A stretch of DNA of 64,000 nucleotides. Origin: Tetradesmus obliquus. Taxonomy: Eukaryota; Chlorophyta; Chlorophyceae; Sphaeropleales; Scenedesmaceae. Each line of letters opens with the position of its first letter. The first letter of the stretch is position 1. Below, piece by piece: positions 1 to 64,000 of the stretch. The notes beneath the pieces were generated by a model that worked only from the letters and a program-made list of their open reading frames with translations, ran no database searches and was not told the origin of the DNA. A program made the translations under genes and the position numbers. The stretch lies in NCBI GenBank assembly GCA_030272155.1, contig CP126198.1, positions 2,356,001 to 2,420,000 of the forward strand, written 5' to 3'.

Positions 1-530
1 GTTGTTCTGTTCAGCAGAGCTGATGACAACACCTGCCAGCATGCCAAGCAGAGCACGCATCATGCACGGAGTGATATTGCGCTGCTGTACACAGATATAG
101 TCGCTCAGACCACAACCAACAACAGCCCGTGCAGCCGCCTGCAGGGTGCAAAGCTTATAATTGTTCAGCTTGCAAGCTGGCGTATCCAACATCACGGCGT
201 GCACATGCAGCAGCAACATCACAAAGCAGCATAACACATGGCCAGGTACAACAGCCTGCAGCAACGCAAGAAAACTCACACCTTGACTTTGCTGGCTTGC
301 TGTGCTAGGCACGCGCTAGGCCCAGCACAGCACAAGTGTAACTTTGATGTACTGCCACTGGCACTCGTCCTGCCACCCTAGCGCTGTAGGCACAGAAAAT
401 CTGTAACAGAAAGCCAGGCTCATCAAACATGTCAGGGCTGCCAACAGCAAACAAACTACCACCCCTGGCTCCTGGCAAGTCACTGCATACCCAGCCTGCT
501 GACTCTGCACATCTACAGTTCATCCTGAAC
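1..530. other. No gene recognised at window start
   Basis: Only short, low-quality open frames occur here and none resembles a known domain or has convincing splice borders. It may be 3' flank or an intron of a gene outside the window. Confidence 0.5.
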
Positions 531-702
531 AGATGCTAGGCTGCCTGCTGACTAAACGAGTTGAGTCACAATGCCCCCTCACCACCAGCTTCCTGCAAGG
601 CATCATGCCAAGATTGCCTACCAGATGCTATGCTGCCTGCTGACTTGTTGTGCTGAGTCACAATGCCTCCTAACCACCAGCTTTCCTGCAAGGCATCATG
701 CC
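531..702. repeat. Two-copy tandem repeat over the 3' end of the RING/RanBP2 gene
   Basis: About 75 bp at 531-606 recurs at 626-702 with a few substitutions; both end in CTGCAAGGCATCATGCC. The second copy includes the stop codon of the minus-strand gene (696-698), so the repeat unit covers the coding end. It fits the exon-edge duplication seen throughout this gene. Confidence 0.75.
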
Positions 703-792
703 GGCCTCTGAGAGCTGCACATCGCACAGAACAGAAACTCCGCCTCCGCCCCAGCATGCTCATACGTGCACACGCTGCACGACCACGGCCCA

Positions 793-824
<32 letters not shown>

Positions 825-3800
825 AGCTGGTCCCCTTGGCGCACTGCCAAGCCGCTGCTGCTGCTGCTGCTGCTGCTGCTGTGGTGGTGGCGGCGCCTGC
901 TGCTGCTGCATGCGTTGCGCCTGCCTGTGCTGCTGCGCAATCTGCCCTGCCTGCTGCGGTGCAGGCCAATGATGTGTGCTCAACACAGCCGGCGTATTGC
1001 CGGGCTGCAGGCGCGCAGGCGCAGCAGAACTGAAGTCTGCAACAGCAATGCCACCAGCTGTAGGGCGCTGGTACCCTTGCTGCTGCTGCAGCAGCAGCTG
1101 CTGCGGAACAGGCATGCTGGTCCTAGCTGGCGCAGGCTGCACAGGTGCTGCAGGAGGTGTTGCTGCAACTGGCATTGCTACAGGCACTGCAAACGGAGCC
1201 CGCGGCGGCGCTGCTGCTGGCACTGCAGCAGCAGCAGCTGGTGCAGGTGCCACTGGTGCTGCAACTGGCAGAGCAATAGGCACAGCAATGGGCACTGCAA
1301 GCGGCACACTGAACCCTGCTGCTGCTGCTGCTGGCGCTGCGGGTGCGCTGTTAGCAGCAGGCTGCTGCTGCTGCTGCTGCTCACCCCAGCTGCCGCCCCA
1401 TGCATCAGCGCTGCTGCTGCCAGCTTGTGAACCCTGCATAACCGTAGCCCACGGGTTTGCAGCTGCATTGTCAGCAGCACTAGATCCCGCCGCTGCTGCT
1501 GCTGCTGATGCTAATGCAGTATTGCCTGCCGCGCTGCTGCTGCTGTTGTCAGCAATTGGTCCCACATCCCACGCGCTGGCGCTGCTGCTCGTACCAGCAG
1601 ACCGAATCCTGCTCCAAGCATCCGCCGCCGCAGCAGCACCGCTGCCGCCGCCGCCATTCGCACCGTTGGCAGCTGCTGCTGCTGCTGCCTCTCGCCGCGC
1701 CTTGGCTGCTGCCTCCTTTTCTGCGCGTGCTTTGGCTGCTGCTGCTGCCTGCGCCTCTGCGCGTGCTGCTGCCTGTGCTGCGTACTCCTCGTAACCTGGC
1801 TCTCCTGCCTTTGGTGGGGGTGGGGGAGGCAGTGGGGTGCGCCAGCCTTGAGACAGGTAGTACCTGCAGGGCCAGGGAAAGAACAGCACGCATGACTGTC
1901 ATTACGCGCATTACTCACTCTGCTGTCGGTTACCCAGCAGCAGCATAGCGCATCAAGTGTAGGGCAGGGAGCACAGGGCATAGCAGCCATGCCAAACACA
2001 TTGTAAGGACAAAATCTATTTACAGTCCTCCAGTGCCCTCACGGTGCTAGCTGCTAGGTACCCGAGCACAGCAGGTGACATCGTGCTACTTACAGCCACA
2101 ATCATCCCGCCTCTGCATTGCAACAACATCCCTACAGTGTGCCTGGTGCCGTGTTGAACGCGTTGCATTGACCGCCCAGTGCAATACTTGCCAATCACAC
2201 GAACTGGCAGCAGTTTTGTCCAACGATCAACGCAACAGTAACACCAACATGAAGTTGCGGCACCCACTTGAGCTCCGGCTGGATGACGCTCGCTGCCGGG
2301 TACTTGGGTGCAGCGGGCGGCAGCGGGTTAGCGCCCACACGCTCCATCACGTCTGCCACCACAGGCAGCAGCACTTTCTTGCCCATCCCATTGCAGGTCA
2401 TCTGTATGGTGCAACTGCTGGCAGTCTGAAGCCAGCCCCCACCACCCAGTGATAGCCACACACACTGCGAACAACGAGAATCTTGATCTGCAACTGTACC
2501 ACGCACAACTTGATCTGTAACAAATCAGGGTGCTGAAAACGAAGCCACCCACTTGAGCTCTGGCTGGATGACGCTCACTGCGGGGTACTTGGGCGGCAGC
2601 GGGTTGGCGCCCACGCGCTCCATCACATCTGCCACCACAGGCAGTAGGGCTTTCTTGCCCAGCAGGTGCTTTTGCAATGTGCAGCTGCTAGCAGTCTTGA
2701 CACCCGCCCACCACCCAGTGATAGCCCAACACACACCGCGCACCACGCACATCTTGATCTGTACACAAAATAGAGTGCTACAAACGAAGCCACCTACTTG
2801 AGCTCCGGCTGGATGACGCTTGCTGCCGGGTACTTGGGTGCAGCGGGCGGCAGCGGGTTGGCGCCCACACGCTCCATCACATCCGCCACTACAGGCAGTA
2901 GGGCTTTCTTGCCCAGCAGGTGCTTCATGTCTGAGATGTGTGCTGAGATGTTGTCCAGGTCCATGCAGGGCTGGCTCAGCGTGAACTTCAGGATCTCCAT
3001 GCCCTGCGGGGTGTGAAGTTGAGAGTGAAGTTGAGTGTGAAGTGTGTTTGTGGAAGCAGGTGCTTCATGTCTGAGATGTGTGCTGAGATGGATTCCAGGT
3101 CCATGAAGGGCTGGCTCAGCGTGAACTTCAGGATCTCTCCATGCCCTGCAGGGTGTGAAGTTGAGAGTGAAGTCGAGTGTGAAGTATGTTTCTAGGAGCA
3201 GGTGCTTCATGTCTGAGATGTGTGCGGAGATGTTGTCTAGGTCCATGCAGGGCTGGCTCAGCGTGAACTTCAGGATCTCCATGCCCTGCAGGGTGTGAAG
3301 TTGAGAGTGAAGTTGAGTGTGAAGTATGTTTGTAGGAGCAGGTGCTTCATGTCGAGATGTGTGCTGAGATGTTGTCCAGGTCCATGAAGGGCTGGCTGAG
3401 CATGAACTTCGAGACCTCTATGCCCTGCGGGGTGTGAAGTTGTATGTGAAGTTTGTTTGTGGGAGACCTGCGGGCTTCTGAGCGCCGCATTCGACAGGTA
3501 CATGATGGGTCTCAACTGACTTCAAGCCGCACACAACATACGGCTCAAGGCTGTCAGGATGGCTGGTTGACGTGCAGTGCTTCAGCAGCATCCACCAGAT
3601 ACTGCGAGATGCTGACCAGCAGCTGCAGCCTCTGCACACTCGGCGAATGTAACACCATACCAGACATAAATCTGCATCTCGCCCCTGGGTTGTCCTGCAG
3701 GGCGTCTGCGCAGCCCACCAGCTCCTGCGCAATGCTGTCCAGCGGCTGCATGCTATGCAAAGCGGCTTGATGAAATACTTTAACCAACAGCAAAGCAACC

Positions 3801-6800
3801 ATAAACTTGCACTACACTCACCCCTGGGTTGTCCTGCAGGGCGTCCGCGCAGCCCACCAGCTCCTGCGCAATGCTGTCCAGCCAGCCCACCTCCTGCTCG
3901 TGGCCCAGCCGCTCCACCAGGCACAGCAGCATCTCCTGCGCGGCTTCGTCCTTAGAGGTGGCAAACCTGCAGCACAAGGGTGACATTGACATGCACGGCA
4001 GCAGCAGCAGCAACAGCAGCAATCAAGTTGCAGTGGATACCACGCAGCAGCCGCTCCACCATGCACAGCAGCATCTCCTGAGCCGCCTCATCTCATGAAG
4101 TGGCAAACCTGCAGACACGTACAAGACACTGCACTGAGCAGCTGCCGCCGATCCTAGCAGCTCCAGGAGCACCAGAAATGCTTGGCAAAAGACAAGATTA
4201 AAGGACTGCTGCGCGCTTTACTCCTGCTCACACCTGCCCATCTGGCCCTGCAGGCTGTAGCACATCATGGTCACCACGTCCCCACCACGTCACGACGTAC
4301 ACACCACACCGCACACCGCCTACCCTGCTCACACCTGGCCATCTGGCTCTGCAGGCTGTGGCACATCATGGTCAATTCCCAATGGCCGGCAACCGCCGAC
4401 AAACCCCGACACAACCCAAGCACACTGTATCCGCCCCACGGTGCACGCGCCTGCTAATGTGTGTCTGCACGCAGCAACACATGGTCACACTTCAAGATCA
4501 CCGCCAACTACCAGCAAGGCCTGAAAACACAGCAAACCCTTCCCCGCATCCCCATTCCACTTTCACGCACCTGCCCATCTGGCCCTGCAGGCTGTGGCAC
4601 ATCATGGTCGACCTCCCAATGGCCGGCAACCGCCGACAAACCTTGACACGACTCACTGTATCCACCCCACACTGCACGCACATGCCCATCTAACCCTGCA
4701 GGCTGTAGCACATCATGGCCAATCATATCACCTGCCACACCTAGCAAAGGCACGGCATGGCCCCCAAACACTTGATCCACTCCACCCTGCACACACCTGC
4801 CCATCTCTCCCTGCAGGCTGTAGCACATCATGGTCACCGCCCACCCAGCACCTGCTGTTGTGGGTGCTGCTTACATCCCTAGTCACCACACATACACCAC
4901 ACCGCACACCATCCACCCCGCAAACACACCTGCCCATCTGGCCCTGCAGGCTGCAACACATCTTGGTCACTTATCATATCACCGGCAACCGCTGACAAAC
5001 CCTGACACGCCTTAAACACACTGTATCCGACCCACCCCGCAACCTCACCTGCCCATCTGGCCCTGCAGGCTGTAGCACATCATGGTCACCACGTCCCGCA
5101 GCCCCTCCGCAGCCTGCTGGTTATGCCCATACAGCTGCATCAGCTCCATCACGTTCACTTTTCATACAGCGCTGGCAGGCACCAGTACGGCTTGCAGGCC
5201 GTACATTTGATCGCTTTTCAAACCACCGGCAATACCCGCGCGGCCTGAAAACAACACTAAACCCTTCCCCGCATTCCCATTCCACTTTCACGCACCTGCC
5301 CATCTGGCCCTGCAGGCTGTAGCACATAATCGTCACCACGTCCCGCAGCCCCTCCGCAGCCTGCTGGTTGCAAAGGATTGAAAAGAAAAAGCAAAACCTG
5401 CCTTGCTTTGTCACCCCGCACGCACCTGCCCATCTGGCCCTGCAGGCTGTAGCACATCATGGTCGCCACATTTTTCACCACGTCACCACGCACACGCCAC
5501 ACCGCACGCCATCCACCCTGCTCACACCTGGCCATGCAGGCTGTAGCACGTCATGGTCAACTCCCAATGGCCGGCAACCGCCGACAAACCTTGACACGCC
5601 TCAGACACACTGTATCCGACCCACCCCGCAACCTCACCTGCCCATCTGGCCCTGCAGGCTGTAGCACATCATGGCCACGACGTCCCGCAGCCCCTCCGCA
5701 GCCTGCTGCTTGCAAAGGATCGAAAAGAAAAGGCAAAACCCTGCCTTGCTTTGTCACCCCGCACGCACCTGCCCATCTGGCCCTGCAGGCTGTAGCACAT
5801 CATGGTCACCACATCCCGCAGTCCCTCCGCAGCCTGCTGGTTGTGCCCATACAGCTGCATCAGCTCCATCAGCGTAGTCAAACCCCCACCAGAGCCCGCG
5901 AGAGTTGCAGCATGGCTCGCGATCTTTATCGCGAGTTTTAGCGCGGGCGTCCGCGGCATCGACACTGCGATTGCGCGGACGACCACTTTGCCGGACAGTG
6001 CGTGGTGGCAGGTGTGCACTAGCTGCTTGTCGCTGCAGGAGAACTGGTTGCACAGCAGGTCCACGGCCTGTCCAAGGTTCCACAAAGACAGCCGGTGCAG
6101 GCGGCAGCAGGCAGTCAGGGGTGAGTCACGATGTGAGTGAGCGCGGCTTGCAGCTGGAGCACAGCGCAGCACGCAGGAACGCAAAAATCGGCAGTTTATT
6201 CCGAGCAGCACTCACAGTCCAGGCAACTGCCCCTGCAACGTCGCTGCATGCCAATCCGGCGCCAGCTGGCGGTTCGCAACACTTGCCGGCAACAAATAAA
6301 TCAATCCAAACACATGCAGTCAATGTCCTCACCTGCAGCGCCAGAGGGCAGTTGACGGTGTCCTTCCAGAATGCGTTGGCTGAACAGGTCCAGCAGCGAC
6401 AGCAGCACAAACACACAAACCAAACACATCAGTCCAAACACATGTATCAGATCACCCTCATCTGCAGCGCCAGGGGCGCGCGTCATAGCACGTCAGTCAA
6501 AGGCGTCCTCCCAGATGCGCTGTTGACAGACCAGCAGCGACAGCAGCACAAACACACAGACCAACAACACTGTCTTCACCATGAAATCAACATGAAGTCC
6601 AGAAATCCAGCAATATCACCTGCAGCGCCAGGGGGCAGTTGACGGTGTCCTCCCATATGCGCTGGCTGAACAGGTCCAGCAGCGACAGCAGCACAAATAC
6701 AAGAACATAAACATTCATAGTCAAAAATACAAACAAAATGCGTACATTCATACCTGCAGCGCCAGCGGGCAGTTGACGGTGTCCTCCCAGATGCGCTGGC

Positions 6801-9800
6801 TGAACAGGTCCAGCAGCGACAGCAGCACAAACACGCCACGAGGGTCACGGCTGACAGGCAGCGCCAGCGGGAATACAGCCTGGCAGCAGCGGCAGCAGCG
6901 GCAGCAGCAGAAGCGTAAGTTTCGAGGCTGATATTGTGTGCAGAAAGATATCTAACACAGAAGCGGGGCCTGAGTATTTGGCATGCTTTTCCCGAGCCCT
7001 GTTGCACATGGTGACAGGCTTGCATGCCTGTTCCTGCGCCCGGCACAAGAGTCTTGCCAGCACCACAACGTGCACACAGCTTCAAACCACCCGAGCACCC
7101 TCAACGCAGCATGAGCCCCACCATGACCATCTCAGCAAGCTCCGCGTTGCTGGCCAAGTTAGCGGCGCACTGCGCCACATACACGCTCACCGCTTTTTCA
7201 TGAGCCTCAAACCTTAGCAGTCAGCTTGGCAACCCCACCCACCTTGGCCATCTCCACCAGCTCCGCATTGCTGGCCAGGTTGGCGGCGCACTGCGCCACG
7301 TACACGCCCTTGTCGTGCATGCAGAACTCCAGCGAGCGCGCCAGCAGCGCAGACAGCAGGCAGGCTGCATCAAAAGATCAAATAACAGCAGAAAACAACG
7401 TGTGAGGCAACAGAGTGAGCCTGAACAGCAGCGCAGCCAACAGGCAAGGCCGCAGCTGGCAAGGGCGAGCAACACACTGGACAGCACAGATCCATCAGAG
7501 TGAGCCGCTGCGCTGAAACGTTGCAATTGATTTGGCTTGCAGTAGAAGCTGACACATCAGCTATCAGTGCATGAGCGCAGGCCCACCACATCAGCAGGTT
7601 TGATTTTAAGGTCTTCATGCTGAAACAAACTCACCGAAGGGGTCGCGCCCGCCGTGTGTCGCCGTCCACTCCTGTAAGTCCTTGTTGGGGCGGTCGGGCG
7701 GGAACGCCAGCCGCAGCTTGGCCAGCGACTCAAACACGCGCTGCAGATGTGACGAAACAGAAAAGCAGAAGAGTGAGAGGGTCCAAAGGTGACATCAGCA
7801 GCACGTCTACCTTCTGGTCAGCCCAGCTTGGCCACCGACCTAAACACGCGCTGCAGATGCAACGAAACAGGAAGCCAGAAGAGTGAGAGGATCCAAAAGT
7901 GAGATCAGCAGCACGTCCACCTTCTGGTCGGCCGCAGCTTGGCCAGCGACTCAAAACACGCGCCGCAGGCACAGCAACACAGTGAGAAAACCGAGAGGGT
8001 CAGGTTGTGACATTACTAGCCAAGTTACCAGTCAGCTGCAGCTGTGCCGGATACTCAAACACGCGCTGCAGATACACCAAAATGCATCAAGTGATGACAC
8101 AGCTAGTTACATAATTACTTTTGTAGGGAGAGCAATGGCCATCTCCTACTTTAGTCAGCCCCAAAGACAAGGCATCAGGGGTGCAGTCTGAAAGCCATAA
8201 AGAGCACACAAATGCAGCTCTGGCAAGATGCAGCTGCAGGACCTGAAGGAAACTGGCTCAGCTGATGTGCAACAGCACGGCGCTCAACGTGAAACATACA
8301 GAATGTAACAGGAGACATAACAGTCAAGAGCGGAAACAAAGGTTTTACATTGCACTGCATGCCGCGCCCACCTGCACGCCGATGTTACCCAGGTAGTGCA
8401 GCGATGCGTCACGCAGCGCATCAGGGTCGCACAGCATCTCTGGCAGCAGCAGCAGTAAGGGGCACAGCAGGCAGACAAGTGGCGAGGAGGTGTGGCATGC
8501 TGACAGGCAGCAGGCTAAGACAGTAGCGCTCTTGCCGCCCAAATTTGCAGCACCTTTACAACTGGTGGCGGCACTGCTACCCACAGCAAAGCCCGTGCAT
8601 GATCATGCATGCGCAAGCAACAACTCGCTGGTTGACAGCTGTCTCTTACATTCAAAGCAGTCACACAAAATGAGCATCAGACCACCCCGCACCTGCTATG
8701 TGCAGCACCCGCTTGAGCCCAAACATGGCTGTGGCCTCACGCACGCTCTGCACGCTGCCTGCAGACGGCCATGCAGAAAAAGCCAGGGACAGCAGAACGG
8801 CAGTTGAAGGTGTGTTGCATGCAACCCAGCGCTGACCACGCATATCAGTCCTGACCACCAGTGACAGGCTACGAATGGAGCTCAGAACCAGCTTCTAGTT
8901 AGTAATGCAGCAACAACAATCCGGCACAGCAATATGTGGAAAACGCCGCAATCAACTGCTACAGCAAGTGCAAGAAACATAGTCTGATTGCGGCCGCACT
9001 GTAGCTCTTTAGTCCGTCGATGCTGACGCCCATGTCGCGCAACAGCACTTCCAACCAGCGACAGCTCAGCAAGCAGTAAACATGCGTCACATCAACAACA
9101 GAGGACGCCACGCGCACCATAGCTCTTCTGGCCGTCGACGCTGACTCCCATGTCATGCAACAGCACTCACAGCCGCCAAGATTCCTGCAGCAAACGAGGA
9201 TCATCTAGCACAGCGACTTGAAACAAACCGCACCGTAGCTCTTTTGGCCATCGATGCTGACGCCCATGTCGCGCAGGCCCTTGCGCAGGCTGAAGCCGCC
9301 CTGGTCCCTGATGTAGCCCACCAGCTCCTCGCGGCTCACGGCAGACAGGTCCTGCAGGCGGAAGAGTAAAAAGGTTGGTTGTCATGCCTAGTATGAAAAT
9401 TTTCGAGTGCTGGTCAAAGTGAGAAAGTGTGTAGCCCACAGCTCCTCGCGCGTCACCGCAGACAGGCCCTGCGGGTGAAAATACAGAAGAAACATACTGA
9501 CATGTCAGTTGCAAGAGTGCTCAGTTTCAACAGTGCTCTTCCTCTACAGTACAACTGGCCCCAGCACATCACACAGCTGCACTGCACGCACTTGATTGCA
9601 CCACCTACCTTCTTGGCCTGGCTGAGCTTGTCTGAGCCGTAGGGGTTGGCGCAGCAGCAGCAAGTGTCCCAAAGTGCCCCGGAATAAGTCCCTACATCAC
9701 CTTGCTGCACTGCAAGCACCCAATCCCCCCCTGCCCACCTTCTTGGTCTGGCTGAGCTTGCCTGATGCATAGGGGTGGGCACAGCAGCAGCATGTGTCCA

Positions 9801-10322
9801 GTTGCAATGAAACGTATGTGCTGCAGGCGAACGATCCCATCCCTGCCCACCTTCTTGGTCTGGCTGAGCTTGTCTGTTGCATATGTGTAACAGTAGGCGT
9901 TGGCGCAGCAGCAGCCAGTGTCCCAGTCGCCATGAAGCAATATGTCTGCAGGCACCCAATCCCCCCTGCCCACCTTTTTGGTCTGGCTGAGCTTGTCTGC
10001 TGCGTAGGGGTTGGCACAGCAGCAGCAAGTGTCCCAGTCACAACTAAGCATTCCTTTATGTACTGCAAGCACCCAATCCCCCCCTGCCCACCTTCTTGGT
10101 CTGGCTGAGCTTGTCTGTTGCGTAGGGGTTGGCGCAGGGCCGCTTGCAGTGGCTGCAGAACTCGCGCCAGATGAAGTTCTGGCGGCCACAGCCGCCGCAG
10201 TTCCACGTCTGGTCCTCGCCCGCTGCTGCTGCAGCAGCTGACGCGCCAGCCTGCAGAAACACAGTTACAGACAGTGACAACATTCGCAGTTGGGTGCGGC
10301 CGCAGGAACTGCAGTCCTCGCC

Positions 10323-10364
<42 letters not shown>

Positions 10365-11314
10365 AGCTGGCGCCAGCATGCCATGCACACACGATACCGA
10401 GGAGAGAGGTGACGCACTTCACCCGCCAGCCCCACCTCGCTCAACGAGGGAGGCCTGAGACCACCCGCTGCTGCTGCTACCCCTGCCACAGCTCCGCAGC
10501 AATACAAACCCCCACAGAAACTCACCGAGGGAGGCCCGAGGCCACCCGCTGCTGCTGCTGCTACCCCTGCCACAGCTCCGCAGCAATCCACTCCCCACAG
10601 CTCACCGAGGGAGGCCTGAAGCCACCCGCTGCTGCTGCTGCTGCTGCTGCTGCTACCCCTGCCACAGCTCCGCAGCAATCCAAACCCACACAGACACTCA
10701 TCGAGGGAGGCCTGAGGCCACCCGCTGCTGCTGCTGCTCCACCCCTGCCACAGCTCCCACTGCGCCCCAGCGATCCACTTCTAACAGCTCACGGAGGGAG
10801 GCCTGACGCGGCCGGCTGCCGCTAATGCTCCTGCTGCTGTTGCTACCCCTGCCATTCCTTCCAGCGCTTTCCTTTGCTGCTGCTACCCCTGCCATTCCTT
10901 CCAGCCATCCACTCCCAACAGCTCACCGAGGAAGACCTGAGGCCGCCCGCTGCTGCTGCTGCTGCTACTACCCCTGCCACAGCTCCTTGGCAATGCATCC
11001 CCCACCCCCACCTCACTCAACGAGGGAGGCCTGAGGCCACCCGCTGCTGCTGCTGCCCCTGCCACAGCTCCGCAGCAATCCACTCCCCACAGCTCACCGA
11101 GGGAGGCCTGAGGCCGCCTGCTGCTGCTGCTGCTACGCCTGCCACAGCTCACATTGCGCCCCAGCGATCCACTTCCAACAGCTCACCAAGGGAGGCCTGA
11201 GGCCGCCCGCTGCTGCCGCTCCTGCTCCTGCTGCTGCTGCTGGCCCTGCCATTCCTTCCAGAGATTCCCAGCCATCCACCCCCAACAGCTCACCGAGAAA
11301 GACCTGAGGCCGCC

Positions 11315-11348
<34 letters not shown>

Positions 11349-12035
11349 ACTACCCCTGCCACAGCTCCTCGGCAATGCATTCCCCATCCCCACCCCACTC
11401 ACCGAAGGAGGCCTGAGGCCAACCGCTGCTGCTGCTGCTAGCCCTGCCACAAATCTCCAGCAATTCACCCGCCAACCCCACCCCACTCACCGAAGGAGGC
11501 CTGAGGCCGCCTGATGCTGCTGCAGCGCTGCTGCTGCTGCTGCCAGCCGAGCTGGCTGCTGCTGCTGCTGCAGGTGCCGGCCCCTGCTGGCCCATGGCCT
11601 TACGCTCCGCTGCTGCACGCGCTGCTGCTGCAATGTTGGCGGCCTTATTGGCCTCTAGCAGGAACCTCTGCACTGCTGCATTGGCCCTGCAGGAAACAGT
11701 CAACGGCGAGCGCCTATGCGACGATGTAGACAACGTTTGTGCCGGGTAGCACACGGAGCACAACTATACGGCAGCTGCAGCACGCAAACTGCTTGGTGAG
11801 CAAGCAGGTGCAGAGAGAGGCATCGTGTGCCACCCAGCCGCCCCTTCCCTCAGACAATCGCATCAAAGTTGCAGGCCTTGCACAGTGCAACACAGCAATG
11901 CCATGTTGTGCTGCCACACGCAGCCGTCTTCTTTGCGCATCCACATCAGATCCCACCGGCAGCCAGCCTCCCAATCGCAATCAGCTGTTGCAATGCAGGA
12001 TGCTTTTGCAGCTGCAATGCCATCATGCAGTCATG

Positions 12036-12094
<59 letters not shown>

Positions 12095-13093
12095 ACGTGA
12101 GGGTTGACCGGTAGCCGTCCACGTACTGTCTGCAGAAAGGACACTTGATGCCCTTGTCGGCCTGCAAGGGCACACAAAATGGGCAGTGGAGGTGCAGTCA
12201 CAACAGCTGTACAGTAAACGTACTGCAAGGGTGCATGAAACGTGATATGCGCAAGCACACAAAATGGGTAAGTAACAGTGCCGGCGCCACGGATGGACAA
12301 TGAGGGAGGAGGATCAGTGCAGGGACGCGTGGCACAAAAGTGGGTGAGATGTGTGAACGGGATCTTCTGTACAGGCTTGAGGATCAGGGAAGCATAGCAT
12401 GATCAGCAGATCACAGGGATCATGCGCTGCTGCGTGCATCATGAAGAAGCCTGCCGGCTGTTATGCAACGTGCAGCAAGGACTACGCAACACGTGCGTTG
12501 TCAAGGCAACTGCCTGCTAGCAACGTGTGCAGTACAGAAGGCAGGATGTGGCATGCAGGGTGAGCCGCTTGCACTGCCATGCCGCAACTGCATTGCTGGA
12601 TGTTCTTTCCAACAGTCCGCAGCACGCAACAAGCCTCCAGATGCTTTGCGGGGCACAGAAAGCATGCTGGCTGGTGCTACTGCTGCCTCTGCTGCTGCTG
12701 GCACGCTGCGCTGAAGCTCCATGACACTGTGTTCAGCGCTGACATCAGCACCCGTTAAGCAATTTCATGATCCAGCTACAAAAACTACGAGATCTCCATG
12801 TAACATTGCATTTATCCTGGCTGCACAGCATGCACAGCATGAACAGCACCACCAAACTGCTTCCTGCCTGCTTGCCAGCGCACCTTGAAGATGTTCTTGG
12901 CCCTCATGTTCTCCACACAGCCGAAGCAGACCTTGTGCTTGCATGGCACGAAGGCTATCGTGGCTGGGATATCGTCTCTGCAGATGTGGCACTCTTCATC
13001 CCCTTCCTTGAGTCCTTGCTGCACTACTTGGGCTGATAAAGCAACAGCAGCCCGGCCCTGGCCCCAAACAGACGCCGTGAGCGCCGTAGACAT
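696..13093 (-). CDS. Large RING-finger / RanBP2 zinc-finger protein, multi-exon (E3 ubiquitin ligase-like)
   Basis: Start ATG at 13093. Exon 1 (13093-12884) ends in phase 0 and joins 12161-12097, completing a C3HC4 RING: C35, C38, C51, H53, C56, C59, then C77 and C80 after the intron. The next exon (11686-11491) continues in phase and is Ala-rich. Other supported exons: 10253-10102 (RanBP2-type finger, WNCGGC then CSHC), about 9352-9237, 8752-8694, 8435-8373, 7743-7634, 7365-7244, one repeated unit near 6800, about 6110-5779, 3966-3827, 3006-2815, and a final exon from about 1868 to the TGA at 696 that ends in a second RanBP2/NZF-like finger (WSCSVC then CAMC). The middle exons are helical and ARM/HEAT-like. 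The RING predicts E2 binding and ubiquitin transfer; RanBP2 fingers bind RNA or ubiquitin. The repeated exon copies make the true splice path uncertain, and two adjacent genes cannot be excluded. Confidence 0.7.
2262..3440 (-). repeat. Tandemly amplified exon edges, C-terminal exons of the RING gene
   Basis: Two adjacent families. The exon end reading GKKALLPVVADVMERVG...PELK occurs three times (about 2262-2400, 2550-2670, 2800-2930), each followed by a GT donor. The exon start reading MEILKFTLSQPCMDLDNI occurs four times (about 2918-3008, 3058-3146, 3200-3289, 3340-3427). Only the junction near 2920 links the two families into a complete exon; the other copies are partial exons lying in introns. 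Confidence 0.8.
3680..4110 (-). repeat. Duplicated exon edges around the 3827-3966 exon
   Basis: The exon 3' edge (LDSIAQELVGCADALQDNPG, then GTGAG) is present at about 3683-3740 and 3827-3890. The exon 5' edge with its TTTGCCAC acceptor side is present at about 3920-3975 and 4045-4110. Only 3827-3966 carries both edges and is a full exon. Confidence 0.75.
4225..5860 (-). repeat. Array of about 12 copies of one exon 3' edge with donor site
   Basis: The segment reading MMCYSLQGQMGR followed by a GTG-type donor recurs near 4247, 4344, 4583, 4693, 4811, 4940, 5061, 5307, 5438, 5534, 5650 and 5781, spaced about 95-250 bp. Several copies also carry the preceding QQAAEGLRDVVT codons. The complete exon is the upstream-most copy (5779 to about 6110). 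Intron remnants with GGCAACCGCCGACAAACC are amplified with the exon pieces. Confidence 0.85.
6330..6860 (-). repeat. Four-copy tandem repeat of an exon end (LLSLLDLFSQRI)
   Basis: The minus-strand segment LLSLLDLFSQRI(L/W)ED(G)TVNCPLALQ recurs about every 110-170 bp at roughly 6340-6410, 6470-6555, 6630-6700 and 6760-6850, each followed by a GT donor. Some copies carry small frame differences, so they cannot all be used as exons. Confidence 0.75.
7715..8070 (-). repeat. Four-copy repeat of the RVFESLAKL exon start
   Basis: The motif RVFESLAKL preceded by an acceptor-like CTGCAG recurs at about 7715-7745, 7825-7858, 7930-7972 and 8045-8070 on the minus strand. A similar two-copy duplication (AQCAANLASNAELVEMA) lies at about 7136-7195 and 7246-7310. 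Confidence 0.7.
8990..9480 (-). repeat. Three-copy repeat of the DMGVSIDG exon end and two-copy repeat of the exon start
   Basis: DMGVSIDG(L/Q)KSY(G) followed by a GT donor recurs at about 8995-9045, 9115-9160 and 9235-9285. The exon start (SREELVGYI, acceptor CTGCAG) recurs near 9330-9360 and 9430-9478. The complete exon is 9237-9352. Confidence 0.75.
9605..10150 (-). repeat. Five-copy repeat of the NPYATDKLSQTKK exon end
   Basis: A segment reading NPYATDKLSQTKK followed by GTGGGCAGG recurs near 9610-9650, 9735-9780, 9845-9905, 9970-10015 and 10090-10135, about every 120 bp. The upstream-most copy is fused to the RanBP2-type finger exon (10102-10253). Confidence 0.8.
10430..11520 (-). repeat. 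Micro-exon-like minisatellite (GLRPPS unit), about 12 copies
   Basis: Units of roughly 75-120 bp repeat on the minus strand: a (CAG)n acceptor tract, a short coding piece reading GGLRPPS, a GTGAGC/GTGAGT donor, then an intron piece. The unit joined to an unambiguous upstream exon is at 11491-11686. Each unit could be spliced as a tiny exon or left as intron; phase varies between units. Confidence 0.75.
12037..12092. repeat. (CTG)n / (CAG)n microsatellite
   Basis: About 18 uninterrupted CTG triplets. Relative to the minus-strand gene the run is (CAG)n and begins immediately after the GTGAG donor of the second RING exon (exon end 12097). Shorter pure runs occur near 794-823, 855-882 and 10323-10362. 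Confidence 0.95.
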
Positions 13094-13462
13094 CGTGAGT
13101 CTAGGCAACTACCACCGCAAGACCTAGCAGCTTGAACTAGTGAAGCGGTGTGCCATGTGCACTTGTCTGCAACAGCTAGGTGGGTGCTGCGCGTGGCTGG
13201 CTGTTCCAGCGGCTGTCGCTGAAGCGATCACCGCAAAGAACCTGAACGTGGCTATGATTTCAAGTTGGCGACCGATGGCTTTGCAATTCTCGGTGGCAGG
13301 AAAAGGACAAGCCTTGTGACACGAAGTTCTGACAGTACGTGATCAACTACGTCCATTGGTAGCATCGATTGTATTGATTTCGCAACAGAAGCCTACGCAG
13401 CCACTGAGCGTGCTTCCGTGTCCTGTCATCGCATCTCGACACCAACTAATTGCCTGCTCGCC
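13094..13462. promoter_or_regulatory. Divergent promoter region between the RING gene and tatA
   Basis: This 369-bp interval separates two divergently oriented start codons (13093 minus, 13463 plus), so it must hold both 5' UTRs and promoters. No clear TATA box or other element stands out. Confidence 0.5.
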
Positions 13463-14377
13463 ATGGCCGTCTCTGCAATGCACACAACTGGAAAGACGTC
13501 AATGCTGGGCCGATCGGGAGCCACACAGCCCAGGGCAGTGCAGCGGCCAGCAACACTGCTGCGGAGCACAGTGCAGGCAAGCAAGGACTGCTGAGACAAT
13601 TGAACAGTTGGCAGCCATTGTATGCACACTAAAACTGTGATAAGTGTCTTTGGCATGACGTATGCAGATGCATGCAAGTCATGGCAGCAATGGCAGCACT
13701 GGCAGCAGCAGCACGTGTGGCATGCTGCTGCTGTCCATCTCAGCACAACCATGCAGCCAGCAGTGCTTGCTGTGACATGGATATTGTTGGGTGTTCTTAA
13801 TCGTCATCCAGCCTTGTTATACTGTTGGAACGGTTGGAGTGGCTTTTGTATGGATGCACGCCATTTGTGAGGCACACAACTTTGGAACACCCCTGCACCC
13901 CACCTCCCCTCACCACAGCACATCAGGCCGTGTCTGGCTGTGTCTTGCCAGCACCACAGGCGCACACCACTATACACAGGTTTACTTCCGTGTCAGAAGC
14001 ATCACTAACTCCCTCACTTCTGCTTTTCCGCGGTGTAGGTGCCAGCCCGCCCCTTCTCAGGCCGCAGCCTGGCAGCCAGCCCCCTGCTGCAGCGGCAGCA
14101 GCAGCAGCAGCGCGGCGTTGTCTGCCAGGGCCTCTTCGGTCTGGGCCTGCCCGAAATCGCTGTCATTGCAGGCGTTGCTGCACTCATTTTTGGTCCCAGC
14201 AAGCTTCCAGAGCTTGGCAAGGGCCTGGGAAAAACAGTCAGGAGCTTCCAGACTGCAGCGGAGGAGTTCAAAACTGAGCTGGAGACGGCAGCAAAGGGAG
14301 AGGACGAGGAGGGAGCAGCAGCAGCCAAGCCAGCAGCGAAGCAGGAAGAGAAGAAGGAGACGGCAAAGAGCGAGTAA
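13463..14377 (+). CDS. tatA: Sec-independent protein translocase subunit TatA/Tha4, plastid-targeted, 2 exons
   Basis: Proposed exons are 13463-13576 and 14039-14377, giving 150 residues. Exon 1 encodes a Ser/Thr/Arg/Ala-rich N-terminus typical of a chloroplast transit peptide. Exon 2 carries the TatA signature: GLFGLGLPEIAVIAG with the conserved intramembrane Glu (E77), the FGP hinge (about 89-91), the SKLPELGKGLGK start of the amphipathic helix, and an acidic/Lys-rich tail. TatA/Tha4 oligomerises to form the translocation pore of the thylakoid cpTat pathway, which moves folded proteins with twin-Arg signals. Exon 1 ends CAG and the intron starts GCAAGC, a GC-AG donor that joins in phase 0. 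Exon 2 has no ATG upstream in frame, so an upstream exon is needed. The family call is firm; the exon 1 choice is moderately supported. Confidence 0.85.
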
Positions 14378-16990
14378 GGGCTGGCGGGACAGTGTAGTGC
14401 GGGGTATGTGATGTACATGGGAGCCACATGGCTTGTATGCAGGTGTGAGGCTAGCTGCGCAAGACAACTGCAGGTGGCCAGGCAGCAGCAGCAGCACCAG
14501 CAGCAGGACGTGTGTGCTGTGTGTGTGCAGGTGTCGTGCAGGAGTGTGGCACAGGCACAGGTGTGTGCACGTGTAGCAGCAGCTGTGTGTGAGCTGCAAT
14601 TGTGATGATAACTTGTAGAGCTTTGCCAGTGTGTTGGCAGGAGCGTATGCGGCACAATGCGTGCCATTATCCGCATCGAGCAACGTCATCATGTACGTCA
14701 CTTTGGTTTTTCAGTGAAACGAAGTGTGGCTGACGTGCAATGTGTTTGCAGGAGAGGTGGCAGCATGGTGTGTGCCCGTTCTGCGTTGAGCAATGTCATC
14801 ATGTGTGTCCGTCTGGCCCAGGTTCAGTGAAAGTGCCACTCAGCTAGCAACTTCATCATTTTTGCTGCAAGCTTGCCCTGAAGGGCACAGCACCTCTGGG
14901 TGGCTCAGCAGGATGAGTTGTGAGGCAGTGTACTGTGGCTTATGTGTTGCAACTCATTGTGCTGCAGCTTGAAGGCCATAAATTTGCCATAAACCTAACT
15001 GCTGCTGTTCAGCAGTGTGCAGTTGCTGTTCAGCGAGTGGTCATCGCCCGTCAAGGAGCTGCAGCGCAGCAGGTGTGCTGGCAGATGTTGCTGGTCAGCG
15101 TGATGTGTTTTTACATGTTGTGATCTTAAAGTAGATTCTGCCAAGGAGTGTGAAGGAACTGTGTAATCACCATCATCATAGAACTGTGTTAGCCACTGCA
15201 CCATTGTGCCTGCCTCTTGTCCATCATGTGTGCCGCTCTGCAATGGCATTGCATGGTAGCAGTGGATTTTGATTTCTCTGTCTGAAGTTGCAGAGGGATC
15301 CAGCACCCCGCATCTCATCAGCAATGCCGCCGGCACGCGCCAGTGCACTGGCGGTGGCCTGCACACGCCCACGCTCGAAGCTTCCATGTGCAACATTGGG
15401 GTCGCTTGCCAAAGCAGTTATCAGCTGTACGTAAAATTTGCCGTGCACTTCTGCTTCCTTGAGGCAAGGTTGCAATGCTCAGGTCAGGTGAGCAACCGAG
15501 CTGGGGACCCCAGTTCACACCGGATGTGTTCAGGATGTGAGCCGCCAATTGGCTTGCAACCTGGTAAGGTTCAAGCAACACACCAGAGCTTGCGCTGCAG
15601 CCACTGTGCAGCACTCAATGTTGGGAATATCTAAGGTTACATCCATCCATTACTAAAAAGAAATACGGTCCGTCAGTCAGTCAGAAGCCTGGCTTAGGAC
15701 CTGGCCGTTGAACCCCAGGGCGATTCGAAAATGTGCAGAGGAAGCAAACGAGAGCGCGAGAGCAACAAATGAACGTTAGTGTAGTAATTTGCAATCGTTT
15801 CGAAGCCGTGGGCTGGGTGCAGCGGTGTTCTGTTGCTGGGGTGCTATGCAAAACATCACGGGCTACAGCACGAACAGCAGGCAGTGAAGCAACAATATCT
15901 GAAAAGCGATGGCGTGAGACTATTAGGCGAAAGGCGAACGGGGTAGGGATGATCATGGGTGGCTTCTAAGACTGCAGGTGTTGCAACTGCTGCCCTGAGC
16001 AACAAGGGTGCCTCCCGTAATTACTAGATAGGAGTGACGTAGTCACGGGAAACTGCTAGTGTAACTAATGTTTGGTTCCGTGTCGCGGTGTACACGACGG
16101 ACACGTACATTGACTATGGCCATGTCCAGGGTTTACAATTCCTGCAGCAGCAGCACTATGCTGCGCGAGGTCTGCGACTGACCTGCTAAAGTTTATGTGT
16201 TTACTATGTAACATTTATGAACCAGCCGAAAACGTCGCTTGGTGTTGAAGATGAAAGCTACCTCGCAGGCAGTTTCGAGGCACGCCAGGCCGGGCCCTGG
16301 GGGTTCTCCTGATGTCTCCTCGCAGAGTTTACGCCTCGGTCTTGCGTCGAAAATTAAGCAAGCCTGACTTTATACTTCCATCATCAGGACTGTTCGCCTA
16401 GCTGATCAGACTCATGCCTCGGTCTGCACAAACAATAACAGTGGCAATAACGCAAGGCGTGCTTAGAGAAATTGCAGGCGACAGGAAAGATATGAACTGA
16501 CTAAATTGCGCTCGTAGTACAGCGGGAACAGCAGTGCAGCTGTGCCGCAGCAGCGCTGGTATGTGAAACAGCAGACATTGCACTCAATCTCTAAGCGAAG
16601 GAAGCGGCTGCAGGGCTGCTCTAAGCGCGACGTGTGCTCGGTGAGTTTGTAGGCCTACTCAAAGAGATGGCTTCTATCTGCCATCAACGCCCTTGTGTCT
16701 GTACCTGCAGGAGCTGCACACACCCAGCCCCTTGCCTTGCCTTGGATTCCCAGGAGAGGATGCTTAGCATCACTATATGATACAATGTTGTTTGTGTTGT
16801 GCCTACTTCCGTATGTGCAGGCGCGGCAGCCTCTTCAAGCTTGCAGGCAGCTGTTAGAGGGGCACCACCGGTCAGCCACCCCAGAGAACAGCGTGCTGTC
16901 ACATCGCTGAAGCAGCTTGGCCGGCGCAGCTGTTGCAGGGACGCCCTTCCTGCAAGCCACCAGGGGCAGCAGACAGCAGCTGCAACAGTA
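14378..16990. other. 3' flank and intergenic DNA, no convincing gene
   Basis: Contains the tatA 3' region. Two related segments (about 14650-14720 and 14775-14850, sharing GAGCAA(C/T)GTCATCATGT and TTCAGTGAAA) look like an old duplication. A short minus-strand frame at 15224-15614 has some protein-like composition but no domain. From about 15640 to 16680 the sequence is more even in base composition and nothing was recognised. Confidence 0.5.
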
Positions 16991-17167
16991 GCAGCAGCTG
17001 TTACAGCCATGTTTAGGGTAGCAGCAGGTGCACTGCGCAGCCTGGCTGCTGGCAGCCTAGCCTTGCAGCGACAAGCTGCTGCTGCGCCGCAAGCTGCAGC
17101 GGGTCTTCTGCAGCTGATAGGCAGCAGCAGCCAGGATGTGCAGCAGTCGGCAGCTGCTTTCAGCTAA
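16990..17167 (+). pseudogene. Upstream armadillo repeat cut off by in-frame TAA
   Basis: An ATG at 17009 opens a frame with one ARM-type repeat (ALRSLAAGSLALQRQ ... LLQLIGSSSQDVQQ) in the same frame as the array that follows. The frame stops at TAA 17165-17167 where the repeat consensus has Leu, and the next repeat resumes downstream without a frame change. Either this is a nonsense mutation and translation restarts at 17210, or this part is non-coding. Confidence 0.55.
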
Positions 17168-17209
17168 CGAGCTTTTGCTGGACCGGCAGCGAAGCAGCAG
17201 GCGGCCGCA

Positions 17210-18769
17210 ATGCCGGCTGCTTTTGAGCAGCTGCTTCCGCTGCTGGCGAGCAGCAGCCGGGATGCGCAGAAGAAGGCAGCAGACACATTGTACGACCTAG
17301 CTTACAACGACCCAGCCTTTACGCGTCAGGTTGCCAGTATGCCTGGTGCTGTAGAGCAGCTGGTGCAGCTGCTGGCCAGCAGCAGCCAACATGTACAGGT
17401 GGCAGCAGCAGGTGCATTGCGCAACCTAGCTGCTGGCAACATGGCCAGGAAGCCGCGGATTGCTGCTATGCCACAAACTGTGGAGCCGCTGGTGCAGCTG
17501 CTGGCCAGCAGCAGCCAGGCTGTGCAGGAGGCAGCAGCAGGCGCACTGGCAAACCTGGCTGCCGGCAACCTGGCCAGGCGGCGGCAGGTTGCTGCTGTGC
17601 CGGGTGCTGTGGAGCAGCTGGTGCAGCTGCTGGGCAGCAGCAGCCAAGCTGTGCAGATGGAAGCAGCAAGGACGCAAATTCTGGCTCACGGCAGCGCAGC
17701 CTTCAAGCAGCAGATTGCCAGTATGCCTGGTGCTGTGGAGCAGCTGCTGCAGCTGCTGGGCAGCAGCAGCCAGGATGTGCAGGCTGCAGCAGCACGCGCA
17801 CTGTGCATTTTAGCCATACACATTCCGGCATTGCAGCAGCAGATTGCCGCTAGGCCAAAAGCTCCAGAGCAGCTGGTGCAGCTGCTGGCCAGCAGCAGCC
17901 AGGATGTGCAGCAGGCAGCAGCCGGCACACTGCGCAACCTTGCTTATAAAAATTTGACCTTGCAGCAGCAGATTGCCGCTATGCCAACAGCTGTAGAGCA
18001 GCTGGTGCAGCTGCTGGCCAGCAGCAGCCAGGAGGTGCAGGCAGCTGCAGCAGCAGCGCTGTCCACCCTATCTTATAAAAACCTGACCTTGCAGCGGCAG
18101 ATTGCGGCTGTGCCAACAGCTGTAGAGCAGCTGGTGCAGCTGCTGGCCAGCAGCAGCCAGGGTGTGCAGGCGGCTGCAGCAACTGCACTCTTCAACCTAG
18201 CTCTTGGCAGCACGGTTAAGTGGCAAATTGCCGCTGTGCCGACAGCTGTGGAGCAGCAGCTGCTGGCCAGCAGCAGCCAGGACGTGCAGGAGGCAGCAGC
18301 CAGCGCACTGTCTCAACTAGCTCTTACCAGCATGGATACAACGCGGCAAATTGCTGCTGTGCCAAACGCTGTCGAGCAGTTGGTGCAGCTGCTGGCCAGC
18401 AGCAGCCACGATGTGCAGAAGGCAGCTGCAGGTGTACTGCGCATGCTAGCTGGTTGCAAGTTGTTGCACCAGATTGTCGTTGTGCCAACAGCAGTAGAGC
18501 AGCTGCTGCCGCTGCTGGCCAGCAGCTGCCAGGAGGTGCAGAAGGCAGCAACAGACGTGCTTTTCAATCTAGCTGCCATCAACCGGGCCTTGCAGCAGCA
18601 GATAGCGGCTGTGGCGCAAGCTGTAGAGCAGCTGGTGCAGCTGCTGGCGAGCAGCAGCAAGGATGTGCAGATTGCAGCAGCTTGGACACTGTACGCCTTA
18701 GGCCAAGGCAACAAGGACGTGACGAGGCGGATCCGTGCTATGCCAGAAGTTTGGGATCTGCTGGAATGA
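17210..18769 (+). CDS. Armadillo (ARM) repeat protein, 12 repeats
   Basis: A 519-residue open frame made almost entirely of 42-residue ARM repeats (126-bp period) with consensus AVEQLVQLLASSSQ(D)VQ.AAA.AL.NLA. Counting the SSSQ turn gives 12 repeats after this ATG and one before it. ARM repeats stack into a superhelix used for protein-protein binding; the partner cannot be inferred. Repeat 9 (near 18235-18275) lacks the four residues LVQL by a 12-bp in-frame deletion. The high DNA identity between repeats suggests recent tandem expansion or homogenisation. No introns are needed. The start is uncertain because coding-like sequence continues in frame upstream of a TAA at 17165. Confidence 0.75.
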   Translation: MPAAFEQLLPLLASSSRDAQKKAADTLYDLAYNDPAFTRQVASMPGAVEQLVQLLASSSQHVQVAAAGALRNLAAGNMARKPRIAAMPQTVEPLVQLLASSSQAVQEAAAGALANLAAGNLARRRQVAAVPGAVEQLVQLLGSSSQAVQMEAARTQILAHGSAAFKQQIASMPGAVEQLLQLLGSSSQDVQAAAARALCILAIHIPALQQQIAARPKAPEQLVQLLASSSQDVQQAAAGTLRNLAYKNLTLQQQIAAMPTAVEQLVQLLASSSQEVQAAAAAALSTLSYKNLTLQRQIAAVPTAVEQLVQLLASSSQGVQAAAATALFNLALGSTVKWQIAAVPTAVEQQLLASSSQDVQEAAASALSQLALTSMDTTRQIAAVPNAVEQLVQLLASSSHDVQKAAAGVLRMLAGCKLLHQIVVVPTAVEQLLPLLASSCQEVQKAATDVLFNLAAINRALQQQIAAVAQAVEQLVQLLASSSKDVQIAAAWTLYALGQGNKDVTRRIRAMPEVWDLLE

Positions 18770-20040
18770 GTACGGGAGAGCAGCAACCTGCAACTCAACA
18801 AGCCAGCAGAAGCTGTAATGTAACCACCTGCTTGTTGGCGACTGTGACCCAGCCGCCTAGCCCTGCAGCGGCAGATGGTAGTGGCAATGAGCTAATTAGC
18901 TGGCTTGTGATCGGCCAAGATTTAAGCAGCGCGCCACAGCGTGTGCCGCAGGCACTGGGCAGCACTCTACTGTGGGGCATACCTAGGTTTGACAATGGTG
19001 GTTTGCTGTTCAACAGCCACGGTGGCTGCACTCCTTAGTGCAGGCTTTGTTTGGCCAATTTTGAGCTGCAAAACACGTCACTGCAATGTGAGCCGCCAAG
19101 AGTTCAGCAACACCAGAGAGTACCTGTTGCCTGAGCAACACTATCTCTGCTCGCATGGAAGCCCGAGCAGCCCTCTGCCGTCAGGGCAGCCTGAGGAGCA
19201 TGAGGCTATGGCTGTGTGGTGGCAGCAGGGCTGCTTCAGTTTGCATGCAGGCATCGCAATTTGGTTGGTGATCGAAGACGACAACATGAGGACCACACCA
19301 TCACTAGATGGCTGCCCCAGTTTGCATGCCACATGTGTACAGCGCGGTTCATGAGTATGTGTGCTGATCCGCACGGTGCTCTACTGGTTGCGCAGCTTTG
19401 GGGTGTGCATGCCTTTCGTGCTTGCGCAGCCATGCGCCTGGTAGTGGGGCCTTGGGAGAGCTATGCGCATGTTTCCTTCTTTATCAACACAAAAGCAGGG
19501 CAAAGCATGCCGCATGGAAGCCACGCCGTGGATGTCAAGTAAAGACTTGTGCAAATGCCTTTTTAGGCACGGTTCCAATGCTCAGGTCGCTTTCATCATT
19601 ATCTCATCTAACACCAGGCTGAGGCACAGTAACCTACAATTACATCACATAGATGTTGCACCGGGCACACCCTGCCGTATATAGTAAGCTATGGCTTGAT
19701 GGGTAACATGTTGATGACGATGATGACACCAGGGTTACAGGCTCAAGGGGTTTGCCACGCCACACCAAGACAAGCTGGCTGCAGCAGCGTATAATAAGCT
19801 GGTGCCAAAGGGCGTTGATCCACGTGCACACGCTGTGCAGCTTTACACAGGTCTGCTTCACAGTAAAAAGAACGTACTGCCAGTGCGGTGGGCCAGCAGC
19901 AGTGCAAGTATTGAGTGCACACCAAAGCAAGCAACACAGCGCTTTGCTAGCGTGCAACAAACGTTACAGTGCCGCATGGTGGCCACCTAGCTACATGGTT
20001 ATAGCCAGTGTTGAGGCAGCCTCATATGCATCAACTTAGA
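18770..20040. other. Region without a recognised gene
   Basis: Open frames here are short and unlike any family I recognise. The rightmost part directly precedes the helicase remnant in the same orientation, so it may hold decayed upstream helicase sequence, but no Walker A motif was found. Confidence 0.4.
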
Positions 20041-20660
20041 CACAGAGGATAAATTTGGTCTTGAGAAACTCAGAAGCACCAAGGCTGAAGTGATCATGTG
20101 CATGGATGTGCCTTCCGACAAGCCTACATCTTCAGTGTTGAGTCAGGACCTCTGGCAGCTGGCAGTTGAAGGCGGAACTGTCAACGTGCCAGGCAAAGGC
20201 CAACTTGCACGTTCGCACACTCTGCGGCTGCCCATTGCAATGGCTGGCAACAAGTTCCTGGACTACAAGGACAGCAATGGCAATGTAACCAGGCGCGTGG
20301 TGGCGGTGCGCTATCAGCACTACCTGCCTGCTGACCAGCAGGACGGAGACACGCCACTTTGCGCTGTACGAAGAAGACGCCATGACCCCTCAGCCTCAGC
20401 TGGTGTTGGCAATGCAAACGTTCATGAGGCTTACTCACCCAGGAGTGCGGGCTCCCTCTAAGTGGTCTGGGGATGGGGTGCAGCCGCTGTACGAGGAAGG
20501 ATACGAGCGCAAGACGGTGGCAATCTGCAAGGCGTGCAGGCAGCCACACAAGATAGGGTGCTGTGAGCATTATGGCTCAAAGAACAAGACCACCCACGCA
20601 GCTGTGGCTGAACTTGAAGCTGGTGGCTGTGGAGCCAGCAGGCAGAAACCACGTGGATGA
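20041..20660 (+). pseudogene. D5/SF3 helicase C-terminal remnant (giant-virus-like), frameshifted
   Basis: The first frame (about 20041-20360) reads KAEVIMCMDVPSDK (Walker B-like), LSQDLWQLAVEGGTVNVPGK, then motif C-like AGNKF followed by DYKDSNGNVTRRVV. This matches the order seen in NCLDV D5-type SF3 helicases, where AGN.(P/F)..D..G...RR follows the strand with the acidic Walker B residues. After a shift near 20355-20362 the next frame continues with FALYEEDA, then ERKTVAICKACRQPHKIGCC, a Cys cluster like the zinc-binding tail of some viral D5 proteins. A second, 1-bp insertion near 20592 breaks the tail; copy B lacks that insertion. No N-terminal primase or Walker A was found, so it is a fragment. 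The left edge of the segmental duplication falls inside it. Confidence 0.6.
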
Positions 20661-21049
20661 CTGGTATTAAACAGATTGCGGGGCTGGTGCTCCGGCCACT
20701 TTGCACTCAGTGGCATGGTGAAGCCGTTGTATATGTCGCTGCACTGGACACACCACCACCGCCAACAGCCACAGTGAGCGTTGCAGTTGCGCTTGGCGAC
20801 TTGAACCAACCAAGCTCTCTTAACACATGCCTGGGCCCAATGCACCCCGGGGTGCATTTCTCTGTCCACATTACAGTTTGATTGAGCGACAGGAGCAGCT
20901 GTCATACCGTTTCTCACCCCGCCGATTCGTCTACCAATAAACACATGTTTATACTATCGCCTTACATTGGGAAACGGGGCTCGCAAACCCAAACCCGAGC
21001 CCACTCAACACCACAACAACAGCAGTAAGAAGAGGGGTGGGCGGGCGGG

Positions 21050-21223
21050 AAACAAAAACGACTGATTGCCCGAAGGCAGCAGCAAGAAAGAGGCCCAGCA
21101 AGGCAGGGCCCTGCTCCTAAAAGCAGGGCCTCACCTAAACCACCATAAGCATAATTGCTACACCCTCCCAGCCGCCCTATCAGCAGTATCGGCTAGTATA
21201 AACGCCGTAAACGGCTAATTTAT
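21050..21223. repeat. Terminal-type direct repeat, left copy
   Basis: Matches 22371-22550 nearly base for base, except that the right copy has a 6-bp insertion (TGCTGC). It ends in GCCGTAAACGGCTAATTTAT, containing the short palindrome GCCGT-AA-ACGGC. Confidence 0.9.
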
Positions 21224-21680
21224 ACTATCGCCTTGCTGCAGAAGAATGACACCCAACCCAACAACTCACACCAACAGGGAGCACGCACGTTGCGCAATGA
21301 AACACCGCCCTAGAGACCTGTTGGAGAAGGGACCGGCAACCCCAAAACTGCCTAAAGAACTCCATCGCAATAGGAGCGGCAGACAACAGGAGAACAATGA
21401 AACACTGAAACAGCGGTGCGCTACAGCAGCAGCGGCCAGCATGCGTAGTCTAAATGCAAGTTGACAGAAAAACCACCACTCCGACTAAGAGCTGACCAAC
21501 ACCAGGCAACAATTGTGTCAACTACCCTGCTGACATTGGCTACCCATGCCACACAGGGAGCGTTACCGGAAGAGCAGCAGCATCTGCTACAAATCCTGCC
21601 ATCATCCAACGACGCCATGCCCACTGCTGCTGCACCTGACCCTAGGACACAACAGCCGCCTGCCGAAGCGCTGTTGCAAA

Positions 21681-22350
21681 CTAGGCTGGTGGATTGCTGC
21701 TGCCGGTGCCCCCACGGCCTGAACCTCCTGACTGCTTGGCAGACTGCTTAGTTAGTGCCACAGCCCGAGCAGAGTTGTGCTGCTGCAGCATCTTGTGCAC
21801 ACGACCCTCGGCCTGGATAGGCACGCCTTCCACACCAGCAAGCCCCTGCTCCAGCGCGTGCAGCAGGCCAGGATCGTGCTTAAACTCGCCCTTGGCCACC
21901 AAGAGATCATGGCGTTCAATGAAAAAGTCCAGCAGTCCTCTCTGCGCTGCTGCTATCACTGCCAGGGACTTTCTGCGTACCTCAGGTATGTCACTAGCCC
22001 GAATCTGCTGCTCCAGCGCCTGCTGCGTCTCAAAGAAGTAGGAAAGCACCGGAGCCACTGTCTCATCGTACTCTTTGGCGACAGCTGGTCCGGCTGTGCT
22101 TGCCCGGATGTGCCCCGACTCACACTCCAGATCCAGCATGGAGATTGTGGCGGGAGCCCGTGGCGATCGCCCGAGAGCATGAGGCGCTGCCGGGCTCCGT
22201 CTGAGCTGCTTTCGCTGCCTGGTCAGTCTTATACCTGGCGAACTCATTCTGCAGAGCTGTCAGCCCAGCTGCGAGTTCCTCCGCACTCATGTCTCCCACA
22301 AGCGAGCTGTCGTCGGAGTCGTTAACGCCACGACCACTACGCAGCCGCAT
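21681..22350 (-). pseudogene. Gag-like ORF of the inserted element, frame broken
   Basis: The frame opens at 22350 with MRLRSGRGVNDSDDSS and continues through a helical stretch (ELAAGLTALQNEFARYKTD). After about 22200 the coding signal moves to the next frame (LDLECESGHIRAS, VLSYFFETQQALEQQIRAS, FKHDPGLLHALEQGL) to a stop at 21681. A basic N-terminus followed by a helical domain suits a retroelement gag. No protease, reverse transcriptase or integrase was found, so the element is non-autonomous or deleted. The gag assignment is inferred from composition and position. Confidence 0.45.
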
Positions 22351-22370
22351 GTATTTCCTAATGTACAGTC

Positions 22371-22550
22371 AAACAAAAACGACTGATTGCTGCTGCCCGA
22401 AGGCAGCAGCAAGAAAGAGGCCCAGCAAGGCAGGGCCCTGCTCCTAAAAGCAGGGCCTCACCTAAACCACCATAAGCATAATTGCTACACCCTCCCAGCC
22501 GCCCTATCAGCAGTATCGGCTAGTATAAACGCCGTAAACGGCTAATTTAT
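22371..22550. repeat. Terminal-type direct repeat, right copy
   Basis: Partner of 21050-21223. It lies just upstream of the minus-strand gag-like start (22350), the position expected of a 5' LTR or promoter repeat for that frame. Confidence 0.9.
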
Positions 22551-23155
22551 TGGTCACTGTGAAAGTCAGTCCCTGCGGTTGTCATGACATACGTTTGGCG
22601 CCATTCGCTATTTTAGTCTGCAAGGCGGCAAAACGTATTGAATGATCATACTTGTATCTGCAAGCAAATTACAAACGTTTCAGAACTGCGAATAGCGTGA
22701 AGTCCCAACAACTCTCGTGCGGGCAACTACTCGCAGCGTGGGGTAGGAGGAGCACGCACGTGAGCCGCTGAGACGCAGTTTAGTCTTTGCGGGATCATGT
22801 GAAGACGCCGTTTGAAAGGCGTTGCTTGATGTTGCTCTGTCCCGGGCCGGGCTGACTGGAAGGCAGCCACAGTAGCACGCAATAGCATGCAACAAGCACT
22901 GTTCTTATCAACTGTGCACTGCAGTCCGCTCTCAATCACAAGCCAACAAAAGGCACTCAAAAAGGATGTGGCGTAGTGTTACAGTCACACAGGGCCTGCA
23001 TTGAATGCCCCTAACTGGGCTGGGTGCTGCTGTGCCGCACAGCCAAGTACCCTCCAAAATGTCCTGCCACGGCTCACTGCACAGCTAGCTGCAGTCACAA
23101 GATACACGTGCATAAAGCCCACACTCATCCCACACTACTGCTCAACACTCCTGTC

Positions 23156-24336
23156 TCAGCTAAGTCTCACCTGCACTTCCTGCAGCCACTCCGCCTCCAC
23201 TCTAGTCAGTGTCTCCAGCGCCTTACTGCTGCTAGTCTCAGAGGGCTGCAGAACATGCAGAATGCTGCTGATCTTGTCACTGCAGAGCTCCTGCAATTTG
23301 CGCTGCAACTGCAGGGGCTGGGCAAGGTCACGCGCAGCATTCTGGTAGAAACGGCCCTTGATGTAGTTGCCTTCAAAACGCTCCACGCGGAAGAGCCAAA
23401 TCAGGTGCGTGCTGCTGCTGCTGCCGCTGCTGCTGCTACTGCTGCTGCTGTGCTTGTTGCGGCTGCTTTTGCTGTTGCGCTTGTTGCTGCTGCTGCTCTT
23501 GTTGGTGTTGCGCTTGCTGCTGCTGCCAGCGGCACCACCTGCATATTCAGCAGTAGTAGCAGCAGCTGCTGCTGCCACCTTGAAGCTGGCTGGGTCGCGC
23601 ATGAAGGTGTCTGCATCAACCTCCATGAACACGTGGTCGCCCAGCTCGCATCATCCCCGGCCTCATCCTCATCAAGCCACACGCCAGGCCGGCCATCAGA
23701 TACTGCAGGAGAAGGCTTCTGCACCTTTTGCTTCTTGCTGTTGTCCGCCTCTGCTGCTGCTGCTGCTGCTGCTGCCATGATGGCAGTGCCATGCTTGCGC
23801 TTCTTGCCTGTGCTGGTAGGTGCTGCTGCTGCTGCTGCTGGTGCTGCTGTAGGGATGGCAGCAGTGGTGCCACACGCTGGCACGGCAAGCCCTCTGAGGC
23901 TGCCTGTGATTGCCTGCAGGACAGCCTCAGGCACTGAAGCACCCTCGCGTACTGCTGCGTACAACTGCTTCAGCCCCTGCTTAATGGCTGCTGCCACAGC
24001 TGGGTCTGCTGCAACCCTCAGCAAAGGCACCACGGCAGCTACTGCAGCAGCATGCGCAGCATCTGCCTCGCTGCTCAAAGCCATTGAGAGGTCTGACACT
24101 GGGTCCAGGGCTGCAGTCATGCTGATGGGGGGCTGTGCTGTCCTTGCTGCCTCTAGCAGCACTGGCGCTGGCGCTGCTGGCTGCTGCGGCTGCTGCACTG
24201 CAGTGATTGCCGCTGCAGCTGCGCTTGCGGCAGCACGCTGCTGCGGCCTCGCGCCATCCAGCTGCAGGGCGCCTGCAGGCAATGCAAAGGTGCAGGTGCC
24301 AGAAGAGGCATTATTAACATCGGCTTCACACAACAT
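23156..24336 (-). pseudogene. Ala-rich nuclear-type protein of unknown function, copy A (10-bp deletion)
   Basis: ATG at 24336, 8 bp from the divergent resolvase ATG. The protein starts MLCEADVNNASSG, has a long Ala/Gln-rich region, a basic GKKRKHG nuclear-localisation-like motif, an acidic WLDEDEAGDD patch, Ser/Lys-rich linkers, and a structured C-terminus (FRVERFEGNYIKGRFYQNAA ... ILHVLQPSET ... EAEWLQEVQ). A 10-bp deletion near 23648 relative to copy B shifts the frame after GDD. The C-terminus runs into a good donor (CAG|GTGAGA at 23171), so a short last exon may follow. Adjacency to a viral-type resolvase suggests viral origin, but no family was recognised. Confidence 0.55.
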
Positions 24337-24344
24337 ACACACAC

Positions 24345-25442
24345 ATGCTACGCAGCAACCCCAAACCTCCTGGGAAGTATTGCCTAAGCATAGACCCGGG
24401 GACCCAGAATGCAGGCGTGTGCGCCTTTGACAGCACATCGCAAACCATTGTCTACTGGAATCGACACAAACTGCTGGACGTACACGAGCAGGTAATACGC
24501 AGCACAGATCAGGTGAGGCTCTATCTGGACACAATCACAGACAACGTAGAGGCAGCACTGACATGCAATGACTACTGGATCCTGGTTGAAGAGCAGCCCT
24601 GGGACGCTGACGCCAAGAAGGGCATTGTTTTCAATCTCCAGTTGCAGCAGGCAATAGTGATGTACTTTTTATGCAGAGGCAAGACTGTTCGGGTGTTGAA
24701 TGCCAACGAGCGTTACAAGTTCCTGGGAATCCAAAATTGGCAGCAGATGACCCGATTCTTCCGCAAAGTGAGCACAGCAAATGCTGTGCGGCAGCTGCTG
24801 GAGCTAAGAGAAGACAATGCCTTTGCAGCGCGCAAACATGATGTAAGGGTATGGCAGGCAGCGCGAGAGTCCCAGCATGACATGGCCGACGCCCTGGGGC
24901 AGGTGCTCTGCTACTTCTACAGGAACAGAGATGCAGTAGCGGAGGGCAGGATGGTAGAAGCAGAGCTTACCAACAGGCTGCTGGTGGCCCCTGAGCAGCA
25001 ATTCGCAACCAGCAGTGCACAGCAACAACAGCAGCAGCAGCCTAGCCTGAGATATGACCGCAGCAGCAGCGGTAGCGGCGGCGCAGGGCCTTCGTCTACT
25101 TCCCAGAAGAAGGCAAAGCATGACAGCGCAGCCCGGCACATCCAAGCCAAGGCACTGCTGCAGAAGACACTCACGCAGCTGCAGGCAGAACACTCAGCTG
25201 TTGCCACGCGCGCAAGGCTCAGCGCAGCAGCAGCAGCAGCAGAGCAGCAACGTACAGAAGCTGTATACAGTGTATCACACCCACAGAAACAGCAGAACCC
25301 TGCAGGAGTTCTTGAAATATCTCAGCGACTACAATCAGAAAGGAACCAATCTGTGCAACTTAGCCAACCTCAATGCCAGGCTGTCTCACCTATTGCAGCC
25401 GCCACACGCTCTTCTGTGAAGGTGCTGTACAGAGCAGGGTAG
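24345..25442 (+). CDS. RuvC-like Holliday junction resolvase (poxvirus A22/NCLDV type), copy A
   Basis: The RNase H-fold resolvase signature is clear: CLSIDPGTQNAG near the N-terminus (catalytic D17), WILVEEQPW (E82/E83), NLQLQQAIVMYF helix, and QHDMADALGQ (D179, D182). Such enzymes cut four-way DNA junctions and resolve concatemers during NCLDV and poxvirus replication. The core (residues 1-195) is followed by a long Gln/Ser-rich tail, which viral homologues usually lack. Compared with copy B, 2 bp are missing at about 25195, which shifts the frame in the tail. The tail codons (FLKYLSDYNQKG, NLANLNARLSH) survive in the next frame up to a TGA at 25417. The catalytic domain is intact, so this copy could still be active. 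Its 3' end overlaps the convergent minus-strand gene ending at 25370. Confidence 0.8.
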   Translation: MLRSNPKPPGKYCLSIDPGTQNAGVCAFDSTSQTIVYWNRHKLLDVHEQVIRSTDQVRLYLDTITDNVEAALTCNDYWILVEEQPWDADAKKGIVFNLQLQQAIVMYFLCRGKTVRVLNANERYKFLGIQNWQQMTRFFRKVSTANAVRQLLELREDNAFAARKHDVRVWQAARESQHDMADALGQVLCYFYRNRDAVAEGRMVEAELTNRLLVAPEQQFATSSAQQQQQQQPSLRYDRSSSGSGGAGPSSTSQKKAKHDSAARHIQAKALLQKTLTQLQAEHSAVATRARLSAAAAAAEQQRTEAVYSVSHPQKQQNPAGVLEISQRLQSERNQSVQLSQPQCQAVSPIAAATRSSVKVLYRAG

Positions 25443-28095
25443 GCATAGCTGGCAGCATCGCCCCAAAACTTGGCCCCCAGCTTGTGGCTAGGCTGCTGCC
25501 AAAGCAGCAGGGTCTCGCCAGGCCAGACATATACATCGCACGGCTGCTTGGCCCAGTTGCCGCTCAGCGGCCTGCCGCCAGCAACAAACTCAGCAGCCAC
25601 GCGCACTTGCACGCGCTGCTGCTGCCCAGCTTGCATGTGCAGCCCTTCCTTGGTCATCAGCTGAGCAACAGTGTAGCGGCTGTAGGTGGTGCTGCGGACG
25701 CTGCAGCTGCCACCTAGAGCACACAGCGGCTTGGACAGCTGGCGCCACAGCTTGCTGTTTGGTACCAGCAGCAGCAAGCCAGCACCACGCCGCAGCGTGC
25801 TGGCGCCAGCAGGGCCTGGCGATGCTGTTGCTGTCTGTGCCAGCGCGCCTGCTGTTGACTCGAGTGATGATGCTGCTGCTGTTGGAACTGCTGGCTGTGC
25901 TGCTGCTGGCTCTGCTGCCGCGGCTGCAGTGCCTGCAGTGCGTGCTGACTCTGCTGCAGTTCTTGCTGGCTGTGCAGGCCCCGTTGCTGGACCACCCACC
26001 ATCTGTGTTGGTGGCACTGCTGCTGCCTCCTGCGCAAGCGCAAGCGCAAGGCGGGTGTTGTTGCGCGCAGCAGCTGCTGCACTGTCTGCCATAGCTGCAC
26101 TGGCATCTGCAGCAGCTGCGTTGCCGGCTGCCACGTGCCTCGCTGTGTCTGCAGCTGCCTGCACAGCAGATGCAGCAGCTGCTGCGGCTGTCGCTAGCAC
26201 CGCATCGCTGTGCGCTGCTGGGTTTGCAAAGCTGCTTTTGATGGCATCCCAATCGGCAGCCAGCAAGCACACCACGCTCTGCAGCAGCACTGGGCAGGCA
26301 GGCTTGGAGGGCAGCCTGTCTGCGCCGAACAGCTCTGCATTGCTGGCATGAATGCTCTCACGCAGCTGCTGCAGGTGCGCGTCTGCTTCTGCTGCTGACA
26401 TGTGCTGGTACTGCCAGTCGCAGGCATCCCTGCATGATGCCAGCTGATAGCCGCTGTGCATCAGCGGCACAGTCAGCTTGCGCAGCATCCCGCTCAGGCT
26501 GCCCTCTGCCTCCACGCAGTCGATGATGGACTGCCAGAGGTCCGGGGTGCACTTGTTGAGGCCGTAAAGCTGCGCCAGCTCTGTGGCCTGCTGCAGCTGC
26601 GCCCTGCCTGCCTCATCCAAGCCGGCCACCACGCCGCTGTTGGCCAGGGTGGGGCACCTGTTGCAGCATGCGGAGCAGCAAAGCAGGTCAGGTCAGGGGC
26701 AGTGCTGGTCAACTATTGTCTGCATCTAAACAGACTGGCAGCATGCTGGAGCAGAAATTGTTCCCAGCTGACCACTGCACAAGCCGCACAGGCAAGTCGC
26801 TCATGCCCAGTGCACAATCTCAGGCAGGCTGCTTACCAGCCCAGCAGTAACAGCTTGAAGGTAACAGTCTGCACATCTCTGCCAGCATGTTGCGCGTAGG
26901 GCAGCCGGTGCCCAAAGCCAAACAAGTAGTTCTCTACGTAGGTGCGCCAGGATTGGGCTGCTGCAGAGCGCCCAGCGCGCGCGATGTACCTGCAGGAGCA
27001 ACCCCATGCACATGCATCAATACAAAAAGGATGGATGTGGCATCGTAGCGGCAGCAGCATCACAGCAGCTCCTTTGGGACATGCAGGTCAGCATTAGCCT
27101 GTCACAGCCTGCAGTGCCCCATCATTTCCCTGGCAGAGCACCCAGCTGCAGGTCACTGCAGACTCACAATGAAACAGGCAGGAGAACTCACCATTCCCAG
27201 AAGTCGCTGGAAAGGCTGGCCTTGAGCAGCTGCCTCATAATCAGGAACACCTCGCCAGCATGCATACCGCGGAAGCCGTACAAACTCGGGCGGTTGTGCT
27301 GCTGCATCAGGTCTGCTGGAGGAGCAGTGGTGCCTGCGAGCAGAGTGCAAGCAAGCATTGCCTGATTTACCAAGCCACTCCTGGAACAGCCGCACACATG
27401 CACAAACTGGGTGCAGCAACCATCTGGACTGCTTTGCACTTCTGAATATTTGGGGTCAGAGGCAAAAATTCAAGGATTCGTGCGGCTTAATTGGAAAAGT
27501 GCTTTGCAATCCCATCTTGAATTTTTGCATTCTTGAATTTCCATATATAAGGGTGTGTGGAGAGAGGCTGATTAAGAGTTGTGTCAGCACAACACTGATG
27601 TGGGTTTGGCAGGGGCTGAAAAGGCGGTTATTCAGAATTGAAAAAGCAAGGCGCGGAACAGCTGCACAAGCTGTTGGCGTTGTTGTATGCAGCGAGTGGC
27701 TATTGTCATCGATAGTCATGTTCAAACTGCTACTTCAGGACTTGGCTTTTCAATGAACAGACATTCATAAGACCCAGAAGCAGATCTCACCCTTGGACTT
27801 GTCAAAGCTGTTGCCCAGGAATTTGGCTCCTGCCAGAGCAGAGTTGACCATGCTTGGGGTGACCTCGTCAAAGCTGGCAACATGCTGGAGCCCCCCATAC
27901 GGCAGGGTGAAGCCCATGGCATTGTTCAGAGTGTGCTGAGTGCCAGTGATGTTACCCTCACCACTGCTGCTGCTGCTGCTGCTGTTGCCGCTGCTCCTCC
28001 TTCTGCTGCTGCTGGCTGCACCTGCACAGCTGCTGCTGGAGGGACTGCCCGGCCCCCCGCTGCTGTTTGATAATGGGCTCTGCTGGTGATACTGG
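25370..28095 (-). CDS. Spliced gene of unknown function (G2), copy A
   Basis: The 3' exons join in phase: exon ending 27791 (GNSFDKSKG), 27333-27192 (PSLYGFRGMHAGEVF), 26989-26837 (NYLFGFGHRLPYAQ), and 26657-25370, a 429-codon last exon including the TGA. All introns are GT-AG. The last exon has a helical N-part (YGLNKCTPDLWQSIIDCVEA), a long Ala-rich linker and a C-terminal globular part (KLWRQLSKPL, YVWPGETLLLWQ, KFWGDAASYAYPAL). The 5' portion is unresolved: a frame with a probable membrane helix (LCLASITALAFAVLTYL) and a Ser-rich frame overlap at 27950-28180. No family recognised. It stays open in both duplicate copies. Confidence 0.6.
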
Positions 28096-28179
28096 CTGCA
28101 GGTACGTGAGCACAGCAAAGGCCAGGGCAGTGATGCTGGCCAGGCACAGGCCGCTGCAGGCTGCAGGCAGGATGTCATG

Positions 28180-29877
28180 CTACTCTGGCGTGCCAAAGTC
28201 CATGTAGCCTTTGCAGTGGTAGTACACTGCAGCAAAGCCTGTGCCTAGTGTGGCCTGAAACTGCGTCAGCAGCCCGCTGAGACCCAGCACCCATACTGGT
28301 GGCTCAGCTGACAGCCCTGGTACAGAGCTGTGATCCCAGGTGCCCCGCGCTGTCTCAGCCTGGCGCGAGCCCATGTACAGGTGCTGAGCTGTGGCCAGCA
28401 GGGCCTGTGCAGCCTGCCGCGCCCGGAACGCTGCGCTGGTTGTGGCGAACTGCCCGCCGCTGGTCAGCCTGCTTGGATGAAACCACATGGGGTCGCCGCG
28501 CTCCTTGGAAGGCAGTTGCTGAGCACTGCAGGCAGGGCATGAGTACACAGTAAGGCAACGCACAGTCAGCTGCAAGAGGCAAGTGAACTTGGCTAGACTG
28601 CTGCTGGTATAGGAGAGATACAGTGCCAGCTGGCAGTCAAGCATCCTTCACCACACATGGGCACATGCAGCATCAGCGAAAAGCTGGCGTAGTTTGGGAT
28701 GGTGCCTACTTGATATCCTTGAGCGCTGACAGCAGCTCAGCTTCAAGGTACATGACCTTCTCCACTGCGTTGTTGAAGCTGACTGGCATGGCCTTGAACC
28801 GCGGCTTTGAGGTGCCTGCAAGTGCTGCTGCTGCTCTCTTGCTGCTGCCAGGAGGGCGCCCACCCTGCGACGGGCAGGTGAAAATGCTTCAGGTGCTGGA
28901 CTTGGAGGTGGTTACCATCTGAAAGCAAAAACCTGAAGCATTTTCACCAAGGTACAGCATATGCTTTCTGCAAGCATTTGCCAGCTCTTTGCATCTTCAG
29001 TAGGTTTGTGCAATTGAAGAGCTTCTGCAGGCTGTCTTAGTACACAAAAGTGAGCAGGCAAGTGCTGAAGTTCACCTTGCAGCCCCACCACGCCTCCATA
29101 AGGCGGGTGATGGTCCTAGAGTTTGCAGGCAAAGCCAGGTCAACCTGCACAGGAGCATCAACGGTTAGAGAGATGGCGCCACACCCAGCTGCTGAGCGAA
29201 GCTAAGTACCGCCTGCAAATTCACCTGCAGCTGCTGGATCCTGCCATCAGCATCCTTGTACTCAATGTGGCGCTTGCAAGTGGCCTGCTGCTCTGAAGAC
29301 AGGGCGAGAGTGCGGCCAAGCCACAGTGGTAGCCGCAGTTCCTGCACAAGCTGTGGGGGAGTTAGTAGCCAGTACATTCAACAGGCTAGGAGCTGATGCC
29401 AGCAACACCTGACATACCTGGTCCTGCACGGTGCTGAGAAGCAGCTGCAGCGACATGCCCGCAGCCAAGCTTGCGCAAATCATAGGCTCCCATTGCTGCA
29501 GGTCACCGTTCACGATTATATCAAAGGCATGCACTCCAGCGTGTTGAGCCCTCTGCTGTAGGCGCTGCAAAGCAGCACGCTGGGATGCACTGCTGATGTT
29601 GATGCTGTCAGGCAAATGCTGCAGAGGCTGAATTTGCCTGCCCAAGAGCCCTGCCACAGAAAACACTCTTGCAGAAACTTTGCTTTGTGCAACAGCCACA
29701 TCTTGAGAATCTGCTGCTGAGGTGAGGCTGCTGCTGAAGGCTGCAGACAGACACAAAAGAGCAGACGGGCGCATTCAGCACATCTGCAGCCACACGAGGC
29801 ATGCTAACAGGCGTACGTGTGTTGTATATATGCAGATCACCTTGAACACCGGGTAGCTTCTGCACAGCGAGCAGCAT
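28180..29877 (-). CDS. Six-exon gene of unknown function (G1), 348 residues, copy A
   Basis: Exons 29877-29841, 29740-29418, 29341-29225, 29144-29076, 28864-28710 and 28525-28180 join with consistent phase from ATG to TAG, all with GT-AG borders. Visible features: a Ser/Ala-rich start (MLLAVQKLPGVQ), a helical region, QELRLPLWLGRTLALS, a linker rich in Gly/Ala/Lys, PVSFNNAVEKVMYLEAELL, and a hydrophobic C-terminal segment (VWVLGLSGLLTQFQATLG). The short LPLWL motif recalls GINS subunits, but the rest does not fit. Function unknown. Exact phase agreement over five introns and conservation in copy B make this a real gene. Confidence 0.75.
28877..28948. other. Perfect 18-bp inverted repeat in G1 intron 4
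   Basis: GGTGAAAATGCTTCAGGT (28877-28894) pairs perfectly with ACCTGAAGCATTTTCACC (28931-28948) around a 36-nt loop. It lies within 15 bp of the 3' splice site (exon begins at 28864). The hairpin is conserved in copy B at 42724-42795. Confidence 0.9.
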
Positions 29878-30455
29878 TGGTGTGCTGCTACTGCTTGGTT
29901 TCTGCTGCTGCTGCTGCTTGCTCCTTGTGGTTCCCTAGCTGCTGTCGGTTCGTTAAAGTCGTTGAACGTCCTTAGTTAGCATATTAAAGTGCTCCTCAAG
30001 CTGCATCGCTACTTTCACACGACAACACCGGATGCGTCTGATGCCCCTCGTCGCAGTTCGGTCGCCTGAACAATATTTCTATGGGTGCCACGCCAGTCTG
30101 AAGACATGTTTGCAAACCAAATGCTGGAAGAAGTATTTCAACACATTATAAAGTCTTGCTGCCTGATCACATTCCCTGCCAAGAAACAGAAGGTCACCAG
30201 TTACAATAACAACTCTGAATGAACATTCAGCAGCCTCCCCCTTGCCCCATGTGGGGGAGTGGGCCTGAGCTCCTTTGCAATCAACACAAGAATGCCTGCA
30301 CAAGACACCAAGCGCTGTACATGACGCTGTTGAACAGCAAGAAAACACTGCAGCCAAGTTGCATCATGCAGTGCACACTGCTGGCACCTACTAGCCTGAG
30401 GCCTGCAACAACACCTCAACTGCACACCATAATGCTAGTGACATGACACAGACCC

Positions 30456-30647
30456 CTATTCTGACTCGCTACCGATATCTACATCATCAAACAGCAGCTC
30501 CTCTACCTCTGCCACCAATGATGGGTCTAGCTGCTGCAAAATCTCTGATAAATATCCCTGCTTGTCAGGTTCTAGGGTATACACCACCCCTGCCACTCCA
30601 GCAGGCCGTGGCAGCTTCTGCACCCTGCGCTGAAGGCTCAGCGGCAT
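30456..30647 (-). CDS. Small acidic-tailed ORF or last exon, 63 residues, copy A
   Basis: ATG 30647 to TAG 30456. It begins basic (MPLSLQRRVQKLPRPAG) and ends strongly acidic (VEELLFDDVDIGSESE). A good acceptor (TTCACAG near 30690) lies upstream in the same frame, so it may be a last exon. It is unchanged in copy B (44490-44299). No family recognised. Confidence 0.5.
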   Translation of the reverse strand: MPLSLQRRVQKLPRPAGVAGVVYTLEPDKQGYLSEILQQLDPSLVAEVEELLFDDVDIGSESE

Positions 30648-30749
30648 GTGCAAGTTGCGCTGCTGGTTAAAGTAGAAGCTGTGAATAATAAACAAACGAC
30701 GCACACGCTGTTTGCACGTTGCAAATCGCCAAGCCAATATGGCTATGCC

Positions 30750-33700
30750 TCAGGTGCTAGAGGGCACCAGTGACATGCTGTTCAACATTTGGAACATGCG
30801 AGCTGCCCACTTGCGTGGCAGCCACGCACAAAGCACAAAGCTGGCCAGCATCACGTTTAGGACTATTGTCCAAACTGGCCAACTGCCGCTCGCACGCTGG
30901 TCTATGGCTGCACCGGCCACCGCCACCACAGCCTTGAAGATGAACTGGACAGTAGACGACAGCCTTGACGGCAGAGTGCCTGCATGCCATCAGTGCACCT
31001 TGAGGTGGCCAAATTGCACGACACCTTCTGCATGACAGAATGACACGCAATAAGAACACGTCCCTGTATGACCTTATGGGTCGCTTTCAACGAACAGCAA
31101 ACAAAAGCGCACCAAGGCATATGCTATGCATGCTATTGCCAGTTGATCACCAGTGCACAAACGCACCACATATTCATCTTGCACCCTTTTAGTTTTCCCT
31201 CCACAGAGATGCCGAAGGAATGGTTATTATTATTTATTACAGAGATGCCGAGACATGGCATTGATGCTATGGTTTTCGACTGATAGCATGAATATGCAGC
31301 TGCTATCCCCTAGGACATAACACACCCTCACCTTGCTGTAAAGCCGCAATCTGCGTTGACTGCTCGTCAATCTGCTGCTTCATCTGCTCCAGCTTCTCGT
31401 CAATGCTCTCCTCCATGGTGACCATGCGGGAGTTGAAGGTGTTCCTGCCCAGTGCCTGGTTAGCAGCTGCAACCAGCGTGCGGCACCACATATGCGTGTC
31501 AGCAGCACACAACCATGCAAAGCATGCCTGCTCGCTTGTTGCTATGTGTGCCAGCAACTGCATGCGCTAACGCACTTAGTAGCAGCACTGAGCACTGGCC
31601 AACAAGGGCCAAGGCAACAAGCAGCATGCAATAACCACAACATACTGAAGAACCTCGACTCCCATCCCTGCGTCGCCCCAAACAACACAGAACTACACAA
31701 GATATACTCCTACCAGTCCCGCTTATGTAATTGCTGTTGATGGCTTAGCACATCAGCAACAGTTGGCAATGAATGACAGGATGTTGCTGCAAAGCCTGGG
31801 GCGTGCTGAGCTGCTGATATGAATCTGGACATTAAAGGACAGCACAAGGTGGAGCTGCTGGCCACGACGTCTTTTTATTGCACTGCAAAGGCCGCGGCAA
31901 CAGGCAATGCACAAGGCGATAATCATTGCAGCAGCAGGTGAAGCATGCGTGCACATCGCACTGATGCAGCACACATGATCTGCAACACTGCAGCTGTGTG
32001 GGGTTTCACAGCTGCTTTGCATGCATCAGCAGACAATGTAGCTTCGGCAGGCTTGCAACAAGCACCATCGCAAGCATATCAATAACTCACCTGCTGTTGC
32101 TGCTGCTGCTGTGGGATGAGACAGAAGACAGGTGGGAGCCGTGAAGAGCACATGCAAGGACATGCAAACAGCGCTATTCAGCGAAGGGTCAAACAAAGGC
32201 GCTTGCAATATGAAAGCACAGGGGCATGCAGCACACACGAGCACGCAGGATGGTGTTGCAGGGCTGCCTGTTGCGTTAGAAGTGTTCAAGCATGCCCCAT
32301 GACACTTTACAAGCACATTGTAGAATACGCCCTAGCAGAGCGCTGCTTGGTGGGCATGCACAGCATGTGATAACCCAGCTTGTGCAATCAATAGATTCAT
32401 AGACTAATCCATGCTGCTGTGGCAGCTCAAGCTGCAGAAACCCCTTCCATGGGACCAGCATGTACTCGTGCAGGAGAGTTAGCAGCAACTGCTGGCATGC
32501 GCCACATGCGGCAACTTCATGCTAACATGCCACAAATGCATGCAACTCCAGCGCTCACCTGGTGCTGCTGTGGTAAAGCAAGGGCCACCAAGGAATGGCA
32601 GATGATGGCGCATGCACGGGAGCAGGGCAGGGCAGGGCAGCACGTGTGTCAAGCACAGGTTGACAATGGTGTTGTGTGTAACTAACTGTTGTGTGCAATG
32701 AGTATTCCGTTGCATGCAGCAGCATCCAGCAGTGCAGAACAGTAATGCATTCTTGTCTTTTTGACACCGCATTATGTTTTGACAGCGCAGAGTGCACACA
32801 AATAGCAATCAATGTGTGCAGTGTGTGGTGCATAATGCACTTGGGAGGGCAATGTGTTATAGCAGGAAGATACAACCAAGTTGCGGCATAAGCCTTGACA
32901 TGGTTAACCTTAGATGCCTCGCTGATGCTGATGATTAGCAGACATGCATGACAGCTAGCATGCTGCATAATGGGGTGCAGGTTGTACTCCTGACAATGAT
33001 TCATGCTGTTGCATGGGGTTGCACGGCTGCTCCACACACAGCAGCAAGCAATGCTGGTTTGGCAGGCTTGCCACAAGCACCATTGCAAGCACACGCACGA
33101 CTCACCTGCTGCTGCTGTGGGTTGAAAGAAAAAGCCAGGTGGGAGCCGTGAAGAGCACATGCAAAAGCACACGGGCAGGGCCAGGTTCAGCAAAAGGTCA
33201 AACAAAGAAGCTTGCAGCATGAAAGCACAGTGGCATGCAGCACACAGGAGCACGCAGGATGGTGTTGCAGGGCTGCCTGGTATTGTATACCACAAGTATT
33301 TCACAGGTATTTCACAAGTGTTCAAGCATGCCTCATGACACGGCTTTACACGCACATCGTAAATTACGCCCTAGCAAAGGGCTGCTTGGTGGCCACGCAC
33401 AGCATGTAATCACCCAGCTTGCATAATCAATGGATTCCTAGACTACTTCGTGTGTGTTGCTGTGGCATTTCATACTACAGCAACCCTTCCCATGGGACCA
33501 GCACATAGTCTTGCAGAAGAGTTGGCAGCAACTGCTGGCATGCGCCACAGGCGGCCGCTGCATGCTGACATGCCACCAATGCATGCGACTCCAACGCTCA
33601 CCTGGTGCTGTTGTGGTGAAGCAGGGCCGCCAAGGAATGGCAGTTGATGGCGCATGCACAGGAGCAAGGCAGGGCAGAGCAGGGCAGCACAGGTCAACAT

Positions 33701-35295
33701 CAGTGGCGTATGCAATCAGCATTATGCATGCAGCATTCAGGAGTGCAGGATGGTAATGTGGCACTCTTGTGTTGTCTTTTGACAGCGCGGAGTGCACACA
33801 AAGATTGACCTGTGCAGAGTGTGTGTGGCACTGGTGCATGCTATGATTGGGAGTGCAGAGTGTTGTGGTTTTATGTTGCTGCAACATAGCTGGCTGCAGC
33901 AAAAGCCTTCACATGGATCTGAAATGCAGTTGCCTCGCTGATTCTAATCGGTTACAGATAGCATGAGGGTAGCTACCATGCGCCAGGTGGTGCTGCATGT
34001 AGTGCTCTTAATAACAAGGATTGCTGGGGCATGGGCTTTAGCAGCTGCTGTACAAGCAACTGCAAGCAACGCTGGTTTGGCAGCCTTGCAAGTACATGCA
34101 TGACTCACCTCCTCCTCCTCCTGCTGCTGCTGCTGCGGGACGAGAGAAGAAGCCAGGTGGTAGCCATGAACAGCACATGCAAGGACACGTGGGCAGGAGA
34201 TCAGCAAATGGTCAAAGAAAAGAAGCTTGCAGCATGACAACACAGTGGCTAGCAGCGCACAGGAGCATGCAGGAGGGTGTTGCAGAGTTGGACAACAACA
34301 CAAGATGTGCAATGTCGGTCAAGAAAGGGTGGGGTGGGAAAGCAAAGCGTGGAGGGGGCATACATTCCACACCGCAGCATGCATCATCAACATGGACACA
34401 AGCAGGCATCGTGTGCATTGAAGGGCTTGCATGCATGCAGCAAAGCACTTGCTACAGCACCATAGGAAAAACATAGCAACACCGGGTTGTCCACCAGGGG
34501 CCATGCAGCGTGCTGCTGCACACCCTTGAGTGAGCACCAAAGTTGAGCAACCGTGGCTGGCATGTTGCATGTGGTGATGCATGCAGCACTTGTCATGGCT
34601 AAGACTGCTTCTGCTTGGAATCACAGCTGCTTCAAATGCAGCAGCAATCCTCTTGCACTGGCAAGCATGCCTGTTGTAAGCAAGGTGTGAAACCCCAGGA
34701 TTGCTTGCATCTCCAAGATCCAACCATCTGCTGAGCTGTTGCCAAATTCTATGGTTCTGGTGGCAAACAATAGACATTTCCACCCACGCTGCACGCAGCG
34801 CATAATGACAGCCTGATGGACACCCTGATTGAGTCAGCGCATCTGCAGCTAATTTCAGTGGCGCCTTTGAAGGCTTGTCTAATGCTACAGCTTCCCAGTC
34901 ATCCGACTGATTTTGAACAGTGGAAACGCCTTGTCGGTCAGCGTGCATTGGCTTCAAGAGCGCCCAGCATAATCAGCAAGGCTCCGTGTCACTGTGTACC
35001 GACATGCAGAGCTGCCAGCAACAACACTGCCTGCACCAACCAAACTGGGGTTCCTGATGCTGTACAGAGGGTCTCCCTGAGATTCTCATGACTCACCAGA
35101 CTGGCTGCTCAGCCTGTTCTTCTCGGCTTGCAACTCTCTGATGACCCCCAGCAACTCGACATTCTCCTGCTGCAGCTGCTGCCACTCCTCACGGTTGTTG
35201 GACGCTTTCGCATCGTGAATGCCAGCTCTGACCTCCTCTAACCGAGCCTTATGGCCTGCCAGCTCAGCTTGAATGCTTTCCAGCTCCTGCTGCAT
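30750..35295 (-). CDS. Coiled-coil, probably tail-anchored protein with Gln micro-exons, copy A
   Basis: Three separated coding pieces support a spliced minus-strand gene. The 5' piece (35295 to about 35100) starts MQQELESIQAELAGHKARLE and ends LSSQSG|GTGAGT, a clear heptad coiled coil. A second coil exon (about 31470-31332) reads SIDEKLEQMKQQIDEQSTQ. The last exon (30944-30750) encodes AVVAVAGAA and a hydrophobic segment (TIVLNVMLASFVLCAWLP) followed by basic residues and TGA. Between the first two pieces lie roughly 1-kb repeats, each with CAG-only micro-exon candidates bounded by AG and GTGAG near 34110, 33605, 33105, 32560 and 32093. The junction from the second coil exon to the last exon is out of phase as drawn, so an exon may be missing. 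Confidence 0.5.
32030..34260 (-). repeat. ~1-kb tandem repeats carrying Gln micro-exon candidates, copy A side
   Basis: About 32030-33000, 33050-33960 and a partial unit to about 34260 are mutually similar (shared landmarks CTTGCAGCATGAAAGCAC, CATGGGACCAGCA, TTTTGACAGCGC). Each contains a CAG-rich micro-exon with AG acceptor and GTGAG donor in minus orientation. The corresponding units in copy B lie at about 45880-46840, 46890-47830 and to about 48140. Confidence 0.75.
34320..35080. other. Intron or spacer upstream of the repeats
   Basis: Here and at 35300-36030 no coding region is well supported. A 212-codon minus frame (34957-34319) exists but shows no domain and no conservation in copy B. 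A short tandem repeat sits at 35549-35630. Confidence 0.4.
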
Positions 35296-35548
35296 GGCGG
35301 ACACCCCTGCCAACTCGGCTCCTGCTGTATGGCCGAAGCACGGCGCATTAACATCCATGAATGGATGTTGGAACGTGTTAATGTGTTGATACTCCGTGGA
35401 ATCAAGGAGCAATGGTAGAAGCCTCGTCGCACCTCCTGAACTCCTTGGACTGAAGCTGCGGATGCGCAAGCACAGCACTGAGTGTCTCCCATTCACTTTT
35501 ATACAAGAACTTCGCGGAGGCGTGAATACATGCAATCTAATGATGGAC

Positions 35549-35630
35549 TGCTGCTGTCGATATGTGCTAGCAACGAGGCAACGCTTGATGGATAGCTGCT
35601 GTCGATGTGCTAGCAACGAGGCGACGCTTA
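35549..35630. repeat. Two-copy ~42-bp tandem repeat
   Basis: GATGGA(C/T)...CTGCTGTCGAT(AT)GTGCTAGCAACGAGGC(A/G)ACGCTT occurs twice in direct succession, differing by small indels. Confidence 0.85.
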
Positions 35631-36039
35631 GCAGAGAGCGATTCAACCACGCAGTACACACCAGCTGCCAAGTCTGTTGTTCGGTGTCGTCATGCATTGT
35701 AACACTCGTAGGGTTCGGCTGCTGTTTCCTATTAGGCCCTTCCCTCAGCGTGTAGGTACAATGGTGCCGCCACTAGTGATTTTCATCTCATCTCCGTCTG
35801 CATCGCCAGAGCCGTCACTCCCGTTGCCACTGTGATGACTGCCCTGTAAGCTCGCCAGCGGGCAGGTGCACCGATCGGACACAAGCACAGCACAGTATAA
35901 CCCCTTGTGAGGAGGAGGAGGAGAGGAGGAGGAGTCAAGCTCTTCAAGAACGGCATTCGTCAGCCAACCAAGGCTCAGCTTGCAGATGCTCCCAGCTGAT
36001 GTCCGCAACGCGCTATGCGGGAAGTTGGTTCATGGTTCA

Positions 36040-36237
36040 ATCTGCAAGGCGTGCAGGCAGCCACACAAGACAGGGTGCTGTGAGCACTATGGCTCAAAGA
36101 ACAAGACCACCACGCAGCTGTGGCTGAATTTGAAGCTGGTGGCTGTGGAGCCAGCAGGCAGAAACCACGTGGATGACTGGTATGACGCAGATTGCGGGGC
36201 TGGTGCTCCGGCCACTTTGCACTCAGTGGCATGGTGA
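36040..36237 (+). pseudogene. D5 helicase Cys-cluster tail fragment, copy B
   Basis: Starts within the Cys cluster (CKACRQPHKTGCCEHYGS) and reads KNKTTTQLWLNLKLV without the 1-bp insertion seen in copy A. All motif B/C sequence is missing because the duplication breakpoint lies just upstream, so this copy cannot encode a helicase. Confidence 0.6.
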
Positions 36238-37053
36238 ATTCGTTGTGTATGTCGCTGCACTGGACACACCACCATCGCCAACAGCCACAGTGAGCGTTGC
36301 AGTTGCGCTTTGCGACTTGAACCAACCAAGCTCTCTTAACACATGCCTGGGCCCAATGCACCCCGGGGTGCATTTCTCTGTCCACATTACAGTTTGATTG
36401 AGCGACAGGAGCAGCTGTCACCCCGCTATTCGTCTACCAATAAACACATGTTTATTGGTCACTGTGAAAGTCAGTCCCTGCGGTTGTCATGACATACGTT
36501 TGGCCCCTATTTTAGTCTGCAAGGCGGCAAAAGGTATCGAATGATCATACTTGTATCTTCAAGCAAATTACAAACGTTCAGAACTGCGAATAGCGTGAAG
36601 TCCCAACAACTCTTGTGCGGGCAACTACTCGCAGCGTGGGGTAGGAGGAGCACGCACGTGAGCCGCTGAGACGCAGGTTAGTCTTTGCGGGATCATGTGA
36701 AGACGCCGTTTGAAAGGCGTTGCTTGATGTTGCTCTGTCCCAGGCCGGGCTGACTGGAAGGCAGCCACAGTAGCACGCAATAGCATGAAACAAGCACTGT
36801 TCTTATCAACTGTGCACTGCTGTCCGCTCTCAATCACAAGCCAACAAAAGGCATTCAAAAAGGATGTGGCGTAGTGTTACAGTCACACAGGGCCTGCATT
36901 GAATGCCCCTAACTGGGTTGGGTGCTGCTGTGCCGCACAGCCAAGTACCCTCCAAAATGTCATGCCACGGCTCACTGCACAGCTAGCTGCAGTCACAAGA
37001 TACACATGCATAAAGCCCACACTCATCCCACACTACTGCTCAACACTCCTGTC

Positions 37054-38221
37054 TCAGCTAAGTCTCAGCTGCACTTCCTGCAGCCACTCCGCCTCCACTC
37101 TAGTCAGTGTCTCCAGCGCCTTACTGCTGCTAGTCTCAGAGGGCTGCAGAACATGCAGAATGCTGCTGATCTTGTCACTGCAGAGCTCCTGCAATTTGCG
37201 CTGCAACTGCAGGGGCTGGGCAAGGTCACGCACAGCATTCTGGTAGAAACGGCCCTTGATGAAGTTGCCTTCAAAACGCTCCACGCGGAACAGCTGAATC
37301 AGGTGCGTGCTGCTGCTGCTGCTGCTGCTGTGCTTGTTGCGGCTGCTCTTGCTGTTGCGCTTGTTGCTGCTACTGCTCTTGTTGGTGTTGCGCTTGCAGC
37401 TGCTGCCAGCGGCACCACCTGCATCTTCAGCAGTAGTAGCAGCAGCTGCTGCTGCCACCTTGAAGCTGGCTGGGTCGCGCGTGAAGGTGTCTGCATCAAC
37501 CTCCATGAACACGTGATCGCCCAGCTGCACCCAGCACGCATCATCCCCGGCCTCATCCTCATCAAGCCACACGCCAGGCCGGCCATCAGATACTGCAGGA
37601 GGAGGCTTCTGCACCTTTTGCTTCTTGCTGTTGTCCGCCTCTGCTGCTGCTGCTGCTGCTGCCAATGATGGCAGTGCCGTGCTTGCGCTTCTTGCCTGTG
37701 CTAGTAGGTGCTGCTGCTGCTGCTGGTGCTGCTGTAGGGATGGCAGCAGTGGTGCCACACGCTGGCACGGCAAGCCCTCTGAGGCTGCCTGTGATTGCCT
37801 GCAGGACAGCCTCAGGCACTGAAGCACCCTCGCGCACTGCTGCGTACAACTGCTTCAGCCCCTGCTTAATGGCTGCTGCCACAGCTGGGTCTGCTGCAAC
37901 CCTCAGCAAAGGCACCACGGCAGCTACTGCAGCAGCATGCGCAGCATCTGCCTCGCTGCTCAAAGCCATTGAGAGGTCTGACACTGAGTCCAGGGCTGCA
38001 GTCATGCTGATGGGGGGCTGTGCTGTCCTTGCTGCCTCTAGCAGCACTGGCGCTGGCGCTGCTGGCTGCTGCGGCTGCTGCACTGCAGTGACTGCTGCTG
38101 CAGCTGTGTTTGCGGCAGCACGCTGCTGCGGCCTCGCGCCATCCAGCTGCAGGGCGCCTGCAGGCAATGCAAAGGTGCAGGTGCCAGAAGAGGCATTATT
38201 AACATCGGCTTCACACAACAT
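37054..38221 (-). pseudogene. Ala-rich nuclear-type protein of unknown function, copy B (1-bp insertion)
   Basis: Same protein as at 24336-23156, with ATG at 38221. One extra A at about 37664 (GCCAATGATGG against GCCATGATGG in copy A) shifts the frame after GKKRKHGTAI, so the C-terminal half continues in another frame. The acidic patch and the region lost by 10 bp in copy A are intact here (DACWVQLGDHVFMEVDADTF). The two copies are therefore broken at different sites. Confidence 0.55.
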
Positions 38222-38229
38222 ACACACAC

Positions 38230-39300
38230 ATGCTACGCAGCAACCCCAAACCTCCTGGGAAGTATTGCCTAAGCATAGACCCGGGGACCCAGAATGCAGG
38301 CGTGTGCGCCTTTGACAGCACATCGCAAACCATTGTCTACTGGAATTGACACAAACTGCTGGACGTGCACGAGCAGGTAATACGCAGCACAGATCAGGTG
38401 AAGCTCTATCTGGACACAATCACAGACAACGTAGAGGCAGCACTGAAATGCAATGACTACTGGATCCTGGTTGAAGAGCAGCCCTGGGACACTGACGCCA
38501 AGAAGGGCATTGTTTTCAATCTCCAGTTGCAGCAGGCAATAGTGATGTACTTTTTATGCAGAGGCAAGACTGTTCGGGTGTTGAATGCCAGCGAGCGTTA
38601 CAAGTTCCTGGGAATCCCAAATTGGCAGCAGATGACCCGATTCTTCCGCAAAGTGAGCACAGCAAATGCTGTGCGACAGCTGCTGGAGCCAAGAGAAAAC
38701 AATGCCTTTGCAGCGCGCAAACATGATGTAAGGGTATCGCAGGCAGCGCGAGAGTCCCAGCATGACATGGCCGATGCCCTGGGGCAGGTGCTCTGCTACT
38801 TCTACAGGAACAGAGATGCAGTAACGGATGGCAGGGTGGTAGAAGCAGAGCTTACCAACAGGCTGCTGGTGGCCCCTGAGCAGCAATTCGCAACCAGCAG
38901 TGCACAGCAACAACAGCAGCAGCAGCCTAGCCTGAGATATGACCGCAGCAGCAGCGGTAGCTGCGGCGCAGGGCCTTCGTCTACTTCCCAGAAGAAGGCA
39001 AAGCATGACAGCGCAGCCCGGCACATCCAAGCCAAGGCACTGCTGCAGAAGACACTCACGCAGCTGCAGGCAGAACACTCAGAGCTGTTGCCACGCGCGC
39101 AAGGCTCAGCGCAGCAGCAGCAGAGCAGCAACGCACAGAAGCTGTATAAAGTGTATCAGACCCACAGAAACAGCAGAACCCTGCATGAGTTCTTGAAATA
39201 TCTCAGCGACTACAATCAGAAAGGAACCAATCTGTGCAACTTAGCCAACCTCAATGCCAGGCTGTCTCACCTATTGCAGCCGCCACGCGCTCCTCTGTGA
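38230..39300 (+). pseudogene. RuvC-like Holliday junction resolvase, copy B (nonsense at codon 40)
   Basis: Same start and RuvC motif as copy A, but codon 40 is TGA (38347-38349) where copy A has CGA, a single C-to-T change at a CpG. Re-initiation at an internal Met after codon 40 would lack catalytic D17. Downstream motifs (LVEEQPW, QHDMADALGQ) and the whole C-terminal tail (FLKYLSDYNQKG ... to TGA 39298-39300) remain open and are not frameshifted, unlike copy A. Its 3' end overlaps the convergent G2 copy (ending 39251) by 50 bp. Confidence 0.8.
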
Positions 39301-41942
39301 AGGTGCTGTACAGAGCAGGGTAGGCATAGCTGGCAGCATCGCCCCAAAACTTGGCCCCCAGCTTGTGGCTAGGCTGCTGCCAAAGCAGCAGTGTCTCGCC
39401 AGGCCAGACATACACGTCGCACGGCTGCTTGGCCCAGTTGCCGCTCAGCGGCCTGCCGCCAGCAACAAACTCAGCAGCCACGCGCACTTGCACGCGCTGC
39501 TGCTGCCCAGCTTGCATGTGCAGCCCTTCCTTGGTCATCAGCTGAGCAACAGTGTAGCGGCTGTAGGTGGTGCTGCGGACGCTGCAGCTGCCACCTAGAG
39601 CACACAGCGGCTTGGACAGCTGGCGCCACAGCTTGCTGTTTGGTACCAGCAGCAGCAAGCCAGCACCATGCCGCAGCGTGCTGGCGCCAGCAGGGCCTGG
39701 CGATGCTGTTGCTGTCTGTGCCAGCGCGCCTGCTGTTGACTCGAGTGATGCTGCTGCTGCTGGCTCTGCCGCCGCGGCTGCAGTGCCTGCAGTGCGTGCT
39801 GGCTCTGCTGCAGTTCTTGCTGGCTGTGCAGGCCCCGTTGCTGGACCACCCACCATCTGTGTTGGTGGCACTGCTGCTGCCTCCTGCGCAAGCGCAAGCG
39901 CAAGGCGGGTGTTGTTGCGCGCAGCAGCTGCTGCACTGTCTGCCATAGCTGCACTGGCATCTGCAGCAGCTGCGTTGCCGGCTGCCACGTGCCTCGCTGT
40001 GTCTGCAGCTGCCTGCACAGCAGATGCAGCAGCTGCTGCGGCTGTCGCTAGCACCGCATCGCTGTGCGCTGCTGGGTTTGCAAAGCTGCTTTTGATGGCA
40101 TCCCAATCGGCAGCCAGCAAGCACACCACGCTCTGCAGCAGCACTGGGCAGGCAGGCTTGGAGGGCAGCCTGTCTGCGCCGTACAGCTCTGCATTGCTGG
40201 CATGAATGCTCTCACGCAGCTGCTGCAGGTGCGCGTCTGCTTCTGCTGCTGACATGTGCTGGTACTGCCAGTCGCAGGCATCCCTGCATGATGCCAGCTG
40301 ATAGCCGCTGTGCATCAGCGGCACAGTCAGCTTGCGCAGCATCCCGCTCAGGCTGCCCTCTGCCTCCACGCAGTCGATGATGGACTGCCAGAGGTCCGGG
40401 GTGCACTTGTTGAGGCCGTAAAGCTGCGCCAGCTCTGTGGCCTGCTGCAGCTGCGCCCTGCCTGCCTCATCCAAGCCGGCCACCACGCCGCTGTTGGCCA
40501 GGGTGGGGCACCTGTTGCAGCATGCGGAGCAGCAAAGCAGGTCAGGTCAGGGGCAGTGCTGGTCAACTATTGTCTCCATCTAAACAGACTGGCAGCATGC
40601 TGGAGCAGAAATTGTTCCCAGCTGACCACTGCACAAGCCGCACAGGCAAGTCGCTCATGCCCAGTGCACAATCTCAGGCAGGCTGCTTACCAGCCCAGCA
40701 GTAACAGCTTGAAGGTAACAGTCTGCACATCTCTGCCAGCATGTTGCGCGTAGGGCAGCCGGTGCCCAAAGCCAAACAAGTAGTTGTCTACGTAGCTGCG
40801 CCAGGATTGGGCTGCTGCAGAGCGCCCAGCGCGCGCGATGTACCTGCAGGAGCAACCCCATGCACATGCATCAATACAAAAAGGATGGATGTGGCATCGT
40901 AGCGGCAGCAGCATCACAGCAGCTCCTTTGGGACAGGCAGGTCAGCATTAGCCTGTCACAGCCTGCAGTGCCCCATCATTTCCCTGGCAGAGCACCCAGC
41001 TGCAGGTCACTGCAGACTCACAATGACACAGGCAGGAGAACTCACCATTCCCAGAAGTCGCTGGAAAGGCTAGCCTTGAGCAGCTGCCTCATAATCAGGA
41101 ACACCTCGCCAGCATGCATGGAGCGGAAGCCGTACAAACTCGGGCGGTTGTGCTGCTGCATCAGGTCTGCTGGAGGAGCAGTGGTGCCTGCGAGCAGAGT
41201 GCAAGCAAGCATTGCCTGATTTACCAAGCCACTCCTGGAACAGCCGCACACATGCACAAACTGGGTGCAGCAACCATCTGGACTGCTTTGCACTTCTGAA
41301 TATTTGGGGTCAGAGGCAAAAATTCAAGGATTCGTGCGGCTTAATTGGAAAAGTGCTTTGCAATCCCATCTTGAATTTTTGCATTCTTGAATTTCCATAT
41401 ATAAGGGTGTGTGGAGAGAGGCTGATTAAGAGTTGTGTCAGCACAACACTGATGTGGGTTTGGCAGGGGCTGAAAAGGCGGTTATTCAGAATTGAAAAAG
41501 CAAGGCGCGGAACAGCTGCACAAGCTGTTGGCGTTGTTGTGAGTGGCTATTGTCATCGATAGTCATGTTCAAACTGCTACTTCAGGACTTGGCTTTTCAA
41601 TGAACAGACATTCATAAGACCCAGAAGCAGATCTCACCCTTGGACTTGTCAAAGCTGTTGCCCAGGAATTTGGCTCCTGCCAGAGCAGAGTTGACCATGC
41701 TTGGGGTGACCTCGTCAAAGCTGGCAACATGCTGGAGCCCCCCATACGGCAGGGTGAAGCCCATGGCATTGTTCAGAGTGTGCTGAGTGCCAGTGATGTT
41801 ACCCTCACCACTGCTGCTGCTGCTGCTGCTGTTGCCGCTGCTCCTCCTTCTGCTGCTGCTGGCTGCACCTGCACAGCTGCTGCTGGAGGGACTGCCCGGC
41901 CCCCCGCTGCTGTTTGATAATGGGCTCTGCTGGTGATACTGG
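39251..41942 (-). CDS. Spliced gene of unknown function (G2), copy B
   Basis: Exon structure matches copy A: exon ending about 41638, then 41187-41046, 40843-40691 and 40511-39251, all in phase. The Ala-rich linker is shorter by an in-frame deletion, and scattered substitutions keep the frame open, suggesting constraint or recency. The 5' end is ambiguous as in copy A. Confidence 0.6.
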
Positions 41943-42026
41943 CTGCAGGTACGTGAGCACAGCAAAGGCCAGGGCAGTGATGCTGGCCAGGCACAGGCCG
42001 CTGCAGGCTGCAGGCAGGATGTCATG

Positions 42027-43724
42027 CTACTCTGGCGTGCCAAAGTCCATGTAGCCTTTGCAGTGGTAGTACACTGCAGCAAAGCCTGTGCCTAGTGTGG
42101 CCTGAAACTGCGTCAGCAGCCCGCTGAGACCCAGCACCCATACTGGTGGCTCAGCTGACAGCCCTGGTACAGAGCTGTGATCCCAGGTGCCCCGCGCTGT
42201 CTCAGCCTGGCGCGAGCCCATGTACAGGTGCTGAGCTGTGGCCAGCAGGGCCTGTGCAGCCTGCCGCGCCCGGAACGCTGCGCTGGTTGTGGCGAACTGC
42301 CCGCCGCTGGTCAGCCTGCTTGGATGAAACCACATGGGGTCGCCGCGCTCCTTGGAAGGCAGTTGCTGAGCACTGCAGGCAGGGCATGAGTACACAGTAA
42401 GGCAACGCACAGTCAGCTGCAAGAGGCAAGTGAACTTGGCTAGACTGCTGCTGGTATAGGAGAGATACAGTGCCAGCTGGCAGTCAAGCATCCTTCACCA
42501 CACATGGGCACATGCAGCATCAGCGAAAAGCTGGCGTAGTTTGGGATGGTGCCTACTTGATATCCTTGAGCGCTGACAGCAGCTCAGCTTCAAGGTACAT
42601 GACCTTCTCCACTGCGTTGTTGAAGCTGACTGGCATGGCCTTGAACCGCGGCTTTGAGGTGCCTGCAAGTGCTGCTGCTGCTCTCTTGCTGCTGCCAGGA
42701 GGGCGCCCACCCTGCGACGGGCAGGTGAAAATGCTTCAGGTGCTGGACTTGGAGGTGGTTACCATCTGAAAGCAAAAACCTGAAGCATTTTCACCAAGGT
42801 ACAGCATATGCTTTCTGCAAGCATTTGCCAGCTCTTTGCATCTTCAGTAGGTTTGTGCAATTGAAGAGCTTCTGCAGGCTGTCTTAGTACACAAAAGTGA
42901 GCAGGCAAGTGCTGAAGTTCACCTTGCAGCCCCACCACGCCTCCATAAGGCGGGTGATGGTCCTAGAGTTTGCAGGCAAAGCCAGGTCAACCTGCACAGG
43001 AGCATCAACGGTTAGAGAGATGGCGCCACACCCAGCTGCTGAGCGAAGCTAAGTACCGCCTGCAAATTCACCTGCAGCTGCTGGATCCTGCCATCAGCAT
43101 CCTTGTACTCAATGTGGCGCTTGCAAGTGGCCTGCTGCTCTGAAGACAGGGCGAGAGTGCGGCCAAGCCACAGTGGTAGCCGCAGTTCCTGCACAAGCTG
43201 TGGGGGAGTTAGTAGCCAGTACATTCAACAGGCTAGGAGCTGATGCCAGCAACACCTGACATACCTGGTCCTGCACGGTGCTGAGAAGCAGCTGCAGCGA
43301 CATGCCCGCAGCCAAGCTTGCGCAAATCATAGACTCCCATTGCTGCAGGTCACCGTTCACGATTATATCAAAGGCATGCACTCCAGCGTGTTGAGCCCTC
43401 TGCTGTAGGCGCTGCAAAGCAGCACGCTGGGATGCACTGCTGATGTTGATGCTGTCAGGCAAATGCTGCAGAGGCTGAAGTTGCCTGCCCAAGAGCCCTG
43501 CCACAGAAAACACTCTTGCAGAAACTTTGCTTTGTGCAACAGCCACATCTTGAGAATCTGCTGCTGAGGTGAGGCTGCTGCTGAAGGCTGCAGACAGACA
43601 CAAAAGAGCAGACGGGCGCATTCAGCACATCTGCAGCCACACGAGGCATGCTAACAGGCGTACGTGTGTTGTATATTTGCAGATCACCTTGAACACCGGG
43701 TAGCTTCTGCACAGCGCGCAGCAT
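42027..43724 (-). CDS. Six-exon gene of unknown function (G1), copy B
   Basis: Counterpart of 29877-28180 at an offset of 13,847. All splice sites and the TAG stop are preserved; the few replacements seen include MLRAVQK at the start and a Gln/Leu change after GLLGRQ. The intron-4 hairpin is conserved. Confidence 0.75.
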
Positions 43725-44298
43725 TGGTGTGCTGCTACTGCTTGGTTGCTGCTGCTGCTGCTTGCTCCTTGTGGTTCCCTAGCTGCTGTCGGTTCGTTAA
43801 AGTCGTTGAACGTCCTTAGTTAGCATATTAAAGTGCTCCTCAAGCTGCATCGCTACTTTCACACGACAACACCGGATGCGTCTGATGCCCCTCGTCGCAG
43901 TTCGGTCGCCTGAACAATATTTCTATGGGTGCCACGCCAGTCTGAAGACATGTTTGCAAACCAAATGCTGGAAGAATTATTTCAACACATTATAAAGTCT
44001 TGCTGCCTGATCACATTCCCTGCCAAGAAACAGAAGGTCGCCAGTTACAAAACAACTCTGAATGAACATTCAGCAGCCTCCCCCTTGCCCCACGTGGGGG
44101 AGTGGGCCTGAGCTCCTTTGAAATCAACACAAGAATGCCTGCACAAGACACCAAGCGCTGTACATGACGCTGTTGAACAGCAAGAAAACACTGCAGCCAA
44201 GTTGCATCATGCAGTGCACACTGCTGGCACCTACTAGCCTGAGGCCTGCAACAACACCTCAACTGCACACCATAATGCTAGTGACATGACACAGACCC

Positions 44299-44490
44299 CT
44301 ATTCTGACTCGCTACCGATATCTACATCATCAAACAGCAGCTCCTCTACCTCTGCCACCAATGATGGGTCTAGCTGCTGCAAAATCTCTGATAAATATCC
44401 CTGCTTGTCAGGTTCTAGGGTATACACCACCCCTGCCACTCCAGCAGGCCGTGGCAGCTTCTGCACCCTGCGCTGAAGGCTCAGCGGCAT
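44299..44490 (-). CDS. Small acidic-tailed ORF or last exon, copy B
   Basis: No difference seen from the 63-codon frame at 30647-30456, including the acidic C-terminus and the upstream acceptor. Confidence 0.5.
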   Translation of the reverse strand: MPLSLQRRVQKLPRPAGVAGVVYTLEPDKQGYLSEILQQLDPSLVAEVEELLFDDVDIGSESE

Positions 44491-44592
44491 GTGCAAGTTG
44501 CGCTGCTGGTTAAAGTAGAAGCTGTGAATAATAAACAAACGACGCACACGCTGTTTGCACGTTGCAAATCGCCAAGCCAATATGGCTATGCC

Positions 44593-47500
44593 TCAGGTGC
44601 TAGAGGGCACCAGTGACATGCTGTTCAACATTTGGAACATGCGAGCTGCCCACTTGCGTGGCAGCCACGCACAAAGCACAAAGCTGGCCAGCATCACGTT
44701 TAGACTATTGTCCAAACTGGCCAACTGCCGCTCGCACGCTGGTCTATGGCTGCACCGGCCACCGCCACCACAGCCTTGAAGATGATCTGGACAGTAGACG
44801 ACAGCCTTGACGGCAGAGTGCCTGCATGCCATCAGTGCACCTTGAGGTGGCCAAATTGCACGACACCTTCTGCATGACAGAATGACACGCAATAAGAACA
44901 CGTCCCTGTATGAACTTATGGGTCGCTTTCAACGAACAGCAAACAAAAGCGCACCAAGGCATATGCTATGCATGCTGTTGCCAGTTGATCACCAGTGCAC
45001 AAACGCACCACATATTCATCTTGCACCCTTTTAGTTTTCCCTCCACAGAGATGCCGAAGGAATGGTTATTATTATTTATTACAGAGATGCCGAGACATGG
45101 CATTGATGCTATGGTTTTCGACTGATAGCATGAATATGCAGCTGCTATCCCCTAGGACATAACACACCCTCACCTTGCTGTAAAGCCGCAATCTGCTTTG
45201 ACTGCTTCTCAATCTGCTGCTTCATCTGCTCCAGCTTCTCGTCAATGATCTCCTCCATGGTGACCATGCGGGAGTTGAAGGTCTTCCTGCCCAGTGCCTG
45301 GTTAGCAGCTGCAACCAGCGTGCGGCACCACATATGCGTGTCAGCAGCACACAACCATGCAAAGCATGCCTGCTCGCTTGTTGCTATGTGTGCCAGCAAC
45401 TGCATGCGCTAATGCACTTAGTAGCAGCACTGAGCACTGGCCAACAAGGGCCAAGGCAACAAGCAGCATGCAATAACCACAACATACTGAAGAACCTCGA
45501 CTCCCATCCCTGCGTCGCCCCAAACAACACAGAACTACACAAGATATACTCCTACCAGTCCCGCTTATGTAATTGCTGTTGATGGCTTAGCACATCAGCA
45601 ACAGTTGGCAATGAATGACAGGATGTTGCTGCAAAGCCTGGGGCGTGCTGAGCTGCTGATATGAATCTGGACATTAAAGGACAGCACAAGGTGGAGCTGC
45701 TGGCCACGACGTCTTTTTATTGCACTGCAAAGGCCGCGGCAACAGGCAATGCACAAGGCGATAATCATTGCAGCAGCAGGTGAAGCATGCGTGCACATCG
45801 CACTGATGCAGCACACATGATCTGCAACACTGCAGCTGTGTGGGGTTTCACAGCTGCTTTGCATGCATCAGCAGACAATGTAGCTTCGGCAGGCTTGCCA
45901 CAAGCACCATCGCAAGCATATCAATAACTCACCTGCTGTTGCTGCTGCTGCTGTGGGATGAGACAGAAGACAGGTGGGAGCCGTGAAGAGCACATGCAAG
46001 GACATGCATACAGGGCGCTATTCAGCGAAGGGTCAAACAAACAGGCTTGCAATATGAAAGCACAGGGGCATGCAGCACACACGAGCACGCAGGATGGTGT
46101 TGCAGGGCTGCCTGTTGCGTTAGAAGTGTTCAAGCATGCCCCATGACACTTTACAAGCACATTGTAAAATACGCCCTAGCAGAGCGCTGCTTGGTGGGCA
46201 TGCACAGCATGTGATAACCCAGCTTGTGCAATCAATAGATTCATAGACTAATCCATGCTGCTGTGGCAGCTCAAGCTGCAGAAACCCCTTCCATGGGACC
46301 AGCATGTACTCGTGCAGGAGAGTTAGCAGCAACTGCTGGCATGCGCCACATGCGGCAACTTCATGCTAACATGCCACAAATGCATGCAACTCCAGCGCTC
46401 ACCTGGTGCTGCTGTGGTAAAGCAAGGGCCACCAAGGAATGGCAGATGATGGCGCATGCACGGGAGCAGGGCAGGGCAGGGCAGCACGTGTGTCAAGCAC
46501 AGGTTGACAATGGTGTTGTGTGTAACTAACTGTTGTGTGCAATGAGTATTCCGTTGCATGCAGCAGCATCCAGCAGTGCAGAACAGTAATGCATTCTTGT
46601 CTTTTTGACACCGCATTATGTTTTGACAGCGCAGAGTGCACACAAATAGCAATCAATGTGTGCAGTGTGTGGTGCATAATGCACTTGGGAGGGCAATGTG
46701 TTATAGCAGGAAGATACAACCAAGTTGCGGCATAAGCCTTGACATGGTTAACCTTAGATGCCTCGCTGATGCTGATGATTAGCAGACATGCATGACAGCT
46801 AGCATGCTGCATAATGGGGTGCAGGTTGTACTCCTGACAATGATTCATGCTGTTGCATGGGGTTGCACGGCTGCTCCACACACAGCAGCAAGCAATGCTG
46901 GTTTGGCAGGCTTGCCACAAGCACCATTGCAAGCACACGCACGACTCACCTGCTGCTGCTGTGGGTTGAAAGAAAAAGCCAGGTGGGAGCCGTGAAGAGC
47001 ACATGCAAAAGCACACGGGCAGGGCCAGGTTCAGCAAAAGGTCAAACAAAGAAGCTTGCAGCATGAAAGCACAGTGGCATGCAGCACACAGGAGCACGCA
47101 GGATGGTGTTGCAGGGCTGCCTGGTATTGTATTTCACAAGTATTTCACAGGTATTTCACAAGTGTTCAAGCATGCCTCATGACACTGCTTACAAGCACAT
47201 TGTAAATTACGCCCTAGCAGAGCGCTGCTTGGTGGGCATGCTCAGCATGTGATAATCCAGCTTGCACCATCAATAAAGTCATAGACTGCCCCGTGTTGCT
47301 GTGGCAGTTCAAGCTGCAGCAAACCCCGGGGAAGGGCCTTCCATGGGCCCAGCAAATAGTCTTGCAGAAAAGTTTGCAGCAACTGCTGGCCTGCGCCACA
47401 GGCAGCTACTTGATGCCAGCATGCCACCAATGCATGCAACTCCAATGCTCACCTGGTGCTGTTGTGGTAAAGCACGGGCCACCGAGGAATGGCAGGTGAT

Positions 47501-48506
47501 GGAGCAGGAGCAGGAGCAAGGCAAGGCAGAGCAGGGCAGACATCAGTGTTGCATGCAATGAGCGATACTGTATGCATGCAGCGCTCAGGAGTGGAGGATG
47601 GTAATGTGGCACTCTTGTGTTGTCTTTTGGCAGCGCAAGGTGCACACAAAAATCAACATGTGCGCAGAGTGCATGGCGCTCTTGCATGCAACAAGTGGAG
47701 TGCAGAGTGTGCAGCAACTTGCTGCAACACAGCTGGCTGCAGCAAAATCCTTTACATGGATCTGAACCACAGATGCCTCGCTGATTCTCATCAGTTGCAG
47801 ACAAGTAGCTACCATGCGCCAGGTGGTGCTGCATGCGGTGCTGTTAATAACCAGGACTGCCGGGGCATGGGTTTTGGCGGCTGCTCTACACACAGTGGCA
47901 GGCCATGCATGTTTGGCCGCCTTGCAAGCACATGCATGACTGACCTGCTGCTGCTGTAGGAACAAGAGAAGAAGCCGGGTGGGAGCCATGAAGAGTACAT
48001 GCAAGAAGGACACACGGCCAAGGCACTCGGCAAAGGATAAAACAAAAAAGCTTGCAGCATGAAAGCACCCCAAACAGGGGTCGTTTTGTAATGTAACGTA
48101 ATGTAATAGAGAGAGTAATGTAATGTAATGAAAGCACAGTGGCATGTTGTGGGTGCATGCAGTAGCACTGCTGACAGCTGGGGAATGCTGCTCTCCATGG
48201 TTGCTGCAAGCTTGCTTGATAAGCAGCTGTAGATGTAGGTTGCCAGGAACGGTGCGACCCAGCCGCACCTGCCTGCTGCTGCATGAGCAGCACCTCCTTC
48301 TGCTGCAGTGCTGCCAGCTGCTGCTGCAGTGCTGCCAGCTGCTGCTGCAGTGCTGCCAGCTCCTGCCGCAGTGCTGCCAGCTCCTGCCGCAGCAGCAACT
48401 CCCGATCCCGATCTCCAATAGCATCCTCTAGCTGCTTCTTCACACGCTCCACCTCCGTCTCTTTGGCGACAACCTTCCGCTCTATTGCCTCGGGTGTTGT
48501 AGACAT
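44593..48506 (-). CDS. Coiled-coil, probably tail-anchored protein, copy B with a different 5' exon
   Basis: The first exon starts at ATG 48506 (MSTTPEAIERKVVAKETE) and runs into at least four exact heptads of type LAALQQQ/LAALRQE, then KEVLLMQQQAG. This is unrelated to the MQQELES start used on the copy A side, although downstream units are shared: micro-exon candidates near 47945, 47450, 46950, 46400 and 45935, the coil exon near 45310-45174 (EEIIDEKLEQMKQQIEKQ) and the membrane-anchor exon near 44787. In the last exon 1 bp is missing relative to copy A (GTTTAGACT against GTTTAGGACT, near 44702), shifting the frame at the membrane segment. Exon linkage is inferred. Confidence 0.5.
48275..48400 (-). 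repeat. 21-bp minisatellite encoding coiled-coil heptads
   Basis: Five tandem 21-bp units (plus strand TGCTGCAGTGCTGCCAGC type) each encode one heptad, AALQQQL or AALRQEL, so unit gain or loss changes the coil by exactly one heptad. Confidence 0.85.
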
Positions 48507-48583
48507 GTTCTCCCTGCAATGACAGCAAGCAGCAGCGTATGGGGTGCATCTTGCTCAAATCCAACAAGTGATTCACGGCTCCT

Positions 48584-48653
48584 GCGATATGGATAAGCTC
48601 AGCTTTCTATGGATAAGCTCAGCTTTCAATATGGATAAGCTCAGCTTTCTCAG
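48584..48653. repeat. Three-copy repeat ATGGATAAGCTCAGCTTTC
   Basis: Three nearly exact copies of about 19-23 bp lie between the coiled-coil gene start (48506) and the stop of the next minus-strand ORF (48650). Confidence 0.9.
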
Positions 48654-49072
48654 ACCTTGCGAGCGTCGCCTCCAAAGACAGTGCGCAGCTCTTCGGCCTC
48701 AATGATTCTTTCAACAATGCTTGCAAGCGCCTGCGAGCGTTTCGCATCGTTCCACGCAAGAGTGCTCAATGTGCTTCTGTGCCGTGGCAGTGCGTTTGAA
48801 GGCAATGTCAATGTTTGTTTGTGCAATCGGTACAGATAATGGCAAGAAAGTGAGGCTGTGAGTTGCATGGAGTTCGGGGTTTTTCGGACCCAAGGCACGA
48901 ATGTGGCCAGAGACCTGCCTGCAATTGAAAAATTGCTCATTGCCCTCTCAAATTGTTCGAATTCACGATTTAAATATCGTTGGTTTCTGATCTCTGCAAG
49001 TGCAGTGTCATATTTCAAGACAAGACGATTATGTTCTGCCCATTTACAGGACATACAGCGTTGGTCAAGCAT
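48650..49072 (-). CDS. Hypothetical protein, 140 residues
   Basis: ATG 49072 to TGA 48650. The N-terminal part (LVLKYDTALAEIRNQRYLNR, FEQFERAMSNFS) and C-terminal part (WNDAKRSQALASIVERIIEA) look like folded, mostly helical protein. The middle (LTASLSCHYLYRLHKQ) is weaker and may be an unspliced intron. No family recognised. Confidence 0.45.
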   Translation of the reverse strand: MLDQRCMSCKWAEHNRLVLKYDTALAEIRNQRYLNREFEQFERAMSNFSIAGRSLATFVPWVRKTPNSMQLTASLSCHYLYRLHKQTLTLPSNALPRHRSTLSTLAWNDAKRSQALASIVERIIEAEELRTVFGGDARKV

Positions 49073-49079
49073 CTAAAGA

Positions 49080-50690
49080 TTTCAATTCATTACTTTAATG
49101 GCGTTGAGCGCCCTCATCAGCATTCAAGGCAACTAAGTGAGAGCTGGCACAGCTGTGCAGCAGCGCTGCTTCAGCAGCAAGTGAAGCAGCAGCATTGCGT
49201 TGCTCCCAAAAGCAGCAATTTACCTGGGCAGCAAGGTGCGCCTCGTTTTACATTTAGGTGCCACAGCACAATGCAGCCAGCAGCCAGCATGTTCCTGCCA
49301 AAGCAGCACGTCAGCGGCCTTCAACACTGCTTTGCTGCTTCGTCCAACGCATTTGCCTCATTTGCTGCTGCCTGCAGTGTGAACAGCATACATAGGAGAT
49401 GCAACAGACCGCCTCGATGTTGCTGCGTCTGCAAGCAAGGTCAGCACAGCGTTCTTCGCTTTAGCACCCCTCTGTGGTAGGCATGTGCAGCGAAGGCCGT
49501 GACATTCTGGACCCAAAGGGATTGGAGGCATTCCACAGGCTGCACCACCGCACACAGCATGCCTTATGTGACATTTGGCAGTTAGTTAAGGTGGCAAGGT
49601 GCTGCAGGTTGGGAGGCCTGCATTAAGCAGTCATTTGCAGCTGGCATGAGCTTGAACCTGGAGGAAGCCACAGCCAAGCACCAGGTAATTATGACGCAGA
49701 AGCAGCAAGTAGGCACAAGCTAAATGCTTCACACCAATGTGCCTGCAGGCAAACTTTCAGCCATGTCAAGAAAGAAACAGGCATTGCCACGACAGCCAAA
49801 GCATTGTGTCTAGCATTACTCACCTCAAACCCCCTTGGCCTGCAGCTTGCAGCTCTGGTGTATGAAAACTACAGCTCACTCAGACACCATGAATTGTCTG
49901 TTCTTGCTTGCTTCCTGCTTGCGCAATTAGTGCACGAGTACCGGGTGCCTCTGCAAGCCGGCCGTCACCTGTGCTTCCTTGATGACAACGTGGGGCTTGC
50001 TGTCAGCATGAAGCACACCATCCAGTACAAACAGGCACACAACAGTCTGGGGGATATGGGAGTTGACCTTCTGTTCCCTGGCACACCACACACCGTGGTG
50101 TAGCTCATGGAGTTTTGGTGGGACGCAAAGGGGGGCAGGCCATCTTCCAAGGAGGCCAAGGTGGCTCAGTCAGCTGCAAAGCCAGACTTCCGTGCTATGC
50201 CTACACGGGTTAAGACCAATCTGCTGGTGCTGCAGTACTGCCAAAGTCTGCTGCTGACTTCACTGGTGGAGGTCAAGTGAGTGTAGGCTACTGTTGATGC
50301 CACCAAAATTACTGTTGGAAGGGCGACTTGTCACTTGGGTGGCAACTGATGTACAGCTACATGTCCAACTGGCCATCTAGCATGCCTGAATTTCTCAAAC
50401 AGCATGTTTGAGCACCAGCAGTCCTATCAACAACCAGCTTAGGCCGGGTTGTGCTTTTGATGCTTTGACTTTTGGCAAAGAATCAAAAGATTCAAGATGG
50501 TTGCCCAACATGCTCTGAGTTTGCTTTTAGACCTGGCTTGAATCATTGAATCTTTAAATCATGGCCAGGAAAGAGCTGACACGTGAGGTCACAGAAGAAG
50601 AAAAAGAGTTTTCAATCCATACAAACAAAGTTGAAATATTAAGTTTCAAAGATTCAAGAATTTTAAGAGTCATTTAAGACCGGTCTTCCC
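49080..50690. other. Region without a confident gene
   Basis: A 99-codon plus-strand frame (49804-50103) has protein-like stretches (LDDNVGLAVSMKHTIQ) but no ATG start or recognised domain. From about 50460 to 50790 the sequence is A-rich with many AAGATTCAA(G/A) repeats and a duplicated CAACATGCTCTGAGTTTGCTTT(T/C)AGA block. Confidence 0.4.
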
Positions 50691-50939
50691 TTCGTTTGCA
50701 GCTATCTGCAGGAAAATGGCTAAGATTCAAGAAGATTCAAAGATTCAAGAGGGCTGACCAACATGCTCTGAGTTTGCTTTCAGATGCAGGACAGGGGTAT
50801 CAGCCTGTTGAACCAGAGCCGGGTGAAACCTATTCACAAATGTATATCAGCATGCTGACACAAAATGCCCCTGTTGCATGTGCTGCTGCTACTGTCCGCC
50901 TTGCAGCGACATCATGCTGGCCAATAAGGGAGCTGGCAA

Positions 50940-51949
50940 TGCCACCTGGTATCACCCCGCCAGCCTGACATCTCGGGGCTGCTACGCCAACGGGCGGCAC
51001 CCATGCGCTGCATGCAGGCCGCCTCTGGCATGTTGGCTAGCTCCTGGCACATGAACACCAGCCGCCGCCAGGCGGAAGCCCTTCGCTGGCACTGGTCACT
51101 GACGGGCGTTGAGGGTGTCTCTGAGGAGAGCATCCCTCCCGTATCGGGTGTGGGCATGCCCGGAATGCTGCAGCAGTATCAGGACGCACAGGGCACAGGC
51201 TTCTATATGGTGAATTGGGGCTGCAGGGTGAGATGCCATGCCACGTGTGTACTGACAGCAATCAGCTATCTGCAGGGCTGCATGAACATTGCCTACCAGG
51301 AAGGGTGACAGTGGATTGCATAAGTCGACATCAACAACAGTCAAATCGCATGCTTGCTCAGATGGCATCCACCCAATGATGGGACTGGGTGCTGGGACTG
51401 CTCCCTGGTCCCTTGTCCTGGTGGGCCAGCAGCAGCAGCAGCAGCAGACGTCTCATGTCAGCCAGCACGCAAGCAGCAGCATACGCTGCTGGCAGGCGCT
51501 TTGGCAGCTGTCACTGACCTTGCCATATGCTCACTATCTGTCGTCATGCCGGCCGACCCACCACTACCACCCCACTCAGCTGACACTTTTGTGCTGCAGG
51601 CCCCTGAGATCAAGAAGAGGAAGAAGTCTGGAGCCAGCAAGGGCAAGGTGAGTAACGCCAGCAAGTTAAGTTTGCTGCTTCTTTCCTTCACACATGCATA
51701 CATTTATACAGCAAGTAGCCTGCCATATGCCACTGCTGACATACATATTGTATGCTTGTCCAGGCCATCGAGCTCACGCTCGGAACATTAGGCGGTGTTC
51801 CCAAGGGCGCATTCACTGGCTCAACTGAGGTAAGGCCCTGGTAGCATAGAACCCCACTCTGCTGTGTAGCTTTTTTCAGTCACAGACTGCGTTCGTTCAC
51901 TCATACCCCAACCACACCTCTCATCACAACCAACAAGGCATCACCTTGA
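50940..51949 (+). CDS. Spliced hypothetical gene, 5' end unknown
   Basis: Well-formed plus-strand splice sites define exons ending at 51227 (GFYMVNWGCR, donor GTGAGA), 51600-51647 (APEIKKRKKSGASKGK, donor GTGAGT), 51764-51829 (AIELTLGTLGGVPKGAFTG, donor GTAAGG) and a possible last exon 51938-51949 that ends in TGA. Phases agree. The Lys/Arg-rich exon suggests nuclear localisation. The upstream exon's frame is ambiguous. It would overlap the 3' end of the convergent minus-strand ORF by a few bases. Confidence 0.4.
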
Positions 51950-52849
51950 CCACATGCGTGTAGTGGCACCTACACCTTCATGCTGGGCTCCCACGTCACC
52001 GCCTGCCGCTGCTGGCTGTGCAGCTGATGAGACGGTTGTGCCCAACTGCTGCCTGTGCTTCTGCTGCTGCAGAAGATCAGGCAGGTAATAATCATCGCTG
52101 GTGTCACTCAGGGTCATGGCCTGCCTCCCTGGCCTGACAGCCACTTCAACTTCCTCCTGCTGAACAAGCCTTGCTGGCAGGCAAGGCTGGCCCAATCGCT
52201 GCTTCTTGGTGCTGCTGTACTGAGCTGATGGAGAGACCGGGGGCTGCATGTTGACACCTGGCGCAGCTAAGGTTGGGGCCGGGGCTGTAACAGCACCGCC
52301 TACCCCTAGTGCTGCAGGCAGTCCCAGCCCAGCCACACGCAGTGCTGCTGGCTGCCCAGCAATGCAATGAAGCAAACCCTGGGTCTGTGCCAGTTGCTGC
52401 AAAGGCGAAGCCTGAACCGGCTGCCCTAGCAGCTGCTGCAGCAGTGAAGGTAGGTGTGATGCTGCAGGCTGCAGTAACTGAAGCAACATAGGAAGCTGCA
52501 CTCCCAGCGGCTGTTGTGAGGGTTGCAGTAGCTGCTGCATTGTCTGCAGCTGCCCCAGCGTACCACCCAGAGGTGTTGGCTGGCCCAGCAGTTGTTGCAA
52601 CAGAGCTGGTTGACCTAAGGCAGCACCTGCAGGTGCCACTGCACTGCCCTGCAACTGCAGCAACTGATCCAGCAACGTCATGGGCTGTTGTTGTGTTGTT
52701 TCTGGCTGCAGGGACACAGCAGCTTCAGGAGGTGCTCTTAGGCCCTGCTGATGCAGCTGTGTGGGTGCAGCATCCTCGCCCAGGTCATCGCTGTCAGCTG
52801 ACTCATCAAGGCATAGCTGTTGAGCTGGTGCTGGCCTCCTTGGCCGCAT
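51941..52849 (-). CDS. Gln/Leu/Pro-rich low-complexity protein, 302 residues
   Basis: ATG 52849 to stop at 51941, uninterrupted. It starts MRPRRPAPAQQLCLDESADS, then has repeated LLQQLLGQP/LLQLLQP segments, an Ala/Val/Pro region and an acidic Ser/Asp/Tyr patch (LSDTSDDYYLPDLL). The composition resembles transcriptional co-regulators with Gln-rich activation regions, which is only a compositional guess. Confidence 0.5.
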   Translation of the reverse strand: MRPRRPAPAQQLCLDESADSDDLGEDAAPTQLHQQGLRAPPEAAVSLQPETTQQQPMTLLDQLLQLQGSAVAPAGAALGQPALLQQLLGQPTPLGGTLGQLQTMQQLLQPSQQPLGVQLPMLLQLLQPAASHLPSLLQQLLGQPVQASPLQQLAQTQGLLHCIAGQPAALRVAGLGLPAALGVGGAVTAPAPTLAAPGVNMQPPVSPSAQYSSTKKQRLGQPCLPARLVQQEEVEVAVRPGRQAMTLSDTSDDYYLPDLLQQQKHRQQLGTTVSSAAQPAAAGGDVGAQHEGVGATTRMWSR

Positions 52850-53110
52850 GCGTGTGCTGGTGGTGCCTGAGAACGTAACAACCAGGTTTCACCCCTCAGG
52901 GCGGAGCATGCACAGACACTTGCGTGTTTTTAGTATGGATGTTCAAACGTCACAAAACTCGACCTCCCCTCCCACTGATCCCTGGTTATGCCCCGAAATA
53001 AATACGCGAATCCTGCTTAGCCCACGGGTACCAGCTGGGCATGGTACAAATGTAGCGAACAAGTGGCCTACATATAAATGTCAAGCTTTCAACGACGAAT
53101 CTAAATCAAT

Positions 53111-53910
53111 TTGAGCTGTTAGCAGTGGCACAGTGTGCTGCAAGAAAAGTGCTAAAACACGTTGCCCTGAAGTGCCCCGACTCGACTGTTACATATGTTA
53201 ACTTGCGCTGTAGAGTGTTGCTGTGGGTGCTGCTGCCTGCAACATGTTTTGATGTGTAATGTAATACTTCTGGGCTTCCCTTGCTGGCTGATCAGGCACT
53301 GCAGTTCTGGTGTGCCAAGTGCCCTGCCGCTGCTGTTGCGCTCTGCTGCTTGGCGCTGTGCGCTGCACATACAGTTTCAACTGTCATATCTGTGACATAC
53401 TGCGCAACACCGCTTCAGGCCCACCGGCAGCTGCTGCGCGCGTGCAGCTAGTGTGGCTGCACAGAGTTTGTTGAGTACTAGTATTCTACACAGTTTCCTG
53501 CAAACATCCTTCTTGTGTGATCAAGGCGAATTCTGGAGCTCAAAATTACTAGCAGTTTGGAGCTGCTGCTGCTGGCAGGTGAGGCCCTGCTGTGCAGTTG
53601 GGATGCAAGCAAACCAAAGCAGCAGCACTGGCAGCTGTGCCTTACTGTGCCTGCCACATACAGCAGGTTGCTATGCCAGCATGGCTGTCTGCTTGCAAGC
53701 TGTGTTGATTTGTTGCAAAATGCAGATGCTGCGTTTGTACCATGCCCAGCTGAGACTGTAATTGCATGCCAGCCTTTGCTGCAGCAGTTCTTAGCCTGCA
53801 CTGCATCCCTTCTGTTGCTGTTCCTGGACTTGGTGCCTGAAGTGCACACCTACCTTTTTATGCTATGGCTGATGTGCTCCTGCTGCTGCTGGGTATGCAG
53901 CTGATTTTAC
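53111..53910 (+). other. Possible upstream exons of the nuclease-like gene, unit 1
   Basis: Two protein-like stretches precede the firm exons. One (from about 53116) is open for over 100 codons in unit 3 (LADQALQFWCAKCPAAAVAL) but is stopped by TAA at about 53256-53258 in units 1 and 2. The other (about 53557-53900) reads LLLLAGEALLCSWDAS, VDLLQNADAAFV, LLLLFLDLVPEVHTYL and ends near a GTATGC donor. Linkage to downstream exons is unproven. Confidence 0.35.
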
Positions 53911-54168
53911 TGCGGCAGTAGCACTGTTTGCAATCTATGATATCTGCCTGGGCAGGAGCAGCAGCAGCAGCAGACGACAGGAAACGTTACAGCTATGTGT
54001 GCTTTGAATCACGGTGGCATGTGCTTTTCAACTGCAGTTGTTGGTGGGCGTGACAGCAGCAGCATGTGCCAGCAGGTGCCTCACTGCTGCTACCTAATTT
54101 TTTTGCGAAGGCTTTCAGTACAGCGCTGTGTTCAACGTCGTTTAATGTTCATTCCAAATTGTTTACAG

Positions 54169-56310
54169 GTGCTGCAGCAACGCGATCGAGCTGCAGTGCT
54201 CTGGACATCCGTGTTGACCCGTCAGGCTCACCTGCAACGTGGGCTTGCGAGGGCCCTTCAGGATTGGTTTTCTGCCTCAACCAAAGGTACGTTGCATAAT
54301 GTGTCGACGATGATGAGTTGGCAGCGTGGCAGCTGTGTGGCTCGGAGCAGGCTTGTTTCAGGGCACCTTTCCGTCTTGAAGTTCTTCACCATACCGCAGT
54401 TTATTTCGGCTCGAGCCATGCTTAAATCAATCATCAAATATAAAAGTTAATTTACCGCAAGGTTTCTTGCAGGCTCCGTGCATAAAGCTTGGCAGGCCAA
54501 CAGTCGTCACAACTCACGCGAGTGACAGCAGCAGGAGCCATGTTCAAGAGCTACGAGCGTAGTTGAATTATGCCAGGAATTTTTCCGTTACATTCGGCAA
54601 TTCAGCATGACTGCAAATGCCTGTATGTGAAATGGCCACCAAGTGCCTTGCTGCCTTGCAGCAGTTGTTTGAAGCAGGAACCACTCCTGACAAGTCTGAG
54701 CACCAAAGCACAACATCCACATGTAGTTTACTCATACCATAAGCTTCTGAACATGCCATTTCGTTCCCACACTCGCTCTCAGGTGAACACCAGGAAGTAA
54801 CCACCCTACAGCAGCATGGTGCCAGCACCTCCCAAGCCCCGGGCGGTGCGAACATGCAGGACGGCGACAAGCGCAGGTGCCCTCAAACAGGTGAGCTCAA
54901 GGGCTCTCTGAGTGACACCCTGTGCACTGCTGGCTAGCCATCTTGCATGCAGCTGACAGCCACAATCCCTACATGCCATGCAGCAGCACAACAGCAGACT
55001 CAGCGCTGGTCTTTCCTGGGGTAGTCGCCAGCAGTGCCGCGGCGCTGCTTCCCGTCTCGGCACACACAAAGACTCCTCTTGCGGCTGCGCACCATGTTCC
55101 ACAAATCTGGCAGCTTCAATACATCAGCCATGACAGATGCAGCTGTGATCTTCATAAAGGTGTTGTACAGGCCGTGCTGCAGGTCTCGCGGCTTCACATC
55201 AGCACCACCCAGCTGGCAGCTGTTATACAAGTAGTTGCGGAAGGCTGCTTTGAGGCTGCCAAATGCATGTTCAATGGGCTTGTTGAAATCTGGGGAGTAG
55301 GGTGCAAAGTGCAGCAGTTGATCTTCATTGATGCCACCTGCAACCAACATCTGTAGGCCATCCTTCCCCAGGTGAACACTTGGGTTGTCAAAGATGTACA
55401 GCGGCGTAGTGCCGCGCTGCGCCTGCTGTTGGTTGGCTATGTCTTTGATCTCCATCATGCAGTGAACAAACTCCAGCTGAGTCATGCTCTTGGCCTGCTG
55501 GGTTGGTTTGTCCTTCAACTGCAGGTGCAAGAATTGCCGGATTGGCAGCGCGCAGCCTTGTTAGCAGCGCAGGAGCGCAACGCAGCGGTGTGGATGGATG
55601 CGATGGGACGCTTCTACATCAGGCTCAGTGCAGACAAGGTCAGATACATCACCAAGTCTATGAGGGGGCAGAGATTGTTCTGGGGCTTGACTGGCTGCTT
55701 GCCAGGTGTGCAGCACTTCAAGTTCTGCGCGCCGCGTGCAGTCGCCACAGCAGCAGCGCTTCAGTGCAAGATGTGTGCATGTGTGCTGGCTGATATGGTT
55801 GGCACATGCATGGGCTACATGCACACAAGCGAGGAGCAGCTGGTGTGCATGCTGTACTGGTTAGGCACCAGCAGCAGTATGTGTGCTCAGGTAGCAGTGG
55901 ACTGGTGGGATGGGCGGATTGATTTCCTCCATGCACAGCACAACATGCTGATTCAAGCTGATGGCTCATGTCATGACAAGGGTTATTACAGCAGCAGCAG
56001 GCAGCTGGTGCTGGAGCGCGACTTTGAGTTCTGCGCTGCAGCATATGACAACTGGCTGCAGCCAGGGGGCAGTGTGCTGCGCGTGAGCATGCGCGGATGT
56101 GACATGCACCAATCCTTGCACATTGGTTTCCAGCTTGCTGCTGCAGGTGGTGTCATTGTACTGTCACCAAGTTACTCTGCTGTTATGTTCACAGCAGAGG
56201 ACGGGCAGCGCTGCAGCTTCACTACAGCACTAAAAAAAGCACTGCGGGACTGTTACTACACAGTACAGCAGGGCTGGCATGTCTTTCAATGGCAGGCGCC
56301 TGCGCAGTAG
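54169..56310 (+). CDS. PD-(D/E)XK / DUF559-like nuclease-fold protein, 3+ exons, unit 1
   Basis: Exons 54169-54286, 54783-54890 and 55532 (or 55525)-56310 join in phase; the first two meet at a split Gly codon. The last exon contains TSEEQLVCMLYWLG, WWDGRIDFLHAQHNMLIQADG, SCHDKGYY, a stretch with R..V.ERDFEF and GGSVLRVS. This order (S/T-E helix, strand with D, the strand LIxxDG..H, D..R, then VLRV) is that of DUF559/Vsr-type PD-(D/E)XK nucleases. The usual Glu in I-E-x-D-G is Gln here (IQADG), so activity is doubtful; the Asp and His remain. A Cys pair (CKMCAC) precedes the fold. The last exon lies entirely inside the transposase intron on the other strand. Confidence 0.6.
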
Positions 56311-57203
56311 CAGCGCACACTCACCATGTACGGTACATTGAGGTTGCCAACATGGTCCTTGTTGTCTGTTGTGCCGGTGACAAACTTGCAGTAGACGGGC
56401 CCGTGCACAGCGTTGACGGCGCAGACAAAGTGCAACTTGACCGGCTCTGCGTCCTTGCCCTTGCGCATCCATTTGCATGGCAGCACAGCATGCACGTTTT
56501 CATCGTGTGCATCACAATAGACCTTGACGGAGCCGCCTGCCAGGTCTGACATCCAGAATTTGCACTCATCAATGAAATATATGCGCTGCAGCATGTCGGG
56601 GTCACTTTGGTACTTCTGCCACAGCGCCGCAGCTGCTGCCTTTCGCCTTTGTTTCTGTATCTTTGTCAAGTCCAGCTTCACATCTATTCTCCTGCGCACC
56701 AGGTCGGGGTCAGCCCATTTCATGTACTTCAGCAGTCTCTTGGGTGTGATGTTGTAGTCAGTGCACAGCTGGCGCAGTGTGTCATTTTCCTGACATGCGA
56801 CTTCGATTGAAGTCCACCACACGTGCACATCAACCTTTCTCTTTGATTCTGCAGATGGGTAGGCCTTTACCACCTTGCCAGCCTTGAATATTGTGCTGGC
56901 ATGGAAGGCGACAGCATGTGGGACATTTGAGGGCCTGCCGCCATGCTTGGGTGTAGCCACTGTGCCGTTTGCTGTGAAGTTCTTGTGATGAAGTTTGCAG
57001 AACAGGTTCAGGTCCCCGTGTACCTCCTTGGCGTAGTCAGGGTACTGCTCTCTGTAATAATATGCGGGCGTAAACTTTTCGTCAGCTGTGGTCAAAGCCA
57101 TTATCACACACACCACCGCCGCCACCCTCATGGCCGTGGTGCTGCGGTTGCTCTTCCATCCTGAAGGGTGCTTGCGCACCATGGACAGCCCCCCTGCAGG
57201 CAT
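55000..57203 (-). CDS. Tc1/mariner-IS630 type DDE transposase, 2 exons, unit 1
   Basis: Exon 1 is 57203-56325 (donor ATG|GTGAGT) and exon 2 is 55518-55000 (acceptor CTGCAG), joined in phase 0 to give 465 residues. The N-terminal half has a helix-turn-helix-like stretch (TLRQLCTDYNITPKRLLKYM) and basic helices. Catalytic motifs: YFIDECKFW (first Asp), YIFDNPSVHLG (second Asp) and APYSPDFNKPIEHAFGSLK (third residue Glu in PIE), with 38 residues between the second Asp and the Glu. This is the DDE_3 pattern of Tc1/mariner and IS630 enzymes, which cut and paste DNA usually at TA sites. The 806-bp intron contains the complete last exon of the opposite-strand nuclease-like gene. Confidence 0.85.
55519..55524. 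promoter_or_regulatory. Bidirectional 3' splice acceptor (CTGCAG palindrome)
   Basis: On the plus strand TCCTTCAACTGCAG precedes the nuclease-like exon; on the minus strand TTGCACCTGCAG precedes transposase exon 2. The same six bases end both introns. For the plus-strand gene a second AG 8 bp downstream gives better phase. Confidence 0.6.
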
Positions 57204-58448
57204 GAATCCAAAACATATGGATATGTTAGCTGTGCTTCTAGCAGCAGTGTGAACAGAAGTAACTGGTCAGGTCAAACAACAGCCTGCGGCATCATGGAGT
57301 TTGACCGGTCTCAGCTGGGCATGGTACAAATGTAGCGAACAAGTGGCCTACATATAAATGTCAAGCTTTCAACGACGAATCTAAATCAATTTGAGCTGTT
57401 AGCAGTGGCACAGTGTGCTGCAAGAAAAGTGCTAAAACACGTTGCCCTGAAGTGCCCCGACTCGACTGTTACATATGTTAACTTGCGCTGTAGAGTGTTG
57501 CTGTGGGTGCTGCTGCCTGCAACATGTTTTGATGTGTAATGTAATACTTCTGGGCTTCCCTTGCTGGCTGATCAGGCACTGCAGTTCTGGTGTGCCAAGT
57601 GCCCTGCCGCTGCTGTTGCGCTCTGCTGCTTGGCGCTGTGCGCTGCACATACAGTTTCAACTGTCATATCTGTGACATACTGCGCAACACCGCTTCAGGC
57701 CCACCGGCAGCTGCTGCGCGCGTGCAGCTAGTGTGGCTGCACAGAGTTTGTTGAGTACTAGTATTCTACACAGTTTCCTGCAAACATCCTTCTTGTGTGA
57801 TCAAGGCGAATTCTGGAGCTCAAAATTACTAGCAGTTTGGAGCTGCTGCTGCTGGCAGGTGAGGCCCTGCTGTGCAGTTGGGATGCAAGCAAACCAAAGC
57901 AGCAGCACTGGCAGCTGTGCCTTACTGTGCCTGCCACATACAGCAGGTTGCTATGCCAGCATGGCTGTCTGCTTGCAAGCTGTGTTGATTTGTTGCAAAA
58001 TGCAGATGCTGCGTTTGTACCATGCCCAGCTGAGACTGTAATTGCATGCCAGCCTTTGCTGCAGCAGTTCTTAGCCTGCACTGCATCCCTTCTGTTGCTG
58101 TTCCTGGACTTGGTGCCTGAAGTGCACACCTACCTTTTTATGCTATGGCTGATGTGCTCCTGCTGCTGCTGGGTATGCAGCTGATTTTACTGCGGCAGTA
58201 GCACTGTTTGCAATCTATGATATCTGCCTGGGCAGGAGCAGCAGCAGCAGCAGACGACAGGAAACGTTACAGCTATGTGTGCTTTGAATCACGGTGGCAT
58301 GTGCTTTTCAACTGCAGTTGTTGGTGGGCGTGACAGCAGCAGCATGTGCCAGCAGGTGCCTCACTGCTGCTACCTAATTTTTTTGCGAAGGCTTTCAGTA
58401 CAGCGCTGTGTTCAACGTCGTTTAATGTTCATTCCAAATTGTTTACAG

Positions 58449-60590
58449 GTGCTGCAGCAACGCGATCGAGCTGCAGTGCTCTGGACATCCGTGTTGACCC
58501 GTCAGGCTCACCTGCAACGTGGGCTTGCGAGGGCCCTTCAGGATTGGTTTTCTGCCTCAACCAAAGGTACGTTGCATAATGTGTCGACGATGATGAGTTG
58601 GCAGCGTGGCAGCTGTGTGGCTCGGAGCAGGCTTGTTTCAGGGCACCTTTCCGTCTTGAAGTTCTTCACCATACCGCAGTTTATTTCGGCTCGAGCCATG
58701 CTTAAATCAATCATCAAATATAAAAGTTAATTTACCGCAAGGTTTCTTGCAGGCTCCGTGCATAAAGCTTGGCAGGCCAACAGTCGTCACAACTCACGCG
58801 AGTGACAGCAGCAGGAGCCATGTTCAAGAGCTACGAGCGTAGTTGAATTATGCCAGGAATTTTTCCGTTACATTCGGCAATTCAGCATGACTGCAAATGC
58901 CTGTATGTGAAATGGCCACCAAGTGCCTTGCTGCCTTGCAGCAGTTGTTTGAAGCAGGAACCACTCCTGACAAGTCTGAGCACCAAAGCACAACATCCAC
59001 ATGTAGTTTACTCATACCATAAGCTTCTGAACATGCCATTTCGTTCCCACACTCGCTCTCAGGTGAACACCAGGAAGTAACCACCCTACAGCAGCATGGT
59101 GCCAGCACCTCCCAAGCCCCGGGCGGTGCGAACATGCAGGACGGCGACAAGCGCAGGTGCCCTCAAACAGGTGAGCTCAAGGGCTCTCTGAGTGACACCC
59201 TGTGCACTGCTGGCTAGCCATCTTGCATGCAGCTGACAGCCACAATCCCTACATGCCATGCAGCAGCACAACAGCAGACTCAGCGCTGGTCTTTCCTGGG
59301 GTAGTCGCCAGCAGTGCCGCGGCGCTGCTTCCCGTCTCGGCACACACAAAGACTCCTCTTGCGGCTGCGCACCATGTTCCACAAATCTGGCAGCTTCAAT
59401 ACATCAGCCATGACAGATGCAGCTGTGATCTTCATAAAGGTGTTGTACAGGCCGTGCTGCAGGTCTCGCGGCTTCACATCAGCACCACCCAGCTGGCAGC
59501 TGTTATACAAGTAGTTGCGGAAGGCTGCTTTGAGGCTGCCAAATGCATGTTCAATGGGCTTGTTGAAATCTGGGGAGTAGGGTGCAAAGTGCAGCAGTTG
59601 ATCTTCATTGATGCCACCTGCAACCAACATCTGTAGGCCATCCTTCCCCAGGTGAACACTTGGGTTGTCAAAGATGTACAGCGGCGTAGTGCCGCGCTGC
59701 GCCTGCTGTTGGTTGGCTATGTCTTTGATCTCCATCATGCAGTGAACAAACTCCAGCTGAGTCATGCTCTTGGCCTGCTGGGTTGGTTTGTCCTTCAACT
59801 GCAGGTGCAAGAATTGCCGGATTGGCAGCGCGCAGCCTTGTTAGCAGCGCAGGAGCGCAACGCAGCGGTGTGGATGGATGCGATGGGACGCTTCTACATC
59901 AGGCTCAGTGCAGACAAGGTCAGATACATCACCAAGTCTATGAGGGGGCAGAGATTGTTCTGGGGCTTGACTGGCTGCTTGCCAGGTGTGCAGCACTTCA
60001 AGTTCTGCGCGCCGCGTGCAGTCGCCACAGCAGCAGCGCTTCAGTGCAAGATGTGTGCATGTGTGCTGGCTGATATGGTTGGCACATGCATGGGCTACAT
60101 GCACACAAGCGAGGAGCAGCTGGTGTGCATGCTGTACTGGTTAGGCACCAGCAGCAGTATGTGTGCTCAGGTAGCAGTGGACTGGTGGGATGGGCGGATT
60201 GATTTCCTCCATGCACAGCACAACATGCTGATTCAAGCTGATGGCTCATGTCATGACAAGGGTTATTACAGCAGCAGCAGGCAGCTGGTGCTGGAGCGCG
60301 ACTTTGAGTTCTGCGCTGCAGCATATGACAACTGGCTGCAGCCAGGGGGCAGTGTGCTGCGCGTGAGCATGCGCGGATGTGACATGCACCAATCCTTGCA
60401 CATTGGTTTCCAGCTTGCTGCTGCAGGTGGTGTCATTGTACTGTCACCAAGTTACTCTGCTGTTATGTTCACAGCAGAGGACGGGCAGCGCTGCAGCTTC
60501 ACTACAGCACTAAAAAAAGCACTGCGGGACTGTTACTACACAGTACAGCAGGGCTGGCATGTCTTTCAATGGCAGGCGCCTGCGCAGTAG
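58449..60590 (+). CDS. PD-(D/E)XK / DUF559-like protein, unit 2
   Basis: Exons 58449-58566, 59063-59170 and 59812 (or 59805)-60590, the same sequence as unit 1 and nested in the same way in the transposase intron of unit 2. The Gln-for-Glu change in IQADG is shared. Confidence 0.6.
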
Positions 60591-61483
60591 CAGCGCACAC
60601 TCACCATGTACGGTACATTGAGGTTGCCAACATGGTCCTTGTTGTCTGTTGTGCCGGTGACAAACTTGCAGTAGACGGGCCCGTGCACAGCGTTGACGGC
60701 GCAGACAAAGTGCAACTTGACCGGCTCTGCGTCCTTGCCCTTGCGCATCCATTTGCATGGCAGCACAGCATGCACGTTTTCATCGTGTGCATCACAATAG
60801 ACCTTGACGGAGCCGCCTGCCAGGTCTGACATCCAGAATTTGCACTCATCAATGAAATATATGCGCTGCAGCATGTCGGGGTCACTTTGGTACTTCTGCC
60901 ACAGCGCCGCAGCTGCTGCCTTTCGCCTTTGTTTCTGTATCTTTGTCAAGTCCAGCTTCACATCTATTCTCCTGCGCACCAGGTCGGGGTCAGCCCATTT
61001 CATGTACTTCAGCAGTCTCTTGGGTGTGATGTTGTAGTCAGTGCACAGCTGGCGCAGTGTGTCATTTTCCTGACATGCGACTTCGATTGAAGTCCACCAC
61101 ACGTGCACATCAACCTTTCTCTTTGATTCTGCAGATGGGTAGGCCTTTACCACCTTGCCAGCCTTGAATATTGTGCTGGCATGGAAGGCGACAGCATGTG
61201 GGACATTTGAGGGCCTGCCGCCATGCTTGGGTGTAGCCACTGTGCCGTTTGCTGTGAAGTTCTTGTGATGAAGTTTGCAGAACAGGTTCAGGTCCCCGTG
61301 TACCTCCTTGGCGTAGTCAGGGTACTGCTCTCTGTAATAATATGCGGGCGTAAACTTTTCGTCAGCTGTGGTCAAAGCCATTATCACACACACCACCGCC
61401 GCCACCCTCATGGCCGTGGTGCTGCGGTTGCTCTTCCATCCTGAAGGGTGCTTGCGCACCATGGACAGCCCCCCTGCAGGCAT
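59280..61483 (-). CDS. Tc1/mariner-IS630 type DDE transposase, unit 2
   Basis: Exons 61483-60605 and 59798-59280, the same as unit 1 with an intact DDE motif set and intact splice sites. No frame damage was seen, so it may be functional. Confidence 0.85.
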
Positions 61484-61684
61484 GAATCCAAAACATATGG
61501 ATATGTTAGCTGTGCTTCTAGCAGCAGTGTGAACAGAAGTAACTGGTCAGGTCAAACAACAGCCTGCGGCATCATGGAGTTTGACCGGTCTCAGCTGGGC
61601 ATGGTACAAATGTAGCGAACAAGTGGCCTACATATAAATGTCAAGCTTTCAACGACGAATCTAAATCAATTTGAGCTGTTAGCA

Positions 61685-62011
61685 GTGGCACAGTGTGCTG
61701 CAAGAAAAGTGCTAAAACACGTTGCCCTGAAGTGCCCCGACTCGGCTGTTACATATGTTAACTTGCGCTGTAGAGTGTTGCTGTGGGTGCTGCTGCCTGC
61801 AACATGTTTTGATGTGTATTGTAATTCTTCTGGGCTTCCCTTGCTGGCTGATCAGGCACTGCAGTTCTGGTGTGCCAAGTGCCCTGCCGCTGCTGTTGCG
61901 CTCTGCTGCTTGGCGCTGTGCGCTGCACATACAGTTTCAACTGTCATATCTGTGACATACTGCGCAACACCGCTTCAGGCCCACCGGCAGCTGCTGCGCG
62001 CGTGCAGCTAG
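61685..62011 (+). other. Candidate 5' exon of the nuclease-like gene, open only in unit 3
   Basis: A 108-codon open frame rich in Ala, Leu and Cys (ALQFWCAKCPAAAVALCC). In units 1 and 2 the same frame is stopped by TAA where this unit has TAT. It begins after an AG acceptor-like site with no ATG. It may be the ancestral form of an exon now lost in the other units, or simply non-coding. Confidence 0.35.
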
Positions 62012-62728
62012 TGTGGCTGCACAGAGTTTGTTGAGTACTAGTATTCTACACAGTTTCCTGCAAACATCCTTCTTGTGTGATCAAGGCGAATTCTGGAGCT
62101 CAAAATTACTAGCAGTTTGGAGCTGCTGCTGCTGGCAGGTGAGGCCCTGCTGTGCAGTTGGGATGCAAGCAAACCAAAGCAGCAGCACTGGCAGCTGTGC
62201 CTTACTGTGCCTGCCACATACAGCAGGTTGCTATGCCAGCATGGCTGTCTGCTTGCAAGCTGTGTTGATTTGTTGCAAAATGCAGATGCTGCGTTTGTAC
62301 CATGCCCAGCTGAGACTGTAATTGCATGCCAGCCTTTGCTGCAGCAGTTCTTAGCCTGCACTGCATCCCTTCTGTTGCTGTTCCTGGACTTGGTGCCTGA
62401 AGTGCACACCTACCTTTTTATGCTATGGCTGATGTGCTCCTGCTGCTGCTGGGTATGCAGCTGATTTTACTGCGGCAGTAGCACTGTTTGCAATCTATGA
62501 TATCTGCCTGGGCAGGAGCAGCAGCAGCAGCAGACGACAGGAAACGTTACAGCTATGTGTGCTTTGAATCACGGTGGCATGTGCTTTTCAACTGCAGTTG
62601 TTGGTGGGCGTGACAGCAGCAGCATGTGCCAGCAGGTGCCTCACTGCTGCTACCTAATTTTTTTGCGAAGGCTTTCAGTACAGCGCTGTGTTCAACGTCG
62701 TTTAATGTTCATTCCAAATTGTTTACAG

Positions 62729-64000
62729 GTGCTGCAGCAACGCGATCGAGCTGCAGTGCTCTGGACATCCGTGTTGACCCGTCAGGCTCACCTGCAACGT
62801 GGGCTTGCGAGGGCCCTTCAGGATTGGTTTTCTGCCTCAACCAAAGGTACGTTGCATAATGTGTCGACGATGATGAGTTGGCAGCGTGGCAGCTGTGTGG
62901 CTCGGAGCAGGCTTGTTTCAGGGCACCTTTCCGTCTTGAAGTTCTTCACCATACCGCAGTTTATTTCGGCTCGAGCCATGCTTAAATCAATCATCAAATA
63001 TAAAAGTTAATTTACCGCAAGGTTTCTTGCAGGCTCCGTGCATAAAGCTTGGCAGGCCAACAGTCGTCACAACTCACGCGAGTGACAGCAGCAGGAGCCA
63101 TGTTCAAGAGCTACGAGCGTAGTTGAATTATGCCAGGAATTTTTCCGTTACATTCGGCAATTCAGCATGACTGCAAATGCCTGTATGTGAAATGGCCACC
63201 AAGTGCCTTGCTGCCTTGCAGCAGTTGTTTGAAGCAGGAACCACTCCTGACAAGTCTGAGCACCAAAGCACAACATCCACATGTAGTTTACTCATACCAT
63301 AAGCTTCTGAACATGCCATTTCGTTCCCACACTCGCTCTCAGGTGAACACCAGGAAGTAACCACCCTACAGCAGCATGGTGCCAGCACCTCCCAAGCCCC
63401 GGGCGGTGCGAACATGCAGGACGGCGACAAGCGCAGGTGCCCTCAAACAGGTGAGCTCAAGGGCTCTCTGAGTGACACCCTGTGCACTGCTGGCTAGCCA
63501 TCTTGCATGCAGCTGACAGCCACAATCCCTACATGCCATGCAGCAGCACAACAGCAGACTCAGCGCTGGTCTTTCCTGGGGTAGTCGCCAGCAGTGCCGC
63601 GGCGCTGCTTCCCGTCTCGGCACACACAAAGACTCCTCTTGCGGCTGCGCACCATGTTCCACAAATCTGGCAGCTTCAATACATCAGCCATGACAGATGC
63701 AGCTGTGATCTTCATAAAGGTGTTGTACAGGCCGTGCTGCAGGTCTCGCGGCTTCACATCAGCACCACCCAGCTGGCAGCTGTTATACAAGTAGTTGCGG
63801 AAGGCTGCTTTGAGGCTGCCAAATGCATGTTCAATGGGCTTGTTGAAATCTGGGGAGTAGGGTGCAAAGTGCAGCAGTTGATCTTCATTGATGCCACCTG
63901 CAACCAACATCTGTAGGCCATCCTTCCCCAGGTGAACACTTGGGTTGTCAAAGATGTACAGCGGCGTAGTGCCGCGCTGCGCCTGCTGTTGGTTGGCTAT
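62729..64000 (+). CDS. PD-(D/E)XK / DUF559-like gene, unit 3, truncated by window end
   Basis: Contains the first two firm exons (62729-62846, 63343-63450), the same as in unit 1. The nuclease-fold exon lies beyond the window. Confidence 0.5.
63560..64000 (-). CDS. DDE transposase exon 2, unit 3, partial
   Basis: The C-terminal exon with the SPDFNKPIEHAF motif is present from the stop at 63560 to the window edge; exon 1 lies outside. Confidence 0.75.
   Translation of the reverse strand: MANQQQAQRGTTPLYIFDNPSVHLGKDGLQMLVAGGINEDQLLHFAPYSPDFNKPIEHAFGSLKAAFRNYLYNSCQLGGADVKPRDLQHGLYNTFMKITAASVMADVLKLPDLWNMVRSRKRSLCVCRDGKQRRGTAGDYPRKDQR

Follow-up and report, generated by a model that had tools for sequence, protein, structure and literature searches.

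A probable IS630-Tc1-mariner-type transposon of Tetradesmus obliquus with long terminal direct repeats and two predicted genes nested in each other's introns

Analysis of a 64,000-nucleotide stretch of the genome of the green alga Tetradesmus obliquus (the window, to which all positions without a prefix refer) indicated with high confidence a DNA transposon of composite-like build that belongs to the IS630-Tc1-mariner group. Its formula is LTDR-INT-LTDR, in which an internal region (INT) stands between two long terminal direct repeats (LTDRs), and it carries two genes on opposite strands. We lean, with moderate confidence, towards the view that it represents a new lineage of this group, perhaps a superfamily, that would have arrived independently at the life style of KolobokP, which combines inverted ends on the direct repeats with a nuclease and with tandem amplification that the element drives itself. 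Its convergent genes would be locked by reciprocal introns with one palindromic acceptor, such that neither could be lost alone and their transcription would be mutually antagonistic.

This locus forms a single unit in a tandem array with a period of 4,280 bp. Two direct repeats of 721 bp, each with inverted ends of its own (CAGCTGGGCATGGTACAAA and TTTGTACCATGCCCAGCTG; 25 nt, 92%), surround a 3,559-bp INT that holds both genes, giving an element of about 5.0 kb. The array starts at the target site duplication TAC (53029-53031), the partner of which lies beyond the window, after the final direct repeat, at about C8:2438995. The first LTDR (53032-53752, plus strand) is followed by the first INT (53753-57311), which has inverted tips (AGAC at its start, GTCT at its end), and the second LTDR (57312-58032, plus) is common to units 1 and 2. 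The second INT (58033-61591) carries the same genes 4,280 bp further on with open frames (nuclease-like gene at 59096-59170 and 59805-60590, plus; transposase at 61483-60605 and 59798-59280, minus). After the third LTDR (61592-62312, plus) a third INT is cut by the window end (62313-64000), and the array extends to about C8:2438994; arrays in this genome reach tens of units. An earlier sequence-only reading of this DNA had described neither the LTDRs nor the 4,280-bp array. Its proposal of a two-gene mobile element, with a transposase and a nuclease-like partner, is supported.

The transposase is encoded on the minus strand. Exon 1 (56325-57203, 293 codons) contains the first catalytic D, and exon 2 (55000-55518), which ends with the stop, contains the second D and the E with 38 residues between them. 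The intron of 806 nt (55519-56324, GTGAGT..CTGCAG) has its donor, G/GTGAGT, at 56324 and its acceptor, CTGCAG/TTG, at 55519; both sites and the end of exon 2 at 55000 were read from the window where the sequence-only reading had placed them. With the joined transposase as query, a protein database search gave exon-1 homologues up to E 4.7e-196. The donor valine codon lies at one alignment column in 15 of 16 of these homologues, the exon-1 frame continues into exon-2 sequence in none of the 16, and 0/16 database matches span both exons as a spliced transposase would. When profiles were compared to structures, exon 1 matched Mos1 (E 0.0013, chain 86-167), and the top match of exon 2 was a weak one to Hsmar1/SETMAR (E 0.044, chain 119-188; unrelated chains come next at E 0.11-0.31). 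The Mos1 and SETMAR matches cover successive, collinear stretches of a single catalytic domain, and therefore splicing is needed to join the exons. Among exon-2 members, DDE_3 and IS630 were each matched by 12 of 14, and the N-terminal helix-turn-helix HTH_32 was matched by one of 17 exon-1 members. In the window copy, the 38-residue stretch from the second D to the E contains no Kolobok-type [C/D]xxH motif. Judged by these matches, the transposase is of the DDE_3/IS630 type and belongs to the IS630-Tc1-mariner group in the wide sense. A CACTA/EnSpm identity was considered for the end CACTAGG of one lineage, read as the left end of locus L039, and for the 3-bp target duplications, and was ruled out by the mariner/IS630 transposase matches.

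The second gene lies on the plus strand. Its last exon (55525-56310, with the stop) encodes a predicted Vsr/DUF559-type PD-(D/E)XK fold, and the open reading frame stays open upstream of the acceptor. In three loci of a diverged lineage the first in-frame methionine after the acceptor is residue 58, and because of this the gene needs an upstream exon. The exon that we propose is short, basic and of 25 codons (54816-54890, plus); an in-frame stop before its ATG, at 54798, is conserved, and it joins the acceptor at 55524 in phase 0 over an intron (54891-55524, GTGAGC..CTGCAG) that contains transposase exon 2. The donor at 54891 is that of the sequence-only reading, which had left the acceptor at either 55524 or 55531: the former agrees in phase with the 25-codon exon, and the latter was rejected, since in the diverged lineage it would join in the wrong phase. 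Further upstream exons from about 54100, also part of that reading, had to be given up in favour of the short exon, with identity there of about 55-57% and no third-position excess. Exon 1 is present in 38 of the 41 copies examined, and exon 2 is of full length in 37 of them, one further copy being cut by the end of its stretch.

Homologues of the plus-strand frame were found up to E 4.3e-163 in the protein database. The predicted fold is alpha-beta-beta-beta-alpha-beta (a moderate model, with a mean pLDDT of 63 and core blocks at 58-92), and its top fold match is the Vsr endonuclease, with RAP-type and mitochondrial-ribosome proteins among the best matches (VIA-align). Matches to DUF559 are weak (11.6 bits for the window copy vs a cut-off of 20.6), and one member scored slightly better on DUF6239. 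An NCBIfam search gave no family for this protein, and the nuclease alignment brought no useful match when run against PDB sequences. No His-Me finger structure was among the fold matches listed, which in itself does not prove that the protein is of another kind. The catalytic signature of Vsr/DUF559 is, we assume, D ... E-x-D-x-x-x-H. Its D, D and H are invariant or nearly so in an alignment down to 35% identity, and its E is replaced by Q in 19 of 19 members. The product is modelled as a Vsr/DUF559-like PD-(D/E)XK protein and a putative nuclease.

The last exon of each gene sits in the intron of the opposite gene and the coding sequences do not overlap, and because of this nesting the two genes are physically inseparable, as had been claimed before. 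The palindrome CTGCAG at 55519-55524 provides the acceptor AG for both introns, one per strand. Reciprocal intron nesting of the two predicted genes was confirmed in this analysis. The double-acceptor sequence TTCAACTGCAGGTGCARG occurs 269 times genome-wide (reversed control, 0) and an exact 24-mer count gave 268 copies, overall about 270. Conservation of the antisense frame and of both introns, which the earlier reading had raised, was found in the diverged lineage of the same genome, where, at about 73% DNA identity (about 27% diverged), the four splice sites have all been retained together with both genes and their layout. Both genes are under purifying selection: dN/dS was 0.32-0.34 in exon 1 and 0.35-0.38 in exon 2 of the transposase and 0.53-0.54 in exon 2 of the nuclease-like gene, and in each of six comparisons 0/2000 bootstraps reached 1. 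For exon 1 of the nuclease-like gene omega was 0.62, on 25 codons. The third-position excess of this gene is weak, with changes by codon position of 74, 69 and 84 in exon 2 and of 6, 9 and 8 in exon 1. The element was found in this genome and is otherwise known here from database proteins; no relatives were confirmed in viral contigs with the transposase and nuclease alignments, nor in bacterial and archaeal genome contigs with the transposase alignment.

Outer target duplications of 3 bp were seen around monomers as well as whole arrays (perfect in 12 of 13, mismatched in one), and their sequences follow no TA rule (TAC, CGG, ACC, AAT, TCA, TCT, AAC, CCT, GTA, ATC). With one exact pattern we located 30 direct INT-INT junctions without an LTDR, of which 29 retain 3 nt and one retains 5 nt (CAG 18, CTG 11, CACTG 1). 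These junctions point to excision of single LTDRs from some units, with 3-nt footprints left behind.

Arrays of near-identical units are difficult to assemble, but it is extremely improbable that misassembly of a single dispersed transposon produced those seen here, as three arrays have the identical 3-bp duplication at both outer ends, units of the C8 array have common sequence variants that other units lack, and the footprints in units missing an LTDR are precise. A simple satellite was ruled out by the outer target duplications and the array-specific variants. It is also very unlikely that two unrelated repeats were taken for one, namely a 721-bp MITE (the LTDR) lying by chance between copies of a tandem 3.56-kb transposon. 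The LTDR does have its own inverted ends and is precisely lost from some units, as would suit a MITE. However, a full LTDR is found at each end in eight of nine small-element loci with both ends present, and the ninth (L038) has one full and one partial LTDR; LTDRs are also present at C1 and at the array ends examined, target duplications surround the whole element, and in the diverged lineage an LTDR about 72% identical stands alongside INT. A single stand-alone LTDR (C1:9134755) was noted among the first 100 LTDR ends listed. Similarly, we consider it highly improbable that there are no real introns and that the exons are separate polypeptides or accidental frames in a decayed repeat. While the protein database search gave no spliced product and the plus-strand frame is open upstream of its acceptor, the intron divides the catalytic residues of one transposase domain, the splice sites at both ends show conservation, and the selection on both genes and the many full-length copies of the second gene's exon 2 argue against decay.

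The role of the second gene leaves more room for alternatives. Possibly, though we doubt it, its product is a TnsA-like partner that cuts the strand left by the DDE transposase and is required for transposition, the arrays being a side effect of ordinary direct-repeat recombination. Both transposase exons and the nuclease-like gene were matched in 14 of 14 loci (L028-L041), a PD-(D/E)XK nuclease is paired with a DDE transposase in TnsA/TnsB of Tn7, and the predicted fold resembles that of Vsr, which has DNA-nicking activity. Tn7 itself is bacterial, with another transposase and neither introns nor LTDRs; for the present element the partnership is putative. Mariner-type transposases cut both strands without a partner, with which the 3-nt footprints agree, and this speaks against the need for such a protein. 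So does the formation of KolobokP multimers with a different nuclease (PMC9587614). We regard it as rather unlikely that the protein is RAP-like, with a regulatory or nucleic-acid-binding role, and that it retains the fold but is no longer catalytic. RAP-type and mitochondrial-ribosome proteins among the best fold matches, glutamine in place of the presumed DUF559 catalytic glutamate, and a dN/dS above that of the transposase would all fit such a protein, but Vsr is the best fold match and the presumed signature still has its D, D and H.

The architecture of the element is that of a known case, KolobokP; what is new by comparison is the transposase superfamily, the predicted nuclease-like protein and the interlocked genes. 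According to Kojima & Bao 2022 (PMC9587614), KolobokP likewise has the structure LTDR-INT-LTDR with short inverted ends on each LTDR, forms multimers, (LTDR-INT)n-LTDR, with INT-INT joints where an LTDR is lost, has target duplications that enclose whole multimers, and holds in INT a DDE transposase gene and a nuclease gene on the complementary strand. The earlier remark that no described DNA transposon with this arrangement was known must be qualified, since KolobokP also pairs its transposase with a nuclease gene on the complementary strand, albeit downstream and not interlocked. KolobokP LTDRs are about 450 or 660 bp (721 bp here), autonomous oyster families measure 4.0-4.7 kb (5.0 kb here), and 1-5 flanking bp are lost, whereas 3 nt of the LTDR end remain here. 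Its transposase belongs to the Kolobok superfamily and its second protein is a His-Me finger (His-Cys box) nuclease, in contrast to the IS630/mariner-type transposase and the predicted Vsr/DUF559-like protein described here, and it is reported from seven animal phyla (PMC9587614), the present host being a green alga. Its authors considered the direct repeats unlike those of any other DNA transposon (PMC9587614). Among the papers listed in literature searches on reciprocal nesting, accessory nucleases and LTDR transposons outside Kolobok, no DNA transposon with LTDRs other than KolobokP was found. KolobokE and KolobokD also combine a DDE transposase with a PD-(D/E)XK or DEDDh nuclease, but their transposase superfamily is another, their nucleases are lambda-exonuclease-like or DnaQ-like, and LTDRs are not mentioned for them in the available part of PMC9587614.

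The DDE_3/IS630 domain and the D-D-E triad with 38 residues from the second D to E are shared with Tc1/mariner (Mos1, Hsmar1) and the IS630-Tc1-mariner group. Mariner excision leaves a 3-nt footprint, as is seen here. In contrast, the 3-bp target duplication without a TA rule differs from the TA of Tc1/mariner, and the long direct repeats, the second gene and the intron-split domain set the element apart from both Tc1/mariner and the IS630-Tc1-mariner group. Zator has a 3-bp target duplication; we know of no second nuclease gene or LTDR in Zator, which was compared with the present element by description. Zator is a superfamily within the same wider group, and Fot types have the target duplication TAA/TAAA (PMC7386202), while that of Sailor is TATA (PMC8533490).

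As a likely mechanism, we propose that the transposase could pair left and right LTDR ends in any combination. The whole element would then be moved by cut and paste, and single LTDRs would be excised by the same transposase. Breaks at LTDRs, from excision or from the putative nuclease, might be repaired on neighbouring or sister units, and with unequal recombination this repair would add units and build and homogenise arrays of tens of copies; we infer such multiplication through recombination from the structure of the arrays. The interlocked introns would keep both genes together. They would also force the primary transcripts to overlap, at least over 55000-56310, and transcription on one strand may therefore limit the other. 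The sequence-only reading had suggested that mature mRNAs of both strands might arise from this locus and that antisense pairing could couple their expression.

A second case of LTDRs, found outside animals and with a different transposase superfamily and nuclease-like protein, would show that the combination of a nuclease and direct repeats bearing inverted ends is a recurrent strategy. The proposed nuclease-induced unequal crossover would then become testable, because the common traits of two unrelated nucleases can be compared. The element would also show how a cut-and-paste transposon can give rise to large, satellite-like tandem arrays in which footprints can still be read. Lastly, it is unusual for two genes to be nested in each other's introns and to share one bidirectional acceptor, and since this layout is present in about 270 copies and in two diverged lineages, it is open to functional testing.

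The sequence-only reading had placed a minus-strand transposase opposite a plus-strand nuclease-like gene, the last exon of each lying inside the other's intron, and both the sequence and the reading frames agree with this. Transposase exon 1 runs from 57203 to 56325 (minus strand), followed by the donor GTGAGT at 56324, the acceptor CTGCAG at 55519 and the end at 55000, and joining in phase 0 gives a predicted protein of 465 residues. The second gene, Vsr/DUF559-like, begins at 54816-54890 (plus strand) and continues through the donor GTGAGC at 54891 and the acceptor CTGCAG at 55524 to its end at 56310. The two introns share one acceptor, the palindrome CTGCAG at 55519-55524, read off opposite strands. 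An alternative acceptor at 55531 had also been considered for the second gene and is dropped, since in the diverged relatives the phase is right at 55524 alone. The gene opens with a short, basic exon (MVPAPPKPRAVRTCRTATSAGALKQ in the window, MAPAHRRRRAVRTHRSPTSRGAVRK in the diverged relatives), and these relatives keep both the ATG and the stop before it.

Searched as a profile, the exon-1 homologues matched Mos1 transposase at E 0.0013. The exon-2 profile scored best with Hsmar1 in SETMAR, a weak match at E 0.044 with CENPJ chains next at 0.11-0.31; the regions matched in Mos1 and Hsmar1 lie collinearly within a single catalytic domain. Of 16 database relatives of exon 1 (28-99% identity), 15 reach the valine codon of the donor at an identical column and the remaining one (P0014) has the valine two columns further on; none of the 16 runs on into exon 2. 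The layout is identical in a diverged lineage with ~73% DNA identity, sampled on contigs C4, C13 (two places), C14 and C6, although the C6 copy (locus L035) is incomplete. Amino-acid identity to the window is 67-68% for exon 1, 63-66% for exon 2 and ~54-57% for the second gene. Against C4, dN/dS was 0.32 for transposase exon 1 (bootstrap range 0.22-0.46), 0.35 for exon 2 (0.22-0.57) and 0.54 for second-gene exon 2 (0.39-0.74); the value of 0.62 for the second gene's first exon alone comes from 25 codons, too short for judgement. Judged from these comparisons, transposase and second gene are both conserved and under selection, with only a slight third-position excess in the latter, which counts against a strong coding claim.

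Among 41 copies in the fetched stretches, the transposase donor and the second gene's first exon are each present in 38. Exon 2 of the second gene has its full length in 37, is shorter in three, and in one runs off the end of the stretch. Damage was found as early stops in transposase exon 1 (one C16 copy and L033), an altered exon-2 end (L035, L037) and a second-gene frameshift (L039). The second gene carries a TGA stop in all 11 C17 copies among the matches listed (G000:C17:931051-1034878) and TAA in two C16 copies (C16:735923, 748763), so a damaged unit seems to have been amplified too.

The interlocked genes belong to a head-to-tail array that repeats every 4,280 bp, each unit consisting of a 721-bp long terminal direct repeat (LTDR) with its own inverted ends and a 3,559-bp internal region (INT). 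LTDRs stand at both start and end of fetched elements and arrays; incomplete ones are the right-hand LTDR of L038 and, in the C16 array near 0.22 Mb, the final LTDR, which comes after an unmatched ~0.5 kb stretch. The C1 copy is a lone LTDR-INT-LTDR of 5,001 bp. Among the matches listed there are arrays of tens of units, for instance on C12, C4 and C13. By exact matches, a conserved second-gene 24-mer occurs 268 times and the double-acceptor sequence 269 times in the genome, from which the element is estimated to make up roughly 1% of it. Outer target duplications are 3 bp and match in 12 of 13 cases: TAC in the window's array (C8), C16 and L040, CGG in C12, ACC in C1, AAT in L031, TCA in L032, TCT in L033, AAC in L036, CCT in L038, GTA in L039 and ATC in L041. 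L037 is the exception (TAT vs TCT), and the count leaves aside L035 and, near 0.72 Mb, a C16 array, each represented by a single end. Within the window's array, units show 0-6 differences from the first one, against 10-15 for near-full-length units from other places; growth and homogenisation of arrays in situ would be expected to give this pattern. Separate from the array, the window holds a diverged direct duplication (20500-33500 and 36000-47500, spacing ~13.84-13.90 kb) with long stretches of identical DNA in common and one related frame per copy, 24318-25442 (+) and 38350-39300 (+); the former had no Pfam match and opens with SIDPGTQNAGVC, which we take to resemble a RuvC/A22-type resolvase. 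Another frame, 17168-18769 (+), has 533 codons encoding armadillo/HEAT repeats (Pfam Arm, E 2.3e-64) from a 129-bp tandem repeat.

In both lineages the two INT tips form an inverted repeat, AGAC..GTCT in the window (53753 and 57311) and AAGGC..GCCTT in L039 (971 and 4565); as the letters differ, what is conserved seems to be the pairing. In L032 (G000:C5:6497531-6502900) the INT is inverted relative to both LTDRs (A+ B- A+) with the target duplication intact, and mixed orientations also occur in the C16 array near 0.21 Mb. One exact pattern, covering direct joints of the window lineage, found 30 INT-INT junctions without an LTDR in the genome, and those inside one array may be copies of a single event. 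The residue between the tips is CAG in 18, CTG in 11 and CACTG in one; CAG makes up the outermost three bases at the left end of the LTDR and CTG those at the right. Such 3-nt footprints would be left behind if a staggered mariner-type cut were repaired by end joining.

The predicted primary transcripts of the two genes overlap across 1,311 bases or more. Between the stop of the second gene and transposase exon 1 there is a gap of only 14 bases, and TGTAA, the algal signal, next occurs at 57053 on the plus strand and at 54588 on the minus strand, so the mature messages probably overlap at their 3' ends too. With such transcripts, coupling of expression by antisense pairing is possible. The original observation on this locus was upheld, and its interpretation in part.

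The arrangement had been regarded as undescribed in DNA transposons. Reciprocal intron nesting in a transposon was indeed not found among the literature matches listed, but KolobokP, reported from animals, has the same plan, a complementary-strand nuclease, multimers and lost LTDRs, and differs in transposase, nuclease, gene placement and footprints, as far as the passages covered go (PMC9587614). For the IS630-Tc1-mariner group, target duplications of TA, TAA, TAAA and TATA are given in passages of PMC7386202 and PMC8533490. The target duplications here are 3 bp long and follow no TA rule, which keeps the element out of Tc1/mariner as strictly defined. L039 of the diverged lineage (G000:C13:4257801-4263400) has CACTA-transposon-like ends (CACTAGG/CACTG), yet a mariner-like transposase. 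Anatomy, target duplications, footprints and selection are shown directly; in the likely mechanism, the transposase would pair LTDR ends, move monomers and excise single LTDRs. Where excision or the second protein breaks the DNA at LTDRs, unequal repair would make arrays grow, as has been put forward for KolobokP. Reciprocal introns would hold both genes together. The element, with its interlocked genes, represents a second, probably independent, origin of the composite-like LTDR transposon.
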